The translations under genes and the position numbers were made by a program. Below are positions 1-64,000 of a stretch of DNA of 64,000 nt, one piece after another. Positions within the stretch are counted from its first letter, which is position 1; every line of letters begins with the position of its first letter. Location: contig NZ_JAGIQL010000002.1 in the NCBI RefSeq assembly GCF_017813245.1, positions 62,001-126,000 of the forward strand, read 5' to 3'. Source of the DNA: Streptomyces montanisoli. Its GTDB lineage: Bacteria; Actinomycetota; Actinomycetes; Streptomycetales; Streptomycetaceae. Below the pieces are notes generated by a model. The model saw only the letters and a program-made list of their open reading frames with translations. It ran no database searches and had not been told where the DNA came from.

Positions 1-1021
1 GTTTGGCCATCCGGGCCAGCTGGGTGTCGCCGCCGATGCGGGTGGCTTCGATCACCAGCCGTCCGCCTGCGTTGAGCGTGGCGCCGGTGACCGTGTCCCC
101 GGCCTGCACCTCGACGGGCACCGATTCGCCGGTGAGCATCGAGGCGTCCACGGCAGAGCTGCCCTCCACCACGAGCCCGTCGGTGGCGATCTTCTCGCCG
201 GGGCGGACCACGAAGTGTTCTCCGACAGCAAGCTCTTCTGTGCGTACACGTCGCTCGAGACCGTCCCGCAGGACGGTGACTTCCTTGGCCCCGAGCTGGA
301 GGAGCGCCTTCAGAGCCGCGCCGGCTTTGCGCTTGGAGCGGGCTTCGAAGAAGCGCCCGGCCAGGATGAAGGTGGTGACGCCGGCCGCCGCCTCCAAGTA
401 GATGTTCCCGGCGCCGTCGGTGCGGGCGACCGTGAACTCGAAGGAGTGTGTCATGCCGGCCATGCCGGCGGTGCCGAAGAACAGCGCCCACAATGACCAC
501 AGGAATGCGGCCGACGTGCCCAGCGAGATGAGGGTGTCCATGGTGGCCGCCCCGTGCCGCGCGTTGGTCCAGGCCGCCCGGTGGAACGGCCAGGCCGCGT
601 AGACCACGACAGGGGCTGCCAGCGTGAGGGAGAGCCACTGCCAGTACTCGAACTGCAACGGAGGAATCATGGCCATCGCGATGACCGGCACCGCCAGGAC
701 GACGGCGGTGATGAGCCGTTCGCGCAGCGGCCGCAGTTCGTCAACGCCGTCCACACCCGGCTTTGCGGCATCCGTCGAGGCAGCGGGGGGCGCGGGAGGC
801 GCGGCGGTGTAGCCGGTCGCCTCCACCGTGGCGACCAGGTCGTCCACTGTGACGGAGCGGCTGTAGCTGACCTTCGCCTTCTCGGTGGCATAGTTGACGG
901 TGGCCTCGACCCCGTCCATGCGGTTGAGCTTCTTCTCGATACGGGCAGCGCACGAAGCGCAGGTCATCCCGCCGATAGCGAGTTCGACCTGGCCCCCGTC
1001 GGGGGCAACCGTGGTCGTCAT
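1..1021 (-). CDS. copA: Copper-translocating P-type ATPase, N-terminal part (cut by window edge)
   Basis: This is the N-terminal ~340 residues of a P1B heavy-metal ATPase that exports copper across the membrane at the cost of ATP. Translation from the ATG at 1021 gives an N-terminal metal-binding domain with GMTCASC, then four hydrophobic segments, then the actuator domain with the TGES loop. The reading frame stays open to base 1, so the CPC, DKTG and ATP-binding parts lie outside the window. An AGGAGC ribosome binding site precedes the start. It lies 109 bp downstream of copZ in the same direction, and the pair is probably transcribed from the CsoR-type operator at 1451-1470. Copper specificity is inferred from the copZ partner and the operator. 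Confidence 0.9.
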
Positions 1022-1087
1022 TCTTGCTCCTTGGACTGGAGATTCCCCGGCCAGAGCTTGACTCAGTCGTCCAGGGCCCGGCCGCGG

Positions 1088-1119
1088 GCCGCTTCGCCGC
1101 CGCGCGGCGGCGAAGCGGC
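1088..1119. terminator. Perfect 32-nt palindrome between copZ and copA
   Basis: The two 16-nt halves 1088-1103 and 1104-1119 are exactly self-complementary (GCCGCTTCGCCGCCGC and its reverse complement). The structure lies between the copZ stop and the copA start. No U-run follows it, so it may attenuate transcription or stabilise the copZ message rather than end it. Confidence 0.5.
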
Positions 1120-1130
1120 TGTGTGGCTGA

Positions 1131-1409
1131 TCAGGCGGCGTGGCCGGTGAGCTCGTAGCCCGCCTCGTCGACGGCCTTGGCGATCACCGACTCGTCCGGA
1201 GCTCCGTCGGTTGTCACCGTGACGCGCCCCGCGTCGACGTCGACGTCGACCGCACGGACGGCGGCGAGATCGCCGACGGCCTGAGTGATCGCGGTCTTGC
1301 AGTGACCGCAGCTCATGCCAGAGACCTGGTAGACGGTGACGACGCCTCCGGTGGCTTGATCGCCGGCCTCGCTGTGGCAGCTTCCGTCGGGGGTGCAGCA
1401 GGACGACAT
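1131..1409 (-). CDS. copZ: Copper chaperone CopZ-like, heavy-metal-associated domain
   Basis: This 92-aa cytosolic HMA-fold metallochaperone would hand Cu(I) to the copper ATPase. The MSCGHCK metal-binding motif lies near residue 30 within a typical ferredoxin-like HMA sequence. The N-terminus adds a Cys-rich stretch (SCC, then SC and His) that could bind extra metal. The ATG at 1409 was chosen because a GGAGGA ribosome binding site sits just upstream; longer in-frame starts would run into the operator. It is the first gene of a copZ-copA operon. Confidence 0.9.
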
Positions 1410-1450
1410 GGGATTCCTCCGAGATCGAACGTGTACGAGCACATTGCCAG

Positions 1451-1470
1451 GTATACCCCTTGGGGGTATT
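1451..1470. promoter_or_regulatory. CsoR-type copper operator upstream of copZ
   Basis: The sequence GTATACCCCTTGGGGGTATT is a G/C-tract pseudo-palindrome that matches the known actinobacterial CsoR operator form (TATACCCC, short spacer, GGGGTAT). A weaker half-site copy, GGTATACCCCCTCCCCCTAT, lies at 1481-1500. Both lie 40-90 bp upstream of the copZ start and would give copper-inducible derepression. No csoR gene is in the window. Confidence 0.75.
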
Positions 1471-1818
1471 CTCACTCTCAGGTATACCCCCTCCCCCTAT
1501 GAGAGGCAAGCTCCGCGAGCATGGGAGGGAATGAATGGGTAGGGCCAGATCGCCACAGAGGCACCGAGGCGGGCAGGCGTCGTCGGCGCGTCGAGACGTA
1601 GGCATTACCCCCGCTGTCTCGACGCCTCCCCGCTGACGCGCACCCCTCGCCGCGCCCACAAGGTCCCGGTTCCGCCACCCGTCAGCGTCGCACCGCTCAC
1701 CAACACGCCCACATGCCCACATGCCCACATGCCCAACTCGACGGATAACGCGGCCACTCCACCGAGGCACCATCCGCGCGCGTTCGGGAGCGACTGGGGA
1801 CTTGGGACTGGAATACAC

Positions 1819-1833
1819 TACCCCCCTAGGGTA
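1819..1833. promoter_or_regulatory. CsoR-like operator upstream of the MFS gene
   Basis: TACCCCCCTAGGGTA is palindromic (TACCC/GGGTA) and resembles the copZ operator. It sits about 50 bp before the MFS start codon and so is well placed to control it. This suggests that the efflux gene and copZA answer to the same or a sister CsoR-family repressor. Confidence 0.55.
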
Positions 1834-1884
1834 TGTTCCAGGCGATGCCGGCGGGCCACGCCGGCGAAACGTCAGGAGGGCATC

Positions 1885-3321
1885 GTGTCCAGCACTACGT
1901 CACCACCCGCGGCTCGTCGCTGGCTTGGATTGGCAGTGATCGCCACAGCCCAGTTCATGGTCATCATGGACACGTCCATCATCGGCGTCGCGCTGCCGCG
2001 GATGCAGGAGGATCTCGGCTTCTCACAGGAGAACCTCAGCTGGGTCTTCAACGCCTACGTGATCGCTCTCGGCGGTCTGCTGCTGCTGGGTGGACGGCTG
2101 GCCGATCTGTTCGGTGCACGCCGCATCTTCACTCTGGGCTGGGTGCTGCTCGCAGGCGGCTCTCTCATGGCCGGCCTCGCCGACTCAGTCGGCCTGGAAC
2201 TGGCCGGGCGCGCCCTCCAGGGCGGAAGTTCCGCGCTGATCGCGCCTTCTGCGCTCTCCATGCTCATGATGCTGTTCGGCACCCAGCCCCGGGAGTTGAC
2301 CAAGGCCCTCGCACTGTACGGCGCGGCCGCGCCGGCGGGGGGAACGGCCGGCGTCTTTCTGGGCGGCGTCATCACCGAATACCTCAGCTGGCCCTGGGTC
2401 TTCTACATCAACATCCCGATCGCCGTCGTCATCCTCGCCGTCACTCCCTCACTGATGCCCGCGGGAGGGGCCCGCGGCCGCGGCGGCATCGACGTGCTCG
2501 GGGCACTGACCGTGACGGGCGGCCTGGCTGCCGCTGTCTATGCCGTCGTCCAGGCTCCCGAGGTGGGATGGGGCGCCGCGCGGACCTGGTTGGTGCTCCT
2601 CGCCGCGGCCGCTTTGCTGACCATCTTCCTGGTCACCCAGGCCCGACGACGAGCGCCGCTGGTGCGGCTCAGTATCTTCTCCACCCCGAACCTCGCCGCC
2701 GCCAACCTCGCGCAGCTGCTCCTCGGGGCCGCGTGGATCCCCATGTGGTTCTACTTGAACCTCTACTTGCAGCAGGTACTGGGGTACACGGCCTTCCCCA
2801 GTGGAGCCGCCCTGTTGCCGATGACGGTTCTGATCATGATCGGCATGATCGTTCTCGCCCCCCGGGCCATCGCTCGTTTCGGGCCGAAGGCTGTCATCGT
2901 CGCCGGCCTGCTGGTGCTGGCCCTCGGCATGGTGTGGCTCTCAGCCGTACGCTCCTCGGGTTCTTTCCTGGTCGACGTGCTGCCTGCTTCGCTGGTGGCG
3001 GCTCTGGGCATGTCCTTGGCGTTCATTCCGTCGCTCGGCACCGCGATCTCGTCCGCGCGCCCCGAGGAGGGAGGCCTGGCTTCCGGCATCGTGAACACCA
3101 GCTACCAGGTCGGCTCGGCCCTCGGCCTTGCCATCATGACCGCTGTCGCCACGGCAATGGGGGCCGACAAGCTCGGCAACCCTGCCGCCCTCACCGACGG
3201 ATTCTCCGCCGCGTTCCTCGGCGCGGGTGCCATCGCACTCCTGGGTGCCCTGGCCGCAGCCGTCTTCCTACGAACGCCTGCCCCTGACCCTGTACCCGAA
3301 CCGGTCAAGGAAGACGCATGA
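1885..3321 (+). CDS. MFS drug:proton antiporter, DHA2 (EmrB/QacA) type
   Basis: This 478-aa integral membrane transporter has about 14 hydrophobic segments and would export a toxic compound in exchange for protons. The TM1 signature ends in MDTSIIGVALP, as in DHA2 proteins, and the motif A-like loop GGRLADLFGARR follows. The GTG at 1885 was chosen because AGGAGGG stands 4 nt upstream. A longer in-frame start at 1729 would place the operator at 1819-1833 inside the gene and adds a non-conserved Arg-rich leader. The substrate cannot be told from sequence. The CsoR-like operator hints at a metal link, but multidrug export is the family norm. Confidence 0.85.
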   Translation: MSSTTSPPAARRWLGLAVIATAQFMVIMDTSIIGVALPRMQEDLGFSQENLSWVFNAYVIALGGLLLLGGRLADLFGARRIFTLGWVLLAGGSLMAGLADSVGLELAGRALQGGSSALIAPSALSMLMMLFGTQPRELTKALALYGAAAPAGGTAGVFLGGVITEYLSWPWVFYINIPIAVVILAVTPSLMPAGGARGRGGIDVLGALTVTGGLAAAVYAVVQAPEVGWGAARTWLVLLAAAALLTIFLVTQARRRAPLVRLSIFSTPNLAAANLAQLLLGAAWIPMWFYLNLYLQQVLGYTAFPSGAALLPMTVLIMIGMIVLAPRAIARFGPKAVIVAGLLVLALGMVWLSAVRSSGSFLVDVLPASLVAALGMSLAFIPSLGTAISSARPEEGGLASGIVNTSYQVGSALGLAIMTAVATAMGADKLGNPAALTDGFSAAFLGAGAIALLGALAAAVFLRTPAPDPVPEPVKEDA

Positions 3322-3383
3322 CCGCTCACGCCGCCGCCCCGCCGCGCTCCTGACATCCCCTTCGGGTGGCGGCTGGACGCTGA

Positions 3384-3413
3384 CGTCTGCCTGACGTTCC
3401 CGTCCGGCAGACG
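3384..3413. terminator. Hairpin in the 3322-3674 intergenic region
   Basis: CGTCTGCC at 3384-3391 pairs with GGCAGACG at 3406-3413, giving an 8-bp stem with a 14-nt loop about 60 bp after the MFS stop. It is a plausible terminator. The rest of 3322-3674 shows no convincing gene. Confidence 0.4.
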
Positions 3414-3674
3414 GAGCGGTCCCGGGCCTGGCCGCTACGGCCGCATGCCCACCCCGGCGGAACGCAAGAGACCGGCCCTGTTCCCCTCCGGGAAGTGCAA
3501 CGCCAATCGGGGGTTGACGAAGCCCGCAGGGAAAGTGCCCGTAGGTCTGCAGTCGCAGCCACGTCCTGCTTGCCGGGAGCGCGCCCGGGGTGCACTCGTG
3601 ACCTGGCCAGCAGCGGAATACCCGCAAGCTGGTTTTGATTGCTTCTCCTGTAGTGATCGTGGGAGGGGGCACTG

Positions 3675-4610
3675 GTGGCCGAGCTGATGATGTTCCGACG
3701 GGACGCGGACGGACGGGATGTCGAGCTGCCCAGTTCGACGGTGGCGCTGGAGGTGGAGCTGCAGCGGCGAGTCGAGGCCGGCCTGGAGCAGATGCTGGGC
3801 GTCCGGTTCCTGGCATCGGAGTATCCGACCGGTCCGTGGCACCGGGGCCGGATCGACACCCTGGGGCTGGACGAGAACGGCAGCCCGGTGGTGATCGAGT
3901 TCAAGAAGGGCTCGGACAGCGGGGTGATGTCGCAGGCGGTGTCATACCTGTCCTGGCTGGAGTCGGCCCAGTACGAGTTCGAGGCGCTCGTGCGGAAGGC
4001 GCTGGGTGCGGAGGCCGCCGCGTCAATCGACTGGCGCCGTCCGCGGATGATCTGCATCGCTGCCGGCTTCTCGCACCACGACCGGGTGGCCGTGCAGAGG
4101 CTGCCCGAGCGGATCGACCTGGTGCGCTACCGGATCTTCGACGGTGGCCTCTTGGGGCTGCTGCTCGTTGATTCGGTTATTGGCTTCCCGAGCGCTGCCT
4201 CGTCCCGCCGGGGCCGGGAGCGGGCAACGGTGGTCGACAGCGTTCCGGTGGTTCCGGCGATTTCTTCGCCGACGGGTGGCGGTGCCGTACCGGAGTGTCT
4301 ACGGGACCTGTACGCGGAACTGGACGAAGCACTCACGGCGTGGGGCGAGGTGGAGGTGGCGCCGCTGCGGCACTACATCGCCTACCGGCGGTTGGTGAAC
4401 GTGGCGTCGGTGATCTTTCGTCCGAAGCACGAGGCGATCCTGGTGTACCTCAGACTCGACCCGGACTCGGTCGAGCTGGAGGAGGGCTTCACCCGGGATA
4501 TGCACGGCATCGGACACCTTGGGACTGGCGACCTGGAGGTGCGCGTCGTCTCGGCAACCGACCTGGAGAAGGCGGCGCCGCTCATCCGGCGGGCGTTTGA
4601 GGCCGCCTGA
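3675..4610 (+). CDS. PD-(D/E)xK nuclease (NucS-like) with C-terminal DUF5655
   Basis: This 311-aa protein probably cleaves DNA. Its N-terminal ~150 residues carry a NucS/DUF91-like nuclease core: RGRIDTLG supplies the Asp (D61) and IEFKKG supplies E75-x-K77. The C-terminal ~100 residues fit DUF5655, a small domain often attached to such nucleases. The start is GTG at 3675 behind a GGGAGGGGG tract. The gene converges on a DNA methyltransferase gene across a strong terminator, which suggests a restriction or defence context without proving it. The biological target is unknown. Confidence 0.75.
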   Translation: MAELMMFRRDADGRDVELPSSTVALEVELQRRVEAGLEQMLGVRFLASEYPTGPWHRGRIDTLGLDENGSPVVIEFKKGSDSGVMSQAVSYLSWLESAQYEFEALVRKALGAEAAASIDWRRPRMICIAAGFSHHDRVAVQRLPERIDLVRYRIFDGGLLGLLLVDSVIGFPSAASSRRGRERATVVDSVPVVPAISSPTGGGAVPECLRDLYAELDEALTAWGEVEVAPLRHYIAYRRLVNVASVIFRPKHEAILVYLRLDPDSVELEEGFTRDMHGIGHLGTGDLEVRVVSATDLEKAAPLIRRAFEAA

Positions 4611-4619
4611 CGCAACAGG

Positions 4620-4663
4620 AAGGGTGGCTGGTGCATCGGGTAGTCGATGCACCAGCCACCCTT
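4620..4663. terminator. Bidirectional terminator, perfect 18-bp stem
   Basis: AAGGGTGGCTGGTGCATC (4620-4637) and its exact complement (4646-4663) flank an 8-nt loop. The hairpin lies between two convergent genes and carries A and T residues at its ends, as expected of a terminator working in both directions. Confidence 0.85.
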
Positions 4664-4706
4664 CGGCATCTGCGGGCCGCCGGCCCCGGCCTCTCCGCTC
4701 TCACGC

Positions 4707-5453
4707 TCATGCCTCCGGTCCGGCCAGCTCGAAGTCGTCCTTCGTCAGTTCGGCCAGCAGCCGTTCATTGGCGACGTCGGCGTAGTGCGCGGACAGCTCG
4801 ACGCCCACGAAGCGGCGTCCCTCGCGCAGGGCCGCGACCCCAGTGGAGCCGCTGCCGGTGAACGGGTCAAGGACGGTGCCCCCCTCGGGGCAGACCTGGA
4901 CGAGCTGCTGCATGACCTCGACCGGCTTCTGGGTGATGTGAACCCGGCCCTTGCGGGGCTGGGAGGCGATGTAGTGCCCCGGCAGGTAGAGGTCGCGGGT
5001 GTTGTCGAGGGAGCCCTTGACGCCCCAGATGATGAACTCCGAGTCCTGCTTCGGTCCACCCTTGCGGGGCCGGCTGGACGGCTTGATCCACGAGATCGTG
5101 CCGCTCCACGTCCATCCCGCCATCTGCAGGGCGTCGGAGGTGGTCGGCTCCTGGCGCCAGTCGGTGAAGACCATGGCGACCGCGTGCTCGGTCGAGGCCC
5201 GGTACGCCTCGGTGAGCAGCTCGGTGAGCCAGGAGCGGTAGGAGCGCTGGTCACGGTTCTCGCCCGGGAAGTTGGCGAGGTCGTGCGCCGAGTTGCTGGT
5301 GACGTACTTGGCACGTGCCGTGCGGCCGGTTCGATCGGAGCTGGTACGGCCCCCGGAGTTGTACGGCGGGTCAGTGATCACCGCCTGGACGCTCTCGTCC
5401 GGGAGGGACTTCAGGACGGTCAGGGCATCGCCTCGGTGCAGCGTGTAGCTCAT
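4707..5453 (-). CDS. DNA methyltransferase, beta-class N6-adenine/N4-cytosine type
   Basis: This 248-aa SAM-dependent enzyme would methylate an exocyclic amino group in DNA. Motif IV DPPY (residues 28-31) precedes motif I FTGSG (near residue 200), the order of the beta class. A further signature, ITQKP, lies before motif I. The ATG at 5453 starts directly into the conserved fold (SYTLHRGDAL); the longer in-frame start at 5510 adds only a basic non-conserved stretch. The recognition sequence cannot be read from the protein. Such orphan enzymes are common on phages and integrative elements for self-protection. Confidence 0.88.
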   Translation of the reverse strand: MSYTLHRGDALTVLKSLPDESVQAVITDPPYNSGGRTSSDRTGRTARAKYVTSNSAHDLANFPGENRDQRSYRSWLTELLTEAYRASTEHAVAMVFTDWRQEPTTSDALQMAGWTWSGTISWIKPSSRPRKGGPKQDSEFIIWGVKGSLDNTRDLYLPGHYIASQPRKGRVHITQKPVEVMQQLVQVCPEGGTVLDPFTGSGSTGVAALREGRRFVGVELSAHYADVANERLLAELTKDDFELAGPEA

Positions 5454-6034
5454 GGGGAGGGCCTCTCTTCGGGGACGGCGGAGTCTTGACCCGCTCCGGA
5501 CAACGCTCAACGGCGTGCATCCGGCGCGGGGTTGCAGCGGAGGTTAGCGGCGAATTCCGGTCGCGCCTAACGCGGCGGCTCCCCGCTTTGGACCCCGGGA
5601 CGGCAGTCGTTTGGTGCGGCCGGAATCCCGGTCTACTGTCTCGCCGTGCCACCGGGAAGGAGCGCTGCTCCCACCCCCGTTGAGCTGTGCTTATCCGCGC
5701 TGTCTCGTCCAATCGAGCAGCGTCGGAGGCATGTTGCCCATCTGCGCGCGAGCGCCGTGAGGAGGCCCACGTGCACTGCCTGAGATTACGAGCGCGGCTG
5801 GCTGCCGCGCGTGACCTGAAACCGGGGTCCGGGAGCTACCAACTCCTCCGCCCCAGGCCCGCCGAGAGGCGGATGCACATCGGCGCGGTGCCGACGGCTT
5901 TGCACGAGAAGTCGGCACCGCGTCTCCTTCGAACACCGAGGAGCCGCTGCGATGCAGCATGCCCAGGCACACCCGCGCCCCGACCCACCTCCGTCGTCTG
6001 GTCCGCACCGCCGTCGTGCTGTACGGAGGCGGCC
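5454..6034. other. Long intergenic leader before the conjugation operon
   Basis: This 580-bp stretch lies between divergent genes and has no gene I trust. It contains a perfect 12-bp inverted repeat, CGCGGTGCCGAC (5884-5895) and its complement (5911-5922), with a 15-nt loop. A smaller hairpin sequence, CCGGGAGCTACCAACTCC (5829-5846), recurs in inverted orientation at 35705-35722. A strong ribosome binding site, GAGGAGG, stands at 5758-5764 before a GTG at 5771 in frame with the following gene, but the encoded 88-residue extension is not protein-like. The operon promoter should lie here. Confidence 0.5.
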
Positions 6035-7180
6035 GTGAAGAAGACGACGGGAGCCCTCGTCGGTCTGTGCGCTACCGGACCGCTCCTGCTGGCACTGCCG
6101 ATCCTTGGCATCGGTGCCGGGATCGCATCGGCCTCGTGCTCGACCGGTGGTGCACAGGGTGTGGACGCCTCCGCCGTCGCCAAGCAGGTGAAGGCCATCC
6201 TGGACGGCGGCGACAAGGGCTCAGTCTCGGTGCCGGGGCTGGACGCGCCTGCCGACCAGGTGCCCAACGCCAAGACGATCCAGGCCACGGGCGTCGCGAT
6301 GAACATCCCCGCCCGAGGGCAGGTCGTCGCCCTGGCGACCGCGCTGCAGGAGAGCGGCCTGCGAAACCTGACCTACGGCGACCGCGATTCGCTGGGTCTC
6401 TTCCAGCAGCGGCCGTCGATGGGCTGGGGCACGGCCAGCCAGATCCTCGACCCAGTGCACGCCTCGACGAAGTTCTACGAGGGACTCAAAAAGGTCTCCG
6501 GCTGGCAGTCCTTGTCCGTCGCCCAGGCCGCCCAGGCGGTGCAGAAGTCGGGCTTCCCCGAGGCGTACGCCAAGTGGGAGCCGCTGGCCACCGCCCTGCA
6601 GAAGTCCATCGAGCCCCTGCTGCAGAAGGCTGGCAGTGCATCGCCGAGCCCGTCGCCGTCCGGCTCTGTCGACACCAGCAGCCCCTCTCCCGATTCCGCG
6701 GGCGGTTGTTCGGCGGACGGCGACGGGACGGACTTCGGCACCATCCCGGCGGGCGCCCTGCCGGACGAGTACAAGATCCCCGCCTCCGCGCCGCCGAAAG
6801 TGCAGACGGCGATCCGGTGGGCGCTCGGCCAGCTCGGCACCCCGTATCAGTGGGGCGGCACCTGCACCGACTCCCACGGCAAGAACCCGATGGGCCGCTG
6901 CGACTGCTCCTCCCTGATGCAGGGCGCGTACAAGGCCGCCGGGGTCACCCTGACAAGGACCACGTACACGCAGGTCAAGGACGGCAAGGCCGTCTCGGTC
7001 GATGCCCTCAAGCCGGGCGATCTCCTCTTCACCGAGGGGACGGCCGCCGTGCCAGAGCACGTCGGGATGGCGATCGGACAGGGCCTGATCGTCCACGCCC
7101 CACACACCGGTGACGTCGTACGGATCACAACAGTCGCGTCCTGGAAATCACGGATTCTCGCGGCCCGCCGAGTCGTCTGA
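6035..7180 (+). CDS. Secreted wall hydrolase: lysozyme-like transglycosylase plus NlpC/P60 peptidase (VirB1-like)
   Basis: This 381-aa protein would cut peptidoglycan so that a transfer channel can cross the wall. A hydrophobic signal or anchor segment occupies the first ~35 residues. A lysozyme-like domain follows, with the likely catalytic Glu in ALQESG and the GLFQQRPS signature. A Ser/Pro linker leads to a C-terminal NlpC/P60 domain with the nucleophile in CDCSSLMQG and the His in EHVGMAIG. The GTG start at 6035 has ACGGAGG upstream. As the first gene of the transfer operon it matches the place and role of VirB1 and of CwlT-type enzymes in Gram-positive conjugative elements. Confidence 0.88.
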   Translation: MKKTTGALVGLCATGPLLLALPILGIGAGIASASCSTGGAQGVDASAVAKQVKAILDGGDKGSVSVPGLDAPADQVPNAKTIQATGVAMNIPARGQVVALATALQESGLRNLTYGDRDSLGLFQQRPSMGWGTASQILDPVHASTKFYEGLKKVSGWQSLSVAQAAQAVQKSGFPEAYAKWEPLATALQKSIEPLLQKAGSASPSPSPSGSVDTSSPSPDSAGGCSADGDGTDFGTIPAGALPDEYKIPASAPPKVQTAIRWALGQLGTPYQWGGTCTDSHGKNPMGRCDCSSLMQGAYKAAGVTLTRTTYTQVKDGKAVSVDALKPGDLLFTEGTAAVPEHVGMAIGQGLIVHAPHTGDVVRITTVASWKSRILAARRVV

Positions 7181-7270
7181 CCGGCGCTCCTCCCCCTCCT
7201 CACCTCGCCCTCGCACCGCTGGTTCGCCTCGCCAGGCTTCGGCGTGCGCTCATTCAAACTGGAGTTCCCT

Positions 7271-7579
7271 ATGTATCTCGCTGACCAGGTCATACAGCTG
7301 GCCTACGACCCCGGAATCAAGCCGAACGAGGGCGGGCTCCCGGGCCTCAACGTCCTCAAGCAGGTAATGGGCTCGATCAACCTCTTCGGGCTCATCGCCG
7401 TGGTCGGCGCCCTCGCCGTCAGTGCGGGCGTATGGGCCTGGGGGCATCACTCGGGCGGCCACCAGGCCGAGGCGAACGGGAAGAAGGGCGTGTTGGTAAG
7501 CGCGGGCGCGGCCCTTCTGCTCGGTGCGGCCAACGGTGTGGTGGCGTTCTTCTCGACACTCGGGACGCAGGTCCACTGA
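7271..7579 (+). CDS. Small two-TM membrane protein, pilin-like (VirB2/TrbC-like; DUF6112-like)
   Basis: This 102-aa protein has two hydrophobic segments (about residues 38-60 and 76-98) around a short polar loop with GHHSGGHQ. The size and topology match VirB2/TrbC subunits. I believe it belongs to the family called DUF6112, found beside Streptomyces transfer genes, but could not check. The ATG at 7271 was chosen for the GGAG 7 nt upstream. Its stop overlaps the next start (TGATG), so the two are translationally coupled. Confidence 0.7.
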   Translation: MYLADQVIQLAYDPGIKPNEGGLPGLNVLKQVMGSINLFGLIAVVGALAVSAGVWAWGHHSGGHQAEANGKKGVLVSAGAALLLGAANGVVAFFSTLGTQVH

Positions 7580-8259
7580 TGGCTCAGCACTCCACCCACC
7601 CCGGCGGCGCATCTCGCGTGCGCCGCCGGGCGCTGCTCGGCGCTGCAGTCCTGGCGGTGCTCGTCGCCCTCGCCGGCCTGGCTGCCTACCTCACCCGCGA
7701 GGGCCGAAGCCCCTCCGACACTCCGGCGCCACCGCCGAGTTCGCCCACGGCGTCCTCGTCGACCGCGGCACCGTCCGGGCCGCACACCCGGCCCCGCGCT
7801 CTGCCCGTTCCGCCGAAGACCCACGATCCGATCACCTACGGGAAGGCCGCCGCAGCAGCGCTGTGGTCGTACGACACCCGCGCGTACTCGCAGCCCGATC
7901 TGCGCAAGGCGTTGCGCGGCTGGCTGACCAAGGAGTCGAAGTACGCCGATCCGGCCTCCGTCGACCAGGCGGTCCCCTCGCCCGTGCTGTGGAAGGAGAT
8001 GGCGGCCAACAAGCAGGTCGCCACCGCCAAGATCAATGAGGGGCACTTCCCGCACGCCTTCACCCAGGCCCTCCAGGACGACCCTGGGGCGATCACCCAG
8101 GCGTACGTCTACGCCGTCACGGTCTCCGGCAAGCAGTCGATTAGCTGGAAGGGCTCACCCGCCGGCGGCGCGGAGAGCCGTTCCACCACCCTCGCGGTCC
8201 AGTGCCGACCCGACCACCCCTGCGCCCTGGTCGGCGTCATGCCGTCCGTCGCGCCCTGA
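7579..8259 (+). CDS. Bitopic membrane protein, VirB8/TcpC-like
   Basis: This 226-aa protein has a basic cytoplasmic tip (RVRRRALLG), one transmembrane segment (about residues 20-38), a Pro/Ser-rich linker and a ~140-residue extracytoplasmic domain. Single-pass proteins with an NTF2-like outer domain act as assembly factors (VirB8, TcpC) in type IV secretion systems. The assignment rests on topology and operon position between pilin-like and VirB6-like genes, not on a sequence motif. Confidence 0.6.
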   Translation: MAQHSTHPGGASRVRRRALLGAAVLAVLVALAGLAAYLTREGRSPSDTPAPPPSSPTASSSTAAPSGPHTRPRALPVPPKTHDPITYGKAAAAALWSYDTRAYSQPDLRKALRGWLTKESKYADPASVDQAVPSPVLWKEMAANKQVATAKINEGHFPHAFTQALQDDPGAITQAYVYAVTVSGKQSISWKGSPAGGAESRSTTLAVQCRPDHPCALVGVMPSVAP

Positions 8260-8287
8260 CCCTCGCCCCAGAACGGAGGTACGACCC

Positions 8288-9697
8288 ATGGGAGTCTGCG
8301 ACTTCCCGCTGATGGACAAGGTGTGCGGCGCCGTCGACTTCGCCACCAACCCCGCCGGCACCGTCACCGACGGTCTCGGCGCATGGATCGCGAAGTCGGC
8401 GGGCGAGCTGGCGTCCAGCGCGGCCGACCTGGCCGCCAACGCCGTTAACAAGACGACGGCCATCGACCTCAACGCCAGCTGGTTCCGCGACAACTACGAG
8501 CTGTTGCTGCCCATCGGCCTCGCCCTGACCGTCGGCATCTTCTGCATCCAGCTCATGACCGCGGCCTGGCGCCGAGACGAACGTGCCCTCGCCAAGGCGG
8601 CGTTCGGCACCATGACCGGAGTCCTGTTCAGCTTCTCCGCCATCGCCTTCACCACCGTCGCCATCACCGTCGTGGACGCGCTGTCCGACGGCCTCTTCAA
8701 AGCCGCCAACACCTCGATCGACGACGCGATCCGTCGTGTGATCAAGGTCGACCAGATGGGGGCCATGTACGACCTCGGCTGGGGTGTGCCCGCGCTGGTC
8801 GCCTTCGGGTGCGCGATCGGCGCCTTCCTCTACTGGGGCGTAATGGTCGCCCGCAAGGTTGGCGTCCTGATCATGGTCGCGCTCGCGGTGTTCGCCGGGG
8901 CCGGTGGCGGCTGGGAGGTCGCCAAGCGGTGGCGGCGCAGCTGGATCGAGGCCACCGGCACCCTGATCGTCTCCAAGCTGTTGATGACCGTCGTTTTCCT
9001 CATCGGCGTCTCCGCCATGGGCAAGAGCGACGCCAGCGACGGGATGGCGGCCCTGTCCGACGCGTTGGCCGGCATCGTCGTGATGGTCCTGGTGCTGCTC
9101 TGCCCCTACGCAACGTACAAATTCGTCCACTGGGCCAGCGACGGCGGCGGCCACGACGACATGCACCGCACCGGTGTCGCCGGCATGGCGGTCGCCGCCG
9201 GAGCCGCGAAGACCGCGGGCAGCCTCGCACTGCGGGCCGGTACCGGCACCCCAGCTCCGCAGGGTCCGAACCAGGTCCCTGGTGCAGGGACGGATGGCGT
9301 CGCCTCCGGCATCAACCCCTCCGGCGGCAACCTCACCAAGGAGGGCATCGACGCCGGGCCGCCCAAGCAGCAGACCCGCTTCCGATACGGCGAAGACCCG
9401 GACGCGAGCGGCGACAAGGGCCGGGCTCTGATCCAGCGCCCCGGGATCCCGCCGCTGATCACACGTCCTGGCGAGGACGAACCGGAAGGGTCCGAATCGA
9501 CTGCCCAAGGCGTTGCGGGCGGCTCCGGTCACCTCGCAGCCGCATCGGCTCCGGGCGGCGACATGACCTCCATGCCGCCAGCCGACCCCGGACCTTCGGC
9601 CTCGGGCACTCCGGCGTCCGGGTCCGGTCCGTCGGCCACCGGCTCCGCGACGCCGACGAACTGGGTGTATCCCACCCAGCCGCCGTCGGGTTCCTGA
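8288..9697 (+). CDS. Polytopic inner-membrane channel protein, VirB6/TrbL-like
   Basis: This 469-aa protein has an amphipathic N-terminal region, five or six transmembrane segments between about residues 75 and 285, and a long Gly/Pro/Ser-rich cytoplasmic tail. The arrangement is that of VirB6/TrbL proteins, which form part of the inner-membrane pore. The ATG at 8288 follows GGAGG by 8 nt. The tail (about residues 300-469) is low in complexity and likely disordered. Confidence 0.75.
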   Translation: MGVCDFPLMDKVCGAVDFATNPAGTVTDGLGAWIAKSAGELASSAADLAANAVNKTTAIDLNASWFRDNYELLLPIGLALTVGIFCIQLMTAAWRRDERALAKAAFGTMTGVLFSFSAIAFTTVAITVVDALSDGLFKAANTSIDDAIRRVIKVDQMGAMYDLGWGVPALVAFGCAIGAFLYWGVMVARKVGVLIMVALAVFAGAGGGWEVAKRWRRSWIEATGTLIVSKLLMTVVFLIGVSAMGKSDASDGMAALSDALAGIVVMVLVLLCPYATYKFVHWASDGGGHDDMHRTGVAGMAVAAGAAKTAGSLALRAGTGTPAPQGPNQVPGAGTDGVASGINPSGGNLTKEGIDAGPPKQQTRFRYGEDPDASGDKGRALIQRPGIPPLITRPGEDEPEGSESTAQGVAGGSGHLAAASAPGGDMTSMPPADPGPSASGTPASGSGPSATGSATPTNWVYPTQPPSGS

Positions 9698-9767
9698 CCC
9701 ACATCCCCGGGGGCGGGCCGCACTCCACGGCCCGCCCCCGCCTCCCCACCAGCAGGAAGGTTTCGCC

Positions 9768-9866
9768 ATGACGTCCAGAAGAGCGCCGCGCGCCCCGTCC
9801 TCCGCCCGCTCTCACCGTCTGGAACCACCATGTCCGGCAAGCACCAGTCCTCCACGCCCACCGTGA
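9768..9866 (+). CDS. Possible 32-aa leader peptide overlapping the next gene start
   Basis: ATG at 9768 has a good ribosome binding site (AGGAAGG at 9754-9760) and opens a 32-codon Arg/Pro-rich frame that ends 36 nt inside the following gene, whose own start at 9830 has no clear ribosome binding site. It may serve only to bring ribosomes to 9830. Nothing in the peptide is recognisable. Confidence 0.25.
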   Translation: MTSRRAPRAPSSARSHRLEPPCPASTSPPRPP

Positions 9867-11296
9867 AGTTCCCGCACCGCAGCAGGCGCGGCGTCCTGCT
9901 CGGCCTGTCCGTCCCGCAGTTGGTCGTCGCCGGGCTCACCGGCCTTCTCCTTCTCGCCGTGATCCTCGCCCGCGGTGTGGTCGGCGCCCTCCAGCTCATC
10001 CCGCTGTGGGCCGTGATCGCCCTGCTCGTCTTCGTCCGCCACCGAGGCCGTGCTCTGGCGGACTGGGCCCCGATCGTCGTCCGGTACGCGCTGCGCCGGA
10101 TGCGAGGCCAGCTCGTCTGGCTCACCCGGCCCTCTCGCCGGCCGACCCGCGAGGGACTGCTCCACCTTCCCGGCACCGCTGCCAGCCTGCGCGTGACCAC
10201 TGCTCCCGACGGCAAGTACGGCGCCGTCCACAACCCGCACACCGGGACGCTGACCGCGGTGGTCAAGGTCTCTTCCCGCGCCTACGCCCTGCTCGACCCG
10301 GGTACCCAGCAGGCCAACGTCGGCGGCTGGGGACGCGCGCTGGCAGCTCTCGCCCGTACCGGGCAGATCGCCCGCATCCAGGTGATCGAGCGCACCATCC
10401 CCGACTCCGGCGACGCGCTGCGCCGCTACTGGGAAGAGCACGGCCACCCCGACACCCCGATGGCCGGCGCGATCTACAACGAGCTGATCCAGAGCGCCGG
10501 TCCCGCAGCCGCCCCGCACGAGGCGTACGTCGCGGTGTCCCTGGACACCAAGGCGGCCCGTCGGCTGATCAACCAGGCCGGCGGCGGTCTCACCGGTGCC
10601 TTCAGCGTCCTCGCCCAGCTCACCTCCACGTTCGACCAGGCGGCGCGGACCGCCGGTCTCACCCCGACGGGCTGGCTCACCGCCCGCGAGATCGCCGCCG
10701 TGGTGCGCACTTCCTATGACCCGAAGGCGCTGGCGACACTCGACCGCTGGTCCACGGCCGGTCGCCCCGAGGCCGAGCCCGCCGCCGCCGGCCCCGTCGT
10801 GGTCGTCGAGAAGGCGGACCGCATCGCCACCGACTCCGCCGTGCACACCACCTACTGGGTGGAGAACTGGCCGCGCACCGAGACCGGCGCCGGCTTCCTG
10901 CACCAACTCCTGTTCACCGGCGGCGTCCGGCGCACGCTGTCGCTCTCCTACGAGCCGAAGAACCTCGACGCCGCCCTGCGCGACGTGCAGCGCAAGAAGT
11001 CCAGCGTGATCGCCGACGCCGCCGAACGAGCCCGGCGCGGCCAAGTCGACTCCGAGGCGGACTCGATCGAGTACCAGGACATCAAGTCCCGCGAACGCCA
11101 GCTCATCGCCGGGCACGCCGACGTCGCCCTGACCGGTCTGCTGACGGTCTCGGCCGACACCGAGGAAGAGCTGCGCACCGCCTGCGCCGTCGTGGAGACC
11201 GCCGCCGTCGGCGCCCAGCTCGACCTCCGGCCCCTGACCTGGCAGCAGGCCGAGGCATTCACCGCCGCCGCCCTGCCGCTCGCGCTTGCTGCCTGA
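9830..11296 (+). CDS. SCO6880-family transfer protein (PrgI/VirB3-like start, VirB4 N-terminal-like body)
   Basis: This 488-aa protein starts with two adjacent transmembrane segments (about residues 25-70), as in PrgI/VirB3-type proteins. A ~400-residue soluble region follows that resembles the ATPase-free N-terminal part of VirB4/TraC. I recognise it as the family annotated SCO6880 in Streptomyces. It has no Walker A motif; the ATPase half is supplied by the gene at 11802. Together the two genes look like a VirB3-VirB4 unit split in two. Confidence 0.75.
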   Translation: MSGKHQSSTPTVKFPHRSRRGVLLGLSVPQLVVAGLTGLLLLAVILARGVVGALQLIPLWAVIALLVFVRHRGRALADWAPIVVRYALRRMRGQLVWLTRPSRRPTREGLLHLPGTAASLRVTTAPDGKYGAVHNPHTGTLTAVVKVSSRAYALLDPGTQQANVGGWGRALAALARTGQIARIQVIERTIPDSGDALRRYWEEHGHPDTPMAGAIYNELIQSAGPAAAPHEAYVAVSLDTKAARRLINQAGGGLTGAFSVLAQLTSTFDQAARTAGLTPTGWLTAREIAAVVRTSYDPKALATLDRWSTAGRPEAEPAAAGPVVVVEKADRIATDSAVHTTYWVENWPRTETGAGFLHQLLFTGGVRRTLSLSYEPKNLDAALRDVQRKKSSVIADAAERARRGQVDSEADSIEYQDIKSRERQLIAGHADVALTGLLTVSADTEEELRTACAVVETAAVGAQLDLRPLTWQQAEAFTAAALPLALAA

Positions 11297-11321
11297 TCCT
11301 CCCCTTCGAAAGAGCACCCTC

Positions 11322-11774
11322 ATGTCCCGCACCGCCAGCCCGACCGCGCAGGACTTTGTGCCCTTCGCCACCGCCGCGCTCGACTTCCACCGCGCACTCA
11401 ACATCCCGGGCGGCCCGCTGGTCACCACCCGCGCCGAGCTGGACGCCCTGCACGCCCACCTCGTCTCGCTGTACGGGCTGCTCGACGCCGACGCAGGTCG
11501 CACTGGGCAGCTCGTCGCGGTCGAGGGCGACCAGCTCCGCACCGCCCGTACCCGCATCTGGCAGGCCGCCGAGCACCTCCACGCCGCCTACCACGCGGCG
11601 CCCCGGCCGGACTCCGGCGAGATCCCCGAACCGGAGGCGTGCCAGGCCGGCCTCCCAGAGGGGGCACCGGAACTGACCATCTGCCAGCGCCACCAGCGCA
11701 CCGCGCATCTCGTCCGGCGGCGCACCACCCCGACCGACCTGGACGCCCCGTTCACCGGCCTCATCCGCCGCTGA
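11322..11774 (+). CDS. Conserved hypothetical, 150 aa, within the transfer operon
   Basis: This soluble, mostly helical protein has no transmembrane segment and no motif that I recognise. A CQRHQ sequence near residue 127 could be part of a metal site but stands alone. The ATG at 11322 has a weak AAGAG ribosome binding site. Its constant-looking place between the two VirB4-like halves suggests that it serves the ATPase complex. It may match a DUF family known beside SCO6880 genes, but I cannot name it with confidence. Confidence 0.65.
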   Translation: MSRTASPTAQDFVPFATAALDFHRALNIPGGPLVTTRAELDALHAHLVSLYGLLDADAGRTGQLVAVEGDQLRTARTRIWQAAEHLHAAYHAAPRPDSGEIPEPEACQAGLPEGAPELTICQRHQRTAHLVRRRTTPTDLDAPFTGLIRR

Positions 11775-11801
11775 CCCACCCCCTCACCTGGAGAAACGCT
11801 C

Positions 11802-13304
11802 ATGCCTCGCATCCGCGCCACCGCCTCCCCTCTGTTCGTGCCCCGTAAGACGACACGCGCCGAGCAGCGGGCCGCCCGAGCCGGTTTCGCCGAGGCCCGC
11901 CGCCAGGCACGCCTCGCCGGAAAACCGCCCAAGCACCGCGCCGAGCAGACTCTCGACCCGGATCTGCGGCCCACCTACCCGCTCGCCGGCCGCCCCGGCC
12001 CGGCCTCCGCCCGCGGCGGCAAGCTCGACCTGCCCGCACACCGGATGACCACCGCCACAGCCAGCGGCGCGTACCCGTTCGTGGCCGAGGGTGGCCTGGG
12101 CGCCGAAGGGGTGTTCATCGGCCGCGATGTGCACGCGGAGGCGGCCTTCTGCTTCGACCCGTTCTCTCTCTACAACAGCGGCCGGGTGGAGGGCTTCACC
12201 AACCCCAACGCGGTCCTGGCCGGGATCATCGGTATGGGCAAGTCGGCGCTGGCGAAATCCATCGCCACCCGGTCGATCGCCCACGGCTACCGGATCTACA
12301 TCCCCTGCGATCCCAAGGGGGAGTGGACCGGTGTCTCGCAAGCCCTCGGCGGATACAGCATCGCCCTGGGCCCAGGGCTCCCCGGCCGGTTGAACCCGCT
12401 GGACGCCCCGGCCCGGCCCACCTCCGTGAGCGAGGAGGACTGGTTTACGGAGGTTCGCAAGCGCCGCCTGTTGCTGCTGGCCGGCCTCGCTCGCACCGTG
12501 CTGAAGCGCGATCTGCTGCCGATGGAGCACACCGCCCTCGATCTGGCCCTGGATCTGGTCGTCGCTGACGCCGCCGCCCGGGGCACGGTGCCGCTGCTCG
12601 GCGAGATCGCGCACGTACTCGGCTCCCCCGAACGCCTCGACCGGGCCCTCGGCCACCAGGCGGGGCAACTCGGTTCAGCCGCCCAGGACCTCGCCCACGC
12701 CCTGCGACGTCTCGTGCACGGCGATTTGAGCGGCATGTTCGACGCGCCGAGCACCGTGTCGTTCGACCCGACCACACCGATGCTGTCCATCGACCTCTCC
12801 CGTCTCGGCGGCTCCGGTGACGACACGGCACTGGTGCTCGCGATGACGTGCGCGAGCGCGTGGATGGAGTCAGCCCTCAGCGATCCCGAGGGGGGCCGTC
12901 GCTGGGTGATCTACGACGAGGCGTGGCGGCTGATGCGGCACGTCGGGCTGCTGGAGCGGATGCAGAGCCAGTGGAAGCTCTCCCGAGGGCTGGGCATCGC
13001 GAACCTGATGGTGATCCACCGCCTGAGCGATTTGCTCTCGGCGGGCGATGCAGGCTCGCGCGGCCGAGTTCTGGCCGAGGGCCTGCTGGCCGACTGCTCC
13101 ACCCGGATCATCTACCGCCAAGAGCCCGACCAGCTCGCCGCCGCTGCATCTCTGCTCGGCCTGACCGGCGTCGAGACCCAGGCTGTGTCCGCCCTGACCA
13201 AGGGCCGAGGTCTGTGGAAGGTCGCCGACCGCTCCTTCATCACCCAGCACATCCTCCACCCGGCCGAGCGGGAGCTGTTCGACACCGACGCCCGCATGCA
13301 CTGA
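11802..13304 (+). CDS. VirB4/TraC-type conjugation ATPase, C-terminal (motor) half
   Basis: This 500-aa AAA+/HerA-like ATPase has Walker A GMGKSALAKS near residue 145 and Walker B WVIYDEAW near residue 370, followed by the RLSDLL and IIYRQ sensor-type signatures of VirB4/TraC proteins. It would power channel assembly and substrate transfer at the inner membrane. The N-terminal ~75 residues are basic and low in complexity. The ATG at 11802 follows GGAG by 9 nt. It lacks the membrane-proximal N-terminal VirB4 domain, which appears to be encoded by the gene at 9830. Confidence 0.85.
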   Translation: MPRIRATASPLFVPRKTTRAEQRAARAGFAEARRQARLAGKPPKHRAEQTLDPDLRPTYPLAGRPGPASARGGKLDLPAHRMTTATASGAYPFVAEGGLGAEGVFIGRDVHAEAAFCFDPFSLYNSGRVEGFTNPNAVLAGIIGMGKSALAKSIATRSIAHGYRIYIPCDPKGEWTGVSQALGGYSIALGPGLPGRLNPLDAPARPTSVSEEDWFTEVRKRRLLLLAGLARTVLKRDLLPMEHTALDLALDLVVADAAARGTVPLLGEIAHVLGSPERLDRALGHQAGQLGSAAQDLAHALRRLVHGDLSGMFDAPSTVSFDPTTPMLSIDLSRLGGSGDDTALVLAMTCASAWMESALSDPEGGRRWVIYDEAWRLMRHVGLLERMQSQWKLSRGLGIANLMVIHRLSDLLSAGDAGSRGRVLAEGLLADCSTRIIYRQEPDQLAAAASLLGLTGVETQAVSALTKGRGLWKVADRSFITQHILHPAERELFDTDARMH

Positions 13305-13353
13305 TTCGCCCGTCGCCCGCACCTGTACCCGCACCCCCTCGGATGGATCTGCC

Positions 13354-14118
13354 ATGCCCAGCCACTACGACGTGCTGCCCGACCTGGCCTTCGGCCACCA
13401 CCCCGTCCACGGCATCGTCGCCGAGAACCCGAAGAACCTCGCGGCCAGCGCCTGGATGCTCAAGCGATTTGACTTCCATCCCGTCCCCGACCAGCCGACG
13501 TTGTACGCGCTGGCCGACCAGAACCGTGACGGACGAGGCCGTACGAGCCGGGCCGTCGAGCTGCTGCGCAAGGCCGGCTACCAGGTCGATGTGGACACCG
13601 CACTTGACCCTACGCTGTCGCCCGATACGGCACAGGTCCGCGAATGCGGTCTCCCCAGTGAGCCAGACGTCGCCTTCGCCGATCACCCGCAGCTCGGCAT
13701 CGTCGCAGCCCTCGACGACCGGGTCTCCGCCATCAGCGGGCTCATGCTGGTTGAGGACGGCTGGCGGCACAACTCGAGCCTGGACATCTACACGCTCCCC
13801 GCCACCACCGATCGCGTCGAAGCGCTGGGAAAGGTCGCCGACGCCACGTCGGCCCTGCACCGTTCGAGGCTCCAGGTCGCAGTGCAGCCCCGCCTCGCTC
13901 AAGAGGTGACGGCCCACCCCCGCCCTGCTGACACGCCGGCCGCTGGCCGTGAGCGCGGCCACGGTCCCGCTCGCGCGTCTCCGTTGAGCGCCGCCGCGCT
14001 CGCCGCCAGCCCGGCCCGTGCCGGTATCCCGGGCAGGGCGCCGGTCCCCACCTCCGCCGTCACCACAGCGGCGGTCCGTCCGGTTGACCCCCGCATCGCG
14101 TACTCACGCGACCGCTGA
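13354..14118 (+). CDS. Hypothetical with two tandem ~75-residue modules and an Arg-ended tail
   Basis: In this 254-aa protein, residues ~10-85 and ~105-180 look like two copies of one module: a short beta start with G(I)VA, a helix, a GF/GW turn with Y(T/A)L, then a helix ending in Y/L-Q-V-x-V. The protein at 14800 has one similar module, so the two may be paralogues. The last ~65 residues are Ala/Pro/Arg-rich and probably disordered, ending in SRDR. The function is unknown. It lies directly after the VirB4-like ATPase gene. Confidence 0.65.
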   Translation: MPSHYDVLPDLAFGHHPVHGIVAENPKNLAASAWMLKRFDFHPVPDQPTLYALADQNRDGRGRTSRAVELLRKAGYQVDVDTALDPTLSPDTAQVRECGLPSEPDVAFADHPQLGIVAALDDRVSAISGLMLVEDGWRHNSSLDIYTLPATTDRVEALGKVADATSALHRSRLQVAVQPRLAQEVTAHPRPADTPAAGRERGHGPARASPLSAAALAASPARAGIPGRAPVPTSAVTTAAVRPVDPRIAYSRDR

Positions 14119-14143
14119 TCCAACTCCTTAAGGAGGCCCTCCC

Positions 14144-14641
14144 ATGGCCGTGAAGACGATCTGGCCCATCGACCACACCTGCGGCCACCATGCCGACCGC
14201 GACCTGTCCGACCGACCGGCCGACCGCCGCGCAGGCTTCGCCGAATGGCTCGCCAGGCAGGAGTGCACCGACTGCTGGCGCGCCTCGAACGAGGGCGACG
14301 AGCAGGACAAGGCCGCCTGGCTCAAGGCGAAGCGCGCCGAGGAGCAGACCGCGTCCGAAGCCTGGTCCGAGCAGTACCAGATGCCTCCACTGGAGGGGAC
14401 CGAGCGGGCCGTGCCCTGGGGCGTGCGCTGTCGTCACCAGATCCTGACCAACGCCTACACCGCACTGGTCACCGAAGGCACGAACAGCGAAGCCGAGTGG
14501 GCGGAGATCGAGGAGAGCGCTCGTACGGTGACCCGCGCCGGGTGGTGGATAGACCAGAGGTCCTCCGAGCCCGAGGACCTCACCGAACTGCTCCGAGCCG
14601 CCACCGGGGCCGACCGGCCGACAGAGAACCCCTTCTTCTGA
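14144..14641 (+). CDS. Hypothetical with Cys/His zinc-binding-like motif
   Basis: This 165-aa soluble, acidic and helical protein has the pattern CGHHxD near residue 14 and CTDC near residue 42, which together could bind one zinc ion. AAGGAGG lies just before the ATG. A strong terminator-like hairpin follows the stop (14646-14675). Unlike its neighbours it has no Arg-ended disordered tail; it ends in NPFF. Confidence 0.65.
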   Translation: MAVKTIWPIDHTCGHHADRDLSDRPADRRAGFAEWLARQECTDCWRASNEGDEQDKAAWLKAKRAEEQTASEAWSEQYQMPPLEGTERAVPWGVRCRHQILTNAYTALVTEGTNSEAEWAEIEESARTVTRAGWWIDQRSSEPEDLTELLRAATGADRPTENPFF

Positions 14642-14645
14642 CCGA

Positions 14646-14675
14646 CCGGGTGCCCTGCTGCGGCGGGGCACCCGG
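14646..14675 (+). terminator. Terminator-like hairpin after the zinc-motif protein
   Basis: CCGGGTGCCC (14646-14655) pairs with GGGCACCCGG (14666-14675) around a 10-nt loop. It begins 5 nt after the stop codon, in a 158-bp gap inside the otherwise dense operon, and may partly end transcription there. Confidence 0.7.
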
Positions 14676-14799
14676 CTGACCGCCACCGTGCGGCCTCTAC
14701 CAGCGCTTCTCGGCCGGACCAAACCCCGGATTTGCCGGACGCTCTGCCCACTGGCCCACCTCCAACGGGTCCTTCGCTCCCTCTGCCCCGGAGACTTCC

Positions 14800-15525
14800 G
14801 TGCCTACCTCGATCACCATCACGTCCGAGTTCAGCGGCAGCGTCGTTGCCAAGGGCGCTACCGATGACCTCTCCGCGCAACTCCTCCGCCACGCCGGTTT
14901 CAAGCAGATCAACGACTGGCACGGCCGACGCCATCGCCTTCCCACCACCACGCCGCTCGCCGAGCAGGTCGCCATCGCCACCCATGCTGCCGAGATGCTC
15001 CGAGCCGCTCGCTACGACGTCACCCTTCCGCCCTCTCTCGACACGGCCCGGAAGAGCCCTCCGGTGCATGCGCTCAAGCCCTACGCCGCCGGAGCCGAAC
15101 TTCTCACCATCACGGACCAGATCCGGGCGGCCGAAGACGGGGCCAGCCTTCAGCGCGCAGTTGACCACCTCCTTCACCCCGAGCACGGTGCTCTGGAGCG
15201 TGTCCGGGAGGCCCTGGAAGCGGCGGGAGAACAGGTCAACGACCTGGACGACGAAGCGTATGCGCTCGCTGACCGGTTCGGCTTCGCCTCGGAGTTCGTC
15301 AGCTCGGCCCAGTCTGAACTCGTCGATTCCGAGGCCGAGCTACGCCACGTAGGCACCGCGTCAGCGAGTAACTCCGCAGCACAGACCGTCCGTGATCACC
15401 GTGGTGCCGCTCTGGCCACTTCCCCCGCGGCGAACCAGGCCAAGGTCTCCTCGTCGTCCAGTTCCCAGACTGCGCCCCTCACCACGACGAGTCACCAGCC
15501 GCGCGTCTCAGCCCCCCGACGGTGA
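14800..15525 (+). CDS. Hypothetical, one module shared with the protein at 13354, Arg-ended tail
   Basis: This 241-aa protein has N-terminal residues ~1-80 resembling the repeated module of the protein at 13354 (beta start, helix, GF turn, helix ending in A-x-Y-x-V). A second, helical region of ~90 residues follows. The last ~55 residues are Ser/Thr/Ala-rich and end in SAPRR. The GTG start at 14800 has a CCGGAG-type ribosome binding site. The function is unknown. Confidence 0.6.
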   Translation: MPTSITITSEFSGSVVAKGATDDLSAQLLRHAGFKQINDWHGRRHRLPTTTPLAEQVAIATHAAEMLRAARYDVTLPPSLDTARKSPPVHALKPYAAGAELLTITDQIRAAEDGASLQRAVDHLLHPEHGALERVREALEAAGEQVNDLDDEAYALADRFGFASEFVSSAQSELVDSEAELRHVGTASASNSAAQTVRDHRGAALATSPAANQAKVSSSSSSQTAPLTTTSHQPRVSAPRR

Positions 15526-15615
15526 CCCCAGCCGCTCTCTTGGCCGTCGGCCACCAGTACGTCGCACTCCCCCGCTCGACTCGGCCGTCCAGGGCCACTC
15601 CCCGGAGGAGGCAAC

Positions 15616-16281
15616 ATGCCCGAGTACTACTCCAGCATCGGCGAGGCCGTCGGTGCGGCCATGCAGCACAACATCCGGCTCGCCAACCGCAGCGCGGCAC
15701 CGAGCTCCGACAAGCCGCTGCAGGTCAGGCGCCTGCCAAACGCTTCTGCGGATCCGTACTCCGTCCGCGGGATGATCTCTCGCCTCCACGAGGATGCCTC
15801 GCCCGATGAAGTGGCCGGCATCATCGAGGAGGTCAACGGCGCACTGGTCGGGGCTCTGCCCGAGCTGACCGAACTCGTCGCCTCTGCCGCAGACTGGACT
15901 CGCGCCCGTCTCGACTTCGACGACCCGAGTCACAATCCGACTTTCGAGACGTGGACGCGACTGGCCGCCGCTTACGGAATGCTCCAGAACGTCCGTGAGC
16001 AGTTGGAGGTCGCCGAGGACGGTGTCGCTGCCTGTCCTGCAGAGCGCACAGACCCCCGGCACCACCAAATGGTCAACGTCCTGCGCAGCCGGGAGTTGCT
16101 CGACGATGTCCTCGGTGCCGAAGTTGCTCCTGCGCCGTCCGCTGCCCGGAATTTCGATTCAGACCGGCAGCGCGCCGCCCGCGCCTCCTCGCCGTGCGCC
16201 GGACCGTCGCCGTCGACCAGCAGTCCGCCGGCCACCGCACCGCCTCCGCCCGCTCCTCGTCCTGCCGGCCGACCCCGCTGA
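15616..16281 (+). CDS. Hypothetical helical protein with Pro-rich Arg-ended tail
   Basis: This 221-aa protein has about 165 N-terminal residues that look helical and acidic, without a motif that I know. The last ~50 residues are Pro/Ser/Ala-rich and end in AGRPR. CGGAGGAGG precedes the ATG. It lies just upstream of the coupling-protein gene, where accessory relaxosome or coupling factors are often found, but nothing else supports such a role. Confidence 0.6.
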   Translation: MPEYYSSIGEAVGAAMQHNIRLANRSAAPSSDKPLQVRRLPNASADPYSVRGMISRLHEDASPDEVAGIIEEVNGALVGALPELTELVASAADWTRARLDFDDPSHNPTFETWTRLAAAYGMLQNVREQLEVAEDGVAACPAERTDPRHHQMVNVLRSRELLDDVLGAEVAPAPSAARNFDSDRQRAARASSPCAGPSPSTSSPPATAPPPPAPRPAGRPR

Positions 16282-16376
16282 AACGTTCCGCTTCACACTC
16301 CCTGGAGTATCCCCATGAGCTGCACGAGAGCCGAGCACGCCCCGCCCCCGCCCGCTCGCACACCCAAGGATCCGCC

Positions 16377-18165
16377 GTGCCTTCCCCGCGCACCAACGCG
16401 CCCTCGACCTCCACCGGGTCGGACGCGCTCCTCTACCTCCTGTTCGGCGTCCTCGGCGCCGTCATGGCCTTCGGCTCCCTCGCCTGGCTGACCGGAAATC
16501 TCACCAATACCTTTTTCGGGAGCGGTACATGGGCCCCCTTCCGCGTCACGGACGCGCTGCTGCACCCGGACGTGCTGTGGCCGACCTTGAGCACCAGCAT
16601 GCTGATGGTCGGTGCCCGCGTCGTCCCCGGCTTGTTCACCGTGGCCCTGGTCGTCACCGCTGCGGTGCTGTGGATGCGCTGGCGTTCTGGGTCCAAGTCC
16701 GGCCTCGCCCGCAAGGCGGATCTGGCGCCGCTGCTGGACAAGGAGATCGTCGCCAAGGCGAAGAGCCTGCGCCCGAGCCTGGGCGGCCGGGAGAGTAAAA
16801 GAGGTCCTGTCCGCTGACCGCGGCATCCTGCTCGGCACCCTCGATCCCGGTCGTGCGGAGGTCCGCGCGTCCTGGGAGGACGTGATCGTCGCGATCATGG
16901 CCCCGCGTTCCGGCAAGACGTCCGGGCTGGCGATCCCCGCGATCCTCTCGGCACCGGGCCCGGTCCTACTCACCAGCAACAAAGCCGCGAACGACGCCTT
17001 CACCACCACGGTGGACGCCCGCGCCGAGGTCGGCACGATCTGGAACCTCGATCCGCAGCAGATCGCCCATCACCCGCGCGAGCTGTGGTGGGACATCCTC
17101 GCTGACGCCCGCGACCTCGCCGGGGCGAAGAGGCTGGCGGGGCACTTCGTCACCGCGAGCGTGGACGAGTCCAGCGGCTCCGACTTCTGGTCCACCGCCG
17201 CCAGCAACACCCTCGGCGCCCTCTTCCTTGCCGCCGCGTCCCACCGGCGGCCGATCACCGATGTCCTGGCCTGGCTCGCGATGCCGGCCGACCGCACCCC
17301 GGTGGACCTGCTCACCGACGCCGGCCACCATGCGGTCGCCGCCCAGCTCCAGGGCACCGTCTCCGGCGCGACCGAAACCCGCGACGGCATCTATGAGACC
17401 GCGAGGCAGTACGCGAGCTGCCTGCTCGACCCGGACGTCGCCGCCTGGGTCACCCCGAACGAGGACCTCCCCGAGTTCCAGCCGTTCGCCTTCGCCACGT
17501 CCCACGACACCCTGTACCTGCTCAGCAAGGACGGCGGCGGCAGTGCGTCCGCGATCATCGCGGCGGCGGCCGACGCCGTGATGCGCGCGGCCGTGATCGT
17601 CGCCGAGCGCTCCGGCGGGCGACTCGACCCACCCGCCCTGTGCGTCCTCGACGAGGCGGCGAACGTGTGCCGCATCAGCGACCTCCCCGACCTGTACTCG
17701 CACCTCGGCAGCCGGGGCGTCATCCCGATGACGATCCTGCAGTCCTACCGTCAGGGCCAGCGGTGCTGGGGCGAGGCCGGTATGGACGCCCTGTACTCCG
17801 CCGCCACCATCAAGATCATCGGTTCGGGCATCGACGACGCTGACTTCGCCGACCGGCTCAGCCGTCAGGTCGGCGATCACGACGTCCAGACCACCTCGGT
17901 GTCGACCAGCGAGGGCGGCAAGTCCACCTCGGTGAGCATGCGCACCGAGCGGATCCTTCCGCCGGACGCCATCCGCGCCCTGCCCAAGGGCAAGGTTCTG
18001 CTGCTGGCCACCGGCATCCGGGTCGCCATGCTCAACCTCAAGCCCTGGTACAAGGAGCCCTCCGCCAAGGTAATCGGCCCGGCTTCCGCTCGCGCCACGA
18101 AGGCCATCACCGAGCGTGCCCTCGCGAAGAGCATCGACCAGGACGATCTTGGACTATCGGCATGA
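16377..18165 (+). pseudogene. VirD4/TraG-type coupling protein gene, single frameshift
   Basis: Two frames together spell one ~595-aa coupling ATPase that would bring the relaxase-DNA complex to the channel. The first frame, from GTG 16377 (AAGGA upstream), encodes two transmembrane segments and stops at 16817. The second frame holds Walker A MAPRSGKTSG, Walker B LCVLDEAANV and the TraM-recognition-type end. Deleting one G from the GGG at 16789-16791 restores a continuous GGRRVKEVLS. The cause may be a true inactivating insertion, a sequencing error, or less likely programmed frameshifting. The stop overlaps the next start (ATGA). Confidence 0.8.
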
Positions 18166-18392
18166 GCGCGCCCAGTCCACGACAGGGGCGGTTGGCCCAC
18201 GCTCCGGTCGTCCTGCGCGGTGGCCAGTGGTGGCTTGACGGCGGGGTCGGCTCGATCCCTGCCTCCGATCCCGCCTTCACCGCCGTCCTGGACGACTTCG
18301 CGCTGTCGATGGCCGCTGCCGACCGGGCAGTCGCCAACCTCCATTTCCGGCAGGACGAGGCGACCTCCGTTGATCCCGGCGGCCGGCGGTGA
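18162..18392 (+). CDS. Small hypothetical, 76 aa, coupled to its neighbours
   Basis: Start and stop overlap the neighbouring genes (ATGA with the coupling-protein stop, GTGA with the next start), which argues that it is real and co-translated. It is soluble, with VVLRGGQWWLDGG near the middle and no recognised domain. Position suggests an accessory of the coupling protein. Confidence 0.6.
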   Translation: MSAPSPRQGRLAHAPVVLRGGQWWLDGGVGSIPASDPAFTAVLDDFALSMAAADRAVANLHFRQDEATSVDPGGRR

Positions 18393-19561
18393 ACCCGCTG
18401 ATGAGTGCCGAGCAGGCGGTCCTCGGCGCCGTGCTCCTCGACCCCGAGCAGCTCACGCACCTGGAGTGGCTCGCTGCGGACCACTTCTATCGGCCCGTCC
18501 ACCAGGCGCTGTTCGACGCACTGCGCAAGCTGCGCAACGACGGGCATCCCGCGCTCTCGGCCGATAGTCCGTTGCCGCTGTCGTGGGTGACCGACGCGGT
18601 CGGGGAGGCCGGACAGCACGTGCGCGGGCTGACCGCGGCGTTCGCCCACACCCTGATCCAGGTGTGCCCCCGAACCGAGCACGCCCCGGTGTACGGACGC
18701 ATGGTGCTGGAGGGGGCGATTCACCGCACCGTCGCCCAGCACGCGATCCGTCTCCACCAGGCGGCTCGGGCCGACGCCGTCCAGAGCGAGGTCGAGGGAG
18801 CGCTGCGTACGGCGGACGTCCTGACCGGCGTACTCACCGACCTTGCACGACGCTGGGGAACCGACCCTCGACCGGTCCCACCCACCGCTGGACCCTCTGC
18901 CGCCACGGACATCACGCCTCCGGAACAGAGCGGCCAGGTCGCCGAGGACGAGCGGTTCCTCCTGGCCGTCCTCGCCGAACAGCCCGGGGCCATGGCCGAG
19001 GTGGTGGCCTGGCTGCGGCCGCGAGACTTCGCCGACCCGACCCACGGGCAGCTCTACCGGTGCCTGGGCGCGCTGCACCACCGGGGCGAACCCATCGACC
19101 GGATCACCCTGCTCTGGGAGGCCCAGCGACGCGGTCTGCTGGCCGACGGCACTGTGTCGAGCGAGCAGCTGACCGCCCTCTGCGATGGCATGGCCCCCGG
19201 CAGCGCTGACTGGTTCGGGAGGCGGGTGATGCGCTCCTCCGTCACCCGCACCGCCGCCGCCTCCGCGCGAGCCATCCGGACCCTGGCCCAGGACGAGGTA
19301 CTGGGGCCCGGTCGGCTGATCAACCACGCCCTGCACGCGCTCGGTCCGCTCGTCGAGGCACGTACCCGCTGGGCCACCGCGAACAGCAGTCCAGCTCCGA
19401 AGGCCACGCCATCCGCTCCGCCGGCGGCCGAGCCGCCGCCCGACCGAGTGAAGGCCGCCCGCGCCCGCAGCACACCCCGCCCAGGCGCGTCACACCCAGC
19501 CCCGGCCAGCCGTCTCCCCACGCTGTCAGCAACCCGACCACCCTCGCGCGGCCACCCGTGA
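18389..19561 (+). CDS. Tandem DnaB N-terminal domains without a helicase domain
   Basis: This 390-aa protein carries two DnaB_N-like helical domains, at about residues 4-110 (AEQAVLGAVLLDPEQL...FYRPVHQALFDAL) and 190-300 (DERFLLAVLAEQPG...DPTHGQLYRCL). The RecA-like ATPase of DnaB is absent; instead a ~65-residue Ala/Pro/Arg-rich tail follows. In DnaB this domain forms the collar and binds primase, so the protein might act on a host helicase or primase. GTG 18389 overlaps the upstream stop. The domain assignment is firm and the role is inferred. Confidence 0.78.
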   Translation: MNPLMSAEQAVLGAVLLDPEQLTHLEWLAADHFYRPVHQALFDALRKLRNDGHPALSADSPLPLSWVTDAVGEAGQHVRGLTAAFAHTLIQVCPRTEHAPVYGRMVLEGAIHRTVAQHAIRLHQAARADAVQSEVEGALRTADVLTGVLTDLARRWGTDPRPVPPTAGPSAATDITPPEQSGQVAEDERFLLAVLAEQPGAMAEVVAWLRPRDFADPTHGQLYRCLGALHHRGEPIDRITLLWEAQRRGLLADGTVSSEQLTALCDGMAPGSADWFGRRVMRSSVTRTAAASARAIRTLAQDEVLGPGRLINHALHALGPLVEARTRWATANSSPAPKATPSAPPAAEPPPDRVKAARARSTPRPGASHPAPASRLPTLSATRPPSRGHP

Positions 19562-19603
19562 GAGCCCCGCCCCACCAGCCCTCTTCTGCCTCTGGAACTC
19601 GCC

Positions 19604-20870
19604 TTGATCTTCCCCACCTCCTCATCCGCGCCGGACCTGCGCGGCACGGACCCGAGTCTCGACGCCCCGTTGCGCTCTCCGTTGATCGGGTCTCTCTGCT
19701 CGGGGTACGGCGGCCTTGACCTGGGCGTGCAGTCCGCGCTCGGCGGCACGCTGGCCTGGCATGCCGAGGTCGACCCGAACGCCTCACGCATCCTGGCCCG
19801 CCACTGGCCCAGCGTCCCGAACCTGGGCGATATCACCGCCGTCGACTGGACCACCGTCCCCCGGGTGTGCGTCCTGACGGCCGGCTTCCCCTGTCAAAGA
19901 CGTCTCCGTTGCCGGCCGCCGGGCCGGACTCAACGCCCAGACCCGCTCCGGGCTCTGGCTGCACGTCGCCCGTGCGGTCGATGCCCTCCGACCCTGCCTG
20001 GTTGTGATCGAGAATGTGCGCGGCCTCCTCACCTCCCCCGCCGGTTCCCCTGGCGACGTGGCACCCTGCCCGTGGTGTCTGGGAGACACCGCAGGTCAGC
20101 CTGCTCTGCGGGCACTCGGTGCCGTACTCGGATCCCTGGCCGACATCGGGTACGACGCGAAGTGGCTCGTGCTTCGCGCCTCCGACGTCGGGGCCCCACA
20201 CCGCCGCGAGCGGACCTTCCTCGCCGCATGGCCCGCCGGGCACCCTGCTCAAGACGCCGACCAGCAACATCGGGAAGAACGGCGGCTCGCAGCATCCGTC
20301 GAAGCGGAAAAGCGGGGGGCACGGTCCGAACCTGGCCGACGAGGTCGAGTGGCTGCTGCCGACCCCGAAGGCGTCGGACGGAACCAAGGGCTCGCCGAAC
20401 CAGCGGCACGGCAATGGCGACATGACCCTGCCCAGTGCCGCGGCGTCGCTGTTGCCCACGCCGCGCGCCAGCATCACGGGCACCCCGGGCCGCCGACCCG
20501 GGAAGGTATGGCGGCCTCCCTTGGCGGCGGTGGTCCTGCCCCTCTGGGCGGAGGAGACGCCCGAGGCGGGGGCGCGGACAGGCGATGGGGAGCGTACGGA
20601 TCCGCCATCACCCGATGGGAGAGCCTCACCCGTCCGGCCCCAGCTCCCACGGACGCGGCCGGTCGACTCCGCGCGGACTTCGTGGAGTGGATGCAGGGCC
20701 TCGACGCAGGCTGGGTCACCGCGACTCCAGGGCTCGGCCGTCCAGCGCAGCTCACTGCGCTCGGTAACGGCGTCGTCCCACAACAGGCTGCGAGCGCCTT
20801 GCAGTTGCTGGCCCCGCCCTTTCCCCGCTGCCCCCGCTGCCCCCGCTGCCCCCGCTGCACCGACCGGTAG
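19604..20870 (+). pseudogene. C5-cytosine DNA methyltransferase gene, several frameshifts
   Basis: All key motifs are present but lie in different frames. Motif I (GSLCSGYGGLDLG) and catalytic GFPCQ are in the first frame from TTG 19604. ENVRG and RRERTF are in the second. A middle part with LLPTPKASD is in the third. The C-terminal RWGAYGSAI, FVEWMQGL and GNGVVPQQ return to the second. One extra A in AAA 19896-19898 and one extra G in GGG 20238-20240 would explain the first two shifts; the third falls about 20510-20590. Multiple lesions point to a decayed gene unless the region was poorly sequenced. It once methylated cytosine C5, site unknown. Confidence 0.8.
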
Positions 20871-20963
20871 CGCTCCCCTACCGCGTTCTTCCGGCCGGAC
20901 CAAACCGCTGATTCTCCGGATCCTCTCGGGCATGTCGCCGTCTCACAGATGGAGCACACCCCC

Positions 20964-21563
20964 ATGGCCGACACCAGCCCGACCTCCCCCGGCCCCGAGC
21001 CGTACCGCGTCCCCGACGCAGACCTCGACGACCTCGCCAGCACCCTCGCCAAGACCATGGCCGAGGTCAGGCAGCACGGCGTCATCCTTGACCGCCTCGG
21101 CTCCGAGCCGGAACCCGTCGCCATCCAGCCGCCGGACGGCGCTCCGGAAGCCGAGGCGGCTGACGGCAAGAAGGCCGACGGCCCCGCTTCGGTGTTCATC
21201 CTCGCCCTGGGCGGCAAGGAATATGCCGTCGAACTCGCTGCCCTCAGCGACTGGGTGAACTACCTCTTCCTACCGGTGTACGGCCGGGAGATCAGCACGA
21301 GCCGCCCCTGGTGCGCGCACTGGCACGAACACCCCGAGGCCGTCGCCCGGCTCCACGCACTCTGGCTCGCCTGGCAGCAGTTCACCGACACGGAGGCCGG
21401 CCTGTCCGGCCCGTCGACCTGGCACCGCGACCACCTGGACCAGACCTTGGCGCACCTGCGTGCACCCGACGGACCCTTCGCGGCCTGCACGACCAGCGCA
21501 ACTCGCCCCAACCACCGGGTGCTGGCCACCCCGGCGCCCGAGCAGGCGGGGGTGGCAGCGTGA
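20964..21563 (+). CDS. DUF4913 protein
   Basis: In this 199-aa protein the C-terminal half carries the DUF4913 pattern: YxRxIS, then WCAHWHEHPEAV, LHALWLAWQ, STWHRDHLD and GPFAAC. The family is widespread on actinobacterial plasmids, phages and integrative elements, and its role is unknown. The ATG at 20964 was preferred to the one at 20949 because ATGGAG then serves as its ribosome binding site. The stop overlaps the next GTG. Confidence 0.8.
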   Translation: MADTSPTSPGPEPYRVPDADLDDLASTLAKTMAEVRQHGVILDRLGSEPEPVAIQPPDGAPEAEAADGKKADGPASVFILALGGKEYAVELAALSDWVNYLFLPVYGREISTSRPWCAHWHEHPEAVARLHALWLAWQQFTDTEAGLSGPSTWHRDHLDQTLAHLRAPDGPFAACTTSATRPNHRVLATPAPEQAGVAA

Positions 21564-22339
21564 TCGACATCCTCGACTTCGACCTCGACGATCTCTCGCC
21601 GGTCGACGACGACTCCGAGGAGGCGATGAAGGCTCTCCGGACTGGAGACTTGACGGCGCTGTCTCAGCACCACACCGAGCCCAACGGCTCGCACAGCTTC
21701 GTCCTCGCCCACGACCGATCGGTCACCTGGGGGGTACCCGGCGAGCCACAGCTCGTTGCGATCGCGGTCGCTCGGGATCTGCGGCAGTCCACGTTCACGT
21801 TCGAGACGAGCCACCACGCCACGGCGTCCTTCGCCCAGAACTGGCTGGCAGAACGCGGCTGCCCCCTCGAAAAGCTCGCACTTCGCGGTGGCGACTTCAT
21901 GGAGCCCGCCGACGACCTCACCGTCCAGGTGGAACACCAGATCCAGAAGTCGGGCACCCGCTACGAGGTCCTCGAAACCTACACCTCCGACCACGACCCC
22001 AGCGAAGCGTGGACACTCGTCAACGACTCCCAGGCCACGCAGGCACCGGTTCGCCTCTTCTACGAGGAGTGGAACCACGATGCCGGCACGTACACGATGC
22101 GCGAGGGCGCCTTCCCCGACGTCGGCGTCGCCCAGACCTGGCTGGACGAGCGCAGCGAACCGCTGCCCGAGCCTCCGGAGTACAGCGACCACAACGGTGC
22201 TGTCGTCAGGGCCCGCATCGCCCGCATCGCCCTCTCCCGGTCCGCCGGAACCTCTCCGACACCGCAGACCGGTCTCGACGCGCCCCGCACGACAGCGACG
22301 GTACCGGTCCAGCGCACGGTCCAGGGAAGGCTGCTGTGA
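21560..22339 (+). CDS. Hypothetical with internal WL-x-ER repeat and Arg-rich tail
   Basis: This 259-aa protein has a very acidic N-terminus (DFDLDDLSPVDDD). Two segments share the pattern A-x-x-W-L-x-E-R-x-x-P-L (FAQNWLAERGCPL and VAQTWLDERSEPL), which suggests an internal duplication. The last ~50 residues are basic and low in complexity (RARIARIALSRS onward). GTG 21560 overlaps the upstream stop and its own stop overlaps the RelE-like gene. The function is unknown. Confidence 0.6.
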   Translation: MIDILDFDLDDLSPVDDDSEEAMKALRTGDLTALSQHHTEPNGSHSFVLAHDRSVTWGVPGEPQLVAIAVARDLRQSTFTFETSHHATASFAQNWLAERGCPLEKLALRGGDFMEPADDLTVQVEHQIQKSGTRYEVLETYTSDHDPSEAWTLVNDSQATQAPVRLFYEEWNHDAGTYTMREGAFPDVGVAQTWLDERSEPLPEPPEYSDHNGAVVRARIARIALSRSAGTSPTPQTGLDAPRTTATVPVQRTVQGRLL

Positions 22340-22812
22340 GCCGCGCCCGCTTCGCCTTCGCCGCGCACCCTGACGCCATCGCCGACCTACGGGAACTTCC
22401 CGATGAAATTCGCGACTTAGCACTGCTGGAGCTGCAGAACCTGGTCCACGGAAGCGATGACTGCCTGCCGTTGAAGGGCCGTCTCGCCGGCTTCCACAAG
22501 GTGTACGTCGACCCGAAGGTCTCCTACCGGCTGGTCATCCAGTTCCGCCAGGCACCACCGACCTCGACTCACAAGCGCGAGATCTACCTCGTAGCCGCTG
22601 GCAGCCGGAAGGACTACGCGGTCTACCGCATGGCCCACCTGCGTACCGGCCCCCAGCAAGAGGTCGGGCCGGACTCCGCCACAGAGGCCCGCGTGCAGGC
22701 CGCCAGGTCCCGCTCGACACTCACCGCCGAACGGCCGACAGCAGCCCGCACGACTGCCCCACCAACAGCGCCGCCCCCGGCCACCGCTCCCCGAAAGGTC
22801 TCCCAGCGATGA
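22336..22812 (+). CDS. RelE/ParE-like toxin-fold protein with a disordered tail
   Basis: Residues ~1-100 of this 158-aa protein match the RelE/ParE fold: AHPDAIADLRELP at the first helix, PLKGRLAGFHKVYV, then YRLVIQFR and the C-terminal YLVAAGSRKDYAVYRMA strand-helix. RelE proteins cleave mRNA on ribosomes and ParE proteins poison gyrase; which applies cannot be told. No small antitoxin gene lies next to it. The last ~50 residues are Ala/Thr/Pro/Arg-rich (ending KVSQR), which is unusual for this family. GTG start with GTGA overlap. Confidence 0.7.
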   Translation: MSRARFAFAAHPDAIADLRELPDEIRDLALLELQNLVHGSDDCLPLKGRLAGFHKVYVDPKVSYRLVIQFRQAPPTSTHKREIYLVAAGSRKDYAVYRMAHLRTGPQQEVGPDSATEARVQAARSRSTLTAERPTAARTTAPPTAPPPATAPRKVSQR

Positions 22813-23474
22813 CCAACGACCGCACCACACTGACCAGTTCAGAGCTGGCGGATCTTCTCACCGATGCCGCTCAGAACGTCGCCGGCATCCCCGCCGCCGA
22901 GTACCCCACGGCCGCCGCCCGCTCCTACCTGCACCCCGTCTTGGGCCCGCTAGCCGCTGGGCCCCGCGTGATCACCGGGCTGAACGACCAGTTCGAGGGC
23001 TTCATGGCCGCCGAGCCACGCCCCACCGGTTCGGCGGCCCTGTTCGCCCTGGCCTCCTACGCCTCCGCGCTGGGGTGGCTCACCGAGTCGTTCGCCGAGC
23101 TGACCGCCTCGGTCGACGAGATCTGCACCCGCGTGGGCATCCCTGCGGGGCCCAGCGCCCCAATCGCCGCCGAGTCCGGCGGAACCAAGCCGGATGACGA
23201 GTTCGACTTCGCCTTCAGCGCACTCGAGTTGGAGGCGGTCCGCAACGCAGCCGAGGCCGCCGGCCTCGCGCCGGTCGACTACGTCGAGGTCCTCTCCCAG
23301 TCACTGCTCGCCACCGCCCGGATCACCGACGCCTGCATGGAGATCTCCAGCGGTCTGCTCGATGACGCCAATCTCCTCCGCGAAGCGAGCGACCGCCCCC
23401 TGCTCGGCGACGATCCCGGGAGCCTGCCCGCTCTGGTCCGCTCCCTGCTCGCCCGGATGGAGGCGACGGAATGA
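22809..23474 (+). CDS. Hypothetical helical protein, ribbon-helix-helix-like segment
   Basis: In this 221-aa protein the middle part (LELEAVRNAAEAAGLAPVDYV) recalls the helical core of ribbon-helix-helix or MobC-like proteins, but the match is short. It is acidic, soluble and lacks the Arg-ended tail of its neighbours. The ATG overlaps the upstream stop. The function is unknown. Confidence 0.55.
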   Translation: MTNDRTTLTSSELADLLTDAAQNVAGIPAAEYPTAAARSYLHPVLGPLAAGPRVITGLNDQFEGFMAAEPRPTGSAALFALASYASALGWLTESFAELTASVDEICTRVGIPAGPSAPIAAESGGTKPDDEFDFAFSALELEAVRNAAEAAGLAPVDYVEVLSQSLLATARITDACMEISSGLLDDANLLREASDRPLLGDDPGSLPALVRSLLARMEATE

Positions 23475-24298
23475 ACCCGTACGACGCAGACACACACCCT
23501 GGGCCTTATCTCGTCGTCGAAGTGCTCGGTGTCGGGGATGTCAGCGTGCCGGCCCTCGCACATCGTCCGAGGGAGCCGCTGCACCAGGCCGCTACGCACG
23601 TCATCGGAGCCGCAGCGACGTTGGACGAGCGACACGAGAGCGTGCTCAACGCGGTCCAACGGGCTCAGCAGCTGCTCGAAGGCACCGGTCGCGGTGAAGC
23701 CGGCCGCGCCCAGGTGCCGTACGCGCTGCTGCGGACCGCACTCCCCGAACTCGGAGACGCTCTGGCGCAGCAAGACCGGGCGTACAGCCAGCTCGTCGAG
23801 TCCCTGTCCGCCTACCCTCGGCTTCCTTCCTCGCCTGAGCCTGCTCAACGCGCGACCAACAAGAGCCACGGGCCGGGCCAGAAGACGAGGCCCGACCGGG
23901 ACGACGACTGGGCCGTCGCCGGGGAGCGCGGGCTGGTAGCCCTCGAAGCCGTTGCGGCCGGAGGCGTTCGCTTTCGTCGCAACGCGATCGGCGAGGACCC
24001 GCACATCTCGCGGGAGAAGGCCCAGCGGCAGGACCCTGCGGTCTTCCCGCAGACCGTGCAGCGGCTGCTCGCCGACGGGCTACTGCATCAGGACACCACC
24101 GAGAACGTATATCGGCCCGGCCAGCTCCTCTCACTCACTTCGCTGGGGGAAGTCGCCCTGCGTGATGGTCGCGCGACGACCTCACGGGTGTCCGCCGCTC
24201 TCGGCCGCACCACCACGCAGACCGAGTCAGGCGCGCTCGCCGACTCGGCCGCCGTGCCCGTCGTCAGTACCTCCCTCGCGGTCCCCCGCTCACGCTGA
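23471..24298 (+). CDS. Hypothetical with winged-helix-like C-terminal half
   Basis: The N-terminal ~120 residues of this 275-aa protein are helical. Residues ~150-235 (VALEAVAAGGVRF, TVQRLLADGLL, LTSLGEVAL) have the helix-turn-helix and wing spacing of winged-helix DNA-binding domains. The tail is Ser/Thr/Ala-rich and ends in AVPRSR. The ATG overlaps the previous stop. Confidence 0.5.
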   Translation: MNPYDADTHPGPYLVVEVLGVGDVSVPALAHRPREPLHQAATHVIGAAATLDERHESVLNAVQRAQQLLEGTGRGEAGRAQVPYALLRTALPELGDALAQQDRAYSQLVESLSAYPRLPSSPEPAQRATNKSHGPGQKTRPDRDDDWAVAGERGLVALEAVAAGGVRFRRNAIGEDPHISREKAQRQDPAVFPQTVQRLLADGLLHQDTTENVYRPGQLLSLTSLGEVALRDGRATTSRVSAALGRTTTQTESGALADSAAVPVVSTSLAVPRSR

Positions 24299-24322
24299 CC
24301 CCATCCCGACAAGGACCCCACC

Positions 24323-25174
24323 ATGGCTACCCCCGGCCTGCCTCCCGCCTTCTCCATCGCTTCCATCGACGCCCAGCGCGTCGAGGAGGCTCTCGCCCGG
24401 ATCGGGCCCAAGTGGACCACCTGGACAGCGATGACCCTGGCCCAGGTGAAAGGCTCCATGCGCATCCGCGATGTTGCTGCGCAGCTGCCCTTCGTGAGCG
24501 AGCAGTTCGTCGGCAAACGGCTGGCTACGATGCACGCTGACGGACTGGTGATCCGCGATGACGACCGGCGGGGAGCGCCGTACCGACTCAGCGCGCTCGG
24601 CGCGTCTCTGGCCCCCGTACTCCGCACGGTGTCGGACTGGTCCCGCACCCACCTGACACAGGAGCCGATGGCCGAAGCCGAACGTGTCGAGGATGCGCTG
24701 CGCCGCCTGCACCTTCGGCACTCGACTGCCGTGATTCAGGCTCTCGACTCGGCTGACGGCCCGATGCGGTTCGTTCACATTGCCGAGGCGGCGCACCTGG
24801 ACAACGGCCTCGCGCGACAGCGACTCCTCCGGCTTCAGGCCGATGAGCTGGTCGCGCGGACGGGCTCCCGACACGGAGACCCTTACGTCCTCACCGATGC
24901 CGGCCAAGCGTTGGGGGCCGTCTACGCGAGTGTCGAGCACTGGAGCCAGCCCTTCGCGCTGCGAACTGGAGCAGCGGCACCGCGTCGGGCAGCGGCAGCC
25001 ACGCGCACCCACGTCGGCATTCCGCTGGAGGCGGGGGCCGACGGCGCCCGGACCGCGGCGGCCGTGCGGCGGAGCGCCGCCGCGTCGAATGTCATGTTCA
25101 GCCACGCGCCTCAGCCGCAACCGCGGGTGCCGGCGGCCGTGACCGCTCAGTCGGCACCGGGCCGGGTCCGGTGA
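24323..25174 (+). CDS. Protein with two HxlR-type winged-helix domains and an Arg-ended tail
   Basis: This 283-aa protein carries two tandem HxlR-like winged helices, at about residues 20-105 (IGPKWTTWTAMTLAQ, LATMHADGLVIRDDD, PYRLSALGASL) and 125-210 (LRHSTAVIQALD, LLRLQADELVARTGS, YVLTDAGQALG). HxlR proteins normally carry one domain and dimerise; this one may bind DNA as a pseudo-dimer. The last ~60 residues are Ala/Arg/Pro-rich and end in APGRVR. The DNA target is unknown. Confidence 0.68.
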   Translation: MATPGLPPAFSIASIDAQRVEEALARIGPKWTTWTAMTLAQVKGSMRIRDVAAQLPFVSEQFVGKRLATMHADGLVIRDDDRRGAPYRLSALGASLAPVLRTVSDWSRTHLTQEPMAEAERVEDALRRLHLRHSTAVIQALDSADGPMRFVHIAEAAHLDNGLARQRLLRLQADELVARTGSRHGDPYVLTDAGQALGAVYASVEHWSQPFALRTGAAAPRRAAAATRTHVGIPLEAGADGARTAAAVRRSAAASNVMFSHAPQPQPRVPAAVTAQSAPGRVR

Positions 25175-25289
25175 CGGGAGTGAGAACCAGAGCCCACTCG
25201 CCGCCGCCACGGCATGCGCGTGCGCTCCAGCGGCTCCCGCCGCTGCTCACGCGGATCCGTTCCCCTCCTTCGCTTCGGGAGACTCGACC

Positions 25290-26240
25290 ATGCACGCCCC
25301 TGATGACCCGAACCGGTACCAAGAGGTGCTGGTCAGCCCCATGTATCTGGCTGGTTCCAACGGGACCGGCGACGCTGGCTTCACGCCCGTCGCCCACTGG
25401 CCACACCAGTACCTCGATGAGGGACCCTGCCAGCTCCTCGTAACCTCCCCCGACCAACGGATTCGGATCGGCTGGTTCGGCGACGACTTCGAACTGTGGA
25501 AGATCAGCGCAGCCGAGGACGCCTTCTCAGCGCCTCGCTGGACGGCAACGTTCAACCACGTCACCCCGGCCGAGATGGTCGCCGGCCTCACCGCCGCACT
25601 GGTCCAGGACTACGGCGAAGCCATCGCTTCCGACACCCCCGGCCGCTTCCTGACAGGGCCAACCGTCCCCTGGAGGGAAACCGTCCGGCCGCTGACCGAT
25701 GCCGGCTGGAACCATGACGGAGCTGCTGAACTCGGCACCGTCGAGATCATCGCTCCTGACGACCAAGCTGGCATCCTCATCGATCGGCGCGGCTACGGCT
25801 CCGACCGCAGGACCGTCGAGCTGTGGGCTGGCCCGCCGGGCTGGGGCACTCGTGCCGAAGCGACCTTCACAGCCCGCACCCCGTCCCACTTGATCGCCGC
25901 AACCGCCGCTGTGATGGCGAAGTCGACCCCGGTGGTCCGCGAGCGCCACCAAGTCGACCGGCGGATGCAGCACTTGGTCACCATGACCCCTGTCGCTTCG
26001 GCCACGCCGATCGCCGAGGCTCAGGGCCCGCGCGCTCCGACTCCGCTGGACGTACGCCGCACCGCGGTCACCCAGGCCGTACACCGTGCCGCGCGGGCAC
26101 CACGCACAGCAGCCGACCTCCGGGTGATGGCCGCGCAGAGCCGCTCCGCGGGTGCGGCGCAGAAACGGACGGGACAGCCCGAGACCGCGGCCTCTGCCCG
26201 GCTGCCGACCACCTCCCCGGCGCCCCGGCGCGGACGCTGA
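25290..26240 (+). CDS. Protein with two DUF317 domains and a long basic tail
   Basis: This 316-aa protein has two DUF317-like units, at about residues 30-115 and 130-215. Each has a G-W/R-I-G/D start, a W-x-(I/L) strand, a W-x-A/T-x-F strand and a T-P-x-x-(M/L)-(V/I)-A helix. DUF317 is almost confined to Streptomyces and relatives and is frequent in integrative elements; its role is unknown. The tail from about residue 240 is rich in Ala and Arg and ends in APRRGR. GGGAG precedes the ATG. Confidence 0.7.
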   Translation: MHAPDDPNRYQEVLVSPMYLAGSNGTGDAGFTPVAHWPHQYLDEGPCQLLVTSPDQRIRIGWFGDDFELWKISAAEDAFSAPRWTATFNHVTPAEMVAGLTAALVQDYGEAIASDTPGRFLTGPTVPWRETVRPLTDAGWNHDGAAELGTVEIIAPDDQAGILIDRRGYGSDRRTVELWAGPPGWGTRAEATFTARTPSHLIAATAAVMAKSTPVVRERHQVDRRMQHLVTMTPVASATPIAEAQGPRAPTPLDVRRTAVTQAVHRAARAPRTAADLRVMAAQSRSAGAAQKRTGQPETAASARLPTTSPAPRRGR

Positions 26241-26297
26241 CTCCCACCCGAAGCCGCACTTCAATCGCGACCGTCCCTGCACAATAGGAGTCCCACC

Positions 26298-26786
26298 ATG
26301 CCCACCACCACCATGCTCGACCAGGCCACAGCCATGATCGAGAATGCCTGGGGCCAGCCCCTCGAAGCACTTGAGGTCCTCGCGGTCCGCCGCCCCAGCG
26401 CGGACCCGCTCCTGCGCTGCGCCATGCACACCCGGACGGCCCTGGCCATCACGGACAACGCGGTAACCGCCCACCAGGACCGTCTTCACGCCCTGTCCCG
26501 GCATGGGTACGTGCCGGACTTCTACGAACTGGACCGGATCACCGAAACGGCGATCAGCCTCCGCGTCGCCCACGCGGAGAGCCGTGCGTACCTCCAGGCG
26601 ATCCGGCGCGTGGTGGAGGCTCGTGAGGCCGCCGCACCCGAAGTTGAGGCACCGGCGGTTCAGCTGGCACAGGCCGCTGTCGCCCGCTCCGGGCAGACGC
26701 GGCACGCCCCGGGGGGCGTGCCCGAACCATCCTCTCCGGCGGCTGCCGTCGAGCCGCCGGCGCCCACAACGGGGCCTCGACGTTGA
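26298..26786 (+). CDS. Hypothetical helical protein with Pro/Ala tail ending in Arg
   Basis: In this 162-aa protein, residues ~1-110 are predicted helical, with alternating hydrophobic positions (MLDQATAMIENAWG and ITETAISLRVAHAESRAYL). The tail is Ala/Pro-rich and ends in TTGPRR. AATAGGAG precedes the ATG. The function is unknown. Confidence 0.6.
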   Translation: MPTTTMLDQATAMIENAWGQPLEALEVLAVRRPSADPLLRCAMHTRTALAITDNAVTAHQDRLHALSRHGYVPDFYELDRITETAISLRVAHAESRAYLQAIRRVVEAREAAAPEVEAPAVQLAQAAVARSGQTRHAPGGVPEPSSPAAAVEPPAPTTGPRR

Positions 26787-26790
26787 ACGT

Positions 26791-27054
26791 TTAGCTCGGA
26801 TTCTCGTCGCGGTGGCCCTCTTCGGCCCGCGGGCCCACCGCGCGGGCCAGCTCCTCCATCGTCAGCTCCACTCGCCGGCCTTCGGCAACCCGGCGCTCCA
26901 CCGTCTCCCCGTCCGGCCACTGGTCGGGCTGTGCGCCGACTCCCCACTGGCCGTCAGCGACCAACGCGATGTCGCCCACGGTCCACGGCCGCCCGGCCGC
27001 GCGAATCTTGCGCTCCAACCCAGCGCCGTCCCAGTGTCTGCTCGTCTCGACCAT
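26791..27054 (-). CDS. Small hypothetical on the opposite strand, 87 aa
   Basis: The ATG at 27054 follows a GAAGGGGGAC ribosome binding site. The product is acidic, with W-T-V-G-D-I-A-L and G-Q-W-G-V-G motifs suggesting a small beta-rich fold, then a helix. It is transcribed against the surrounding operon. It reads like a real protein rather than a shadow, but I know no family for it. Confidence 0.5.
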   Translation of the reverse strand: MVETSRHWDGAGLERKIRAAGRPWTVGDIALVADGQWGVGAQPDQWPDGETVERRVAEGRRVELTMEELARAVGPRAEEGHRDENPS

Positions 27055-27272
27055 CACTGTCCCCCTTCCTCGCCTGCGGCCCGTCACCGCAACCCACGTA
27101 GGACAACCGCGGTGGCCTGTCCATTTCCCGGTCTCCCGTCGCCTGCCGACGGCCCCGAGTTCGCCCACGGCAGACGTCCTTGCCGGGAAACGACTACGCA
27201 CTTCGGCATGTTGCATGCCAACGTACGGATGTCGGGAAAACCGCAGCTCAACGAAGGGTTCTTCATCAAACC

Positions 27273-27620
27273 GTGAGCACCTCTGCCACCCTCCTTCCGG
27301 CCGTTGTCCGCCCCACGGCGGATGCTCTCCACTGGCTCTCCGCCGACCACGGTGCGGGGCCGGTGCTCGATCTCCTGGACGCACTCGGGTGGACGATCGT
27401 CGACACCCCCGAGGCCAACGTCCACGCGACCAGCCCCGACGGCTGTGTCTACGTCGGCTGGCTCCCCGAGGACCCGTCGGCCTGGCAGCGCAACATCGTC
27501 TGGCACGTCCGGGTGCGGCCCGCCGATGGCGACGCATGGGTCCAGGAGTTCGGTCTCCACACCCCCTCCGAGGCCGTTGCCGGATTCCTCGCCGCCCTGG
27601 TCACCAACTCCTCGTGCTGA
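27273..27620 (+). CDS. Single DUF317-domain protein
   Basis: This 115-aa protein is a single DUF317 unit: GWTIVDTPEANVHATSPDG, then VYVGWLPED, a W-x-V-R-V strand, WVQEFGLHTPSEAVAGF and a closing helix. GTG 27273 was chosen as the start; an upstream in-frame ATG at 27180 adds a non-conserved stretch. The ribosome binding site is weak. It is probably related to the double-domain protein at 25290. Confidence 0.65.
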   Translation: MSTSATLLPAVVRPTADALHWLSADHGAGPVLDLLDALGWTIVDTPEANVHATSPDGCVYVGWLPEDPSAWQRNIVWHVRVRPADGDAWVQEFGLHTPSEAVAGFLAALVTNSSC

Positions 27621-27719
27621 CTGCCGATCAGGCTCCGCTCATCCATCAACCGACGGCTCGACGACTCCTCTACTCGGGCCGACCAGCCCCGTCGGTGTCC
27701 ACCGTTCACGGAGACTCCC

Positions 27720-27932
27720 TTGCCCCAGTACCTGACCGTCGGCCACCTGCTCCGCCAGCTTCAGGGGCTCGACCCCAACCTGCCGGTCCGTCTCGCCGTC
27801 AATCCCGACTTCCCCTTCGCCCACTTCGTGGGAGCCGAGATCGTCGTCCGCGACGGCAAGGCGTACATCGCCGACGACGGTCAGGAGGACTACCTCCCGG
27901 TGGGGGCGCGCGATGCCCTCACCTGGGCTTGA
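27720..27932 (+). CDS. Small hypothetical, 70 aa, TTG start
   Basis: TTG at 27720 follows GGAG by 7 nt and leads into a compact 70-residue protein (YLTVGHLLRQLQGLDPNLPV, then VRLAVNPDFPF). The pattern recalls small phage and plasmid proteins in which a helix with LxxLxxLDP precedes beta strands. The function is unknown. Confidence 0.55.
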   Translation: MPQYLTVGHLLRQLQGLDPNLPVRLAVNPDFPFAHFVGAEIVVRDGKAYIADDGQEDYLPVGARDALTWA

Positions 27933-28350
27933 TCGCTTCCCTACCACCACGGAGGCTTCCATCTCGTCCCTCTCGCGCCCCGCGCCTCGTCTCGCGCTGC
28001 ACGATGTCGCCGTGCGCCCCATGCCGTACGGCGTGCACGGCGCGCTTCTCCAGCGCATCTCCACCCGCCCCGACGGCCCCCTCGACATCACCTGGCTCGC
28101 TGCCGAAACTCCTCAACTTCCCCTCGGGCGAATCCGACTGCGCTGGGAGCCCGCCTCGCGCAGCGGCTGGGACGTAACAACGTACCTGGGGCTGACCACT
28201 GCCGAGGTGCTCCTCGGTTCCTGGCCCGCCGCCCCGGACGACTGGCCGCGCCTAGTCCGTCCGACCCTGTACGAGGTGACCGGCCTGTGCGCCGCCCTCT
28301 CTTTCGCGACCGACGCCCTCGACCTCTCCAACCGGCTCTCCGGAGTCTGA
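27913..28350 (+). CDS. Hypothetical, start uncertain
   Basis: The frame runs 145 codons from the ATG at 27913, overlapping the previous gene. A much better ribosome binding site (CACGGAGG, 27949-27956) stands just before an ATC codon at 27961 (ISSLSRP), which may be the true non-standard start. The product has a DUF317-like alternation of W-x-W strands and a closing helix, but the match is weak. The end overlaps the next small gene. Confidence 0.5.
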   Translation: MPSPGLDRFPTTTEASISSLSRPAPRLALHDVAVRPMPYGVHGALLQRISTRPDGPLDITWLAAETPQLPLGRIRLRWEPASRSGWDVTTYLGLTTAEVLLGSWPAAPDDWPRLVRPTLYEVTGLCAALSFATDALDLSNRLSGV

Positions 28351-28478
28351 CCGAGGACCGCCGAAGGCTCCTGCACGCGGCGGTCAACGGCTGGTACGAG
28401 GGACGCGTCCAGGGTGAGGACGAATGCCCGGGGTGCGACTTCCGGGGTGGGCTGGCGAAGGACAGCGCACGCGGCTGA
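28347..28478 (+). CDS. Possible 43-aa protein with CPGC motif, CTG start
   Basis: A CTGA overlap with the preceding stop and CCGGAG just upstream suggest initiation at CTG 28347. The peptide begins LTEDRRRLLHAAVNGWYEG and contains ECPGC. The composition is protein-like, but the start is non-standard and the call is tentative. Confidence 0.38.
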   Translation: MTEDRRRLLHAAVNGWYEGRVQGEDECPGCDFRGGLAKDSARG

Positions 28479-28490
28479 CCCTCAACTGCG

Positions 28491-28532
28491 CGCCGAGGGG
28501 CGCCACCGATACGCCGGTGGCGCTCCTCGGCG
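28491..28532. terminator. Long bidirectional terminator hairpin
   Basis: CGCCGAGG (28491-28498) pairs with CCTCGGCG (28525-28532), and GCGCCACCG (28500-28508) with CGGTGGCGC (28515-28523), with one G.U pair between them and a 6-nt loop. It separates the rightward operon from the leftward gene at 28550. Confidence 0.85.
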
Positions 28533-28549
28533 TTCCGTCTGGTGCCCGC

Positions 28550-28951
28550 CTACTCCAGGTAGATGCCGGCGAATACGCCGTCGAACCCGAGCGCGGCCAA
28601 GCCCGCCTCGACACTCGGGTAGGTCGTCCCGAGCGGGCCGCCGACCAGGGCGTCGAAGTCGGCGCGGCTGATCTCGGGCTCGAGCCACTGGTTGCCGCAC
28701 CGGCAGCGGACCCAGACGTTGCGCCCGTGGTTGATGAGCAGCCAGTCGCGTCGGGCACGGCAGGCGGAGCACATCACGGGGATGCCCCCGAGGGCGAGTT
28801 CGCGTGAGTGGCCGACGCAGCGAATCGCCCCGGGTCCGTCGGCCGGCCGCGTCTCGGCCTGGAGCTGCAGCAGGGGGTCGGTACCAGTGGGGAGGACGGG
28901 CAGCGCGGCCGGCTCCGTGGTGCGGGTGGTGGTTCTGAGCACGAGCGTCAT
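28550..28951 (-). CDS. Zinc-ribbon-like hypothetical, 133 aa
   Basis: CSACRA near residue 60 and RCRCGNQW near residue 85 make a four-cysteine zinc ribbon. A short helix and strand segment then ends in GFDGVFAGIYLE. The ATG at 28951 begins MTLVLRTTTRT. It stands apart from the relaxase gene by about 100 bp, in the same direction. It may bind DNA or protein; no closer family is recognised. Confidence 0.6.
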   Translation of the reverse strand: MTLVLRTTTRTTEPAALPVLPTGTDPLLQLQAETRPADGPGAIRCVGHSRELALGGIPVMCSACRARRDWLLINHGRNVWVRCRCGNQWLEPEISRADFDALVGGPLGTTYPSVEAGLAALGFDGVFAGIYLE

Positions 28952-29057
28952 CTCCCGGTTGTCGGTCCTGTCTTCATCCGTAACAGCCGGTGGAACCGGC
29001 TGTCCATACATTTCGCAGCGTCCGCTCGGTCGGTGGCCGGCTGCCGGTTCGACCTGG

Positions 29058-30830
29058 TCAGCGACGTGGCGAGTGGCGGTTGGGGTCTTGGTTGGTCCCG
29101 AGCGGCGCGGTTGCCGTCGCGTTCCGTTCATCGGTGCGGCTGCTCGGCGTGTTGGCATGGCGCGTGGCGGCCTGCCAGCGGCGCGCAGCGTCACCTGGGT
29201 GTGCCGGGAGCTGGGCGATGCGCCGCAGGCGCCAGACCAGGACGTCGCTCACGTCATCGGCACTTTCGAGTCCGCGCATGTCGATGGCCTGGCGCAGGAG
29301 GGCTTCGGAGTCGTGGCCCGCCCGCTCGGCCTGGGCGAGGGTGGCGACCAAGGCGTCGGCCCTCGCTTCCATGCCCCCTGCCCGTACGACCTTCTCCGGC
29401 AGGACGGCGCGAAGGGTGGCTTCGTGCGTGCGGCGCTGGGCTTCTGGAAGGGCCCGACCTTGGTCGTGCAGCACTCGCATCGGCGTGGCGGCGGCCTGCC
29501 GGTAGGCGGTGCGCAGGTGCGCGGCGGCTTGTCGGGAGGCGTGGGCCTGCTGAGCGTGTCCGCGCGCGGAGTGCCAGCGGGCGGCGGCGAGGGTGACCAG
29601 GACGAGGGCGGAGACGAGCATGGCGGTGGTGCCGCCGTCCTCGCCTCGGCCGAGCGCCCCGCCGGCCTGGACGATGCCCCGGGCGGCTGAGCGGAGGGCT
29701 CGGGTATCGGCGCGTTCGGCGCGGACGTGGCTGCGGGTCGCCCGCTCGAAGGCGCGAGCTGCGGCGGCCAGCTCGGCGCGGGTGGTGGCCGGTGAGGTAT
29801 GGGCCACCGCGTCGAGGAGTTCTCCGACGCCGACGAGCTGAGCGGCGGACTCGCCGTCCTCGTCGCGTTCCAGGAGCGCGGCCGAGCGCTCGGCGATGAC
29901 GGTGGCGTTGCGTCGTTGACGGGCGGGCGGTGACCAGTTCGTCCGGTCAGCGCCGACCGCGGGCGCGCTCGGCTCGGCGGCCCCGTCGGTGAGACGTAGG
30001 CGGATCTTCGGAAGGGAGAGGTCGGGGGCCAGTTTGGAGCCGGGGTACCAGACCGGGTCTCCGTCGCGGTTTCGGTCGCCGGGCAGGGCCACGTTGTAGC
30101 CGAGCGCGTCACCGGACGGAGCGTGCCGCAGCTTCACCCGCAACCCCGCCTCTCGGAGCCGCGTGAAGAACTCCTCTTCCGAATCCGCTCCCGCCACGGC
30201 TCGACGAACGGCCTCACGGAGCGTCTCGCGCGAGGTCTCCGGGCGGCCGGTGCGCTCGGCCTTGAACTTCTCGGCGCTGCTGGGGTTCTTCGCTGCGGTT
30301 CCGTCGCCCGCGTTCAGGCGCCGCAAGCCCATCTCCTTCTCGATGCGTCGGCATTCGGCCTGGGCCTTGTTGAAGTCGTAGTTCAGGCGCGGGTTGCGCA
30401 GGTCACCGCGTACGAGGGTGGCGACGATGTGGATGTGGTCCTCCGCGTGGCGGACGGCGATCCACCGGCAGCCGTCGGGGTCTCCGGCCGGGGCGATGCC
30501 GGTGGCGTGGACGATGCGCTGGGCGACGGCGTTCCACTCCTCGTCGTCCAGCCGCCGGTCCCCGGGGGCGGTGCGCACCGAGCAGTGCCAGACGTGCTTG
30601 GCGGGCGCGCGGTCGCCGGCCTGCTTGACCCGCAGGTCCAGGGCGGCGGTGAGCCGGGCGAGAGTGACCTTCGGGTCGGGGTCGAGTCCGGTGTCACGGC
30701 CGGGGTCGGGGGCGAAGCCGTCCCAGGAGCCGACGAGGTGTGCGTCGGTGTGCTCCTCGCGCCGTCCGGGGCCGTACAGGTAGATGAGGAGGCCGTGGGT
30801 GCGGGAACCGCGTCCGATGTCGGGCACCAT
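29058..30830 (-). CDS. Relaxase/mobilization nuclease (MobA/VirD2-like, MOBP)
   Basis: This 590-aa protein would nick the element at oriT and carry the 5' end of the strand through the channel. The N-terminal ~180 residues hold the relaxase fold as seen in Streptomyces: YLYGPGRREEH, HVWHCSVR and the metal-binding DHIHIVATLVR. The remainder is helical and Arg/Ala-rich, with a hydrophobic stretch (MLVSALVLVTLAAA) about residue 470. The ATG at 30830 overlaps the MobC stop (TGATG); a GTG one codon earlier is possible. No oriT is proven, but an inverted repeat at 31762-31807 is a candidate. Confidence 0.88.
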   Translation of the reverse strand: MVPDIGRGSRTHGLLIYLYGPGRREEHTDAHLVGSWDGFAPDPGRDTGLDPDPKVTLARLTAALDLRVKQAGDRAPAKHVWHCSVRTAPGDRRLDDEEWNAVAQRIVHATGIAPAGDPDGCRWIAVRHAEDHIHIVATLVRGDLRNPRLNYDFNKAQAECRRIEKEMGLRRLNAGDGTAAKNPSSAEKFKAERTGRPETSRETLREAVRRAVAGADSEEEFFTRLREAGLRVKLRHAPSGDALGYNVALPGDRNRDGDPVWYPGSKLAPDLSLPKIRLRLTDGAAEPSAPAVGADRTNWSPPARQRRNATVIAERSAALLERDEDGESAAQLVGVGELLDAVAHTSPATTRAELAAAARAFERATRSHVRAERADTRALRSAARGIVQAGGALGRGEDGGTTAMLVSALVLVTLAAARWHSARGHAQQAHASRQAAAHLRTAYRQAAATPMRVLHDQGRALPEAQRRTHEATLRAVLPEKVVRAGGMEARADALVATLAQAERAGHDSEALLRQAIDMRGLESADDVSDVLVWRLRRIAQLPAHPGDAARRWQAATRHANTPSSRTDERNATATAPLGTNQDPNRHSPRR

Positions 30831-31495
30831 CACAGCCGCCGGGTCACCAGCTCGTTCGCCGCGTCATCGACGCGGGCGAGAAGTCCGGTCAGCGCGCCCA
30901 GCGCGTGTTCGAGTTCACCGGCGCGCGGCTGGCCACCGCTGTTGAGGACGAAGGCGATCTGGTTGATGTTGTTGCCGATCCGGGCCAGCGCGGTGCGCAG
31001 GGCGGCGAGTTCGTCGATGGCGGTGTCGAGCTGGTCATTGCTGTGCACGGCGGCGTGTCCGCGAGCGGCGCTCAGGCCGACGGTGGCGAGGAAGCGGGCG
31101 ACGGTGACGCCGCGCTGGGTGGCGGCGTCGGTGATCTCGGCCTTCTCGGTGTCGGAGAGGCGGGTGGTCGTCTTGCGGGCGCGCTCGCTTGGGTTGCGGC
31201 TGCGGCGGCGCGGGATGCGGTCGGGGAAGGTGGGCATGCTCGGGCTCGGCTGCTCGCGGTGGTCGTCGCGGTCGGCTTCTCCCCCCGTGACCGGCGCCCC
31301 CTGGTGCCGGTTGCCCGGCTGGTCCCCGTGCGCCCTCGCTCGGGGACCAGCCGGGCTTCCCCCGCCCCCCTGGGCGGGGGCAAGTGCGTACGTCGGGCCG
31401 TAGGACCGTCGTACGCGATAGCTTGCTCCGCCAGGAGCCGTGGTGGGGTCACGCTGCTGTCCAGCGGAGGTGGCCACCGGGTCGTTGGTGTTCAC
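30830..31495 (-). CDS. mobC: MobC relaxosome accessory protein
   Basis: The C-terminal half of this 221-aa protein is a clear MobC domain: RLSDTEKAEITDAAT, a ribbon-helix-helix-like start, and LARIGNNINQIAFVLNSGG, the family hallmark. MobC proteins bind and melt oriT next to the relaxase. The first ~95 residues are a low-complexity extension of uncertain reality; the ATG-like start MPTFPDRIPRRR nearer the domain is an alternative. GTG 31495 overlaps the upstream stop (GTGA), which supports the longer form. Confidence 0.85.
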   Translation of the reverse strand: MNTNDPVATSAGQQRDPTTAPGGASYRVRRSYGPTYALAPAQGGGGSPAGPRARAHGDQPGNRHQGAPVTGGEADRDDHREQPSPSMPTFPDRIPRRRSRNPSERARKTTTRLSDTEKAEITDAATQRGVTVARFLATVGLSAARGHAAVHSNDQLDTAIDELAALRTALARIGNNINQIAFVLNSGGQPRAGELEHALGALTGLLARVDDAANELVTRRL

Positions 31496-31716
31496 CGGCT
31501 CGTCTCCGGGTCCTGCTGCTGGATTTCGCGGACGAGTTCCTCGATCCAGTCCATGGCCAGGACGGGGTGGTGCAGGGTCCAGGGCCGGTCGTGCTGCTCG
31601 CGTTGCACGATCCAGGTGGTGTCGGGGCCGGACTGGGCGCGGTGGAGGTGTCCGTGCTGGTGCAGGACGGTCAGCCAGGAGTCGACTTCGGCGGGCGTGG
31701 CCGGGTGAGTGCGCAT
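31492..31716 (-). CDS. Small hypothetical, 74 aa, first gene before mobC
   Basis: The ATG at 31716 follows GGAGAGC. The product (MRTHPATPAEVDSWL, then TTWIVQRE and a C-terminal helix ending IQQQDPETSR) looks like a small mixed alpha/beta protein. It is co-transcribed with mobC and the relaxase gene by a 4-nt overlap, and may be a relaxosome accessory. No family is known to me. Confidence 0.6.
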   Translation of the reverse strand: MRTHPATPAEVDSWLTVLHQHGHLHRAQSGPDTTWIVQREQHDRPWTLHHPVLAMDWIEELVREIQQQDPETSR

Positions 31717-31761
31717 CGGGTGCTCTCCGCTTCTGCTGTGGCGGGGTGTGTCGGTGACATG

Positions 31762-31807
31762 CGGAGTGGATGACCGGCCGGGGTGACCGGCTCGGTCACC
31801 CACTCCG
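31762..31807. repeat. 15-bp inverted repeat, candidate oriT or operator
   Basis: CGGAGTGGATGACCG (31762-31776) is matched by CGGTCACCCACTCCG (31793-31807) with a single mismatch and a 16-nt loop. It lies in the 102-bp gap just upstream of the mobC-relaxase genes, a usual place for oriT. The arms and loop carry GTGACCGG-type octamers that recur nearby. A terminator for the upstream membrane-protein gene is the main alternative. Confidence 0.5.
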
Positions 31808-32396
31808 TGGAGGTTCGGTCAGGGCCGGGAGGAGGTGACCGGCTGGCGGTGCTGCTCGCGGAGCTGGGCCATCAGCGCGGTCAGGGTGTCGCTGGACAGC
31901 GGGATCTGCTGACCTCGGATCGCCTGGGCGACAACCTTGCGGGTCAATTTGTCCTCGGCCCTGACCGCCGACCGGGCGATCTTCAGCAGCTCCTCGGTGT
32001 CCGGGTCGGGCCGCCGAGCACCGGGTGTCCGGGTGGACGGGTCAGTGACCGGCGAGGCGGTGACCGCCGCTGGACTGTCCTTGTCGCCGGTGACCGGTGC
32101 GGTGCGGTCGGGGCGGTCAGTGACCGGCCGCGCCTTGCTCGAGTGTCCGGGCAGGTCAGCGGCCGTGTGGGGGTGGCCATGGTCGTCGGTGACCGGCTGG
32201 ATGCTGTCCGCCGGACTCGTGTCCCCGGCCAGTGACCGGGCGGCGGTCTGCTTGTCCAGGGGCCTCGGCAGCCGGTCGGTCAGGGCGGTGACCGGCTGAC
32301 CAGCTTTCCCCTGACCGGCCTCCAACTGCTGACCGATCCGGTCATTTCGGGCGACCTCGATGTCGTCGCTCCGGTCGGTGTGAACGGGGTGACCGG
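31783..32396 (+). repeat. Nine GTGACCGG octamers in ~610 bp
   Basis: Exact copies start at 31783, 31835, 32045, 32090, 32120, 32189, 32232, 32288 and 32389, all in the same orientation. Further copies are at 31287 (in mobC) and 33380 (in the whiB-like gene). At this base composition about 0.03 copies would be expected in the interval. They fall in all three codon phases of the membrane-protein gene (read as PVT, PGH and RSL) and one lies between genes, so selection on DNA rather than protein is suggested. Possible roles are protein recognition in transfer (like TraB recognition repeats) or replication iterons. Confidence 0.65.
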
Positions 32397-32856
32397 GGTT
32401 CTCCCGGTCAGTGCTCTTGGCCGGTCCCCGGGCGATGAGGATGTAGAGGTGGACGGCTCCCGCCAGGGCGAGGGGTGCGATGGTGGACAGCACCGCGACC
32501 ACTACGTCCCCGAGCCGGAGGCCGGTACCGGCGACCGCTTCGTCGTTGAGCCGGACCGCGTGGACCGCGTTGGCCCAGATGCTGGCGGCGGTGGCTGTGC
32601 CAAAGAGGGTCCAGACGTAGAACCGGGCGTGCAGGGGGGCGTCGCGCAGGACCAGGAGCGCTCGGATGCCGTACGCGATGAACCCGTCGATCACCAGGGG
32701 GAAGAGATAGGTCAGAAAGCCACGGACGTGGATGGCGGTGGCCATCTGCTGGAGGGCGTCGTACGACAGGGCGCATCCCGCACCGCCCAGGGCGATGACG
32801 ACTGCGCGGTCCCAGCCGGTGACGTGCGCCGTCTTCGGCGTGCTCGCGGTGCTCAC
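31819..32856 (-). CDS. DUF2637 (SpdB-like) membrane protein with disordered tail
   Basis: The first ~150 residues of this 345-aa protein hold four transmembrane segments with the DUF2637 pattern (LSYDALQQMATAIH, LFPLVIDGFIAYG, SIWANAVHAV, PLALAGAVHLY). DUF2637 proteins include Streptomyces spread proteins (SpdB type) that help plasmid distribution in mycelium. The rest is a charged low-complexity tail with many PVT motifs, ending in a short helical domain. GTG 32856 overlaps the upstream stop (GTGA). Confidence 0.8.
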   Translation of the reverse strand: MSTASTPKTAHVTGWDRAVVIALGGAGCALSYDALQQMATAIHVRGFLTYLFPLVIDGFIAYGIRALLVLRDAPLHARFYVWTLFGTATAASIWANAVHAVRLNDEAVAGTGLRLGDVVVAVLSTIAPLALAGAVHLYILIARGPAKSTDRENPGHPVHTDRSDDIEVARNDRIGQQLEAGQGKAGQPVTALTDRLPRPLDKQTAARSLAGDTSPADSIQPVTDDHGHPHTAADLPGHSSKARPVTDRPDRTAPVTGDKDSPAAVTASPVTDPSTRTPGARRPDPDTEELLKIARSAVRAEDKLTRKVVAQAIRGQQIPLSSDTLTALMAQLREQHRQPVTSSRP

Positions 32857-33419
32857 GCTGCCGTCCCGAAGTCGTCGCGGCCCAGGCACTCGCTGTCGGT
32901 ATCGGGGGACGGGGTGTTCGTGGTGGGCTGGTCCAGGTCTCGGTTGCGCTCGGCGCGGCGGATCTCGCGATACCGCTTTTGTGCGTGCTCCTCGGTGATC
33001 TTCAGAAGCCAGGCCAGGCGCTGTTCGCTCACACCGTGGTGGTAAGCGGCGTGGATGACCGCGCGGCGCTCGGCCTGGGTGAGGTGCACGTCGCGCCCGG
33101 CGATGGTGGCGTTGACCCGGCTGTAGTCGAGGCGGCTGGCGAGCCTCTCGTGCAGCGGACCGCGCTCCTCCTCCGTCAGGCCGCCCCGGATCCCGTCGGT
33201 GTCACCCCCTTCGAGAGCGGCGTCCAGGCAGGTGCGGCGGACAGGGCACTGGCCGCACAGCGACTTCGCGGTCGTGATCTTGTCGGTCTCGTCAGGCTCC
33301 GGGAAGAAGATGTCCGGGTCCACCGGGTTGTACTCGGTGCTCCGGCAGACGGCCTCGTCCTGCCAGGTCTGGTCGCCGAGTGACCGGTGGCGGGCAGGGC
33401 TTGTCCTCGTGGTGGTCAT
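32853..33419 (-). CDS. WhiB-family iron-sulfur regulator with C-terminal extension
   Basis: In this 188-aa protein, C25, C55, C58 and C64 form the C-x(29)-C-x2-C-x5-C cluster-binding pattern, followed by GIRGG (residues 76-80), the WhiB turn. A ~90-residue extension carries a likely helix-turn-helix (LTQAERRAVIHAAYHHGVS, QRLAWLLKIT), absent from short WhiB proteins. WhiB proteins bind sigma factors or DNA and sense redox or oxygen through the 4Fe-4S cluster. Its place within the mobilisation operon suggests control of transfer or replication genes. Confidence 0.88.
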   Translation of the reverse strand: MTTTRTSPARHRSLGDQTWQDEAVCRSTEYNPVDPDIFFPEPDETDKITTAKSLCGQCPVRRTCLDAALEGGDTDGIRGGLTEEERGPLHERLASRLDYSRVNATIAGRDVHLTQAERRAVIHAAYHHGVSEQRLAWLLKITEEHAQKRYREIRRAERNRDLDQPTTNTPSPDTDSECLGRDDFGTAA

Positions 33420-33539
33420 GCGTCGTGCTCCGATCGCTCTCCGCGCGCAGGGGGCGTCGGCGGAGGGGTGCGCTGGGTCATGGGAAGTGCATGGGGCGGC
33501 GCGGGAAGGGCGCGGCCTGGCGTGGCGGCCTGCGGCGGA

Positions 33540-34247
33540 TCAGGCCGCGGCGCGGTGGCGTCTGCGGTCGATCTCTTCGAACTCGACCCGGGTGGTCATC
33601 TGAGCAAGCCGCGAGGCGACTCGGTCGCCGAGGTAGGCCCGGAGATCGCGGATGCGCAGGTTGGTGGTGATCAGGGTCGGCAGCATGTAGTTGTAGCGGC
33701 GGTTGATCAGCCGGTAGGTGATCTCCTCGGTCCAGTCGCTGGCCTTGGCCGCGCCGAGGTCGTCGATGATCAGCAGCGGGCAGCGGCCGACGGCCGCCAG
33801 TCCCCGTTCGCTGTCGGCCCCGGGCCGGGGGCGGAGGTCGGCGTACAGGTCGGCGGCGGTGGTCGCACTCCAGCGCACGCCGACCCCACTGCGCATCAGC
33901 AGCCGGACCGCGCCGTACGCCTGGTGCGTTTTGCCCGAGCCGACAACTCCGGCCATCAGCAGGCTGGGACCGGTGGTGACCTGCCGCCGGGCGCCCCGGC
34001 CTGGGGCGACGGCCGCCTCGGCGACCTCCCGGACCCAGTCCAGGACCTTGGGGTGGTCGGCGACGGCCGTCCGGTAGCGCGGGGGCATTCCGGCCAGCAA
34101 GGCGTCCAGCGGGGAGACCGGCTCGGGCTCGTCGGTGAGCGCAGCGACACTGGCCGGGTCGATGTCGCGGGTGGCCAGAATCCGGGACATCCGGTCCAGG
34201 ATGCCTGCACCGGCGAGGGTCTGCGGTTCGCGGATGCGGGTGCCCAT
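33540..34247 (-). CDS. DnaC-like helicase-loader ATPase
   Basis: This 235-aa AAA+ ATPase has Walker A GVVGSGKTHQ near residue 105 and Walker B LLIIDDLGAAK near residue 165, then sensor residues in LITTNLR and a C-terminal RVASRLAQMT arginine-finger region. These are features of DnaC/IstB-type loaders, which place DnaB helicase on DNA. The ATG at 34247 overlaps the stop of the upstream replication-protein gene by one base, as in phage O-P type modules. Confidence 0.83.
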   Translation of the reverse strand: MGTRIREPQTLAGAGILDRMSRILATRDIDPASVAALTDEPEPVSPLDALLAGMPPRYRTAVADHPKVLDWVREVAEAAVAPGRGARRQVTTGPSLLMAGVVGSGKTHQAYGAVRLLMRSGVGVRWSATTAADLYADLRPRPGADSERGLAAVGRCPLLIIDDLGAAKASDWTEEITYRLINRRYNYMLPTLITTNLRIRDLRAYLGDRVASRLAQMTTRVEFEEIDRRRHRAAA

Positions 34248-35266
34248 CACAGCTCCTCGGCGTAGGCGGCAGCAGCGTTGGCCGGGTTGGTCCACGCCTG
34301 GTGGCCGGGCACGGTAGGCCGGGATCCCGGCCGCGCCAAACCGCCGGAGCGGGCGTTCATCGCCTCGTTGACCATGCTGGTCAGCACGCTCGGGTGCTTC
34401 GGGTTGGCCGCGAAGTTCGCCAGCCCGGCCCGGATGGGCTCCGGAGCGATGCCCTCGCCCAAGAGCTTCTTGACGATCCGCCCGAGGTGAGCGATCACGT
34501 CGCTGGGCGGGCGCTGGTCGCACGCAGCGACGTACTCGCCGACGAGCTGCTTGGCCGAGACGGTCTCTGCGGGCGCTGTACGCCCCGTAGGGACAGGAGA
34601 TCCAGGATCCACGATCCTAGATCCAGGCGACGAGCCCTCTCCGAGGCTTCGGGGAAGGTTCGGAGAGCCTTCGTCGAATACCTCTTGACCTGCGCGTTTC
34701 AAGTCGAAGCTGCTAGGGATGCCAGCCATGCAGTCGAAGGCGCCCTGCTGGACGGTGGGGGCCGGGTCGGCGTGGCCGCGAGGTGTCGCGGCCGGCTGCG
34801 CGGGCAGATCGAGGGTCCGGGGAGCGTTCGGCGAAGCCTCGGCGAGCCCTCGGGTAGGGGTGGGCGACCCCTCGCCCCGCTTGGCGCAGGTTCCCCTGCA
34901 GGGACCGCACCGGTCAGCACCGTGGTGCTGCGGGCAAGAGGGCAGGCGGGACTGACTCGGCTTGTCGATCTTCTGGTGCGCGGACCAGGTCACGATGTGG
35001 AGGTACCGGCGGCCGTCGCATCCGGTGTAACGGCAGATCAGGCCCGCGTTCGAGAGCTGGTCGAGGTCGTCCTCGACGTGGACCGAGGTGTGCTCGGCAC
35101 GCAGGGGCCAAAGAAGCCCCGCGATAATCGCGGCGTTGTCACGGTGGCGACCGTGATCGTCGGCCTGGGTGAGCAGCCCGAAGAAGGTTCGCTCTGCCTC
35201 GACGCTCACTTCGGCGAGGGACTCGGACGTGAATGCCTCCGGTTTGACGGTTCGTATCCGCGGCAC
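34247..35266 (-). CDS. Replication initiator-like protein (phage O / DnaD-like organisation)
   Basis: The N-terminal ~100 residues of this 339-aa protein (PRIRTVKPEAFTSESLAEV, FFGLLTQADDHGR, QLSNAGLICRY) form the winged-helix found in Streptomyces phage and element replication proteins. A Cys/His cluster (CPQHHGADRCGPCRGTC) near residue 115 could bind zinc. A disordered middle is followed by a helical C-terminal part (AHLGRIVKKLLGEG). It would bind the origin and recruit the loader encoded just downstream. GTG start 2 nt after the upstream stop. Confidence 0.7.
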   Translation of the reverse strand: MPRIRTVKPEAFTSESLAEVSVEAERTFFGLLTQADDHGRHRDNAAIIAGLLWPLRAEHTSVHVEDDLDQLSNAGLICRYTGCDGRRYLHIVTWSAHQKIDKPSQSRLPSCPQHHGADRCGPCRGTCAKRGEGSPTPTRGLAEASPNAPRTLDLPAQPAATPRGHADPAPTVQQGAFDCMAGIPSSFDLKRAGQEVFDEGSPNLPRSLGEGSSPGSRIVDPGSPVPTGRTAPAETVSAKQLVGEYVAACDQRPPSDVIAHLGRIVKKLLGEGIAPEPIRAGLANFAANPKHPSVLTSMVNEAMNARSGGLARPGSRPTVPGHQAWTNPANAAAAYAEEL

Positions 35267-35267
35267 G

Positions 35268-35594
35268 TCAGCGGCCCCGACCGGCGGCGATCAGGTCGCT
35301 GCGAGTAAGGGCCGCATCGGCGAGGTTGAAGGTGTGCGGCCGTGTCCAGTCCGCCTCCGGCCAGACCCGCAAGATCCACCGGGCCGCGACCCTGGTGGTC
35401 GGCCGACCCAGCTCCATGGTCGCCCCGGCCTCGTCCTTGACGATGGCGTGGGGGTGGGGCCATGCCTGCTTCGGGTCGTTGAGGCTGACCCGGATGGTGG
35501 CCGCTCCCGGAATCATGTCGGCGAGCTGGGTGGCGAGGCGCTGCTGGCGGTCGGTGTCCGGGCAGGCCGGATTGCCGCTCGGCGTGGCGAGCAT
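35268..35594 (-). CDS. Hypothetical, 108 aa, first gene of the replication/mobilisation operon
   Basis: The ATG at 35594 follows CGGAG by 6 nt. The protein has a helix (QRLATQLADMIPG), beta strands (TIRVSL, TMELG) and ends in a short helix. No family is recognised. It is the promoter-proximal gene of a seven-gene leftward operon, where a small regulator would be common, but the sequence shows no DNA-binding motif. Confidence 0.6.
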   Translation of the reverse strand: MLATPSGNPACPDTDRQQRLATQLADMIPGAATIRVSLNDPKQAWPHPHAIVKDEAGATMELGRPTTRVAARWILRVWPEADWTRPHTFNLADAALTRSDLIAAGRGR

Positions 35595-36027
35595 GCGATA
35601 CTCCGTTGATTGTAGGAGCGCGGTGCGGCGGTTCTCGTGCAAAAAGCCCCGTCGCCCGCGAGATGTGAATCGGTGCCCCTCGAGGTGCCGGCGCCCGGCG
35701 CTTGGGAGTTGGTAGCTCCCGGGCGCCGGTTGTCTTGGCCCCTGTGGTCGTCATGGCCCGTGCGCGTTCATCGCCCCACCCTTCTCGGCCCGTCCCCCGA
35801 CCGGTGATCGTTTGTTCAGGGACCAGAACCATATGGCGACACCTGGCACCAGTCCACCCCGTTCCCATCGCTCCGACCAGGCATGGAACACTGCACTGGA
35901 TGGATTCACGGAACAACGTACATCGCAATGGCGCCTCCGCGTCAACCGCAGTGGCGGTGGGTGCAGCGTTGAGCGGCATGGCCACCACTGGAGTGGATAG
36001 GATGGCGGTCATGACGAAGGGCTGGAG
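35595..36027. other. Divergent intergenic region with large hairpin
   Basis: This 433-bp region lies between divergent operons and has no gene. CCGGCGCCCGG (35688-35698) pairs with CCGGGCGCCGG (35719-35729), and inside it GGGAG pairs with CTCCC, so two exclusive folds are possible. The sequence around 35800-36000 is visibly lower in G+C and should hold promoters for the flanking genes. A 6-codon frame at 36011-36031 ends on the next ATG. The region is a candidate replication origin, being next to the initiator operon, but no iterons were seen. Confidence 0.45.
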
Positions 36028-36474
36028 ATGACCGGCAAGAACGAGCGCGCCTTCGCGGAGCTGCTCGACTACCTGTTCCGTGAAGTGCACCCAAAGGGGC
36101 GCGGTCCGTACACGTACGCGGAGGTGTCACAGGGCATCCGCGAATCCGCCGGCGTGGCCATCTCCGCAAGCGCCATCCAGCAGCTCCGCACAGGGACCAA
36201 CACGAACCCGAAGATGCAGACCATCCGGGCATTGGCCGGGTTCTTCGGGGTGAAACCGGGTTACTTCTTCGACGAGGAGGAGGCCGAGAGACAGCGCGCG
36301 GAGATCCAGGTGGTTGCCGCCATGCGCGACCAAGGCGTACGCCGAGTCGCCCTACGCGCAAACGGGCTCAGCACGTCGAGCCTGCACATGCTGAACACCG
36401 TGATCGACCAGGCCCGACGACTGGAAGGCATGCCAGACGATTCGGACGACTCCGGTCTGCTCGACGACGAGTAA
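36028..36474 (+). CDS. XRE-family helix-turn-helix regulator
   Basis: In this 148-aa protein, residues ~25-85 form a Cro/CI-type helix-turn-helix (YTYAEVSQGIRES, AISASAIQQLRTGTNTNP, IRALAGFFGVKPGYFFD), and the C-terminal half is an acidic helix. Regulators of exactly this form recur in Streptomyces near ImmA/IrrE peptidase and MAB_1171c-type membrane protein genes, as here. The ATG at 36028 overlaps a possible 6-codon leader. Confidence 0.82.
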   Translation: MTGKNERAFAELLDYLFREVHPKGRGPYTYAEVSQGIRESAGVAISASAIQQLRTGTNTNPKMQTIRALAGFFGVKPGYFFDEEEAERQRAEIQVVAAMRDQGVRRVALRANGLSTSSLHMLNTVIDQARRLEGMPDDSDDSGLLDDE

Positions 36475-36520
36475 TTCCATCCTCGCCCGAACCGTCGGGT
36501 GCCCCGATTCCCTGACCGAG

Positions 36521-37366
36521 TCAGGCACCTTCGGATCTTCGGCGATCCGCCAACAACACGGCCACTCGTAGGCGGTCACTGCGCATGGGCCGCAGAGCTA
36601 CGAACCGAACAGCAACTTCTCGCCCGCGGTGATAAGGGAGCCTGAGCCGACGCAAGTCACCGTCGGCATGCTCAACCATCTCGCGTCGATTCCAGATTCT
36701 CCGAGCGGCCGAAGACCCGGCGAGAATGTCTCGCTCCAGTTGCCGCAGGGCGCCATTCTCGGGATGACGAGAACGCTCGAAGCGAATCTGCCCCAAGTAG
36801 GAGCGGGCCCAGTCGTTCTCCCAATTCACGAGCTGCTCCTGCGCTTCCGGGCTGAGAAAGGCCCAACGCATCTGGTTGGCCTGATGGGCAGCCCATGGAA
36901 ACCAATCCAGGAATGGGCCATTACAGCCGACCACGTTCCACGCAAGATCCGTGGCGAGGGCAGGGTGGGGCGCCTGCTCATCCAGAAAACGCTGAAGCAA
37001 CTCATCGACTTCCGCCGCCGCTTCAGCTTCCGGCACGGCGGCGAGCGCCGGCGGATGCCCGACGGCCCGCATGTACAGCGCATGGCGTTCTGCACGGCTC
37101 AGCCCTAACACCGAAGACAACCGATCGAGGAAGTCAGCGGAATAGTCGGCCTTATTACCCCGTTCCAACGCGCCGTACCAGCGTTCGCTTACACCCGTCA
37201 GGCGGGCCACATCACGCTGCGTCAGCCCCTCGCCGCGACGCCCCGCGACCGCCAGACCCGGGATCGCCCGAGGGCTTGTACGGCTTCTCCACGATCGCAG
37301 CAGCTCAGGCAAGGACTCGCCGTCGTCGGGCTTGCCCCCCTCGCCCCACCCTCCCTGAGAGTCCAT
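36521..37366 (-). CDS. XRE regulator with MmyB-like ligand-binding domain
   Basis: In this 281-aa protein an N-terminal helix-turn-helix (LTQRDVARLTGVSERWYGALERG, about residues 47-70) is followed by the MmyB-like sensor domain (DLAWNVVGCN, WFPWAAHQANQMRWAF, FERSRHPENG). MmyB-like proteins are thought to bind small ligands such as fatty acids or antibiotics and often control a nearby oxidoreductase gene. It is convergent with the XRE gene at 36028, with a small hairpin (36512-36526) at their ends. Confidence 0.85.
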   Translation of the reverse strand: MDSQGGWGEGGKPDDGESLPELLRSWRSRTSPRAIPGLAVAGRRGEGLTQRDVARLTGVSERWYGALERGNKADYSADFLDRLSSVLGLSRAERHALYMRAVGHPPALAAVPEAEAAAEVDELLQRFLDEQAPHPALATDLAWNVVGCNGPFLDWFPWAAHQANQMRWAFLSPEAQEQLVNWENDWARSYLGQIRFERSRHPENGALRQLERDILAGSSAARRIWNRREMVEHADGDLRRLRLPYHRGREVAVRFVALRPMRSDRLRVAVLLADRRRSEGA

Positions 37367-37717
37367 GACCTGAGATTAGGTCCCGTTCGCAAGAGGCGTG
37401 CGTCACAACACGCCCTGGGTCCCCGTCAAAAGATCATGGAATGATCATGCAGCGTAGTCAGACATAACGGATAGTCGATTATTCAATCACCCGCCCCGAA
37501 GATCGCGTCAGCCCGAAATCACCGGCACCGGCCACAGAAGCCAAGCTCGACAGGTCTTTCTGTTCCGAACCATCCCGCCCCTCTCTCCCCGGATTGAGTC
37601 ACCTTCCGTAACCGGAACTCTTGGTTCCGGGAAGTGTGAGTTCATCCTTCCTCTTGGCATCCTCTGGCTGTCGCGCACCAGCGAGTTGGTGCACAGTCGA
37701 GGCCGAGGGGGGATTCC
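37367..37717. other. Divergent promoter region, low G+C
   Basis: This 351-bp stretch lies between divergent genes. The part 37420-37500 (ATCATGGAATGATCATGC, then TAACGGATAGTCGATTATT) is A+T-rich for this genome and contains the near-palindrome GATCATGGAATGATC. It is the likely promoter and operator region for the MmyB-type regulator. No gene was seen. Confidence 0.45.
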
Positions 37718-38263
37718 GTGCCCTTGCCGGAACATGACGAGAGTCGTCTACGTAGATGCTGCGAGAAGCAAATCGATCAGCTGCGTCTGCCGTACCGCTT
37801 CACTACGCGTGAGTTGTGTGCGGCGATAGCGGACCTTCGCGGGAAGCCGATTGTCTTGAAGCCGTTGAGCACGCTCGGCGCTGTCGATGCGCCCTGCGGT
37901 GTGAGGATCGAAACTCCAACAGCCGACCTCCTTTATTACGAGGAAGGCACATCCGTTCACCACCAGCGGCACATACTCACACACGAACTGTGCCACGTGT
38001 ACTGCGACCATCCTGGAAGCCTGCAAATCAACGCGGACACGGCCCATGCACTCGGGGTGAACGCCACGCTGGTGATGCGCATGGCAGGGCGAACAAGCTA
38101 CGCAACGGCGGACGAACGCGAAGCGGAGATGATGGCCACGGTTATCCGCCAGCGCATCTATCGCGAACGTGAATCTCCTGCTCGCCAGCCTGAAAATGGG
38201 GCCGATAGCTGGGATGCACTCTTCGCCCAACCCGTCAGGAAAGGCCGGTTCCGGTCACGATGA
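37718..38263 (+). CDS. ImmA/IrrE-type metallopeptidase
   Basis: This 181-aa zinc peptidase has HELCH (catalytic H-E-x-x-H) near residue 90 and the downstream acidic ligand in DEREAEMMA. ImmA proteins cleave repressors, and the XRE regulator at 36028 is a plausible target by family precedent. GTG 37718 has a GAGGGGGGA tract upstream. The stop overlaps the next gene by 4 nt (ATGA), linking it to the membrane protein. Confidence 0.83.
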   Translation: MPLPEHDESRLRRCCEKQIDQLRLPYRFTTRELCAAIADLRGKPIVLKPLSTLGAVDAPCGVRIETPTADLLYYEEGTSVHHQRHILTHELCHVYCDHPGSLQINADTAHALGVNATLVMRMAGRTSYATADEREAEMMATVIRQRIYRERESPARQPENGADSWDALFAQPVRKGRFRSR

Positions 38264-39438
38264 ACGCCATCTTCCTCGGCATGGCCTGCCTGCTCGCAGG
38301 GGCTGCCGGCTACTGGGTCTTGGGCCGAGGGACCCCCCGTCCGACCGGCACGTGGGCCACAGGCGCGCTCCTCGGCTCGTTCGCCCTGGCCTTCGCCTCC
38401 TACGCGCCGCTGTTCGAGGACGCAGTCGAAGCGGTCGTGCCGCACGTTGCCAGATTGCTGAGTAACTGCGCTTCACTGGCCGCTGCCACCGCGGTCTTGG
38501 CCGTCTCGTTCCAGCTCAACCTGGAACCCACGGAAGCACAGCGCCGAGTCCGCCTGCGTCTCGTCCTTTTCGCCACGACAACCCTCGGCATGACGACGCT
38601 CTTCACGTGCGAGCAGGTGATGCACCGCTCACCGCAGGTGTACGCCATCTACCTGCTCCTGTTCATCTCCTACCTCGGCTTCGCCATCGTCGATTTCCTG
38701 CTCCAGGCAGTGCGGCAGTCGAAGTCAACTCGTCGAAGCAGCGTCCGGGTAGGGCTGCGGACGGCGGCAGTAGGCTGCGTCATCGCGCTGGTCTACGCCG
38801 GCTACAAGCTGGCGGTTCTCGTCTCCCTCGGCTTGGGGCTACGCCTCGTGCCCGACCACGCGAAGTGCTCGTCGCTCGTAGCCGCACCCTGCGTCTTCAG
38901 CGTGACGTCTCCTGCGCTCGCCGTTCTGCTGATCTGCCTCGGCCTCACGTTGCCTGCCGTGACGTACCCGATCAGCCAGGCCCGCCGACGTCGTTGGGAA
39001 ACGCAGTCCTTCGAAGCGCTCGGCCCCCTTTGGCAGGACCTGGCAGCAGCGATTCCGGAGATCGTCTTGTCGCCTTCAGACCCCGCCGAGGACACCTCTG
39101 CGGACTCCGACTTCTTGCTCCAGCGGCGAGTCATCGAGATCGGAGACGGCATCCTCGCCCTTCGGCCGTACCGGTCCCGCAGAGTGCAGGAGGCGGCCCA
39201 AAAAGCTTTCGACGTTGGAAGGGCGAAGGGAGCCGCAGCGGTGGAAGCGGCTGTGGTGAGGGAAGCGCTCGCCGCTGCGAAAGCGGGCCGGTTCGCAGAT
39301 GAGGTTGCCGTACCATCGGCGGAGGCCGCCGCCCGCAAGGACCTTCGTGCGGACACCGAGTGGCTCCTCCTGGTGGCCAATGCGTACCAGGTTGAGCGTG
39401 TCGCCGACGACAACCATCCAGGCCGGGTTGGAGCCTGA
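38260..39438 (+). CDS. MAB_1171c-family membrane protein
   Basis: This 392-aa protein has seven transmembrane segments between about residues 3 and 245, followed by a ~145-residue cytoplasmic helical domain (LWQDLAAAIPEI, VIEIGDGILALRPY). I recognise the architecture annotated as the MAB_1171c family of putative transporters, usually downstream of an ImmA/IrrE gene. No transport activity is established. It may sense or anchor the peptidase pathway. Confidence 0.72.
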   Translation: MNAIFLGMACLLAGAAGYWVLGRGTPRPTGTWATGALLGSFALAFASYAPLFEDAVEAVVPHVARLLSNCASLAAATAVLAVSFQLNLEPTEAQRRVRLRLVLFATTTLGMTTLFTCEQVMHRSPQVYAIYLLLFISYLGFAIVDFLLQAVRQSKSTRRSSVRVGLRTAAVGCVIALVYAGYKLAVLVSLGLGLRLVPDHAKCSSLVAAPCVFSVTSPALAVLLICLGLTLPAVTYPISQARRRRWETQSFEALGPLWQDLAAAIPEIVLSPSDPAEDTSADSDFLLQRRVIEIGDGILALRPYRSRRVQEAAQKAFDVGRAKGAAAVEAAVVREALAAAKAGRFADEVAVPSAEAAARKDLRADTEWLLLVANAYQVERVADDNHPGRVGA

Positions 39439-39442
39439 AGGC

Positions 39443-40621
39443 ATGACCGACCCGACTCAGGACCCCCGCTTCCTCCAGGACCCCTACCCCACCTATGCCG
39501 CCATGAGGTCAAGGTGTCCGGTGCAGGCCGTGCCCACCGGGTCCGGTGGGCACGTCAGCTACCTGGTCACCGGGTATGCGGAGGCGAGGGAGGCTCTCGG
39601 TGACGCTCGGCTCTCGAAGGACACGGCCACGTTCTTCGCAGACAAGGGGTCACGGCGTCGGCTGCACCCTGCAGTGGCGCACACCATGCTGGCCAGCGAT
39701 CCGCCCCAGCACACCCGGCTCCGCAAGCTGGTGACCAAGGCGTTCACGACCGGTGCGGTCGCCGAGCTGCGTCCGTTCATTGCCCAGGTCACCGACGAAC
39801 TGCTGGATCAGTGGCCCGTCGGCGACCAGTTCGACTTCGTGGCCGGCCTCGCGGTTCCGCTGCCGGTCATCGTGATCTGTGAGCTGCTCGGAGTCCCGGA
39901 ACAGGACCGGCCCGATGTCCAGCGCTGGTCTGGGGAGCTGTTCGCGGCAGGCAAGCCGGACGTGATCGACGCGGCCTCGCATTCCCTGGCCGGCTACATG
40001 ACCGACCTCATCGCTGCCAAGCGTCAGGCCGCCGGCAGCTCTCTCCTTGACCGGCTCATCTCGGCGCGCGACGGAGACGACCACCTGAGCGAGGAGGAAC
40101 TGGTCTCTCTGGCGGTGCTGTTGCTCGTGGCTGGACACGAGACCACCACCAACTTCCTCGGCAATGCCACCTTGGCGCTGCTCCAGAACCCTGCCGCGCT
40201 GACTCGCCTTCGTGAGAATCCGGATGACATCCCAGCGGCACTGAACGAGCTGCTTCGATACGACTCCCCCGTCAGTACAGCCACCTTCCGGTTCACCACA
40301 GAGGCCGTCACTCTCGGCGAGACCGATATTCCGGCTGGCGTCCCGGTGCTGGTTGCTCTCGGAGCCGCCAACCGCGACCCGGATCAGTTCCCTTCACCGG
40401 ACCTGCTCGACCTGGACCGAAGTGCCGCCGCTCACCTCAGCTTCGGCCACGGCATCCATCGCTGTATCGGCGCTCCCCTGGCCATGGCCGAGGCAGACAT
40501 CGCGCTCCGGGCGATCTTGACCCGCTTCCCCGGGATCCGGCTCGCCCAACGGCCTGACCAACTGGAATGGCGACGGACTCGGCTCGTCCGCGGGCTGGTC
40601 ACACTGCCCATCCGTGTTTAG
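39443..40621 (+). CDS. Cytochrome P450
   Basis: This 392-aa haem monooxygenase has the I-helix AGHETTTNFLG near residue 230, the E-x-x-R pair in ALNELLRYD, the meander and the haem loop FGHGIHRCIGAP with the axial Cys near residue 343. It is soluble and needs an outside ferredoxin and reductase. The ATG at 39443 lies 5 bp after the membrane-protein stop, with GGAG upstream, so they share a transcript. The substrate is unknown; its closeness to the lanthipeptide locus may be a coincidence because the two are convergent. Confidence 0.9.
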   Translation: MTDPTQDPRFLQDPYPTYAAMRSRCPVQAVPTGSGGHVSYLVTGYAEAREALGDARLSKDTATFFADKGSRRRLHPAVAHTMLASDPPQHTRLRKLVTKAFTTGAVAELRPFIAQVTDELLDQWPVGDQFDFVAGLAVPLPVIVICELLGVPEQDRPDVQRWSGELFAAGKPDVIDAASHSLAGYMTDLIAAKRQAAGSSLLDRLISARDGDDHLSEEELVSLAVLLLVAGHETTTNFLGNATLALLQNPAALTRLRENPDDIPAALNELLRYDSPVSTATFRFTTEAVTLGETDIPAGVPVLVALGAANRDPDQFPSPDLLDLDRSAAAHLSFGHGIHRCIGAPLAMAEADIALRAILTRFPGIRLAQRPDQLEWRRTRLVRGLVTLPIRV

Positions 40622-40637
40622 AGGCTCCCGGCCCCGG

Positions 40638-40656
40638 ACTTCTGTTCGCCAGAAGT
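40638..40656. terminator. Hairpin after the P450 gene
   Basis: ACTTCTG (40638-40644) pairs with CAGAAGT (40650-40656) around a 5-nt loop, inside a larger imperfect pairing of the flanking CCCCG and CGGGG. It separates the P450 gene from the convergent lanthipeptide locus. Confidence 0.55.
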
Positions 40657-40713
40657 GTGAGGGCGGGGGCTTTCCGAAGATCGGACACGAGCCGCGGGTG
40701 AGGTGAACCCATC

Positions 40714-41073
40714 TCACCGTGCAGAACGCCGTGCGGCCCCTCGCGTACACAGTGCTCCGTCGTTCTGATCGAGGAGGCGCTCGGCTCGCGCCAGATCCTC
40801 GAGGGTGTCTACTGCCACACCGCCGTCCAGGACGGGGACCATCCGCACGGCGTTACCGTGCTCGACGAAGCGCAGCATCTCCACTCCTTCGGCACGCTCC
40901 AAGGGCCCCTGCTGGAGCTCACGAAAGTGTTGGAGAGCCTTGCCTGTCAAGCCGTAGAGGCCTAGTTGACGCAGGTACTTCGGCCGATCACCCCTCGGGT
41001 ACGGGATGGGCTGGCGCGAGAACATGAGGGCCTCGCTGCGGGCCGTGACGACGACCTTGACGACGTTGTGGTT
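40714..41073 (-). pseudogene. C-terminal fragment of a KdsB-like cytidylyltransferase
   Basis: The frame reads VVKVV, ALMFSRQPIPYPRG, LRQLGLYGLTGKALQHF, LERAEGVEMLRF, then a VDTLEDL end. These are the C-terminal conserved blocks of 3-deoxy-manno-octulosonate (KDO) type cytidylyltransferases. The N-terminal two thirds, including the nucleotide-binding loop, are missing, and the sequence to the right belongs to the lanthipeptide locus in another frame. It is therefore a relic at a recombination junction near 41073. Confidence 0.72.
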
Positions 41074-42208
41074 GCGGTACCTCCTTCGGGGGATTGCCCG
41101 GTGTCGCCTGGTCGTCACGGAGGAGTCGCCTCAGCTCGGCTTCCGAAAAGGCGACAGATTCGGTCAAGGCCCGCTGATGATCCGCGGGCAGGTTTCCGGA
41201 ACCGAGACCTGCGTTGGCGACCACCGAGCCGAGCGCGGATGCCCGCTCGGCGCTGAGCAGCGTCCGGGTGGTCGGGTGGTCCAGCACTTCACATGCGGCA
41301 TAGGCGTCGAGGCGGGCCACGTCGGCGAGAGCCGAAAGGAGCGAGTGCGTGTGCGGCCCGTCGGCGTCGAGTTCCAGGGCGGCCAGGCCCGTCCGGGCCT
41401 GGAACACGGCGATCGACGATTCGGGATCAGCGAGGAGAGAGGCGGCTGCACGCTGGGCCTGGTCGACGTCGGCCCGCGGAAGCGGTGCCGCGGCGGGACG
41501 GCAGTAGGCGCCCAGGATGGTGGCGACGGTCATCTCCCAGGGTTCCGTGGGCTGGGTGGTGTCGATCAGCTCGCGGGCCTGCTGGTCGAGGCCCTGCTCC
41601 ATTAGGGCCATGATCTTGATCTGCCGGCCGTCGAGGAGCCGGTTGCCGATGCCGCGATGCTGGGCCATGGCCTCGGCCGCGTCGGTCCACCGCCCGATGC
41701 GGGCGAGGGCGCGGGCGCCGTCCACGAGGAGCGTGACCCACAGCTCTCGGCACACCGTGCGGTGATCCTCATTCGTGCCGGTCAGGTCGGACAGATCGAC
41801 GGTGCGTCCGTCGATTTCGGTCTTCTCCCGCTGCCGTGCGGCGTGGTTGAGGCGGACCAGCAGGTCATAGGCGGCTTCCCCTTGGCCGTCGCGGGTCAGC
41901 AGCCGGGAAAGGTTGACCAGCGGCATCAGCGACATGACGGCGATCGGCCCGCTCAAGCGGCCGGTGTGAGCGAAGAGCTGGTGCTGGCGCCAGCACAAGT
42001 CGGCCGCCAGGTCGGGCAGGCCGACATCGGAGGCGATCAGCGCGGCGTAGTTGAGGACCCCGCAGGCGCGGGCCACCAGGTCGTGGTGGCTCGCACCTGC
42101 GGGCGCGACGGTCAGCCCGGTGAGGTGGTTGATGCGCTCGGGAAGCGGGAGCGCGGGCGCCTTGGTGCGGCGGACCAGTGGAATGCGGCCGGCTATCGCG
42201 GGAACCAT
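40988..42208 (-). CDS. Helical-repeat protein of the lanthipeptide locus, altered C-terminus
   Basis: This 406-aa soluble protein, mostly helical with TPR-like alternation (NYAALIASDVGLPDLAADL, PLVNLSRLLTRDGQGEAAYD, ELWVTLLVDGARALARIG), has no catalytic motif. It starts at ATG 42208, 4 nt after the methyltransferase stop, and is the last gene of the lanthipeptide run. The final ~30 residues (from about KEVPQPQRR) are read out of frame through the KdsB-like fragment, so the natural C-terminus was probably replaced. It may bind the peptide or other enzymes. Confidence 0.65.
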   Translation of the reverse strand: MVPAIAGRIPLVRRTKAPALPLPERINHLTGLTVAPAGASHHDLVARACGVLNYAALIASDVGLPDLAADLCWRQHQLFAHTGRLSGPIAVMSLMPLVNLSRLLTRDGQGEAAYDLLVRLNHAARQREKTEIDGRTVDLSDLTGTNEDHRTVCRELWVTLLVDGARALARIGRWTDAAEAMAQHRGIGNRLLDGRQIKIMALMEQGLDQQARELIDTTQPTEPWEMTVATILGAYCRPAAAPLPRADVDQAQRAAASLLADPESSIAVFQARTGLAALELDADGPHTHSLLSALADVARLDAYAACEVLDHPTTRTLLSAERASALGSVVANAGLGSGNLPADHQRALTESVAFSEAELRRLLRDDQATPGNPPKEVPQPQRRQGRRHGPQRGPHVLAPAHPVPEG

Positions 42209-42212
42209 CGGT

Positions 42213-44261
42213 TCAGCCCTTGCGCGCCCAGTCGATGACCAGTCGGCTGTAGGGCTTGTCGACGAGGAAGCGCGTGTCGTCAACCGTGAGCCGGTCACGT
42301 GCATCCGCGACGGCCATCCGGAAGCCCGGTTCGGGGGCGTCGTTACCGCCGCTGGCGTCCCAGGCACGGATCTCGCCCACGACGCGCTCGGCGAGGGTGG
42401 AGCCGGCCTCGCCGTGGCCGATCACGCCGACCTCCCAGTACCGGCCCTTGTCGTCCTCGCCTTCGCGGATGGTCAGGTAGGCGAGCGACCCGCCGTCGAG
42501 GGCGGCCATGGAGCCCCAGCCGAAGTGTGGGGTGAACCCGGGGCGCTGGCCCGGCAGCCGAGACAGGCCGTTGGGCAGCACGCAGGCCAGGTACAGGTAC
42601 AGCCACTCCCACGCGGAGCCCTGCCGGAACTTCACCCCGGTGTAGATCTTGGTCTGGTGCTGGTCGAGGACGGTACGCAGCGCGTCGCGGTCGACGTCCT
42701 GTTCGCTGAACGTCTCCAGGCGCACGTTGCCCTCGCCGGCCATGGGGACGAGGGTGTACACGTCGTCGCAGACGCCCTTACGGAGCGGGATGAAGGTGGC
42801 CATCTCGCAGGAGACGGTCTTCCAGGTGTCGCCGTCGCGTTCGAAGGCGAAGGAGCGGGAGATGCTGCCGCGGATCCGCATGGGCAGGACCAGGCGTCCG
42901 CCGGGGGCGAGCTGGTCGAGGATTTTCACGGGTACGTCGCCGGCGCCGACCGTGAAGATGATGCGGTCGTAGGGGGCGTGCTCGGGCAAGCCGGCCGCGC
43001 CGTCGGCCATCACCGCGGTGGCGTTGTCGACGCCGGCTTCGGCGAGGTGCCTGCTCGCGCCGGCGACGAGGTCCTGGTCGACGTCGAGGGTCCACACCTG
43101 GCCGCCGGGGGCGACGATTTTGCCGAGGAGGGCGGCGTTGTAGCCGGTGGCGGCTCCTGCTTCCATGACCTTGTGGCCGGGTTGGGCGCCGAGTTGTTCG
43201 AGCTGGGTGGCGACGATGGACGGTGCGGAGATGCAGGAGATCATCTCTCCGTGCTCGTCGTGCTTGATCGGGACCGCGTCCTCCTTGTACGCGCTCTCCG
43301 GGTCGATGCCGGGCAGGAAGGCGTGCCGGTCGGTGGTGCGGAAGGCGTCGATGACGGTATGGCTGTGCAGGTGGCCGCTGTCGACGAGTCGCTGGGCGAG
43401 GGCTTCGCTCAGCTGGGCGGGCTGGGTTACGGGTGTCACGGTGGTCTCCATTCGAGGGAGGCTAGGGTCCGCCGGGGCGGACGTGGGGGTAGACACGTCA
43501 GCTGCCTCTCCGGTGGAGAAGGCGACGTGACGGCCGAGCCACGCGGTGGCGGCCTGCACGTCGGCAGGCACGCCTGCGCGGTTGAACGCGAAGATCGCGT
43601 GATGGGCGATGACGGCCCGGATTCCGCGTATCAGTCGGCCGTCGGCGGCGAGCCGGCGCAGGCGGCGGCCGGCTTCCTCGAAAGCGGCGAACCGCTCGCC
43701 CCAGCCCGTCTCCGCCTCGGGGCGCAGGGCGGCGTCCGCGTTCATCAGTCGCCGCATCGCGGAGACGGCCTTGTCCAGCGTGGGCCCTTGGGGCGGGCTA
43801 AGGGTGGGCCGCAGGGCGGCCCACCGGGCGTACACGTCCCCGGCTTCGAACGGGTCCAGCCCGGCCTCGCGGATCATGGCGGACAGCAGCATCACGCTGC
43901 GCTCCCGGGCGCCGGGGACGCCGGTCTGGGCGAGCGCGGCCGGGCTGTCGGCGCAGAACACGTCGTGCGCGACCGCCATGCCCTCGGGACCGCCGAAAGC
44001 ATGGGTCTCCGGCTCGTAGACGCCCGCCGCCCAGCCCGTGATCACGCTGTCGGCGACGAGCTGGTCCAGCAGGCCGGTGGAGGGCTGTTCGGTGCGCAGA
44101 CGCACGCCGGCGTCCTTGCGCAGGAAGTGGAAGCGGTGTCCGGCCAGTGCGGTCGCCAGGGCCTGGGCGGCGGCGTCCCCGTGCTGGTCGGGGAAGGCCA
44201 CGGAGGCGTGCCACCAGGACGTGTCCAAGCGGATCGGCAGGTTCTCGTCGTCGAAGGTCAT
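42213..44261 (-). CDS. fxlM: LanB elimination-like domain fused to isoaspartyl O-methyltransferase (FxlM type)
   Basis: In this 682-aa protein, residues ~1-260 resemble the SpaB_C/thiopeptide-type domain (LDTSWWHASVAFP, HFLRKDAGVRLR, YEPETHAFGG), which eliminates glutamate from glutamyl-Ser/Thr. Residues ~300-680 are a PIMT-like methyltransferase (VMEAGAATGYNAALL as motif I, then FTVGAGDVP). Proteins of this kind in FxLD systems methylate an Asp of the lanthipeptide, which can then form a succinimide. AAGGAG lies upstream. The fusion supplies the half missing from the LanB protein encoded at 45365-47401. Confidence 0.85.
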   Translation of the reverse strand: MTFDDENLPIRLDTSWWHASVAFPDQHGDAAAQALATALAGHRFHFLRKDAGVRLRTEQPSTGLLDQLVADSVITGWAAGVYEPETHAFGGPEGMAVAHDVFCADSPAALAQTGVPGARERSVMLLSAMIREAGLDPFEAGDVYARWAALRPTLSPPQGPTLDKAVSAMRRLMNADAALRPEAETGWGERFAAFEEAGRRLRRLAADGRLIRGIRAVIAHHAIFAFNRAGVPADVQAATAWLGRHVAFSTGEAADVSTPTSAPADPSLPRMETTVTPVTQPAQLSEALAQRLVDSGHLHSHTVIDAFRTTDRHAFLPGIDPESAYKEDAVPIKHDEHGEMISCISAPSIVATQLEQLGAQPGHKVMEAGAATGYNAALLGKIVAPGGQVWTLDVDQDLVAGASRHLAEAGVDNATAVMADGAAGLPEHAPYDRIIFTVGAGDVPVKILDQLAPGGRLVLPMRIRGSISRSFAFERDGDTWKTVSCEMATFIPLRKGVCDDVYTLVPMAGEGNVRLETFSEQDVDRDALRTVLDQHQTKIYTGVKFRQGSAWEWLYLYLACVLPNGLSRLPGQRPGFTPHFGWGSMAALDGGSLAYLTIREGEDDKGRYWEVGVIGHGEAGSTLAERVVGEIRAWDASGGNDAPEPGFRMAVADARDRLTVDDTRFLVDKPYSRLVIDWARKG

Positions 44262-44297
44262 GAGGGAGGGAACTCCTTGCGATGCGGCGGGGTGGGG

Positions 44298-45368
44298 TCA
44301 GGTGAGCAGGAGGACACGGGTCCAGCCGGTGGTGTCGGTGGCGTCCAGGGCGAGGCGGGCGCCGGCGCGGCCTTCCATGAATCCGGGTTTGGGCAGACGC
44401 TCCCAGTCAGCGGCCAGCCGTCGCTGGAGGTCGTGGATGATGGGGATGAAGCGCGCGGGTGCGGGGCTGTCGGCGGCGACCGCGCGGGCGAGGGCCAGCA
44501 GTCCGGCCCAGCCGTGGCACAGCGTCGAGTCGGTGATGCGGGCGAGCCGCAGCGGATCGGTCAGGATGGTCTCGACGGTGTCCTCGGCTCTTTGGCGCCG
44601 GGCGGGGTCCCTGAGGGCGTGCGCGGCGAGCTGTTGCGCGCGGGCGATGCCGGGCTGGCCGTAGCACCAGGACTGGCGGGCCGGCTCCGCTGCGGGCGGC
44701 TGATCGGTGTCCAGGTGTGCTGCGGTGGTCCAGTAGTGGGCGCCATGTCGGTCGAGCCAGGTGGCGAACGTGTCGACGGCTTCCTCCTGCCCGGGGACGC
44801 TGACTCCGGCGCGCAGGGCGAGGGAGAGCACGGCCAGGGGCCCCGCGATGCCGTGGGCCATGCCGTTGTTGCCGTGCCCGCCGGCCATCTCCTTCCCGTC
44901 CGGGCCGACCGGTGACCACCACCCGGGCACCATCCGCCCCTCACAACGGCCGTGTTGCGCGAGCGAGACGAGACAGGCAAGCACGTCGGGCAGTCGGGGT
45001 GCTGGCGGGCGGCGGGACAGCAGCAGTGCGGCAAGGCCGGTCATGCCGCGGACGAGGTCCCACTCGGCGAGATGGGGCAGAGCGCCGGTCGCCTGTCGGC
45101 GGTGGGCGGCGGCGAGCCGGGCGTCCACGACACGATCGACGGCCGCCCGGACGTCGTCGTCGGCGCTGTGGGCGCGGGACAGGACGAACTCCAGGGCGGG
45201 CGCGCCGTGGAAGAGACTGGCGTTGCTGCCGGTGCTGACTCCCCGGGCGGTGGCCCGGGCGAGGTGGCGGCGGGCGGTGGACAGATCGCGGCGCTCGATG
45301 TCGAGCAGAGCCATCCCCAGGGCGCCCTCGGACAGGTCCTGCGTTCGGGGCAGGGTTGTCGTGGTCAT
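44298..45368 (-). CDS. lanC: LanC-like lanthionine cyclase
   Basis: This 356-aa zinc enzyme adds Cys thiols to dehydro-residues to form (methyl)lanthionine rings. Its zinc ligands appear in SWCYGQPG and LCHGWAG, and the barrel-repeat signatures GNNGMAHGIAGPL and LVRGMTGLA are present. The ATG at 45368 overlaps the LanB stop (ATGA), so the two are coupled. The length is slightly short for LanC (usually ~400), but all key residues are present. Confidence 0.9.
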   Translation of the reverse strand: MTTTTLPRTQDLSEGALGMALLDIERRDLSTARRHLARATARGVSTGSNASLFHGAPALEFVLSRAHSADDDVRAAVDRVVDARLAAAHRRQATGALPHLAEWDLVRGMTGLAALLLSRRPPAPRLPDVLACLVSLAQHGRCEGRMVPGWWSPVGPDGKEMAGGHGNNGMAHGIAGPLAVLSLALRAGVSVPGQEEAVDTFATWLDRHGAHYWTTAAHLDTDQPPAAEPARQSWCYGQPGIARAQQLAAHALRDPARRQRAEDTVETILTDPLRLARITDSTLCHGWAGLLALARAVAADSPAPARFIPIIHDLQRRLAADWERLPKPGFMEGRAGARLALDATDTTGWTRVLLLT

Positions 45369-47401
45369 GAGCGCCTGGCCAGGGGGACGACGATGCTGTG
45401 GGCCCGACCGTTGATCCACCCGTCGGCGTCCGGCGGGGGCGCTTCGTGCAGCGTGGCGATGCCGAAAGAGCTGGCGTCCAGGTGCGCGCGCAGGAGGGCC
45501 AGGTCGACGTGGCGGGTGAGGTCGAGGGGCAGCTGCTGGTCGTCCTTGGGGAGAAGGACCCGCTCCGGCACTCGGAACCGGGCACGCCAGGCATGGAGTT
45601 GGTCGCCCCATTGCGGGAGTGGGACGGTTCGGGCAGGCAGCGTGCGGCTGTGGAGCTTCCACCGGGCAGCGGCGAGGATGGTGCGCCGGTAGGTGAGGGC
45701 CGGGGTGAAGGGCAGCGTCCAAGCGGCACCCCAGTCGAACCAGGTCACCTGCGGGGACGCGGCCCGGCTGATCTCTCCGAGGAAGCGGGCCATCGGTGGG
45801 GTGTAGTTGTTCCACAGGAAGTTGATGGCGGTGGGGGCCAGCAGCTCCAGTCGTTTACCCGTGGTGGACTCCACCAGCTGGGGTCGGCCGTCGGCGACGG
45901 TGACCGAGAGGTCGCGGGGAAAGAGAACGCTCGGGTCGGGGTGGCGGAATTCGCCGACGCTGACGATGCGGGGCAGGGCCTGCGGCGCGCGGGTGAGCAG
46001 ATCGGCCGGCACCCGCCCGGCGTGGAAGGAGAGCTGCGCGAGTTCCGCCTGCGGATCGACGGTAGGCAGCTTTGCGTACGTTGCCTCGGTGCCGGGGAAC
46101 AGGTGCCAGAACCGGCCGGTCATCGATCCCGCCGAACGGGAAACGGTCAGAACACGCAGCCGGAAGTCGCCTCGGTCCAGGGTAGGAACTGTGGTGGCGT
46201 GGACCTGTGCGGCCAGTTCCAGGTGGGGAGCCACGTGGCGCGGATCGTCGCCGGCTGCTTGCAGTTCCTCGATCATGGCGCCGGTCAGCGTGACGGTGCG
46301 GCTGCCTTCGATGGCGGCGGTGCCGGCAAGTTCCAGCAGCAGGCGATCGCGCCGGGACATTGGCCGGGGCGGTTCGCTCGCTGCGGTGAACCCTGCCGGG
46401 AAGCCCACACCTCCGTCAGGGTCTGTTGCCAGCTCCACCGGAATCGCGGCGTTTTCGCCGTAGAGCGCGGTGAACTGCTCGATCCACCGGCGCCAGGACG
46501 GTGTCCCGTTCGGATGAGTGGCCAGGCGGGCCAGTACAGTTGCCGCGGTCTCCACCTCGGTCAGCACCTGCTTGGGCAGTCGCACCTCGGCGTCCAGCCG
46601 CAGGTCGCACGCTGTCCGCAGGTCGGCCATCTGCGCGCGCGACATAGGGGGCAAGACGCTGGCGGGGTCGGCGATGGTGGCGGGCGCGCGCAGCGAGGAG
46701 CGCAGCAGCCGCACACGCAGCAGTTCACGCAGGAAGCTGTCGCGCGCCGTGTCGTTCACGGCGGGGAACTCCGCGGCCAGCTTGTCGGACAGCTGCCGAT
46801 AGGCGATCGGTGATCGGGCCAGGTCGAGCACGAGACGCAGCGCAGGGTTCAATGCGAGGCGGAACTCGGCATCGCCCTCGGACGGCACGTGGATGTGCTG
46901 TCCGTCCTGCCGGATCAGCGTGTTGACGCACACCTCCGCGCTGGCCATGCGTGCGGCGTCGCTCTCCCAGGCAGTGAGCATCTCGTCGAGCCTGGCAGGG
47001 TCGGGGCGGGCGACGGCTCGGTGCTCTTCGCCGAAGCGCACGGACGCGGCCTGGTCGAAGCCGAGCGGTGTGACACCGGCGAACAGACCGTACGGGGTCG
47101 AGCGGTGGGCGTAGCGGATCGCGTAACGCACGGTGGCCAGGGCCGCCCGATGCATCCGGCGCACCTTCGGCGTGCGGCCGTTGATGATGGCCTGCACCTG
47201 CTCAGCCAGGTGAGGGCTGGCTTGTGACACGGCCCGACGGAAGGCGGTGTCGGACCACACGGTGCTCAGCCATCCGCGCCACTGGTCCGCTGTTGCCGTG
47301 GGCGCCGGCCAGGGCGGCATGGCGGGCTCGGTCGTGTGCGCCGCGGCGCGCAGCATGGCCTGCCCCGTGCCCTCGTACTGGCGGGACCGGTGCCGAGTCA
47401 T
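45365..47401 (-). CDS. lanB: Lantibiotic dehydratase, glutamylation domain only (split LanB)
   Basis: This 678-aa protein uses glutamyl-tRNA to activate Ser/Thr of the precursor. The typical STPYGLFAGVTPLGF motif lies near residue 105. The usual C-terminal elimination domain (~300 residues) is absent; a similar domain is fused to the methyltransferase at 42213. The ATG at 47401 was chosen for its AGGAGAGCGCTG ribosome binding site. Such split dehydratases are known in thiopeptide and FxLD systems. Confidence 0.9.
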   Translation of the reverse strand: MTRHRSRQYEGTGQAMLRAAAHTTEPAMPPWPAPTATADQWRGWLSTVWSDTAFRRAVSQASPHLAEQVQAIINGRTPKVRRMHRAALATVRYAIRYAHRSTPYGLFAGVTPLGFDQAASVRFGEEHRAVARPDPARLDEMLTAWESDAARMASAEVCVNTLIRQDGQHIHVPSEGDAEFRLALNPALRLVLDLARSPIAYRQLSDKLAAEFPAVNDTARDSFLRELLRVRLLRSSLRAPATIADPASVLPPMSRAQMADLRTACDLRLDAEVRLPKQVLTEVETAATVLARLATHPNGTPSWRRWIEQFTALYGENAAIPVELATDPDGGVGFPAGFTAASEPPRPMSRRDRLLLELAGTAAIEGSRTVTLTGAMIEELQAAGDDPRHVAPHLELAAQVHATTVPTLDRGDFRLRVLTVSRSAGSMTGRFWHLFPGTEATYAKLPTVDPQAELAQLSFHAGRVPADLLTRAPQALPRIVSVGEFRHPDPSVLFPRDLSVTVADGRPQLVESTTGKRLELLAPTAINFLWNNYTPPMARFLGEISRAASPQVTWFDWGAAWTLPFTPALTYRRTILAAARWKLHSRTLPARTVPLPQWGDQLHAWRARFRVPERVLLPKDDQQLPLDLTRHVDLALLRAHLDASSFGIATLHEAPPPDADGWINGRAHSIVVPLARRS

Positions 47402-47488
47402 CAGCGCTCTCCTCATCTTCTGGCGTGACGGGCGGGGGCAGGCCGGACGGGGAGATCCCCGCCCGGCCGCTGCCGGGGTGGCCCCGGC

Positions 47489-47674
47489 TTACGAAGTAGT
47501 GCAGGCGCTGGGGCAGGAACTGCCGCAGGTGTCGCCGGTGCTGCACATCAGGACCGTCTCGGTCGCCGGCGTACCCTCGATGAAGGTGATGTCGAGCCCG
47601 AACGGGTCCTCGTCGGTCTTCGCGAGGTTCGCCTGGGCCTGTTCGGCCGGCTTCTCGGCCTGGATGGCGGTCAT
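47489..47674 (-). CDS. fxlA: FxLD-family lanthipeptide precursor
   Basis: This 61-aa precursor has an acidic/Gln-rich leader containing DPFGLDITF, the FxLD recognition motif (F25-G-L-D28), before a core of about 25 residues. The core has Cys at 44, 50, 54 and 58 and nine Ser/Thr after residue 43, allowing up to four rings. D48 (T-G-D-T) is the only Asp in the core and is therefore the likely methyltransferase target. A perfect AGGAGG precedes the ATG. The leader cleavage site is uncertain, perhaps after E33-G34. Confidence 0.9.
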   Translation of the reverse strand: MTAIQAEKPAEQAQANLAKTDEDPFGLDITFIEGTPATETVLMCSTGDTCGSSCPSACTTS

Positions 47675-47803
47675 ACATGCCTCCTATGAGTGGGACGGTG
47701 TGTCCTACCGGAACCCGGTCGGGGCCCCGGAGATCGATGCCAGACGGCAGAGGCTCGGGAAGTCGACCGAGCCGCGGCGTCTGGGGGTCGGGGTGTGTTG
47801 CCG

Positions 47804-48274
47804 TCAGGCTGCCGCTGCGGGCTGAGCCTGAGGGTGGTTGTTCGCGGCCTGGTCCAGCACCCTGGTGAAGTGCTCGGCGCGCTCGTCGCCCTCAGCCTCC
47901 TGGGCGCGGAGGTCGCCGAAGTGGTGCCAGTACCGTCGGCTCACTTCGCTGTCCATCAGCTTCGCTGCGTAGAACGGCAGGTCACCGATGCGGACGAAGC
48001 CGAGGCGGTCGCGCAGGCTGAGTGTGCAGATCAGCTGGTTGGCCTTCAGTAGCTGCACGTATTCATCGACGTCCATGTCCTCGGGTGCCCAGAGTTTCGC
48101 GAGGTCGGGGTTGACGGACAACTGCGCCAGCCAGTCGAGCTGGTTGCGTGCGACGATCGCTTCGTTGCGCTCGGCTTGGTGCCGTGCGTCCTGCCTGAGC
48201 CGTGCGGCGCCCACCACGGCGGTAGTGAGGGAGAGGGCAGCACCGGCAGCGAGGACGGCGGTGGTGAGCTTCAT
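47804..48274 (-). CDS. DUF6082-like membrane-anchored protein
   Basis: This 156-aa protein has an N-terminal hydrophobic segment (about residues 5-22) and a helical domain with RNEAIVARNQLDWLAQL and YWHHFGDLRA. I recognise it as the DUF6082 type that often accompanies FxLD lanthipeptide genes; its role is unknown. It might take part in export or immunity, since no transporter gene is seen in the locus. Confidence 0.65.
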   Translation of the reverse strand: MKLTTAVLAAGAALSLTTAVVGAARLRQDARHQAERNEAIVARNQLDWLAQLSVNPDLAKLWAPEDMDVDEYVQLLKANQLICTLSLRDRLGFVRIGDLPFYAAKLMDSEVSRRYWHHFGDLRAQEAEGDERAEHFTRVLDQAANNHPQAQPAAAA

Positions 48275-48346
48275 GGTTGAACAGTCCTGTCGTAGAGCGA
48301 AGTTGCGGAAGTGGGTCGGCCTGGTGGCGAGGTAGCGGCTCCGGTG

Positions 48347-48922
48347 TCATGCGGCCTCCGCGAGCGCGAAGTTCGGGGCATCTTCAGTGCCGAGATCTTG
48401 GGCGTACCGGCAGCGCACGGTTTTGAGGGCGGCGGCGATGGGAGGCAGTCCGACGCTGGCCCTTCGCTCGTCCAGTGATTCCGGGGCGCGTAGCGGGCAC
48501 AGTTCGACGCCGCCCTCGTGGAGAAGGAACTGGGTTCCGTACTCCTGGTCGTTCCCGTGGTTGATGAGGGTGCGATCGTGCAGGTGTGCCCAGTGCTGGA
48601 TGGGTGCATCGCCGGCCTTGACGGCGCGTTGCAGCAGGATGGTGGCGGCGCGCTGGAAGGCGGGATCGTCGTTGCTGTGCAGGGCGATGCTCCAGGCGGC
48701 GCGGGCAGCGGTGGAGCCGACAAGGCAGTGGCCGGGCCAGTCGTGTTCGGCCAGGATGCGGCGCAGCACCTTCGTGTTGGCGTGGTCGGCGTGGCGGGCT
48801 TGGCCGAACTGGACGGCGTCGAGCTGGTTGCGCACCCGTCGGGCCCGGTGCGTGGCTGATTGTGCTGCGCGGGCGATCAGCTCGCGGGCGAGGTCGGGCC
48901 GCTGTGGTTCTGTGATCGTCAC
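48347..48922 (-). CDS. DUF6624-like protein
   Basis: This 191-aa protein has the DUF6624 pattern: DWPGHCLVGSTAARAAWSIAL, FQRAATILLQRAVKAGDAP, LHDRTLINHGNDQEYGTQF, and a closing RRASVGLPPI. The conserved His, Asp and Gln suggest an enzyme, but no activity is established. GTG 48922 overlaps the upstream stop (GTGA). Members often lie in natural-product loci. Confidence 0.7.
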   Translation of the reverse strand: MTITEPQRPDLARELIARAAQSATHRARRVRNQLDAVQFGQARHADHANTKVLRRILAEHDWPGHCLVGSTAARAAWSIALHSNDDPAFQRAATILLQRAVKAGDAPIQHWAHLHDRTLINHGNDQEYGTQFLLHEGGVELCPLRAPESLDERRASVGLPPIAAALKTVRCRYAQDLGTEDAPNFALAEAA

Positions 48923-49557
48923 GCGCTGCCCCGAACGCCCAGATCCGGCTGTGGTTCGTCGACGAGGCAGCCGATGAGTGCGCTCAACCCGGGCCGGTGC
49001 TCGGCGGCGAGTTCGAGGCGCGTGACAAGATCGGCCTCCCTGCCCGGGCCGGACTCGTGCACGTGCCAGCCCACGTCGGTGAGCCTGCGCAGAAAGACTG
49101 CGGTGGGCTCGGTTTGGGGGCTCTCGCCGGTCAGGGTTTCGGCTCGTACGTGGGGAAGGTCGAGCCGGTCGGCGTAGTCGGAGGCCCACAGGGTGATCAG
49201 CCGGGTGATGTCGTCTGTCTGGTCGGGCAGGGTGTGGATGTCGCCCAGGAAGAGGCAGGGTCCCTCGCCCCACCCGATGTCGGGATCGCGCTGCGGGATC
49301 ATGCAGGCCAGTAGCTTCCCGTCCTCGAACATCCCGGCGGGCCTCATCTGCGGGTTACGGAAGAGCGCCGGGATGTCGGCTCGGGCGGGTACGGGCAGGT
49401 CGCGCTGGGTGAGCCAGCGCTGCCGGTCGCGCACCAGGACGGCAGCTTCCTCGCGCTCGGTATCCGTGCGGAGTGTGCGCATCTCGTATGCGGAGGTCTG
49501 GAGTGTCGGCGTGGACGGGGGTTGCGCCGGTGGCTCCTGGTGGGTTGTGGAGGTCAC
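48919..49557 (-). CDS. GNAT-like acetyltransferase or FxLD accessory
   Basis: The middle of this 212-aa protein has features of a GNAT fold (AAVLVRDRQRWLTQRDLP, MFEDGKLLACMIPQ, ACMIPQRD before an acidic loop, LITLWASDYADRL). The acetyl-CoA loop (Q/R-x-x-G-x-G/A) is not clear, so the enzyme may be non-canonical or degenerate. GTG start, GTGA overlap with the upstream regulator gene. Confidence 0.5.
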   Translation of the reverse strand: MTSTTHQEPPAQPPSTPTLQTSAYEMRTLRTDTEREEAAVLVRDRQRWLTQRDLPVPARADIPALFRNPQMRPAGMFEDGKLLACMIPQRDPDIGWGEGPCLFLGDIHTLPDQTDDITRLITLWASDYADRLDLPHVRAETLTGESPQTEPTAVFLRRLTDVGWHVHESGPGREADLVTRLELAAEHRPGLSALIGCLVDEPQPDLGVRGSA

Positions 49558-50177
49558 TGGCTTGCTCCGTTCCGCGTCTCGCGTGCCGGCTCGGCCGCAA
49601 GGAGATTCCAGCCGTAGGCAAGGATCACCAGGTGGGTGGTGTCTCGTGCGTGCGTGTCGGCGAGGAGTTGGTCGAGGGCGGCGCGCAGATCGGCCGGGGC
49701 GAGGGTGGCGGCGAGGGCGATGTCGCGTGGCGCGTCGTGCTCGGCGACGGCTCGCAGCAGCCGCCGTTGGTCCGCGCCGAGGTGCGGCGTTGCCCTGTCC
49801 GCTCGCGGAGGGGCCACCTGCTGGGTGGTGAACAGGCGGTGCACGATCATCGGGAGCTTGCAGCGGGGCGGGCAGTTGAGGCGCACGCGAATGTCGCGGA
49901 TGTACTGGCGGACGGTAGCGGCAGACAGCCCGGTCTGTGCGGCGATGTTGTGAGCGTCAAGGCCGTCTGCGAGGTATTGGGCGACGCGCCGCAGGGTCGG
50001 AGTCAGGGGAGTGCTCGGTGCGCTGGTCGTCATGGGCGGAGCCACGGGATTCGCTTTCTCGGCTGGGTGGATGGTCACGGGTGGGGGTGCCGCCGGCCCC
50101 GCCGGGGGCCGGGGGCCGGCGGCTCGGGCCCGTGCGAGGCGGTGGGCATTCACGGGGTGCCGCGCACGGGGGTTCAT
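49554..50177 (-). CDS. LuxR-type helix-turn-helix regulator
   Basis: In this 207-aa protein a LuxR-like helix-turn-helix lies about residues 60-110 (RRVAQYLADGLDAHNIAAQ, SAATVRQYIRDIRVRLN). The C-terminal part may carry a second helix-turn-helix (DQRRLLRAVAEHDAPRDIA). The ATG at 50177 overlaps the upstream stop (ATGA); the internal ATG at 50033 is an alternative start that omits a Pro/Ala-rich leader. It is likely to control the lanthipeptide genes. Confidence 0.75.
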   Translation of the reverse strand: MNPRARHPVNAHRLARARAAGPRPPAGPAAPPPVTIHPAEKANPVAPPMTTSAPSTPLTPTLRRVAQYLADGLDAHNIAAQTGLSAATVRQYIRDIRVRLNCPPRCKLPMIVHRLFTTQQVAPPRADRATPHLGADQRRLLRAVAEHDAPRDIALAATLAPADLRAALDQLLADTHARDTTHLVILAYGWNLLAAEPARETRNGASQ

Positions 50178-51427
50178 GCGGCCGTCGGGCCGGGCTGTGC
50201 CCGGACGGCTTCAGGGGTGAGGCGTTGGGACCACTGGACGTGGTCTTCGTCGAAGGCGGCGTCGGCGAGGCGGATGCGCTGGATTTCGCCGGTTCCGGCG
50301 GGTGGGTAGGTGTGCTGGATGTCGCGCCACAGGCGCTGGAGGACGTGATGGCCGTCGAGGGCGTGGGCGCCGTGCAGTTCCATGGCGTCTTGGGCGGATC
50401 GGGCAGCCCATTGGTGGCCGAGGTATTTGGCGTTGATGAGGTCGGTGTCGCAGGGCAGGCCCTGGTCGAGGAGGTGCACGGACTGGTAGGCGAGGATGCG
50501 GGCGGCGCGCAGGCGGGCTTCCATGTCACCGATGCGGTCGCGTAGGACGGGCAGGTCGGACAGGGTGCCCCGGTAGCGCGAGTGGGCCTTGAGGCGGGCG
50601 GTCGTGGTGGCCACGACGGCTTCGTGGATGCCGAGGCTGATGGCGGCGAGGTTGGGCCGGCCGTACAGGATGCTGCTGCTTTGGGCCACGGCCAGTCCTT
50701 GGCCGACTTCTCCGATCACGTGGTCCTCGGGGATGCGGACGTGGTCGAGGCGGAGGCGGCCGGCGGAGAAGCCGTGCAGGCCGAGGCCGGGACGGTGGTC
50801 GCGGACCGAGAGCCCGCGGCGGCTTGTTTCGACCATGAAAGCAGTCAGCGCCTGGGAGGTGCGCACGCCCGCCTCGGCGGTCCGGGCGATGACGAGGTGG
50901 GCCCCTGCGAGATGGCTGTTGCCGATATGGCTCTTGTTGCCGGTGATCACCCACTGGTTGCCGACGCGTTCGGCGGTGGTTTCGATGCCGCCGAGATGCC
51001 CGCCGGCCTGCGGCTCGGTCACGGCGATCGACAGCAGTCCGAAACCGTCCGCGAGCGGCGCTAGCCAGCGGTGCTTCTGCTCGTGGGTGGCGAAGTGCAG
51101 CACGGCGCCGACGGGGATCAGGGTGGCCTGCAGTATGGCCGCGGCAGCCGCCGAGACGCAGGCGATGCGGTGGATCAGGATGGTCTTGGCCACATGCCCA
51201 GCCCCCAGCCCGCCGAGGCTGGGTGGGACGGTGACGGCGAACCAGCCCCGTACGGCCATCAGTTCGGCGACCTTGCGCTCCACCCGGCCCGGCGCGGCCT
51301 CCATCCCCGCGGCGCGTGGCGCGACGTGCTCGACGGCGAAAGTGTTCGCCTCGTCCCACAGCAGTGCGTTGCGAGTCGTGAGGTAGGGGTGCAGGGCCGG
51401 TGGCGGTGTGGTGGGTGCGGCGGACAT
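50174..51427 (-). CDS. Acyl-CoA dehydrogenase-like flavoprotein without the usual catalytic Glu
   Basis: This 417-aa protein has the full acyl-CoA dehydrogenase fold: N-terminal helices, the FAD-contact strand SIAVTEPQAGG, ITGNKSHIGNS, then the C-terminal helical domain and GTGEIQR. Where medium-chain enzymes have Glu before the LMRD-type motif, this protein reads GHHVLQRLWRD, and the alternative Glu site (isovaleryl type) reads ILYGRPNLAA. It may therefore act as a flavin monooxygenase or otherwise modified enzyme. AGGGAGA precedes the ATG. It could tailor the lanthipeptide. Confidence 0.8.
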   Translation of the reverse strand: MSAAPTTPPPALHPYLTTRNALLWDEANTFAVEHVAPRAAGMEAAPGRVERKVAELMAVRGWFAVTVPPSLGGLGAGHVAKTILIHRIACVSAAAAAILQATLIPVGAVLHFATHEQKHRWLAPLADGFGLLSIAVTEPQAGGHLGGIETTAERVGNQWVITGNKSHIGNSHLAGAHLVIARTAEAGVRTSQALTAFMVETSRRGLSVRDHRPGLGLHGFSAGRLRLDHVRIPEDHVIGEVGQGLAVAQSSSILYGRPNLAAISLGIHEAVVATTTARLKAHSRYRGTLSDLPVLRDRIGDMEARLRAARILAYQSVHLLDQGLPCDTDLINAKYLGHQWAARSAQDAMELHGAHALDGHHVLQRLWRDIQHTYPPAGTGEIQRIRLADAAFDEDHVQWSQRLTPEAVRAQPGPTAA

Positions 51428-51512
51428 GGTCTCCCTCTCCCTGGGTGAAGGTCGCAGGCGTGGAGCGGCCGGGTGTCGCTAGCGGATCCCGGGCGGGGGC
51501 GGTGGTGCGGGT

Positions 51513-52154
51513 CTAGCGGACGGGCGCCGGGGCGATTCGGTCCATCACCTGCGTGCCGGCGGCGATGACGATGTCGCGGAGTCGGCGGGCCTCGCTCAGG
51601 GGCCGCTTTTCGGGGTCGATGACGCACACGGTGCCCAGCACGGTGCCGCTGTCGTGGATGAGTGGGGCACCGAAGTAGGAGCGGATCCCGACCGCGTCGA
51701 CCACGTGGTTGCCGCTGAAGCGCGGGGAGGCGTGCACGTCGTGGAGCGGAAGGGCCTTCTTGCGGGCCACGACCTCCGGGCACCAGCCGTGGTCGCGGCT
51801 CATGGTGCGCCCGACGATGACGTACCCGCTGTCCGCCGGCGGCTGGTGCAGTCCGACGAAGGTCTGCTCCTGGAGGAAGAGGTTGACGAACCCGTACAGG
51901 AATCCGGCCCGTGTGGCCATGTCGCGGGCCAGCTCGTCGAACTCCTCGCTGGCCGTGGTGGGCACGCCCAGGCGTTCGAGGAGCTCGTAGCGCCGGGCCA
52001 GCTCCGCCGACTGCCCGCCCTGCGGCCCGGAGAAGGCAGTGGCAGGCGGGGCGGACAGGTGGTGGGGGTGATGTAGTGCGTCGCCGCGTCGCGGCAAGGA
52101 CACGGCAGGTGGGGCGATCCGCGCAGGGAGGTAGGGGTCGTTGTGCTGTGACAT
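51513..52154 (-). CDS. GAF-domain protein
   Basis: Residues ~55-205 of this 213-aa protein form a GAF domain: DELARDMATRAGFLYGFVNLF, RDHGWCPEVVARKKALPLHDV, SYFGAPLIHDSGTVLGTVCVID. It could bind a small ligand or haem. No output domain is attached. The start overlaps the conservon GTPase stop by one base, so it is part of the same transcript and may feed signals into the conservon. Confidence 0.83.
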   Translation of the reverse strand: MSQHNDPYLPARIAPPAVSLPRRGDALHHPHHLSAPPATAFSGPQGGQSAELARRYELLERLGVPTTASEEFDELARDMATRAGFLYGFVNLFLQEQTFVGLHQPPADSGYVIVGRTMSRDHGWCPEVVARKKALPLHDVHASPRFSGNHVVDAVGIRSYFGAPLIHDSGTVLGTVCVIDPEKRPLSEARRLRDIVIAAGTQVMDRIAPAPVR

Positions 52155-52798
52155 CAGGCGTCCTGGAGGTTGATTGTGGGTGTGGTTTTCACGGCGTGGT
52201 CGACGAGGGTCAAAAGGACACCGGCGACGTGGTTCGGGTTTCTGGCATCACAGGCGACCACCGGTATCCGGGCGGGGAGTTTGAGGGCGGTGCGGACCTG
52301 TTCGGGGTGGTAGCGGTGCGCTCCGTCGAACTCGTTGATGGCGACGACGAAGGGCAGACCGATGTCTTCGAAGAAGCTGACGGGAGTGAAGCTGCTTTCC
52401 AGGCGCCGGGTGTCGAGCAGAACGACCGCGCCGACGGCTGACCGGGACAGGTCGTACCAGAGATCGACGAACCGGTCCTGGCCGGGCGTGCCGAACAAGA
52501 ACAGTTCCAGGGGCACGGGCGCATCGGGCAGGGTGAGGCGGCCGAAGTCGAAAGCGACGGTCGTGGTCCGCTTGGCCTCGACGCCCGCCAGACTGTCCAC
52601 ACCGGTGCTCGCCTCGGTCAGGTACTCCTCCGTGCTCAGGGGCGTGATCTCGCTGACCGCACCCACCGCGGTGGTCTTGCCCGCGCCGAAGCCCCCGGCG
52701 ATAACGACCTTCAGCACGGTCGGCGCAACGGTGTGCGGGCGCGGCTCAGTGCGCAGCACCGTGGCCGGGTCATCCGGCCTGGGGGTGGGCCATGGCAT
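52154..52798 (-). CDS. cvnD: Conservon GTPase (CvnD-like)
   Basis: This 214-aa small GTPase has P-loop GGFGAGKTT near residue 35, a switch-type TVAFDFGRLTL, FLFGTPGQDRF for the G3 motif and an AINEFD sequence in place of NKxD. It is the last of the four conservon proteins, which form a membrane-associated G-protein-like signalling complex with the kinase, roadblock and DUF742 proteins. Confidence 0.9.
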   Translation of the reverse strand: MPWPTPRPDDPATVLRTEPRPHTVAPTVLKVVIAGGFGAGKTTAVGAVSEITPLSTEEYLTEASTGVDSLAGVEAKRTTTVAFDFGRLTLPDAPVPLELFLFGTPGQDRFVDLWYDLSRSAVGAVVLLDTRRLESSFTPVSFFEDIGLPFVVAINEFDGAHRYHPEQVRTALKLPARIPVVACDARNPNHVAGVLLTLVDHAVKTTPTINLQDA

Positions 52799-53183
52799 CG
52801 GGCCACTTCCTTTTCAGGCCCGCGGACAGGGCCGCCAGCAGTTGCGGGGAGGGACGTGCATCCGCGTCCGTGTCGGTCGCGGCATAGGGGGCGGTGACGG
52901 GCACGACCAGTGCGTCGGCGTCCAGGAGGTCCGAGACGAGGATCTTCACGGCGGTGACGGGGCGGCACAGTCGGCCCGCCAGTTCGGTCACCGAACGTCG
53001 ACGCTCACGGCACAGGGCGAGAATCCGCTCGCACTCCTCGGCCTGACCCGGACCGGGCCGCCCCGGCCCATGCTCCAGCACCGTCTCCAGCCCGAGCAGA
53101 TGCCGCGGCGTGGTGCGCCCTCGCGTGAGGGTGTAGGTCCGCACGAACGCCGACTCCTCACCGGCGCGGCCGTGTGCACTCAC
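52770..53183 (-). CDS. cvnC: Conservon DUF742 protein (CvnC-like)
   Basis: This 137-aa protein carries DUF742 features: VRTYTLTRGRTTP, CERILALCRERRRSVTELA, VTAVKILVSDLLDADALVV. The helix-turn-helix-like core couples the roadblock protein to the GTPase. GTG 53183 overlaps the roadblock stop (GTGA), and its end overlaps the GTPase gene by 29 nt. Confidence 0.88.
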   Translation of the reverse strand: MSAHGRAGEESAFVRTYTLTRGRTTPRHLLGLETVLEHGPGRPGPGQAEECERILALCRERRRSVTELAGRLCRPVTAVKILVSDLLDADALVVPVTAPYAATDTDADARPSPQLLAALSAGLKRKWPDAMAHPQAG

Positions 53184-53692
53184 CGGACCTGTCCACTCGC
53201 GCCGACGCGCACGGGGATCTGCATGTAGGGGGCGAACCTGTCGATGAGGCGCCCCATCTCGAACCCGACGGGGCCTGCGTCCGCGTCCGCGGCGGCGACG
53301 ACAGCGAGGACCGTGTCCACCTTGCCGCGCTCGTTGCCAGGGTGGTTGTCGAAGGCCGCGCTGCGCCCGGCACTTTGGACGAAGACCAGACAGTCGTCCC
53401 GCTCGATGATGATCTGCCCGGCCGGCCTCTTCTTGTTCCTGGGACCGGTGAAGTTCCCCGCGAGGGAAGCAACACCACTGAGGGCGGCGGACAGTTCGTC
53501 TGCCCAGTCCTTGTCGACATCGCTGTCCAACAGGCACAGTCCGTCGCGCGAAAGCAGGACGGCATGCGTAACCGCCGGGACGTCGGCAACGAACTGGCGC
53601 AGCAGCCACGCCATGTTGTCCCGCTGTCCGCGTGCCGTTGCCTCCGACGCAGGCGCGTCGCCGGTCGCGTTGCTCGTCGGGTGGGTGCTCAT
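53180..53692 (-). CDS. cvnB: Conservon roadblock/LC7 protein (CvnB-like)
   Basis: In this 170-aa protein the roadblock fold covers about residues 25-140 (NMAWLLRQFVADVP, AVLLSRDGLCLLDS, SLAGNF, IIIERDDCLVFVQS). Roadblock proteins regulate small GTPases. The ATG at 53692 has GGAG upstream; a longer frame begins at 53767 but lacks a ribosome binding site. Confidence 0.9.
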   Translation of the reverse strand: MSTHPTSNATGDAPASEATARGQRDNMAWLLRQFVADVPAVTHAVLLSRDGLCLLDSDVDKDWADELSAALSGVASLAGNFTGPRNKKRPAGQIIIERDDCLVFVQSAGRSAAFDNHPGNERGKVDTVLAVVAAADADAGPVGFEMGRLIDRFAPYMQIPVRVGASGQVR

Positions 53693-53766
53693 AGGAATCG
53701 CTCCAGAAGGGGGAAGGGCCGGCGGATACATCCGGGCCACCGGGAACGTGGAAGGAAACAGCGACA

Positions 53767-55275
53767 TCAGGGACCGGGATGTTCCGCCGAACCGGAGGGA
53801 GAACCGGCCTGGATGCCGCTGCGGAAGGCGGCGGCGAGCCCCGGCGTCGCCGCAGTCACCGGAGCCTGCTCCCGCTCGCGCTCGCGGGGAGGACGAAACG
53901 AGCCCGGCTGACGCCTACGCGTGGGAAGAGCTGGCGCCTCAGCAGCGTCTCCTGCTTCACCGGCTCCTGATGTCTCGGCGATGTCCGGGCATGTGGCCTG
54001 GTCCGCCGTGTGGGTGGTTGCCGCCGTGGCAACCTGCCGCGGCGACGCAGACGGGCGTGCTTGTTCCGGCAGCGCACCGGGGTTATCGACGGTGGGCATC
54101 GCCACCAGCAGCCGCTCCGGAATGACGACCAAAGCGGTCGTGCCTCCGGTCACGTTCTCCTGCAGGAGAACCGACAGCCCATGCGAATTCGCAATCTTCG
54201 CCGCCACCAGCAGGCCCAGCTGCCCCTCCCGTACTTGGCCGGTGACGTCGACGATGTCAGGAGCTTTGAGCAGCTGGTTCATCTGTACGCGCATCTGCGG
54301 ATGCATCGGGACGGCCCGGTCTTCAACCTCGATCGCCAGTCCCTTCGACACCCGCTGCGCGCGCACCATCACCTTCGTCGCCGGATCAGAGCACTCGCAG
54401 GCGTTCTCGATCAGCTCGGCCAGCAGATGAGTCAGGTCCGGACCGACATGCCCCGGAAGCCCGAGCTCAGCGCCCACGGAACCAGCCGCGACCACCACCC
54501 GCGGATACTGCACCACTTCGGAGACCGCACCGCGCAGCGCGGTCGTGACCGGCACGGGCCGGCGCGCACTGCGCAGCGACTGACCACCCAGCACAGCTGT
54601 GCTCTCCACCTGCCGACGCATCCGCGTAACCAGGTGATCAATCTCGAAAACTTTCGACAGTAGCTCCGGGTCGTCGGTCAGCATCTCCAGCTCGCTCAGC
54701 GCCTGCAGTGCCTTGCCGACCAGCGCGTGCTCGCGCATGGCCAGACGGCGCAGCACTTCCAGGAGAACAACGGACTGGGACTCATCGTGCACGCGTATCA
54801 GCGACGCGACGGCCTGCACCTGTAGCGCAGCCAACGCCTTGTTGATCCCGTCGGTGACACGGGCCGGCTGCGGCGTCTGCATCTCCGGCAGTGGCGGGCG
54901 TGCTCCGCGGCACAGCTCGTCCGCCGACCACTGCACCGACTTCTCGACGGCCGCGGCTGCCCCCGCGACCGCTGTCAGCGCCGCCAGCTGGGCCTCCTCC
55001 ACGGCTGCCTGCATGACGTGCGCGGCCGTTCGCGCTCCACGAACCGCCACCAGCACGACCCCGGCCAGCCCGCAGACAAGGCCGGCCACAAGCCAGCCGG
55101 GACCAACCGCGGACACCGACCAGAGCAGGCAAGCGACACCCAACAGCGCGGCCAGCAGCACCAGAGGCAGGGCCAGGGCACGGCGGACACGGTGCAGCGT
55201 GATCGCGTCGACCGGGGGCCGCCGTCTGCGGTGGCCGGCAGCGGCCGGTCGCGGCGGGAAGACGCTGTCAGGCAT
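53767..55275 (-). CDS. cvnA: Conservon sensor histidine kinase (CvnA-like)
   Basis: This 502-aa protein has two adjacent transmembrane segments (about residues 35-85) with almost no external loop, a helical region, an EIDHLVTRMRR phospho-acceptor box, and a HATPase domain with N-box ELIENACE. The C-terminal ~90 residues are low in complexity. The short outer loop suggests that it senses membrane or internal signals. ATGAGGA precedes the ATG at 55275. It is the first gene of the conservon. Confidence 0.88.
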   Translation of the reverse strand: MPDSVFPPRPAAAGHRRRRPPVDAITLHRVRRALALPLVLLAALLGVACLLWSVSAVGPGWLVAGLVCGLAGVVLVAVRGARTAAHVMQAAVEEAQLAALTAVAGAAAAVEKSVQWSADELCRGARPPLPEMQTPQPARVTDGINKALAALQVQAVASLIRVHDESQSVVLLEVLRRLAMREHALVGKALQALSELEMLTDDPELLSKVFEIDHLVTRMRRQVESTAVLGGQSLRSARRPVPVTTALRGAVSEVVQYPRVVVAAGSVGAELGLPGHVGPDLTHLLAELIENACECSDPATKVMVRAQRVSKGLAIEVEDRAVPMHPQMRVQMNQLLKAPDIVDVTGQVREGQLGLLVAAKIANSHGLSVLLQENVTGGTTALVVIPERLLVAMPTVDNPGALPEQARPSASPRQVATAATTHTADQATCPDIAETSGAGEAGDAAEAPALPTRRRQPGSFRPPREREREQAPVTAATPGLAAAFRSGIQAGSPSGSAEHPGP

Positions 55276-55364
55276 GGGAATCCTCATCAGGCTGGGGTGG
55301 CTAAGCGTGCTGCGGGTGGCCGAGCGGGGCGGTGGAACCCCGACCGCCCCGTAGACAGCCCCGC

Positions 55365-55862
55365 TCATGTCCGAGGCGCCGAAGCGGCAAAGACCACACA
55401 CGCCAGAGCGACGGCCATGACCGCCCCGCGCACTACGTTGATCTGCGGCTTCCACCAAGACCGTGCGTGCTTCGAGCGCATCTGACCGGGACCTCTGTGC
55501 TTCACGTGTACGGCCAGTTCCTGAGTCACTTCAGCGAGCTCGAGCAGATACGCCCGGCTGGGCATGTAGCCCTCGGGCACCCCGTCGGAGCAGAGCCGCT
55601 GGGCGCGCAGCAGGGCAGGCGTGCCCGGTGCGGCCTCTGCTGCCAACTGGGCAACGTGGCGACGCAGTAGCCGAACGAGGTCCTCGACATCAGCGGCGCA
55701 CTCGGGCAGCGGCGAACCCTCACCCAGTATGAGCGTCACCGTCTCCGACGCGGCCGCCACGTGGTTGCGCTGCGGCACCGACTCCATGACGACGTTCCCG
55801 GGGCGTCGGCTCCCGTCCACACGCCGAATGTTGCCTCGGCGACGGCCCAGCGAAAGCCGCAT
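55365..55862 (-). CDS. DUF6415-like tail-anchored protein
   Basis: This 165-aa protein has a helical middle (DLVRLLRRHVAQLAAEAAPG, YLLELAEVTQELAVHVKHR) and a single C-terminal hydrophobic segment (about residues 143-160). I believe this is the family named DUF6415, frequent beside RiPP loci. AGGAGG precedes the ATG at 55862. It heads the leftward array and is divergent from the TPR regulator gene. Confidence 0.65.
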   Translation of the reverse strand: MRLSLGRRRGNIRRVDGSRRPGNVVMESVPQRNHVAAASETVTLILGEGSPLPECAADVEDLVRLLRRHVAQLAAEAAPGTPALLRAQRLCSDGVPEGYMPSRAYLLELAEVTQELAVHVKHRGPGQMRSKHARSWWKPQINVVRGAVMAVALACVVFAASAPRT

Positions 55863-56051
55863 AACAGACCTCCTGTTCGGATCAAGCCAAAGTGAGCTGA
55901 GACAGCCCGGTCGCGCTGACGACCGGCGTGCGAAGTGAGTGACTCGGCCACTACGTTGAGCGAACCGTGAATCCCTGCCGAGCGGTATGCCTGCGCCACC
56001 CGCAGGGCCGTCAAAGGCGTCAAAGATCATTTCGAAACCGAGGGGCAGTCC

Positions 56052-57440
56052 ATGGCTCGCGAACGCAACGTCGCCCTCGCCGCGCTCCTGCGCGAAGCAG
56101 ACTGGTCCCAACCCCAGGCAGCCGCTGCCGTGGCCCGGGTGGCCGCAGAGAGCGGAGTGCGCGAGCTGCAGGCGATCTCCCGCTCGCACATCGCCATGTG
56201 GATCCAGGGCACGAAGCCCAGTGGCCGGGCACCGCATATCCTGCGCGAGACGCTGTCCCGCAGACTTGGCCGCCGCCTCACCCTGGCCGACCTCGGGCTG
56301 GAGGGCGAGCCGACAGGCACGGCCGACAGCGGTTCCGACTGGAGCGTCGACCCTCTGACCGCGCTGGCCGAGCTGGGAAGCAACGATCTCGACATGCACC
56401 GACGCAAGCTGCTGGCTACCGTCGCCTACTCCGCGACCGGCCTCGCCCTGCCCTCGGCCTCGTGGTGGGCAGCCGCACCTGCCGCAGCGGCGAATCGCGG
56501 GCTGGCAGCCGTGCGCCAGGTGACCCAGGCGGACATCGACGACATCCGCGACCTGACGGTCTACTACTCCGCACGTGATCAGCAACGAGGCGGCGCATCC
56601 GGCCGCAAAGCCCTCGCCAGCCACCTGCTCGACCAAGCGGTGCCACTGCTCGACGGAAGATTCCGCACCGATCAGCTCCGCCGCGACACGTATTCGGCTG
56701 TGGCAGAGATGACCTACCTCGCCGGCTGGATGGCCTTCGACGCCGGCGAACACCGCACGGCCCAGCGCTACCTCACCATCGCCGCGCGGATCGCGGCGGA
56801 AGCCGACGACGGTCCGCTCGGCGGGCACGTCCTGCGTGCCCTCGCCCACCAAGCCGTGGACCTCGGGCACCCGCGCAGGGCACTCGCCCTGGCCGACGCC
56901 TCGATGACCCGCGACCACTACGGCCAGGCCAGCCACCGCGAGAAGGCGCTACTCGCAATCGTCCACGCACGAGCCCTCGCGGCCGAGGGCGACCGGAACG
57001 GCACCCTCGCAGCCATCAGCCGCGCAGAACGAGACCTCGCCCGGGCCGACACCACCGACTCGCCAGACCGCGTGAGCTTCTTCCAGGAAGCCTCCCTCGC
57101 CCACGAAACCGCCTGCGCGCTGCGCGACATGGGCCAGCCCCTCGATGCGGAGATCCACTTCAAGCGCAGCGTGGCCACCCGCCGACGCCAGCAGTACGCC
57201 CGCACGCACAGCGTCACGCTCGGCTACCTCGGCGCCGTCCAAGTCCAGCAAGGACACCTCGACGAGGCATGCGCCACCTGGAGCCAGGCGCTGGACGCCA
57301 TGACCGGCGTCCAGTCCGGCCGTGCCCGAGACGTCATCATCCGTATCCGGAGCGACCTCTCGCCCGTCCGGCAACGCGGGGGCAAGCATGTCACCGCACT
57401 GGATCACCGGGCACAGAGCATGCTGCGGGCCATAGGCTGA
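56052..57440 (+). CDS. Helix-turn-helix regulator with TPR-like C-terminal part
   Basis: In this 462-aa protein an N-terminal helix-turn-helix of about 65 residues (LAALLREADWSQPQAAAAV, SRSHIAMWIQGTKP) precedes a linker and a long TPR-type array (GWMAFDAGEHRTAQRYLTIA, ALAHQAVDLGHPRRALALADAS, SVTLGYLGAVQVQQGHLDEA). Such Streptomyces proteins often sit next to natural-product and conservon genes and may respond to peptides or partners. The ATG at 56052 has a GAGGGG tract upstream. Confidence 0.82.
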   Translation: MARERNVALAALLREADWSQPQAAAAVARVAAESGVRELQAISRSHIAMWIQGTKPSGRAPHILRETLSRRLGRRLTLADLGLEGEPTGTADSGSDWSVDPLTALAELGSNDLDMHRRKLLATVAYSATGLALPSASWWAAAPAAAANRGLAAVRQVTQADIDDIRDLTVYYSARDQQRGGASGRKALASHLLDQAVPLLDGRFRTDQLRRDTYSAVAEMTYLAGWMAFDAGEHRTAQRYLTIAARIAAEADDGPLGGHVLRALAHQAVDLGHPRRALALADASMTRDHYGQASHREKALLAIVHARALAAEGDRNGTLAAISRAERDLARADTTDSPDRVSFFQEASLAHETACALRDMGQPLDAEIHFKRSVATRRRQQYARTHSVTLGYLGAVQVQQGHLDEACATWSQALDAMTGVQSGRARDVIIRIRSDLSPVRQRGGKHVTALDHRAQSMLRAIG

Positions 57441-57512
57441 TCGCGACACAGGCTTGTGACGCCTCACATCAGCCCGTGGGCTCGCATCTCCAGCGGAGAG
57501 GAACCAGGAACG

Positions 57513-58001
57513 GTGACGACGTACGAGGTCGAATCGATCGCAACGGTCATTGGCGGCCACACCCGCGTTCAGGACGACTACCAGGGTGGAGTCGAGTCCG
57601 TCATCCGACTCAACGAGCAGTTCCCCCTCGAAAGCCTCCAGGGCATCGACGAGTTCTCCCACCTGACGGTCACGTGGCACTTCCACCTGGCGCGCCCCGA
57701 GGACGTCCAGCTCCACGCCCGCAGTCCCCGGGGCAATTCGCAGTGGCCGGCGAGCGGTACGTTCGTCCACCGCAATCACCGTCGGCCCAACCAACTGGCC
57801 ACCAGTTACCCGCGTTTGCTGAGGGTAGAAGGCCGGGACCTGATAGTCACCGATCTCGATGCTGTAGACGGAACACCGGTGCTCGACATCGCTCCGTACT
57901 TCGCCCAGATGGGGCCACGCGGGGCTGTACGCCAGCCTTCCTGGCCGGGTGAGATGCTCGACCCCTCCTACTGGTCCGACGCGGCTGACCGCAGAGGCTA
58001 A
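57513..58001 (+). CDS. TrmO/TsaA-like SAM-dependent methyltransferase domain protein
   Basis: This 162-aa protein carries the TrmO beta-barrel features: ESIATVIGG at the start, a FPLESLQGIDEFSHLTVTWHFH strand-helix block, HARSPRGN, and LDIAPYF near the end. TrmO methylates t6A in tRNA, but actinobacterial members also act elsewhere. The GTG at 57513 was taken because an AGGA tract precedes it; an in-frame ATG at 57456 is possible. Confidence 0.78.
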   Translation: MTTYEVESIATVIGGHTRVQDDYQGGVESVIRLNEQFPLESLQGIDEFSHLTVTWHFHLARPEDVQLHARSPRGNSQWPASGTFVHRNHRRPNQLATSYPRLLRVEGRDLIVTDLDAVDGTPVLDIAPYFAQMGPRGAVRQPSWPGEMLDPSYWSDAADRRG

Positions 58002-58188
58002 GCGGTCCCGCCGTGGCGGTGAGTTTCCGCGCCCGCATCGGCCACCGGCTCGCGAACCCGGCGCCAGTGGCATCCGGACAGATGCATCCGTGCTGCGGCC
58101 GATCCTGAGTCCCTTGTTCGCTCTGTCGAGGTTGACGGCGGCATGGAGATCGAGCAGCTCCGAGGGTCATCCGCTACCTCTCCGTCCC

Positions 58189-58240
58189 AGGGACTTTTCA
58201 GGGACTTTCAGCGCTGTCTGAGGGACTTCCGAGGGACTTT
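58189..58240 (+). repeat. Four AGGGACTT repeats phased at 11 bp, possible integrase arm sites
   Basis: AGGGACTT(T/C) starts at 58189, 58200, 58221 and 58232, which makes two pairs 11 bp apart with a 21-bp gap, all on one face of the helix. The gap holds the palindrome CAGCGCTG. The repeats lie ~90 bp from the 3' end of rnpB at the accessory/core boundary. The pattern matches arm-type sites of tyrosine recombinases, or a regulator site. Other parts of 58002-58328 contain no gene. Confidence 0.6.
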
Positions 58241-58273
58241 TTGCCGCCTAACGCGGCAAGCCCCCGAAAGATC

Positions 58274-58309
58274 GGAAAGGGCCTCCGACGCAGGTCAGAG
58301 GCCCTTTCC
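58274..58309 (-). terminator. Terminator hairpin downstream of rnpB, 12-bp stem
   Basis: GGAAAGGGCCTC (58274-58285) and GAGGCCCTTTCC (58298-58309) form a perfect stem with a 12-nt loop, about 20 nt past the rnpB 3' end. A second small hairpin, TTGCCGC/GCGGCAA, lies at 58241-58259. It is the likely rnpB terminator, though it may also be part of an attachment site. Confidence 0.7.
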
Positions 58310-58328
58310 AAGTCAAAGCCGCAGGTAG

Positions 58329-58740
58329 GGGCAGACGAGTCGGCCTGTACGCCGGGTTCTGTCGTCCGGTCGCCTCGCGGCGGCCGGAGAGACGGCCATC
58401 CATCTAGGGCCGGCGTTGCCGCCGGCCTCGTGCGGTCTACCCGCGGACTCGGGCGGGCAGCCCTCGAACGTCCGCGCAGGGCCGCCTCGCGGCGGCCCCT
58501 CTTGACCTTGCTCCGGGTGGGGTTTACCTAGCCGCCCGAGTCACCTCGGGCGCTGGTGGTCTCTTACACCACCGTTTCACCCTTACCGGGGGCCGAGGCC
58601 CCCGGCGGTCTGCTTTCTGTGGCACTGTCCCGCGGGTCACCCCGGGTGGGCGTTACCCACCACCCTGCCCTGTGGAGCCCGGACGTTCCTCGGCGGGACC
58701 GGTGGTCCCGACGCGGCCGTCCGGCCGGCTCGTCTGCCGT
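58329..58740 (-). ncRNA. rnpB: RNase P RNA, bacterial type A
   Basis: On the minus strand the P1 helix is formed by GGCAGACGAG (58738-58729) and CTCGTCTGCC (58339-58330). Between them stand the universal blocks GAGGAACGTCCGGGCTCC (CR-I), ACAGAAAGCAGACCGCC (P10-P11/CR-II region) and GGTAAGGGTGAAACGGTG. The closing CCCGGCGTACAGGCCGACTC is typical. The length (~410 nt) fits Streptomyces. The RNA removes 5' leaders from tRNA precursors with the RnpA protein. Ends are set from P1 and may be off by a few bases. Confidence 0.95.
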
Positions 58741-58872
58741 GTCCGACATGCTACCGGTCGCGGCGGGGCCCCCGGCACCCGCGCGGGCCTTCGCGGCCCC
58801 GCGCGGGTGTCGCCTACGCTGACTGGCTGCGGGCGGGAGCCCCGCCCCGTCACGTCCCGAGGAGTCATCGCC

Positions 58873-59679
58873 GTGCTCGTGCTGCTGCCGCCGTCCGAAG
58901 GAAAGGCCGCGCCCGGACGCGGTGCGCCGCTGAAGCCCGGGTCCCTTTCGCTGCCGGGCCTCGCCCCGGCACGCGCCGCGGCCCTGGACGAGCTCGTGGA
59001 GCTGTGCTCGGGCGACGAGGACAAGGCGCGCGAGGTACTGGGCCTGAGCGAGGGCCTGCGCGGTGAGGTGGCGAAGAACGCGGCGCTGCGCACCGCGGGC
59101 ACGCGCCCCGCGGGCGAGATCTACACGGGCGTGCTGTACGACGCGCTCGGCCTCGGCACGCTGGACGCCGCCGCGAAGCGCCGGGCCGCTTCGTCGCTGC
59201 TGATCTTCTCGGGCCTGTGGGGCGCCGTACGCGTGAGTGACCGCATCCCCTCGTACCGCTGCTCGATGGGCGTGAAACTGCCGGGTCTCGGCGCGCTCGG
59301 CGCGCACTGGCGCGAGCCGATGGCGACGGTCATGCCCGAGGCGGCGGGCCGCGGCCTGGTGCTCGACCTGCGCTCGTCGGCATACACGGCCGCCTGGCAG
59401 CCGAAGGGCGAACTCGCGGGGCGTACGGCCACGGTGCGGGTGCTCCACGCGCGCGTGGACGAGAGGACGGGCGAGGAGAAGCGGTCCGTCGTCAGCCACT
59501 TCAACAAGGCGACGAAGGGCAGGATCGTCCGCGACCTGCTGACGTCGGGCGCCGCGCCGAAGACGCCGGCCTCGCTCGTCGCGGCGCTGCGGGATCTCGG
59601 CCACGTGGTCGAGGCCGAGGAGCCCGCGCGCGCGGGCAGGACGTGGCGCCTCGACGTGGTGGTGCGCGAGGTCCACTGA
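58873..59679 (+). CDS. yaaA: YaaA-family peroxide stress protein
   Basis: This 268-aa protein has the YaaA (DUF328/UPF0246) blocks: LLPPSEGKAAPGRG at the start, FSGLWGAVRVSDRIPSYR in the middle, LDLRSSAYTAAW and SHFNKATKGRIVRDLL near the end. In E. coli YaaA lowers free iron during hydrogen peroxide stress and binds DNA. GTG 58873 follows GAGGA by 9 nt. It is divergent from rnpB. Confidence 0.9.
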   Translation: MLVLLPPSEGKAAPGRGAPLKPGSLSLPGLAPARAAALDELVELCSGDEDKAREVLGLSEGLRGEVAKNAALRTAGTRPAGEIYTGVLYDALGLGTLDAAAKRRAASSLLIFSGLWGAVRVSDRIPSYRCSMGVKLPGLGALGAHWREPMATVMPEAAGRGLVLDLRSSAYTAAWQPKGELAGRTATVRVLHARVDERTGEEKRSVVSHFNKATKGRIVRDLLTSGAAPKTPASLVAALRDLGHVVEAEEPARAGRTWRLDVVVREVH

Positions 59680-59713
59680 CAGGCGCCAGGTCTCACTTGC
59701 AGCTCACCTGCGG

Positions 59714-59732
59714 CGTTGCGTGCTGCGCAACG
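59714..59732. promoter_or_regulatory. Inverted repeat upstream of the aldolase gene
   Basis: CGTTGCG (59714-59720) pairs with CGCAACG (59726-59732) around TGCTG, and a third CGTTGCG-type copy follows at 59734-59742. It sits ~40 bp before the aldolase start and could be an operator or the terminator of yaaA. Confidence 0.35.
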
Positions 59733-59772
59733 GGCGTTGCGTTATGTGCCCGTGGCGCGGCAGGATGAGGGC

Positions 59773-60402
59773 ATGACCTCCGTGCTGGATCTCGCCCCCG
59801 TCATCCCCGTCGTCGTCCTCAAGGACGCGCAGGGCGCCGTGCCGCTGGCGCGCGCCCTCGTCGCGGGCGGGCTCCCCGCGATCGAGGTGACGCTGCGCAC
59901 GCCGGCCGCGCTCGGCGCCATCGAGGCGATCGCGGCCGAGGTGCCGGAGGCCGTCGTCGGCGCGGGCACGGTCCTCACGCCGGAGGCCGTGACGGAGTCG
60001 GTCGCCGCGGGCGCCCGCTTCCTCGTCAGCCCCGGCTGGACGGACCGGCTGCTCACGGCCATGGAGGTCTCGGGCGTGCCGTTCCTGCCCGGCGTGTCCA
60101 CCACGAGCGAGGTGGTGGCGCTGCTGGAGCGCGGGGTCACCGAGATGAAGTTCTTCCCCGCCGAGGCCGCGGGCGGCATCCCGTACCTGAAGTCCCTGGG
60201 CAGCCCGCTGCCCCGCGCGCGGTTCTGCCCGACCGGCGGGATCACCGCCGAGTCCGCGCCCCGCTACCTGGCGCTGCCCAACGTCAGCTGCGTCGGCGGC
60301 ACATGGATGGTGCCGCAGGACGCCGTCGAGGCCGGCGACTGGGACCGCGTCGAGGCGCTCGCCCGCGAGGCGTCGACGCTCCAGGACAGCCGCAGGGCGT
60401 GA
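59773..60402 (+). CDS. eda: KDPG/KHG aldolase (2-keto-3-deoxy-6-phosphogluconate aldolase)
   Basis: This 209-aa class I aldolase splits KDPG to pyruvate and glyceraldehyde 3-phosphate and also acts on 4-hydroxy-2-oxoglutarate. The catalytic Glu lies in AIEVTLRT, the Schiff-base Lys in EMKFFPAEAAGG, and the phosphate loop in CPTGGI. GAGG precedes the ATG at 59773. The length is normal for the family. It acts in the cytosol in sugar-acid breakdown. Confidence 0.93.
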   Translation: MTSVLDLAPVIPVVVLKDAQGAVPLARALVAGGLPAIEVTLRTPAALGAIEAIAAEVPEAVVGAGTVLTPEAVTESVAAGARFLVSPGWTDRLLTAMEVSGVPFLPGVSTTSEVVALLERGVTEMKFFPAEAAGGIPYLKSLGSPLPRARFCPTGGITAESAPRYLALPNVSCVGGTWMVPQDAVEAGDWDRVEALAREASTLQDSRRA

Positions 60403-60447
60403 CGTCCCGCGCCGGACGTGGCCGGTTGGCGAGTCGCGCCGGCCAGG

Positions 60448-61182
60448 TCAGTCCAGGTAGGACGTGTCGTTGAACAGCCGCACGGACGCGTTGCCGTCCG
60501 CGTAGTACGCCACGGTCGAAGCCGACGCGGGCGAGAGCTCCATGCGGAACATGGCCTGCGGCGCGGCGCCGAGCGCGAGGCGGACGAGCGTCTTGATGGG
60601 CGTGACGTGCGTGACGGCCAGGACCGTGCGCCCCGCGTGGCCCTCCGCGAGCCGAAGCCGGGCCGCCTCGACGCGTTCGCCGACCGCGACGAAGCTCTCG
60701 CCGCCCCCGGTGGGCGCCGCCTCGGGCGAGGCGAGCCAGGCGGTGAGGTCGTCCGCGTACCGCTCGCGCACCTCGGCGAACGTCAGGCCCTCCCATGCGC
60801 CGAAGTCCGTCTCGCGCAGGCCCTCGTCGACGGTGACGGGGAGTCCGAGGCGTTCGGCGACCGCGTCCGCGGTCTGGCGGCAGCGGCGCAGCGGGGAGCA
60901 GACGATGTCCTGGACGGTGCCGCGCGCGGCGAACGCGGCGGCCGCGGCCTGTGCCTGGCGCCGTCCCGTGGCGGACAGTTCGGGGTCGGAGCCGCCGCTG
61001 CCCGAGAACCGCTTCTCTGGCGTCAGCGCCGTCTCGCCGTGCCGCAGCAGCAGGAACGTCGTGGGCGCGCCCATGTCGGCGCCCGAACCCCAGCCGACGG
61101 CGGGCGCGGGTGCGGGTGTCGACGCACGTGGGGGTACGGGCTGGTCGCCGCCGCCGGTCAGGGTGTCGTCGTGTACGGCCAC
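60448..61182 (-). CDS. Histidine phosphatase (CobC-like); RNase H half absent
   Basis: This 244-aa phosphoglycerate-mutase-type phosphatase has the catalytic LLLRHGETALTPEKRFSG and the second His in VTHVTPIKTL. In most Streptomyces this domain is the C-terminal half of a bifunctional RNase HI/acid phosphatase encoded directly after the zinc-ribbon gene. Here only a short Pro-rich leader (about 35 residues) lies between the upstream stop and the phosphatase, so the RNase H part is missing. The start is uncertain: GTG 61182 or ATG 61074. Confidence 0.8.
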   Translation of the reverse strand: MAVHDDTLTGGGDQPVPPRASTPAPAPAVGWGSGADMGAPTTFLLLRHGETALTPEKRFSGSGGSDPELSATGRRQAQAAAAAFAARGTVQDIVCSPLRRCRQTADAVAERLGLPVTVDEGLRETDFGAWEGLTFAEVRERYADDLTAWLASPEAAPTGGGESFVAVGERVEAARLRLAEGHAGRTVLAVTHVTPIKTLVRLALGAAPQAMFRMELSPASASTVAYYADGNASVRLFNDTSYLD

Positions 61183-61187
61183 GATCG

Positions 61188-61931
61188 CTACAGCCCCGAC
61201 TCCGCCGTGCGCACGAGGATGCGGCGGCAGTTCTCGCACCGCACCACGGCGTCGGGCGCGGCGGCGCGTACGTCGTTCAGCTCGGTGATGTTCAGCTCGA
61301 GACGGCATCCCTCGCACCTGCGCTGGAAGAGCCGGGCCGCGCCGACGCCGTCCTGCTGCTCCCGCAGCTTCTCGTACAGCTTGAGCAGGTCGGCGGGGAC
61401 GGAGGCGGCGACGGTCTCGCGCTCCTTCGTCACGCCGGCGCTCTCCGCGTCGATGGACTCCTGCGCGGTGTCGCGCCTGGCGCGGCTCTCCTCGGTGCTG
61501 GCCTCGACGGCGGACACGCGCCCGGTGAGCTCGGTGACGCGGCTCTGCGCGGACTCGCGGCGCTCCATCACGTCGAGCACCACGTCCTCGAGGTCGCCCT
61601 GGCGCTTGGCGAGGGAGGCGATCTCGCGCTGAAGGTTCTCCAGGTCCTTCGGCGACGTCACGGCGCCGGAGTCGAGGCGCTGCTGGTCGCGCACGGCGCG
61701 CTGGCGCACCTGGTCGACGTCCTGCTCGGCTTTGGTCTGCTCGCGTGCGGTGTCGCTCTCCTCCGTCTGCGCGGCGACGAGCAGGTCGCGCAGCTGGGCC
61801 AGGTCCTTGGCGAGCGAGTCGAGCTCCGCGTGCTCGGGCAGGGCCGAGCGGCGGTGGTCGAGCTGCGACAGCCGTACGTCGAGTGCCTGGACGTCGAGGA
61901 GTCGGAGCTGGTCGGCAGGCGCGGCGTTCAG
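61188..61931 (-). CDS. Zinc-ribbon coiled-coil protein (C4-type, CT398-like)
   Basis: This 247-aa protein has a long coiled coil (about residues 15-175, e.g. ALDVRLSQLDHRR, VMERRESAQSRVTEL) followed by a zinc ribbon with RRCEGCRLEL and VRCENCRRIL. It is encoded between Nif3-like and phosphatase genes, as in other Streptomyces. The start seems to be CTG 61931, which overlaps the upstream stop (CTGA) and has GGGAG 6 nt before it; an ATG further upstream is less likely. Confidence 0.85.
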   Translation of the reverse strand: MNAAPADQLRLLDVQALDVRLSQLDHRRSALPEHAELDSLAKDLAQLRDLLVAAQTEESDTAREQTKAEQDVDQVRQRAVRDQQRLDSGAVTSPKDLENLQREIASLAKRQGDLEDVVLDVMERRESAQSRVTELTGRVSAVEASTEESRARRDTAQESIDAESAGVTKERETVAASVPADLLKLYEKLREQQDGVGAARLFQRRCEGCRLELNITELNDVRAAAPDAVVRCENCRRILVRTAESGL

Positions 61932-62821
61932 TTGGGGGCTCCCGGTGGGTTCGTGGTCAGGGCGGGCGTCGATGACGCGAAGTGCGACGACCATGGGTCG
62001 GTGACCGTTTTCGAGACGTGGACCCGCAGGTCCCAGCCGTTGCGGTCGGAGATCTCGTCCAGCTGGGCCGCGGCCTGCTCGCACCAGGGCCACTCGGTGG
62101 CCCAGTGCGCGGCGTCGACGAGCCCCAGTGGGGAGTGCTGGGTGGCCTCTGAGGCCGGGTGGTGGCGCAGGTCGGCGGTGAGGAACGCGTCCACGCCGGC
62201 CTCGCGGGCCGCCGCGAACAGGCCGTCGCCCGAGCCGCCGCTCACCGCGACCGTGCGGACGGGCGCGTCCTGGTCTCCCGCGAGGCGGATGCCCTGCGCG
62301 GTGGCGGGCAGGCGGTGGGCGGCGCGCGCCGCGAAGTGGCCGAGGGTGGTGGGGGCGTCGAGTTCGCAGACCCTGCCGAGGCCCCTGCGGCCGTCGGGGT
62401 CGGTGGGGTCGGGCACGAGGGACCGCAGGACGCGCAGGCCGAGCGCCCCGGCGAGTGCGTCGGAGACGCCGGGGTCGGCGGTGTCGGCGTTGGTGTGGGC
62501 GACGTGCAGGGCGACGCCGTGCTCGATCAGCGTGTGGACGACGCGGCCCTTGAACGTGTCGGCGGCTACGCCGTGCGTGCCGCGCAGGTAGAGGGGGTGG
62601 TGCGTGACGAGGAGCTGGGCGCCCAGCGCGACGGCCTCCTCGGCGATCTCCTGCACGGGGTCGACGGCGAACAGCACGCGGTCGACGGACGCGCCCGGGA
62701 GCGCGGGGTCGCCCGGCCGGCCGGGGTCGCCGCATACGGTGCCGACGGCGTCCCACTCCTCGGCCCGCGACGGCGGCCAGAGGGCGTTGAGCTCGGCGAG
62801 GACTTCGGACAGACGGGGCAC
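61928..62821 (-). CDS. Nif3-like dinuclear metal-binding protein (GTP cyclohydrolase I type 2)
   Basis: This 297-aa protein has the metal-binding residues of the Nif3 family in LLVTHHPLYLRG, VAHTNADTADPG and ADLRHHPASEA, plus the AEEWDAVGTVCGDP opening. Members form toroidal hexamers; no firm reaction is known. GTG 62821 is the start. The gene is core-genome and leads an operon with the zinc-ribbon and phosphatase genes. Confidence 0.92.
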   Translation of the reverse strand: MPRLSEVLAELNALWPPSRAEEWDAVGTVCGDPGRPGDPALPGASVDRVLFAVDPVQEIAEEAVALGAQLLVTHHPLYLRGTHGVAADTFKGRVVHTLIEHGVALHVAHTNADTADPGVSDALAGALGLRVLRSLVPDPTDPDGRRGLGRVCELDAPTTLGHFAARAAHRLPATAQGIRLAGDQDAPVRTVAVSGGSGDGLFAAAREAGVDAFLTADLRHHPASEATQHSPLGLVDAAHWATEWPWCEQAAAQLDEISDRNGWDLRVHVSKTVTDPWSSHFASSTPALTTNPPGAPN

Positions 62822-62926
62822 GGTCGAAAGGCTACCTGCCGCGGGGCGGCACGCGTACGGGGCGGTCGCGGGGCGGTCGTGGGGCGGTCGCGGGGCGCCC
62901 CCGCCCGCCGGCGTGCGCCGGTTTCG

Positions 62927-63970
62927 TCAGGTGTGCACCAGGTAGGTGCGCAGGTCGTCGAGGACCGAGTTCGCGGCGGTGACGCCGAGGCCGAGGTACC
63001 AGGTCTCGTCCTTCACCGTCTTCGCGTGGCCGTCCTTCACCGCCGGGAGGTTCTTCCACAGCGGGTTGGACGTCGCCGCCGCCTCGTCCGTCTTCGCCGG
63101 GTCCCCGTACACGCCCGTGAAGACCCAGTCGGCGTTCGCCTCGTCGATCTTCTCCGGGCTGATCTCGATCGCCAGCTCGTCCTCCTGCTGGTTCTTCGGC
63201 CGCGGCAGGCCGGTGTCCTTGAGGATCGTCCCGATGAACGAGTCCTCGCCGTACAGCCGCAGGCGTCCCGGCATGTAGCGGACCATCGAGACGGTCGGCT
63301 CGTGCGGGCCGAGGTCCTTCTTCAGGGCGGCGGCCTTCGCGCCGTACGCGGCGAGTTCGGCCTTCGCCTCGGCGGTCCTGCCGAGCGCGGCGGCGTTCAG
63401 CAGGTAGTTGCTCTTCCAGGTGTAGCCGGGGCGTATGGAGAAGACCGTCGGGGCGATCTTCGACAGCTCCTTGTACTTGTCCGCGGCGCGCAGTTCACTG
63501 CCGAGGATCAGGTCCGGGTGGAGGTTGGCGATGGCCTCCAGGTTGAGGCTGCTGATCGTGCCGACCTGCTTGGGGTTGCCCGCGTCCTTCTTGAGGTATC
63601 CGGGGATGCCCTGCCCGGCCTGCGTGGGCGCCCAGCCGACCGGCTTCACGCCGAGGGAGACCACGTTGTCGAACTCCCCGACGTCCAGCACCACGACGCG
63701 CTTCGGCTTCGCGGGGATGGTCACCTTGCCCATGGCCATGGTGACCGTGCGCGGGAACTGCCCGGCCTTCGCGGTCGTGCCGAACGTGGCCGTACGCTCG
63801 CCCGCTTTGGCGAAGTCCTTGCCGCCGGTGGCGACGTCGGCCTTCTTGCCGGAGCCGTTGCCGCCGTCGCTGCCGCTGCCGTCTTTCCCGTCGGACGAGC
63901 CGCAGGCGGCGAGGGACAGCGCGGCGGCCAGGGCGACGGCGGTGAGCGTGGCGCGACGGCGCAGGGGCAT
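62927..63970 (-). CDS. Iron-siderophore ABC transporter substrate-binding lipoprotein
   Basis: This 347-aa lipoprotein has signal peptide and lipobox LSLAACGSS (lipidated Cys near residue 23). A Gly/Ser linker and a class III (TroA/FhuD-like) binding domain follow, with RVVVLDVGEFDNVVSLGVKPVG, PDLILGSE and a long connecting helix. It captures a ferric siderophore outside the cell. The permease genes are not in the window. AGGAG precedes the ATG, and an iron box begins at 63991. Confidence 0.93.
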   Translation of the reverse strand: MPLRRRATLTAVALAAALSLAACGSSDGKDGSGSDGGNGSGKKADVATGGKDFAKAGERTATFGTTAKAGQFPRTVTMAMGKVTIPAKPKRVVVLDVGEFDNVVSLGVKPVGWAPTQAGQGIPGYLKKDAGNPKQVGTISSLNLEAIANLHPDLILGSELRAADKYKELSKIAPTVFSIRPGYTWKSNYLLNAAALGRTAEAKAELAAYGAKAAALKKDLGPHEPTVSMVRYMPGRLRLYGEDSFIGTILKDTGLPRPKNQQEDELAIEISPEKIDEANADWVFTGVYGDPAKTDEAAATSNPLWKNLPAVKDGHAKTVKDETWYLGLGVTAANSVLDDLRTYLVHT

Positions 63971-63990
63971 GGTGACTCCTGGTGGTTCAG

Positions 63991-64000
63991 TTAGGTAAGG
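63991..64000. promoter_or_regulatory. Iron box (IdeR/DmdR-type), cut by the window edge
   Basis: TTAGGTAAGG fits the left part of the actinobacterial iron-box consensus (TTAGGTTAGGCTAACCTAA form, one mismatch in ten). It lies ~20 bp before the siderophore-binding lipoprotein gene and would give iron repression. The right half is outside the window. Confidence 0.65.

Follow-up and report, generated by a model that had tools for sequence, protein, structure and literature searches.

The fusion of a glutamyl-lyase (GL, or elimination) domain to a PIMT methyltransferase is already known from CoiSA of Streptomyces coelicolor (PMC9486935, PMC9011353; noted too in PMC7268733). In the coi cluster of S. 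coelicolor A3(2) (CoiA1/CoiB/CoiC/CoiSA/CoiH) this syn-GL–PIMT protein, which carries a Lys/Arg/Glu signature and has lost the Arg826 of NisB, is found together with an FxLD-type precursor with an Asp in its first ring, a LanC, a full-length dehydratase (CoiB) with its own anti-GL, and an extra gene of unknown function, CoiH (PMC9486935, PMC9011353). Fused and stand-alone syn-GLs are both described in clusters with a full-length dehydratase (PMC9486935). Within CoiSA, K46 is the residue required for syn-elimination, and glutamylated peptide builds up in the Lys mutant (PMC9011353, PMC9486935); Arg51, Arg53 and Glu89 are reported as not essential (PMC9486935). Formation of (E)-Dhb has been shown for SptBb (PMC9890492) and inferred for CoiSA (PMC9486935). 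The rings described for CoiA1 are T43-C47, T50-C55 and T57-C51, its T57S variant is poorly processed, and CoiC failed to fully cyclise CoiA1 when CoiSA(ED) alone did the elimination (PMC9486935). In the spt system of SapT (SptBa/SptBb/SptC) LanB is split and a separate syn-GL is the only lyase described; SptBb is described as a protein with no methyltransferase fused to it, and the account of the cluster mentions no PIMT (PMC9011353, PMC9890492). In olv (OlvA/OlvB/OlvC/OlvSA) the PIMT OlvSA turns a core Asp into succinimide/isoAsp within a ring layout that has an extra N-terminal Cys (PMC13001092, PMC9486935), and this methylation occurs only after cyclisation (PMC13001092). Finally, the dmx cluster of dmxorosin is described with a split LanB, a LanC and no protease gene, and the word methyltransferase is absent from the main text of PMC11855644.

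The locus compared here with these systems comes from Streptomyces montanisoli and lies in a window of 64,000 nucleotides, the whole stretch of DNA that was analysed. Positions 42213-47674 hold four genes, all on the minus strand, for an FxLD precursor, LanB, LanC and a GL–PIMT fusion (Table 1). The first-pass annotation had placed five genes there; the fifth conserved gene, gene H, lies just outside. Its other statements on gene content have held, namely that LanB is split, that an elimination-type domain is fused in one frame to a PIMT-like methyltransferase, and that no transporter or protease gene is evident, since a Pfam scan of the 30 window proteins gave no ABC exporter or peptidase family above cut-off. 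A MAB_1171c-family 'putative transporter' is encoded at 38260-39438, on the strand opposite to the lanthipeptide genes. Chance or artefact as the source of the locus is ruled out by family scores far above their cut-offs and by the recurrence of the split in 60 non-duplicate listed loci.

Table 1. Features of the lanthipeptide locus, in window positions.
Feature	Position	Strand	Family match or remark
FxLD lanthipeptide precursor, 61 aa	47489..47674	-	TIGR04363
LanB, glutamylation domain only, 683 aa	45365..47416	-	PF04738, 5.6e-154
LanC cyclase, 356 aa	44298..45368	-	PF05147, 9.1e-26
GL–PIMT fusion, 682 aa	42213..44261	-	TIGR03891/PF14028 + TIGR04364
R48-K49 codons of the fusion	44115..44120	-	K49 is the counterpart of CoiSA K46
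Gene H, conserved fifth gene, 406 aa, predicted TPR-like helical solenoid	40988..42208	-	just beyond 42213-47674

The locus is unusual in having no lyase left other than the fused one. PF04738 is matched to its last position (649/649) at the end of LanB, there is no match to a C-terminal GL domain, the alignment to MibB 5EHK stops at residue 793 of 1115, and LanB and LanC overlap at ATGA, the stop of the one and the start of the other, with no remnant between the two genes. Loci with such a glutamylation-only LanB and a GL–PIMT fusion are here called type C, and the overlap, together with the 65 listed type C LanBs (5 of them duplicates) that end 3-7 aa past the N-domain profile, in a class that itself requires a LanB tail of < 60 aa, rules out a frameshift or assembly error as the cause of the missing domain. 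The glutamylation-only LanB plus separate GL as sole lyase recalls SapT, whereas in coi and olv the dehydratase is full length, and the present GL differs from SptBb, and the fusion from OlvSA, in joining GL to PIMT. Known as the fusion is, a setting with the fused GL as sole lyase is less usual; we found no description of it in the literature listings and article passages covered, and an earlier mention, for instance in a supplementary table, is possible.

What type of lyase, then, does the fusion carry? As in CoiSA, the GL domain lies N-terminal to the PIMT in a single open frame, with TIGR03891/PF14028 matching at about 40-246 and TIGR04364, 'methyltransferase, FxLD system', covering 282-678 with 406.8 bits (cut-off 320). 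The architecture is a GL domain at about 15-248, a flexible linker at about 249-278 and a PIMT with C-terminal extension at 281-682. In the AlphaFold2 model (pLDDT 82.3, pTM 0.60; residues 249-278 with pLDDT < 50) the GL part superposes on the NisB 4WD9 elimination domain (Z 16.3) and the PIMT part on 2YXE (Z 31.0); when just the GL domain was searched against PDB sequences, a single meaningless match came back. The fused GL has the published syn-GL signature of K49, R54, R56, E85 and A88, the last at the position of NisB Arg826. In the global profile alignment a gap falls at the column of the catalytic His of anti-GLs, a residue that may be lost here. Across the 60 listed, non-duplicate type C GLs, K49 is present in 59 (the remaining one is a gap in a partial frame), R54 and R56 in 59, E85 in all 60 and Ala at the Arg826 position in 59; among 25 type A fused GLs, 14 have Pro or Lys in place of the first Arg. 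Judged from these residues, the syn-elimination signature would be what sets the ring stereochemistry. The first-pass annotation had overlooked both that this type of fusion is published, as CoiSA, and that the domain bears this signature.

The arrangement is not confined to S. montanisoli. At least 60 non-duplicate loci have it, in 13 genera among the 48 named listed loci, and in the GL tree 59 of the 60 listed type C loci form one clade (SH-aLRT 97) that spans at least five families. The LanB tree, which took in 29 of the 60, agrees, with 28 of these grouped together (support 100); both trees are quick searches without bootstrap. The sister of the type C clade is Spongiactinospora, which keeps a full LanB with all five key lyase residues replaced, so that decay of the LanB lyase probably preceded its deletion. 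At the site of CoiA1 Thr50, the parsed cores of the listed loci have Ser in 58 of 59 cases for type C and Thr in 22 of 23 for type A, a difference that would mainly represent one change given that nearly all type C loci fall in one clade; L060, a type C locus placed apart from the main clade, also has Ser. The idea that Ser was required there once anti-elimination was lost is weakened by Spongiactinospora, which still has Thr beside its dead-looking lyase.

The loci counted include those from a scan of genome contigs that listed 80 of 556 confirmed loci, with the duplicates L046, L107, L114, L149, L158 and L159 dropped before the final counts. Loci without LanB numbered 17 of the first 61, where they were unclassified, and 42 of the final 175. 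L061 is of type B, with a partial type A locus next to it; it counts as A in the classification, residue comparison, gene H counts and GL tree, is relabelled B in the LanB tree and is excluded from the core counts; core parsing left out one of three L045 precursors and a spurious second frame in L074. L156 and L167, the two loci assigned to LanB-N with an unfused GL, are both cut at contig edges. Short LanB frames among the matches listed, e.g. G052, G008, G270, G001, G276, G302 and G357, fall outside the analysis.

LanC carries WCYG and CHG motifs, which we take to be zinc ligands. Gene H directly follows the fusion in all 65 listed type C loci (5 of them duplicates) and in 25 of the 26 of type A; with duplicates dropped it is found in 60/60 type C, 24/25 type A, 19/34 type B and 0/8 loci without a syn-GL, the type B figure becoming 19/33 because L077 and L210, both without H, have the same LanB by genome coordinates. 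Its predicted model (pLDDT 87.4) has TPR proteins as best fold matches (Z <= 12.5), within the chance range for helical repeats, and Foldseek gave no match at E 0.001 or below. From its position and its co-occurrence with syn-GLs it is probably of the CoiH family.

The precursor scores 56.1 bits with TIGR04363 'FxLD family lanthipeptide' (cut-off 30), has the leader motif FGLD and continues as ...T40 VLM C44 STGD48TC50 GSSC54 PSAC58 TTS61; relatives in the listed type C loci have very similar cores. The claim of one Asp, four Cys and nine Ser/Thr in the core stands for residues 44-61, with Asp48 the sole Asp after Asp28 and Cys at 44/50/54/58, and needs amending in that Thr40, and possibly Thr35/38, may be part of the core, the count of nine hinging on the cleavage site. 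Modification at Asp48, also proposed earlier, is supported by homology to OlvSA, which makes this residue the likely methylation site. Asp is found at this position in precursors of 59 of the 60 listed type C loci, by a counting pattern that itself requires Asp; no precursor was found for the other, L155. Compared with coi, the present core has Ser53 for CoiA1 Thr50 and Cys44 where CoiA1 has Asn, Cys44 being the extra Cys of the OlvA type.

Taken together, the locus probably encodes a class I 'lanthimiditide' pathway in which two proteins share the work of the dehydratase, a glutamylation-only LanB and a CoiSA-type syn-GL, the sole lyase, fused to LanSA/PIMT. Gene content, domain limits, signature residues, conservation and tree placement are direct observations, from which we infer the following catalytic steps, ring pattern, stereochemistry and order of events, as well as any role of gene H. 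LanB would glutamylate Ser/Thr of the FxLD precursor and the N-terminal half of the fusion would eliminate the glutamate, converting Ser to Dha and Thr to (E)-Dhb. LanC would close four thioether rings, T40-C44, T46-C50, S53-C58 and C54-T60, a map obtained by shifting the CoiA1 rings by +3 and adding the OlvA-type ring at C44; with (E)-Dhb as the sole Dhb isomer formed, most MeLan rings would be expected to be D-allo-L. After ring closure the PIMT half would methylate Asp48 within the T46-C50 ring, with collapse to the succinimide and then isoAsp/Asp; as Asp48 is followed by Thr49 and not by Gly, succinimide formation may be slower. The suggestion that dehydration and Asp methylation are physically linked is therefore borne out covalently, but the GL does only the elimination half of dehydration, LanB glutamylates, and the OlvSA precedent means that LanC should act between the two activities of the fusion. 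The CoiA1 T57S result hints at a preference for Thr and, with Ser53 in the present core, speaks against this reading.

How secure is the all-syn outcome? The fused GL might mainly anti-eliminate on this core, or LanC might set the stereochemistry, giving ordinary DL/LL rings despite the signature. The dispensable CoiSA residues and the variable first Arg of type A GLs leave the link from signature to outcome resting on few enzymes, and for Ser53, which would become Dha, the E/Z question does not arise; Lys49 and the loss of Arg826, however, are the SptBb/CoiSA pattern and nearly invariant across the listed type C GLs, and we consider this reading unlikely. Much less probable still is an anti-lyase that is encoded at another place in the genome and acts in trans, with mixed stereochemistry as in mCoiA1. 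A genome-wide search within the PF14028 family (E <= 0.001) gave three matches and no more, the two besides the fused GL being a free-standing syn-type GL and the GL of a full-length LanB, both encoded in a second FxLD locus. The lyase of this LanB keeps the Arg826 and His961 equivalents but has lost Glu823 and both carboxylate (substrate)-binding Args, with Gly/Thr for Arg784/Arg786, and appears inactive on this evidence; the persistence of type C across genera also speaks against help in trans.

A locus that is decaying or silent, making no peptide, is improbable, slightly less so than an anti-lyase in trans. The lack of a nearby protease or exporter would fit it, as would the PIMT of the second FxLD locus, which is split over two frames, and the natural producers of coi and olv, for which no product is reported (PMC9486935). 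A crude codon-position GC filter listed only LanB, the fusion and H, the precursor and LanC (its frame taken with a long upstream extension) being absent. Yet the five genes described here all have open frames, each is conserved in other families, and the cores of relatives are very similar.

An evolutionary account can tentatively be offered, at somewhat less than even confidence: type C would be an unrecognised, widespread lineage without anti-elimination, in which the LanB lyase died in place, as in Spongiactinospora, and was then deleted, leaving the syn-lyase–Asp methyltransferase fusion as sole lyase. On this account LanC adapted to (E)-Dhb wherever the core has Thr, Ser replaced Thr in the ring requiring (Z)-Dhb, and the TPR-like protein found alongside the syn-lyase would serve to keep the complex assembled. 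The failure of CoiC when CoiSA(ED) alone eliminates counts against the all-(E) pathway, which would depend on a LanC of changed specificity. The locus matters because stereochemistry affects lanthipeptide activity and because the co-evolution of lyase, cyclase and core is a question not settled by the published work on coi. With the type C lineage nature offers a parallel to the artificial experiment with the CoiSA lyase only, in which CoiC left rings unfinished, and comparison of the two makes directly testable what lets LanC accept (E)-Dhb. It also suggests a simple rule, by which all-syn products would be predictable from sequence.

The locus under discussion, in the window G000:C112:62001-126000 of an actinomycete genome of 7.24 Mb in 401 contigs, is genuine, looks intact and belongs to a widespread group. 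Its five genes run in the order precursor, LanB, LanC, a fusion of a glutamyl lyase (GL) domain with a PIMT-type methyltransferase, and a fifth conserved gene, H. The first-pass annotation had proposed that the dehydratase lacks its elimination domain, and this is borne out: the PF04738 match is complete (table), a Pfam profile search matched no lyase domain in LanB, the alignment to MibB stops at residue 793 of 1115 and, since the LanB stop overlaps the start of LanC, no degraded lyase is left between the two genes. The lyase-like domain joined to a PIMT-like methyltransferase, also recognised at that stage, is equally evident. Profile searches place the GL at about 40-246 and the PIMT, with a C-terminal extension, at 282-678, and an AlphaFold2 model (pTM 0.60) is made up of two parts with a low-confidence linker (249-278). 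In structure, the first part is similar to the elimination domain of NisB (Z 16.3, 207 residues, rmsd 3.5) and also to thiopeptide pyridine synthases, among them PbtD (Z 14.8, 233 residues, rmsd 3.8); the second is similar to protein-isoaspartate methyltransferases (Z 31.0, 213 residues, rmsd 1.6).

Features of the FxLD locus and its flank, in window coordinates
Feature	Position	Strand	Remarks
Precursor, 61 aa	47489-47674	minus	TIGR04363 well over curated cut-off
LanB	45365-47416	minus	PF04738 matched to last position
LanC	44298-45368	minus	
GL-PIMT fusion, 682 aa	42213-44261	minus	PIMT half well over TIGR04364 curated cut-off
Gene H	40988-42208	minus	last of the five genes
MAB_1171c-family putative transporter, membrane protein	38260-39438	opposite to locus	
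Peptidase_M78 match	37718-38263		sub-threshold, 13.4 bits against 22

Because LanB has no lyase, the locus contains no GL other than the fused one, which carries the syn signature: Lys49 (CoiSA Lys46), Arg54 and Arg56 (CoiSA Arg51 and Arg53), Glu85, and Ala88 at the place of NisB Arg826. Genome-wide there are three PF14028 matches at E 0.001 or below, the fused GL included, and no lyase with the complete anti signature was found in the genome. The other two sit on contig C1, in a second FxLD locus. One is stand-alone with the syn signature; the other, at the C-terminus of a full LanB, has Gly/Thr for Arg784/Arg786 and Gln for Glu823 but retains the equivalents of Arg826 and His961 (NisB numbering). 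This second locus (L039, G000:C1:82000-101500, 3536-10447) encodes a full LanB, LanC, the stand-alone GL, a precursor and a PIMT whose reading frame is interrupted, leaving two frames (9160-9804 and 9749-10447).

The component parts of the window locus are already known. Stand-alone elimination-domain proteins are described as often PIMT-fused (Walker et al., PMC7268733), and a 2026 review states that methyltransferases of this kind can be joined to GL domains (PMC13001092). The window fusion has its counterpart in CoiSA of S. coelicolor, characterised by Sarksian and van der Donk (PMC9486935) and earlier (PMC9011353), whose lyase is held in these accounts to perform syn-elimination leading to D-allo-L-MeLan at Thr57, relying on a Lys in place of Tyr. 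Syn-GLs, fused or stand-alone, are reported from clusters with a full-length dehydratase (PMC9486935). For the combination of a glutamylation-only LanB with a fused lyase as sole GL, no description was found in the passages of the literature searched.

How common is this arrangement? Of 199 relatives searched, 74 have a TIGR04364 match over the cut-off, and the loci classified were that of the window, 60 around such matches or at the genome's own second locus, 80 named loci and 40 more, giving 175 after six duplicates were dropped. Type C, the arrangement of the window locus (LanB-N only, with the fusion as sole GL), accounts for 60 of these, a share enriched by design since the named loci are the best-scoring 80 of 556 from a profile scan of genome contigs. 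Type A (full LanB plus fusion) accounts for 25, type B (full LanB, stand-alone GL and separate PIMT) for 34, one a repeat, and type O (full LanB and PIMT) for eight, with no syn-GL in the stretch; 42 have no LanB in the stretch, two combine a LanB-N and a fragment of a GL at the edge of a contig, and four are unclear. The named type C loci (n=48) span 13 genera and five families. Of 295 genomes sampled evenly across the genus, at least 13 hold a full-coverage LanB-N match in an open frame of 703-731 aa, and in the four of these that belong to the classified set the lyase is fused. Among the 25 fused GLs of type A, 14 have Pro or Lys in place of the first conserved arginine of the pair (e.g. 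L048, L050, L054), so substrate binding may differ there from that of CoiSA.

In a GL tree of 109 rows rooted on anti-GLs, a single clade (SH-aLRT 97) holds 59 of the 60 type C lyases; the exception, L060, is placed elsewhere with a long branch. The midpoint-rooted tree of LanB N-domains (94 rows, 29 type C loci entered) agrees, with 28 type C sequences together (support 100) and L060 again apart, which suggests at least two origins of the split. The named lyase and LanB sequences closest to those of the window, by the trees and locus comparison, are from Streptomyces, which is almost certainly the genus of the window genome as well. Joined to the type C clade in both trees (support 99 and 99) are two Spongiactinospora loci, L162 and L165, whose LanBs are full length (open frames 5174-8419 and 3015-6260) and carry His, His, Gln, Gln and Asp at NisB Arg784, Arg786, Glu823, Arg826 and His961; all five residues are kept in 23 type A rows, one a duplicate. 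On the simplest reading, the fused lyase would have taken over first, the LanB lyase would then have lost its function, and its deletion would have come last. A parallel trend is seen in type B, where both arginines are lost and His961 is kept in 11 of 17 LanBs examined (L039-L041, L077, L087-L091, L093, L097), so that in many apparently two-lyase clusters just one of the lyases may be functional.

Gene H directly follows the fusion in 65/65 type C loci (five duplicates) and 25/26 type A loci. A profile search finds it in all 60 type C loci, in 24 of the 25 of type A, in 19 of the 34 of type B (19 of 33 once the repeat is removed) and in none of the eight of type O, and it therefore goes with the syn-lyase and not with the PIMT. 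This fits CoiH, which is described as present in coi and absent from olv. H is modelled with good confidence as a helical solenoid (pLDDT 87.4) whose best structural matches are TPR proteins, e.g. NprR (Z 12.5, 259 residues, rmsd 6.5), such scores being common for helical repeats; Foldseek returned nothing for it at E 0.001 or below. That H acts as a scaffold or binds peptides would be a guess. The window copy is the sole gene H found in the genome.

The initial view that no transporter or protease gene is evident holds for ABC exporters and peptidases, no family of either being over cut-off in a Pfam scan of 30 window proteins, but is qualified by a putative transporter, a sub-threshold peptidase match (table) and, at a distance of 15 kb, a periplasmic binding protein. 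The account of coi likewise reports no protease gene (PMC9486935). The MAB_1171c-family gene and the P450 gene beside it together occupy 38260-40621, and close homologues of both adjoin each other near the type A locus L059. Upstream of the precursor (47804-52154), DUF6082, DUF6624, LuxR-type, acyl-CoA dehydrogenase and GAF genes recur beside L066, L068 and partly L067, making this a neighbourhood conserved in close relatives. GAF, ATP_bind_1, DUF742 and histidine-kinase-like ATPase genes form a series (51513-55458) that resembles a Streptomyces conservon, and a relaxase (PF03432), a NikA/MobC-like mobilisation protein and a DUF2637 protein (28550-35642) look like part of an integrated mobile element.

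The rings of CoiA1 are T43-C47, T50-C55 and T57-C51 (PMC9486935). With an offset of +3, based on these residue numbers and a coi-like precursor in L045 rather than the CoiA1 sequence itself, the window core aligns as T46-C50 around Asp48, S53-C58 and T60-C54. Cys44 takes the place of the extra Cys of OlvA and, with Thr40 as its likely partner, brings the predicted rings to four. In the 59 type C cores parsed with a pattern demanding Ser/Thr-x-Asp-x-Cys (no precursor was found in L155), the CoiA1 Thr43 site is always Thr, the Thr50 site is Ser in 58, the extra Cys occurs in 55 and Asp is followed by Thr (31), Asn (25) or Gly (3). Of the 23 type A cores that were parsed, 22 have Thr at the Thr50 site, none has the extra Cys, and Gly (12) or Asn (11) comes next to Asp on its C-terminal side. 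Dha formed from Ser has no E/Z geometry, so Ser at the Thr50 site would bypass the step where CoiC needed (Z)-Dhb. This way round is suggestive only, because the Spongiactinospora core keeps Thr there.

Gene anatomy, signatures, conservation and tree placement are matters of observation, and the catalytic steps would follow by analogy with characterised relatives. LanB would glutamylate Ser/Thr of the precursor, the fused lyase would yield Dha and (E)-Dhb, the latter being the SptBb product by NMR (PMC9890492), LanC would close the rings, and the PIMT half would methylate Asp48 to give succinimide and isoAsp/Asp. According to the review, OlvSA works only once dehydration and cyclisation are done (PMC13001092). 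As LanC should act between the two fused activities, the fusion more likely serves co-recruitment than direct hand-over. CoiC, however, is reported to have left cyclisation incomplete with the CoiSA lyase as the only lyase acting (PMC9486935), and the window LanC would therefore have to differ. Its tolerance of a sole syn-lyase route is the main doubt on the proposed pathway, and the value of the locus includes the sharp stereochemical test that it offers.
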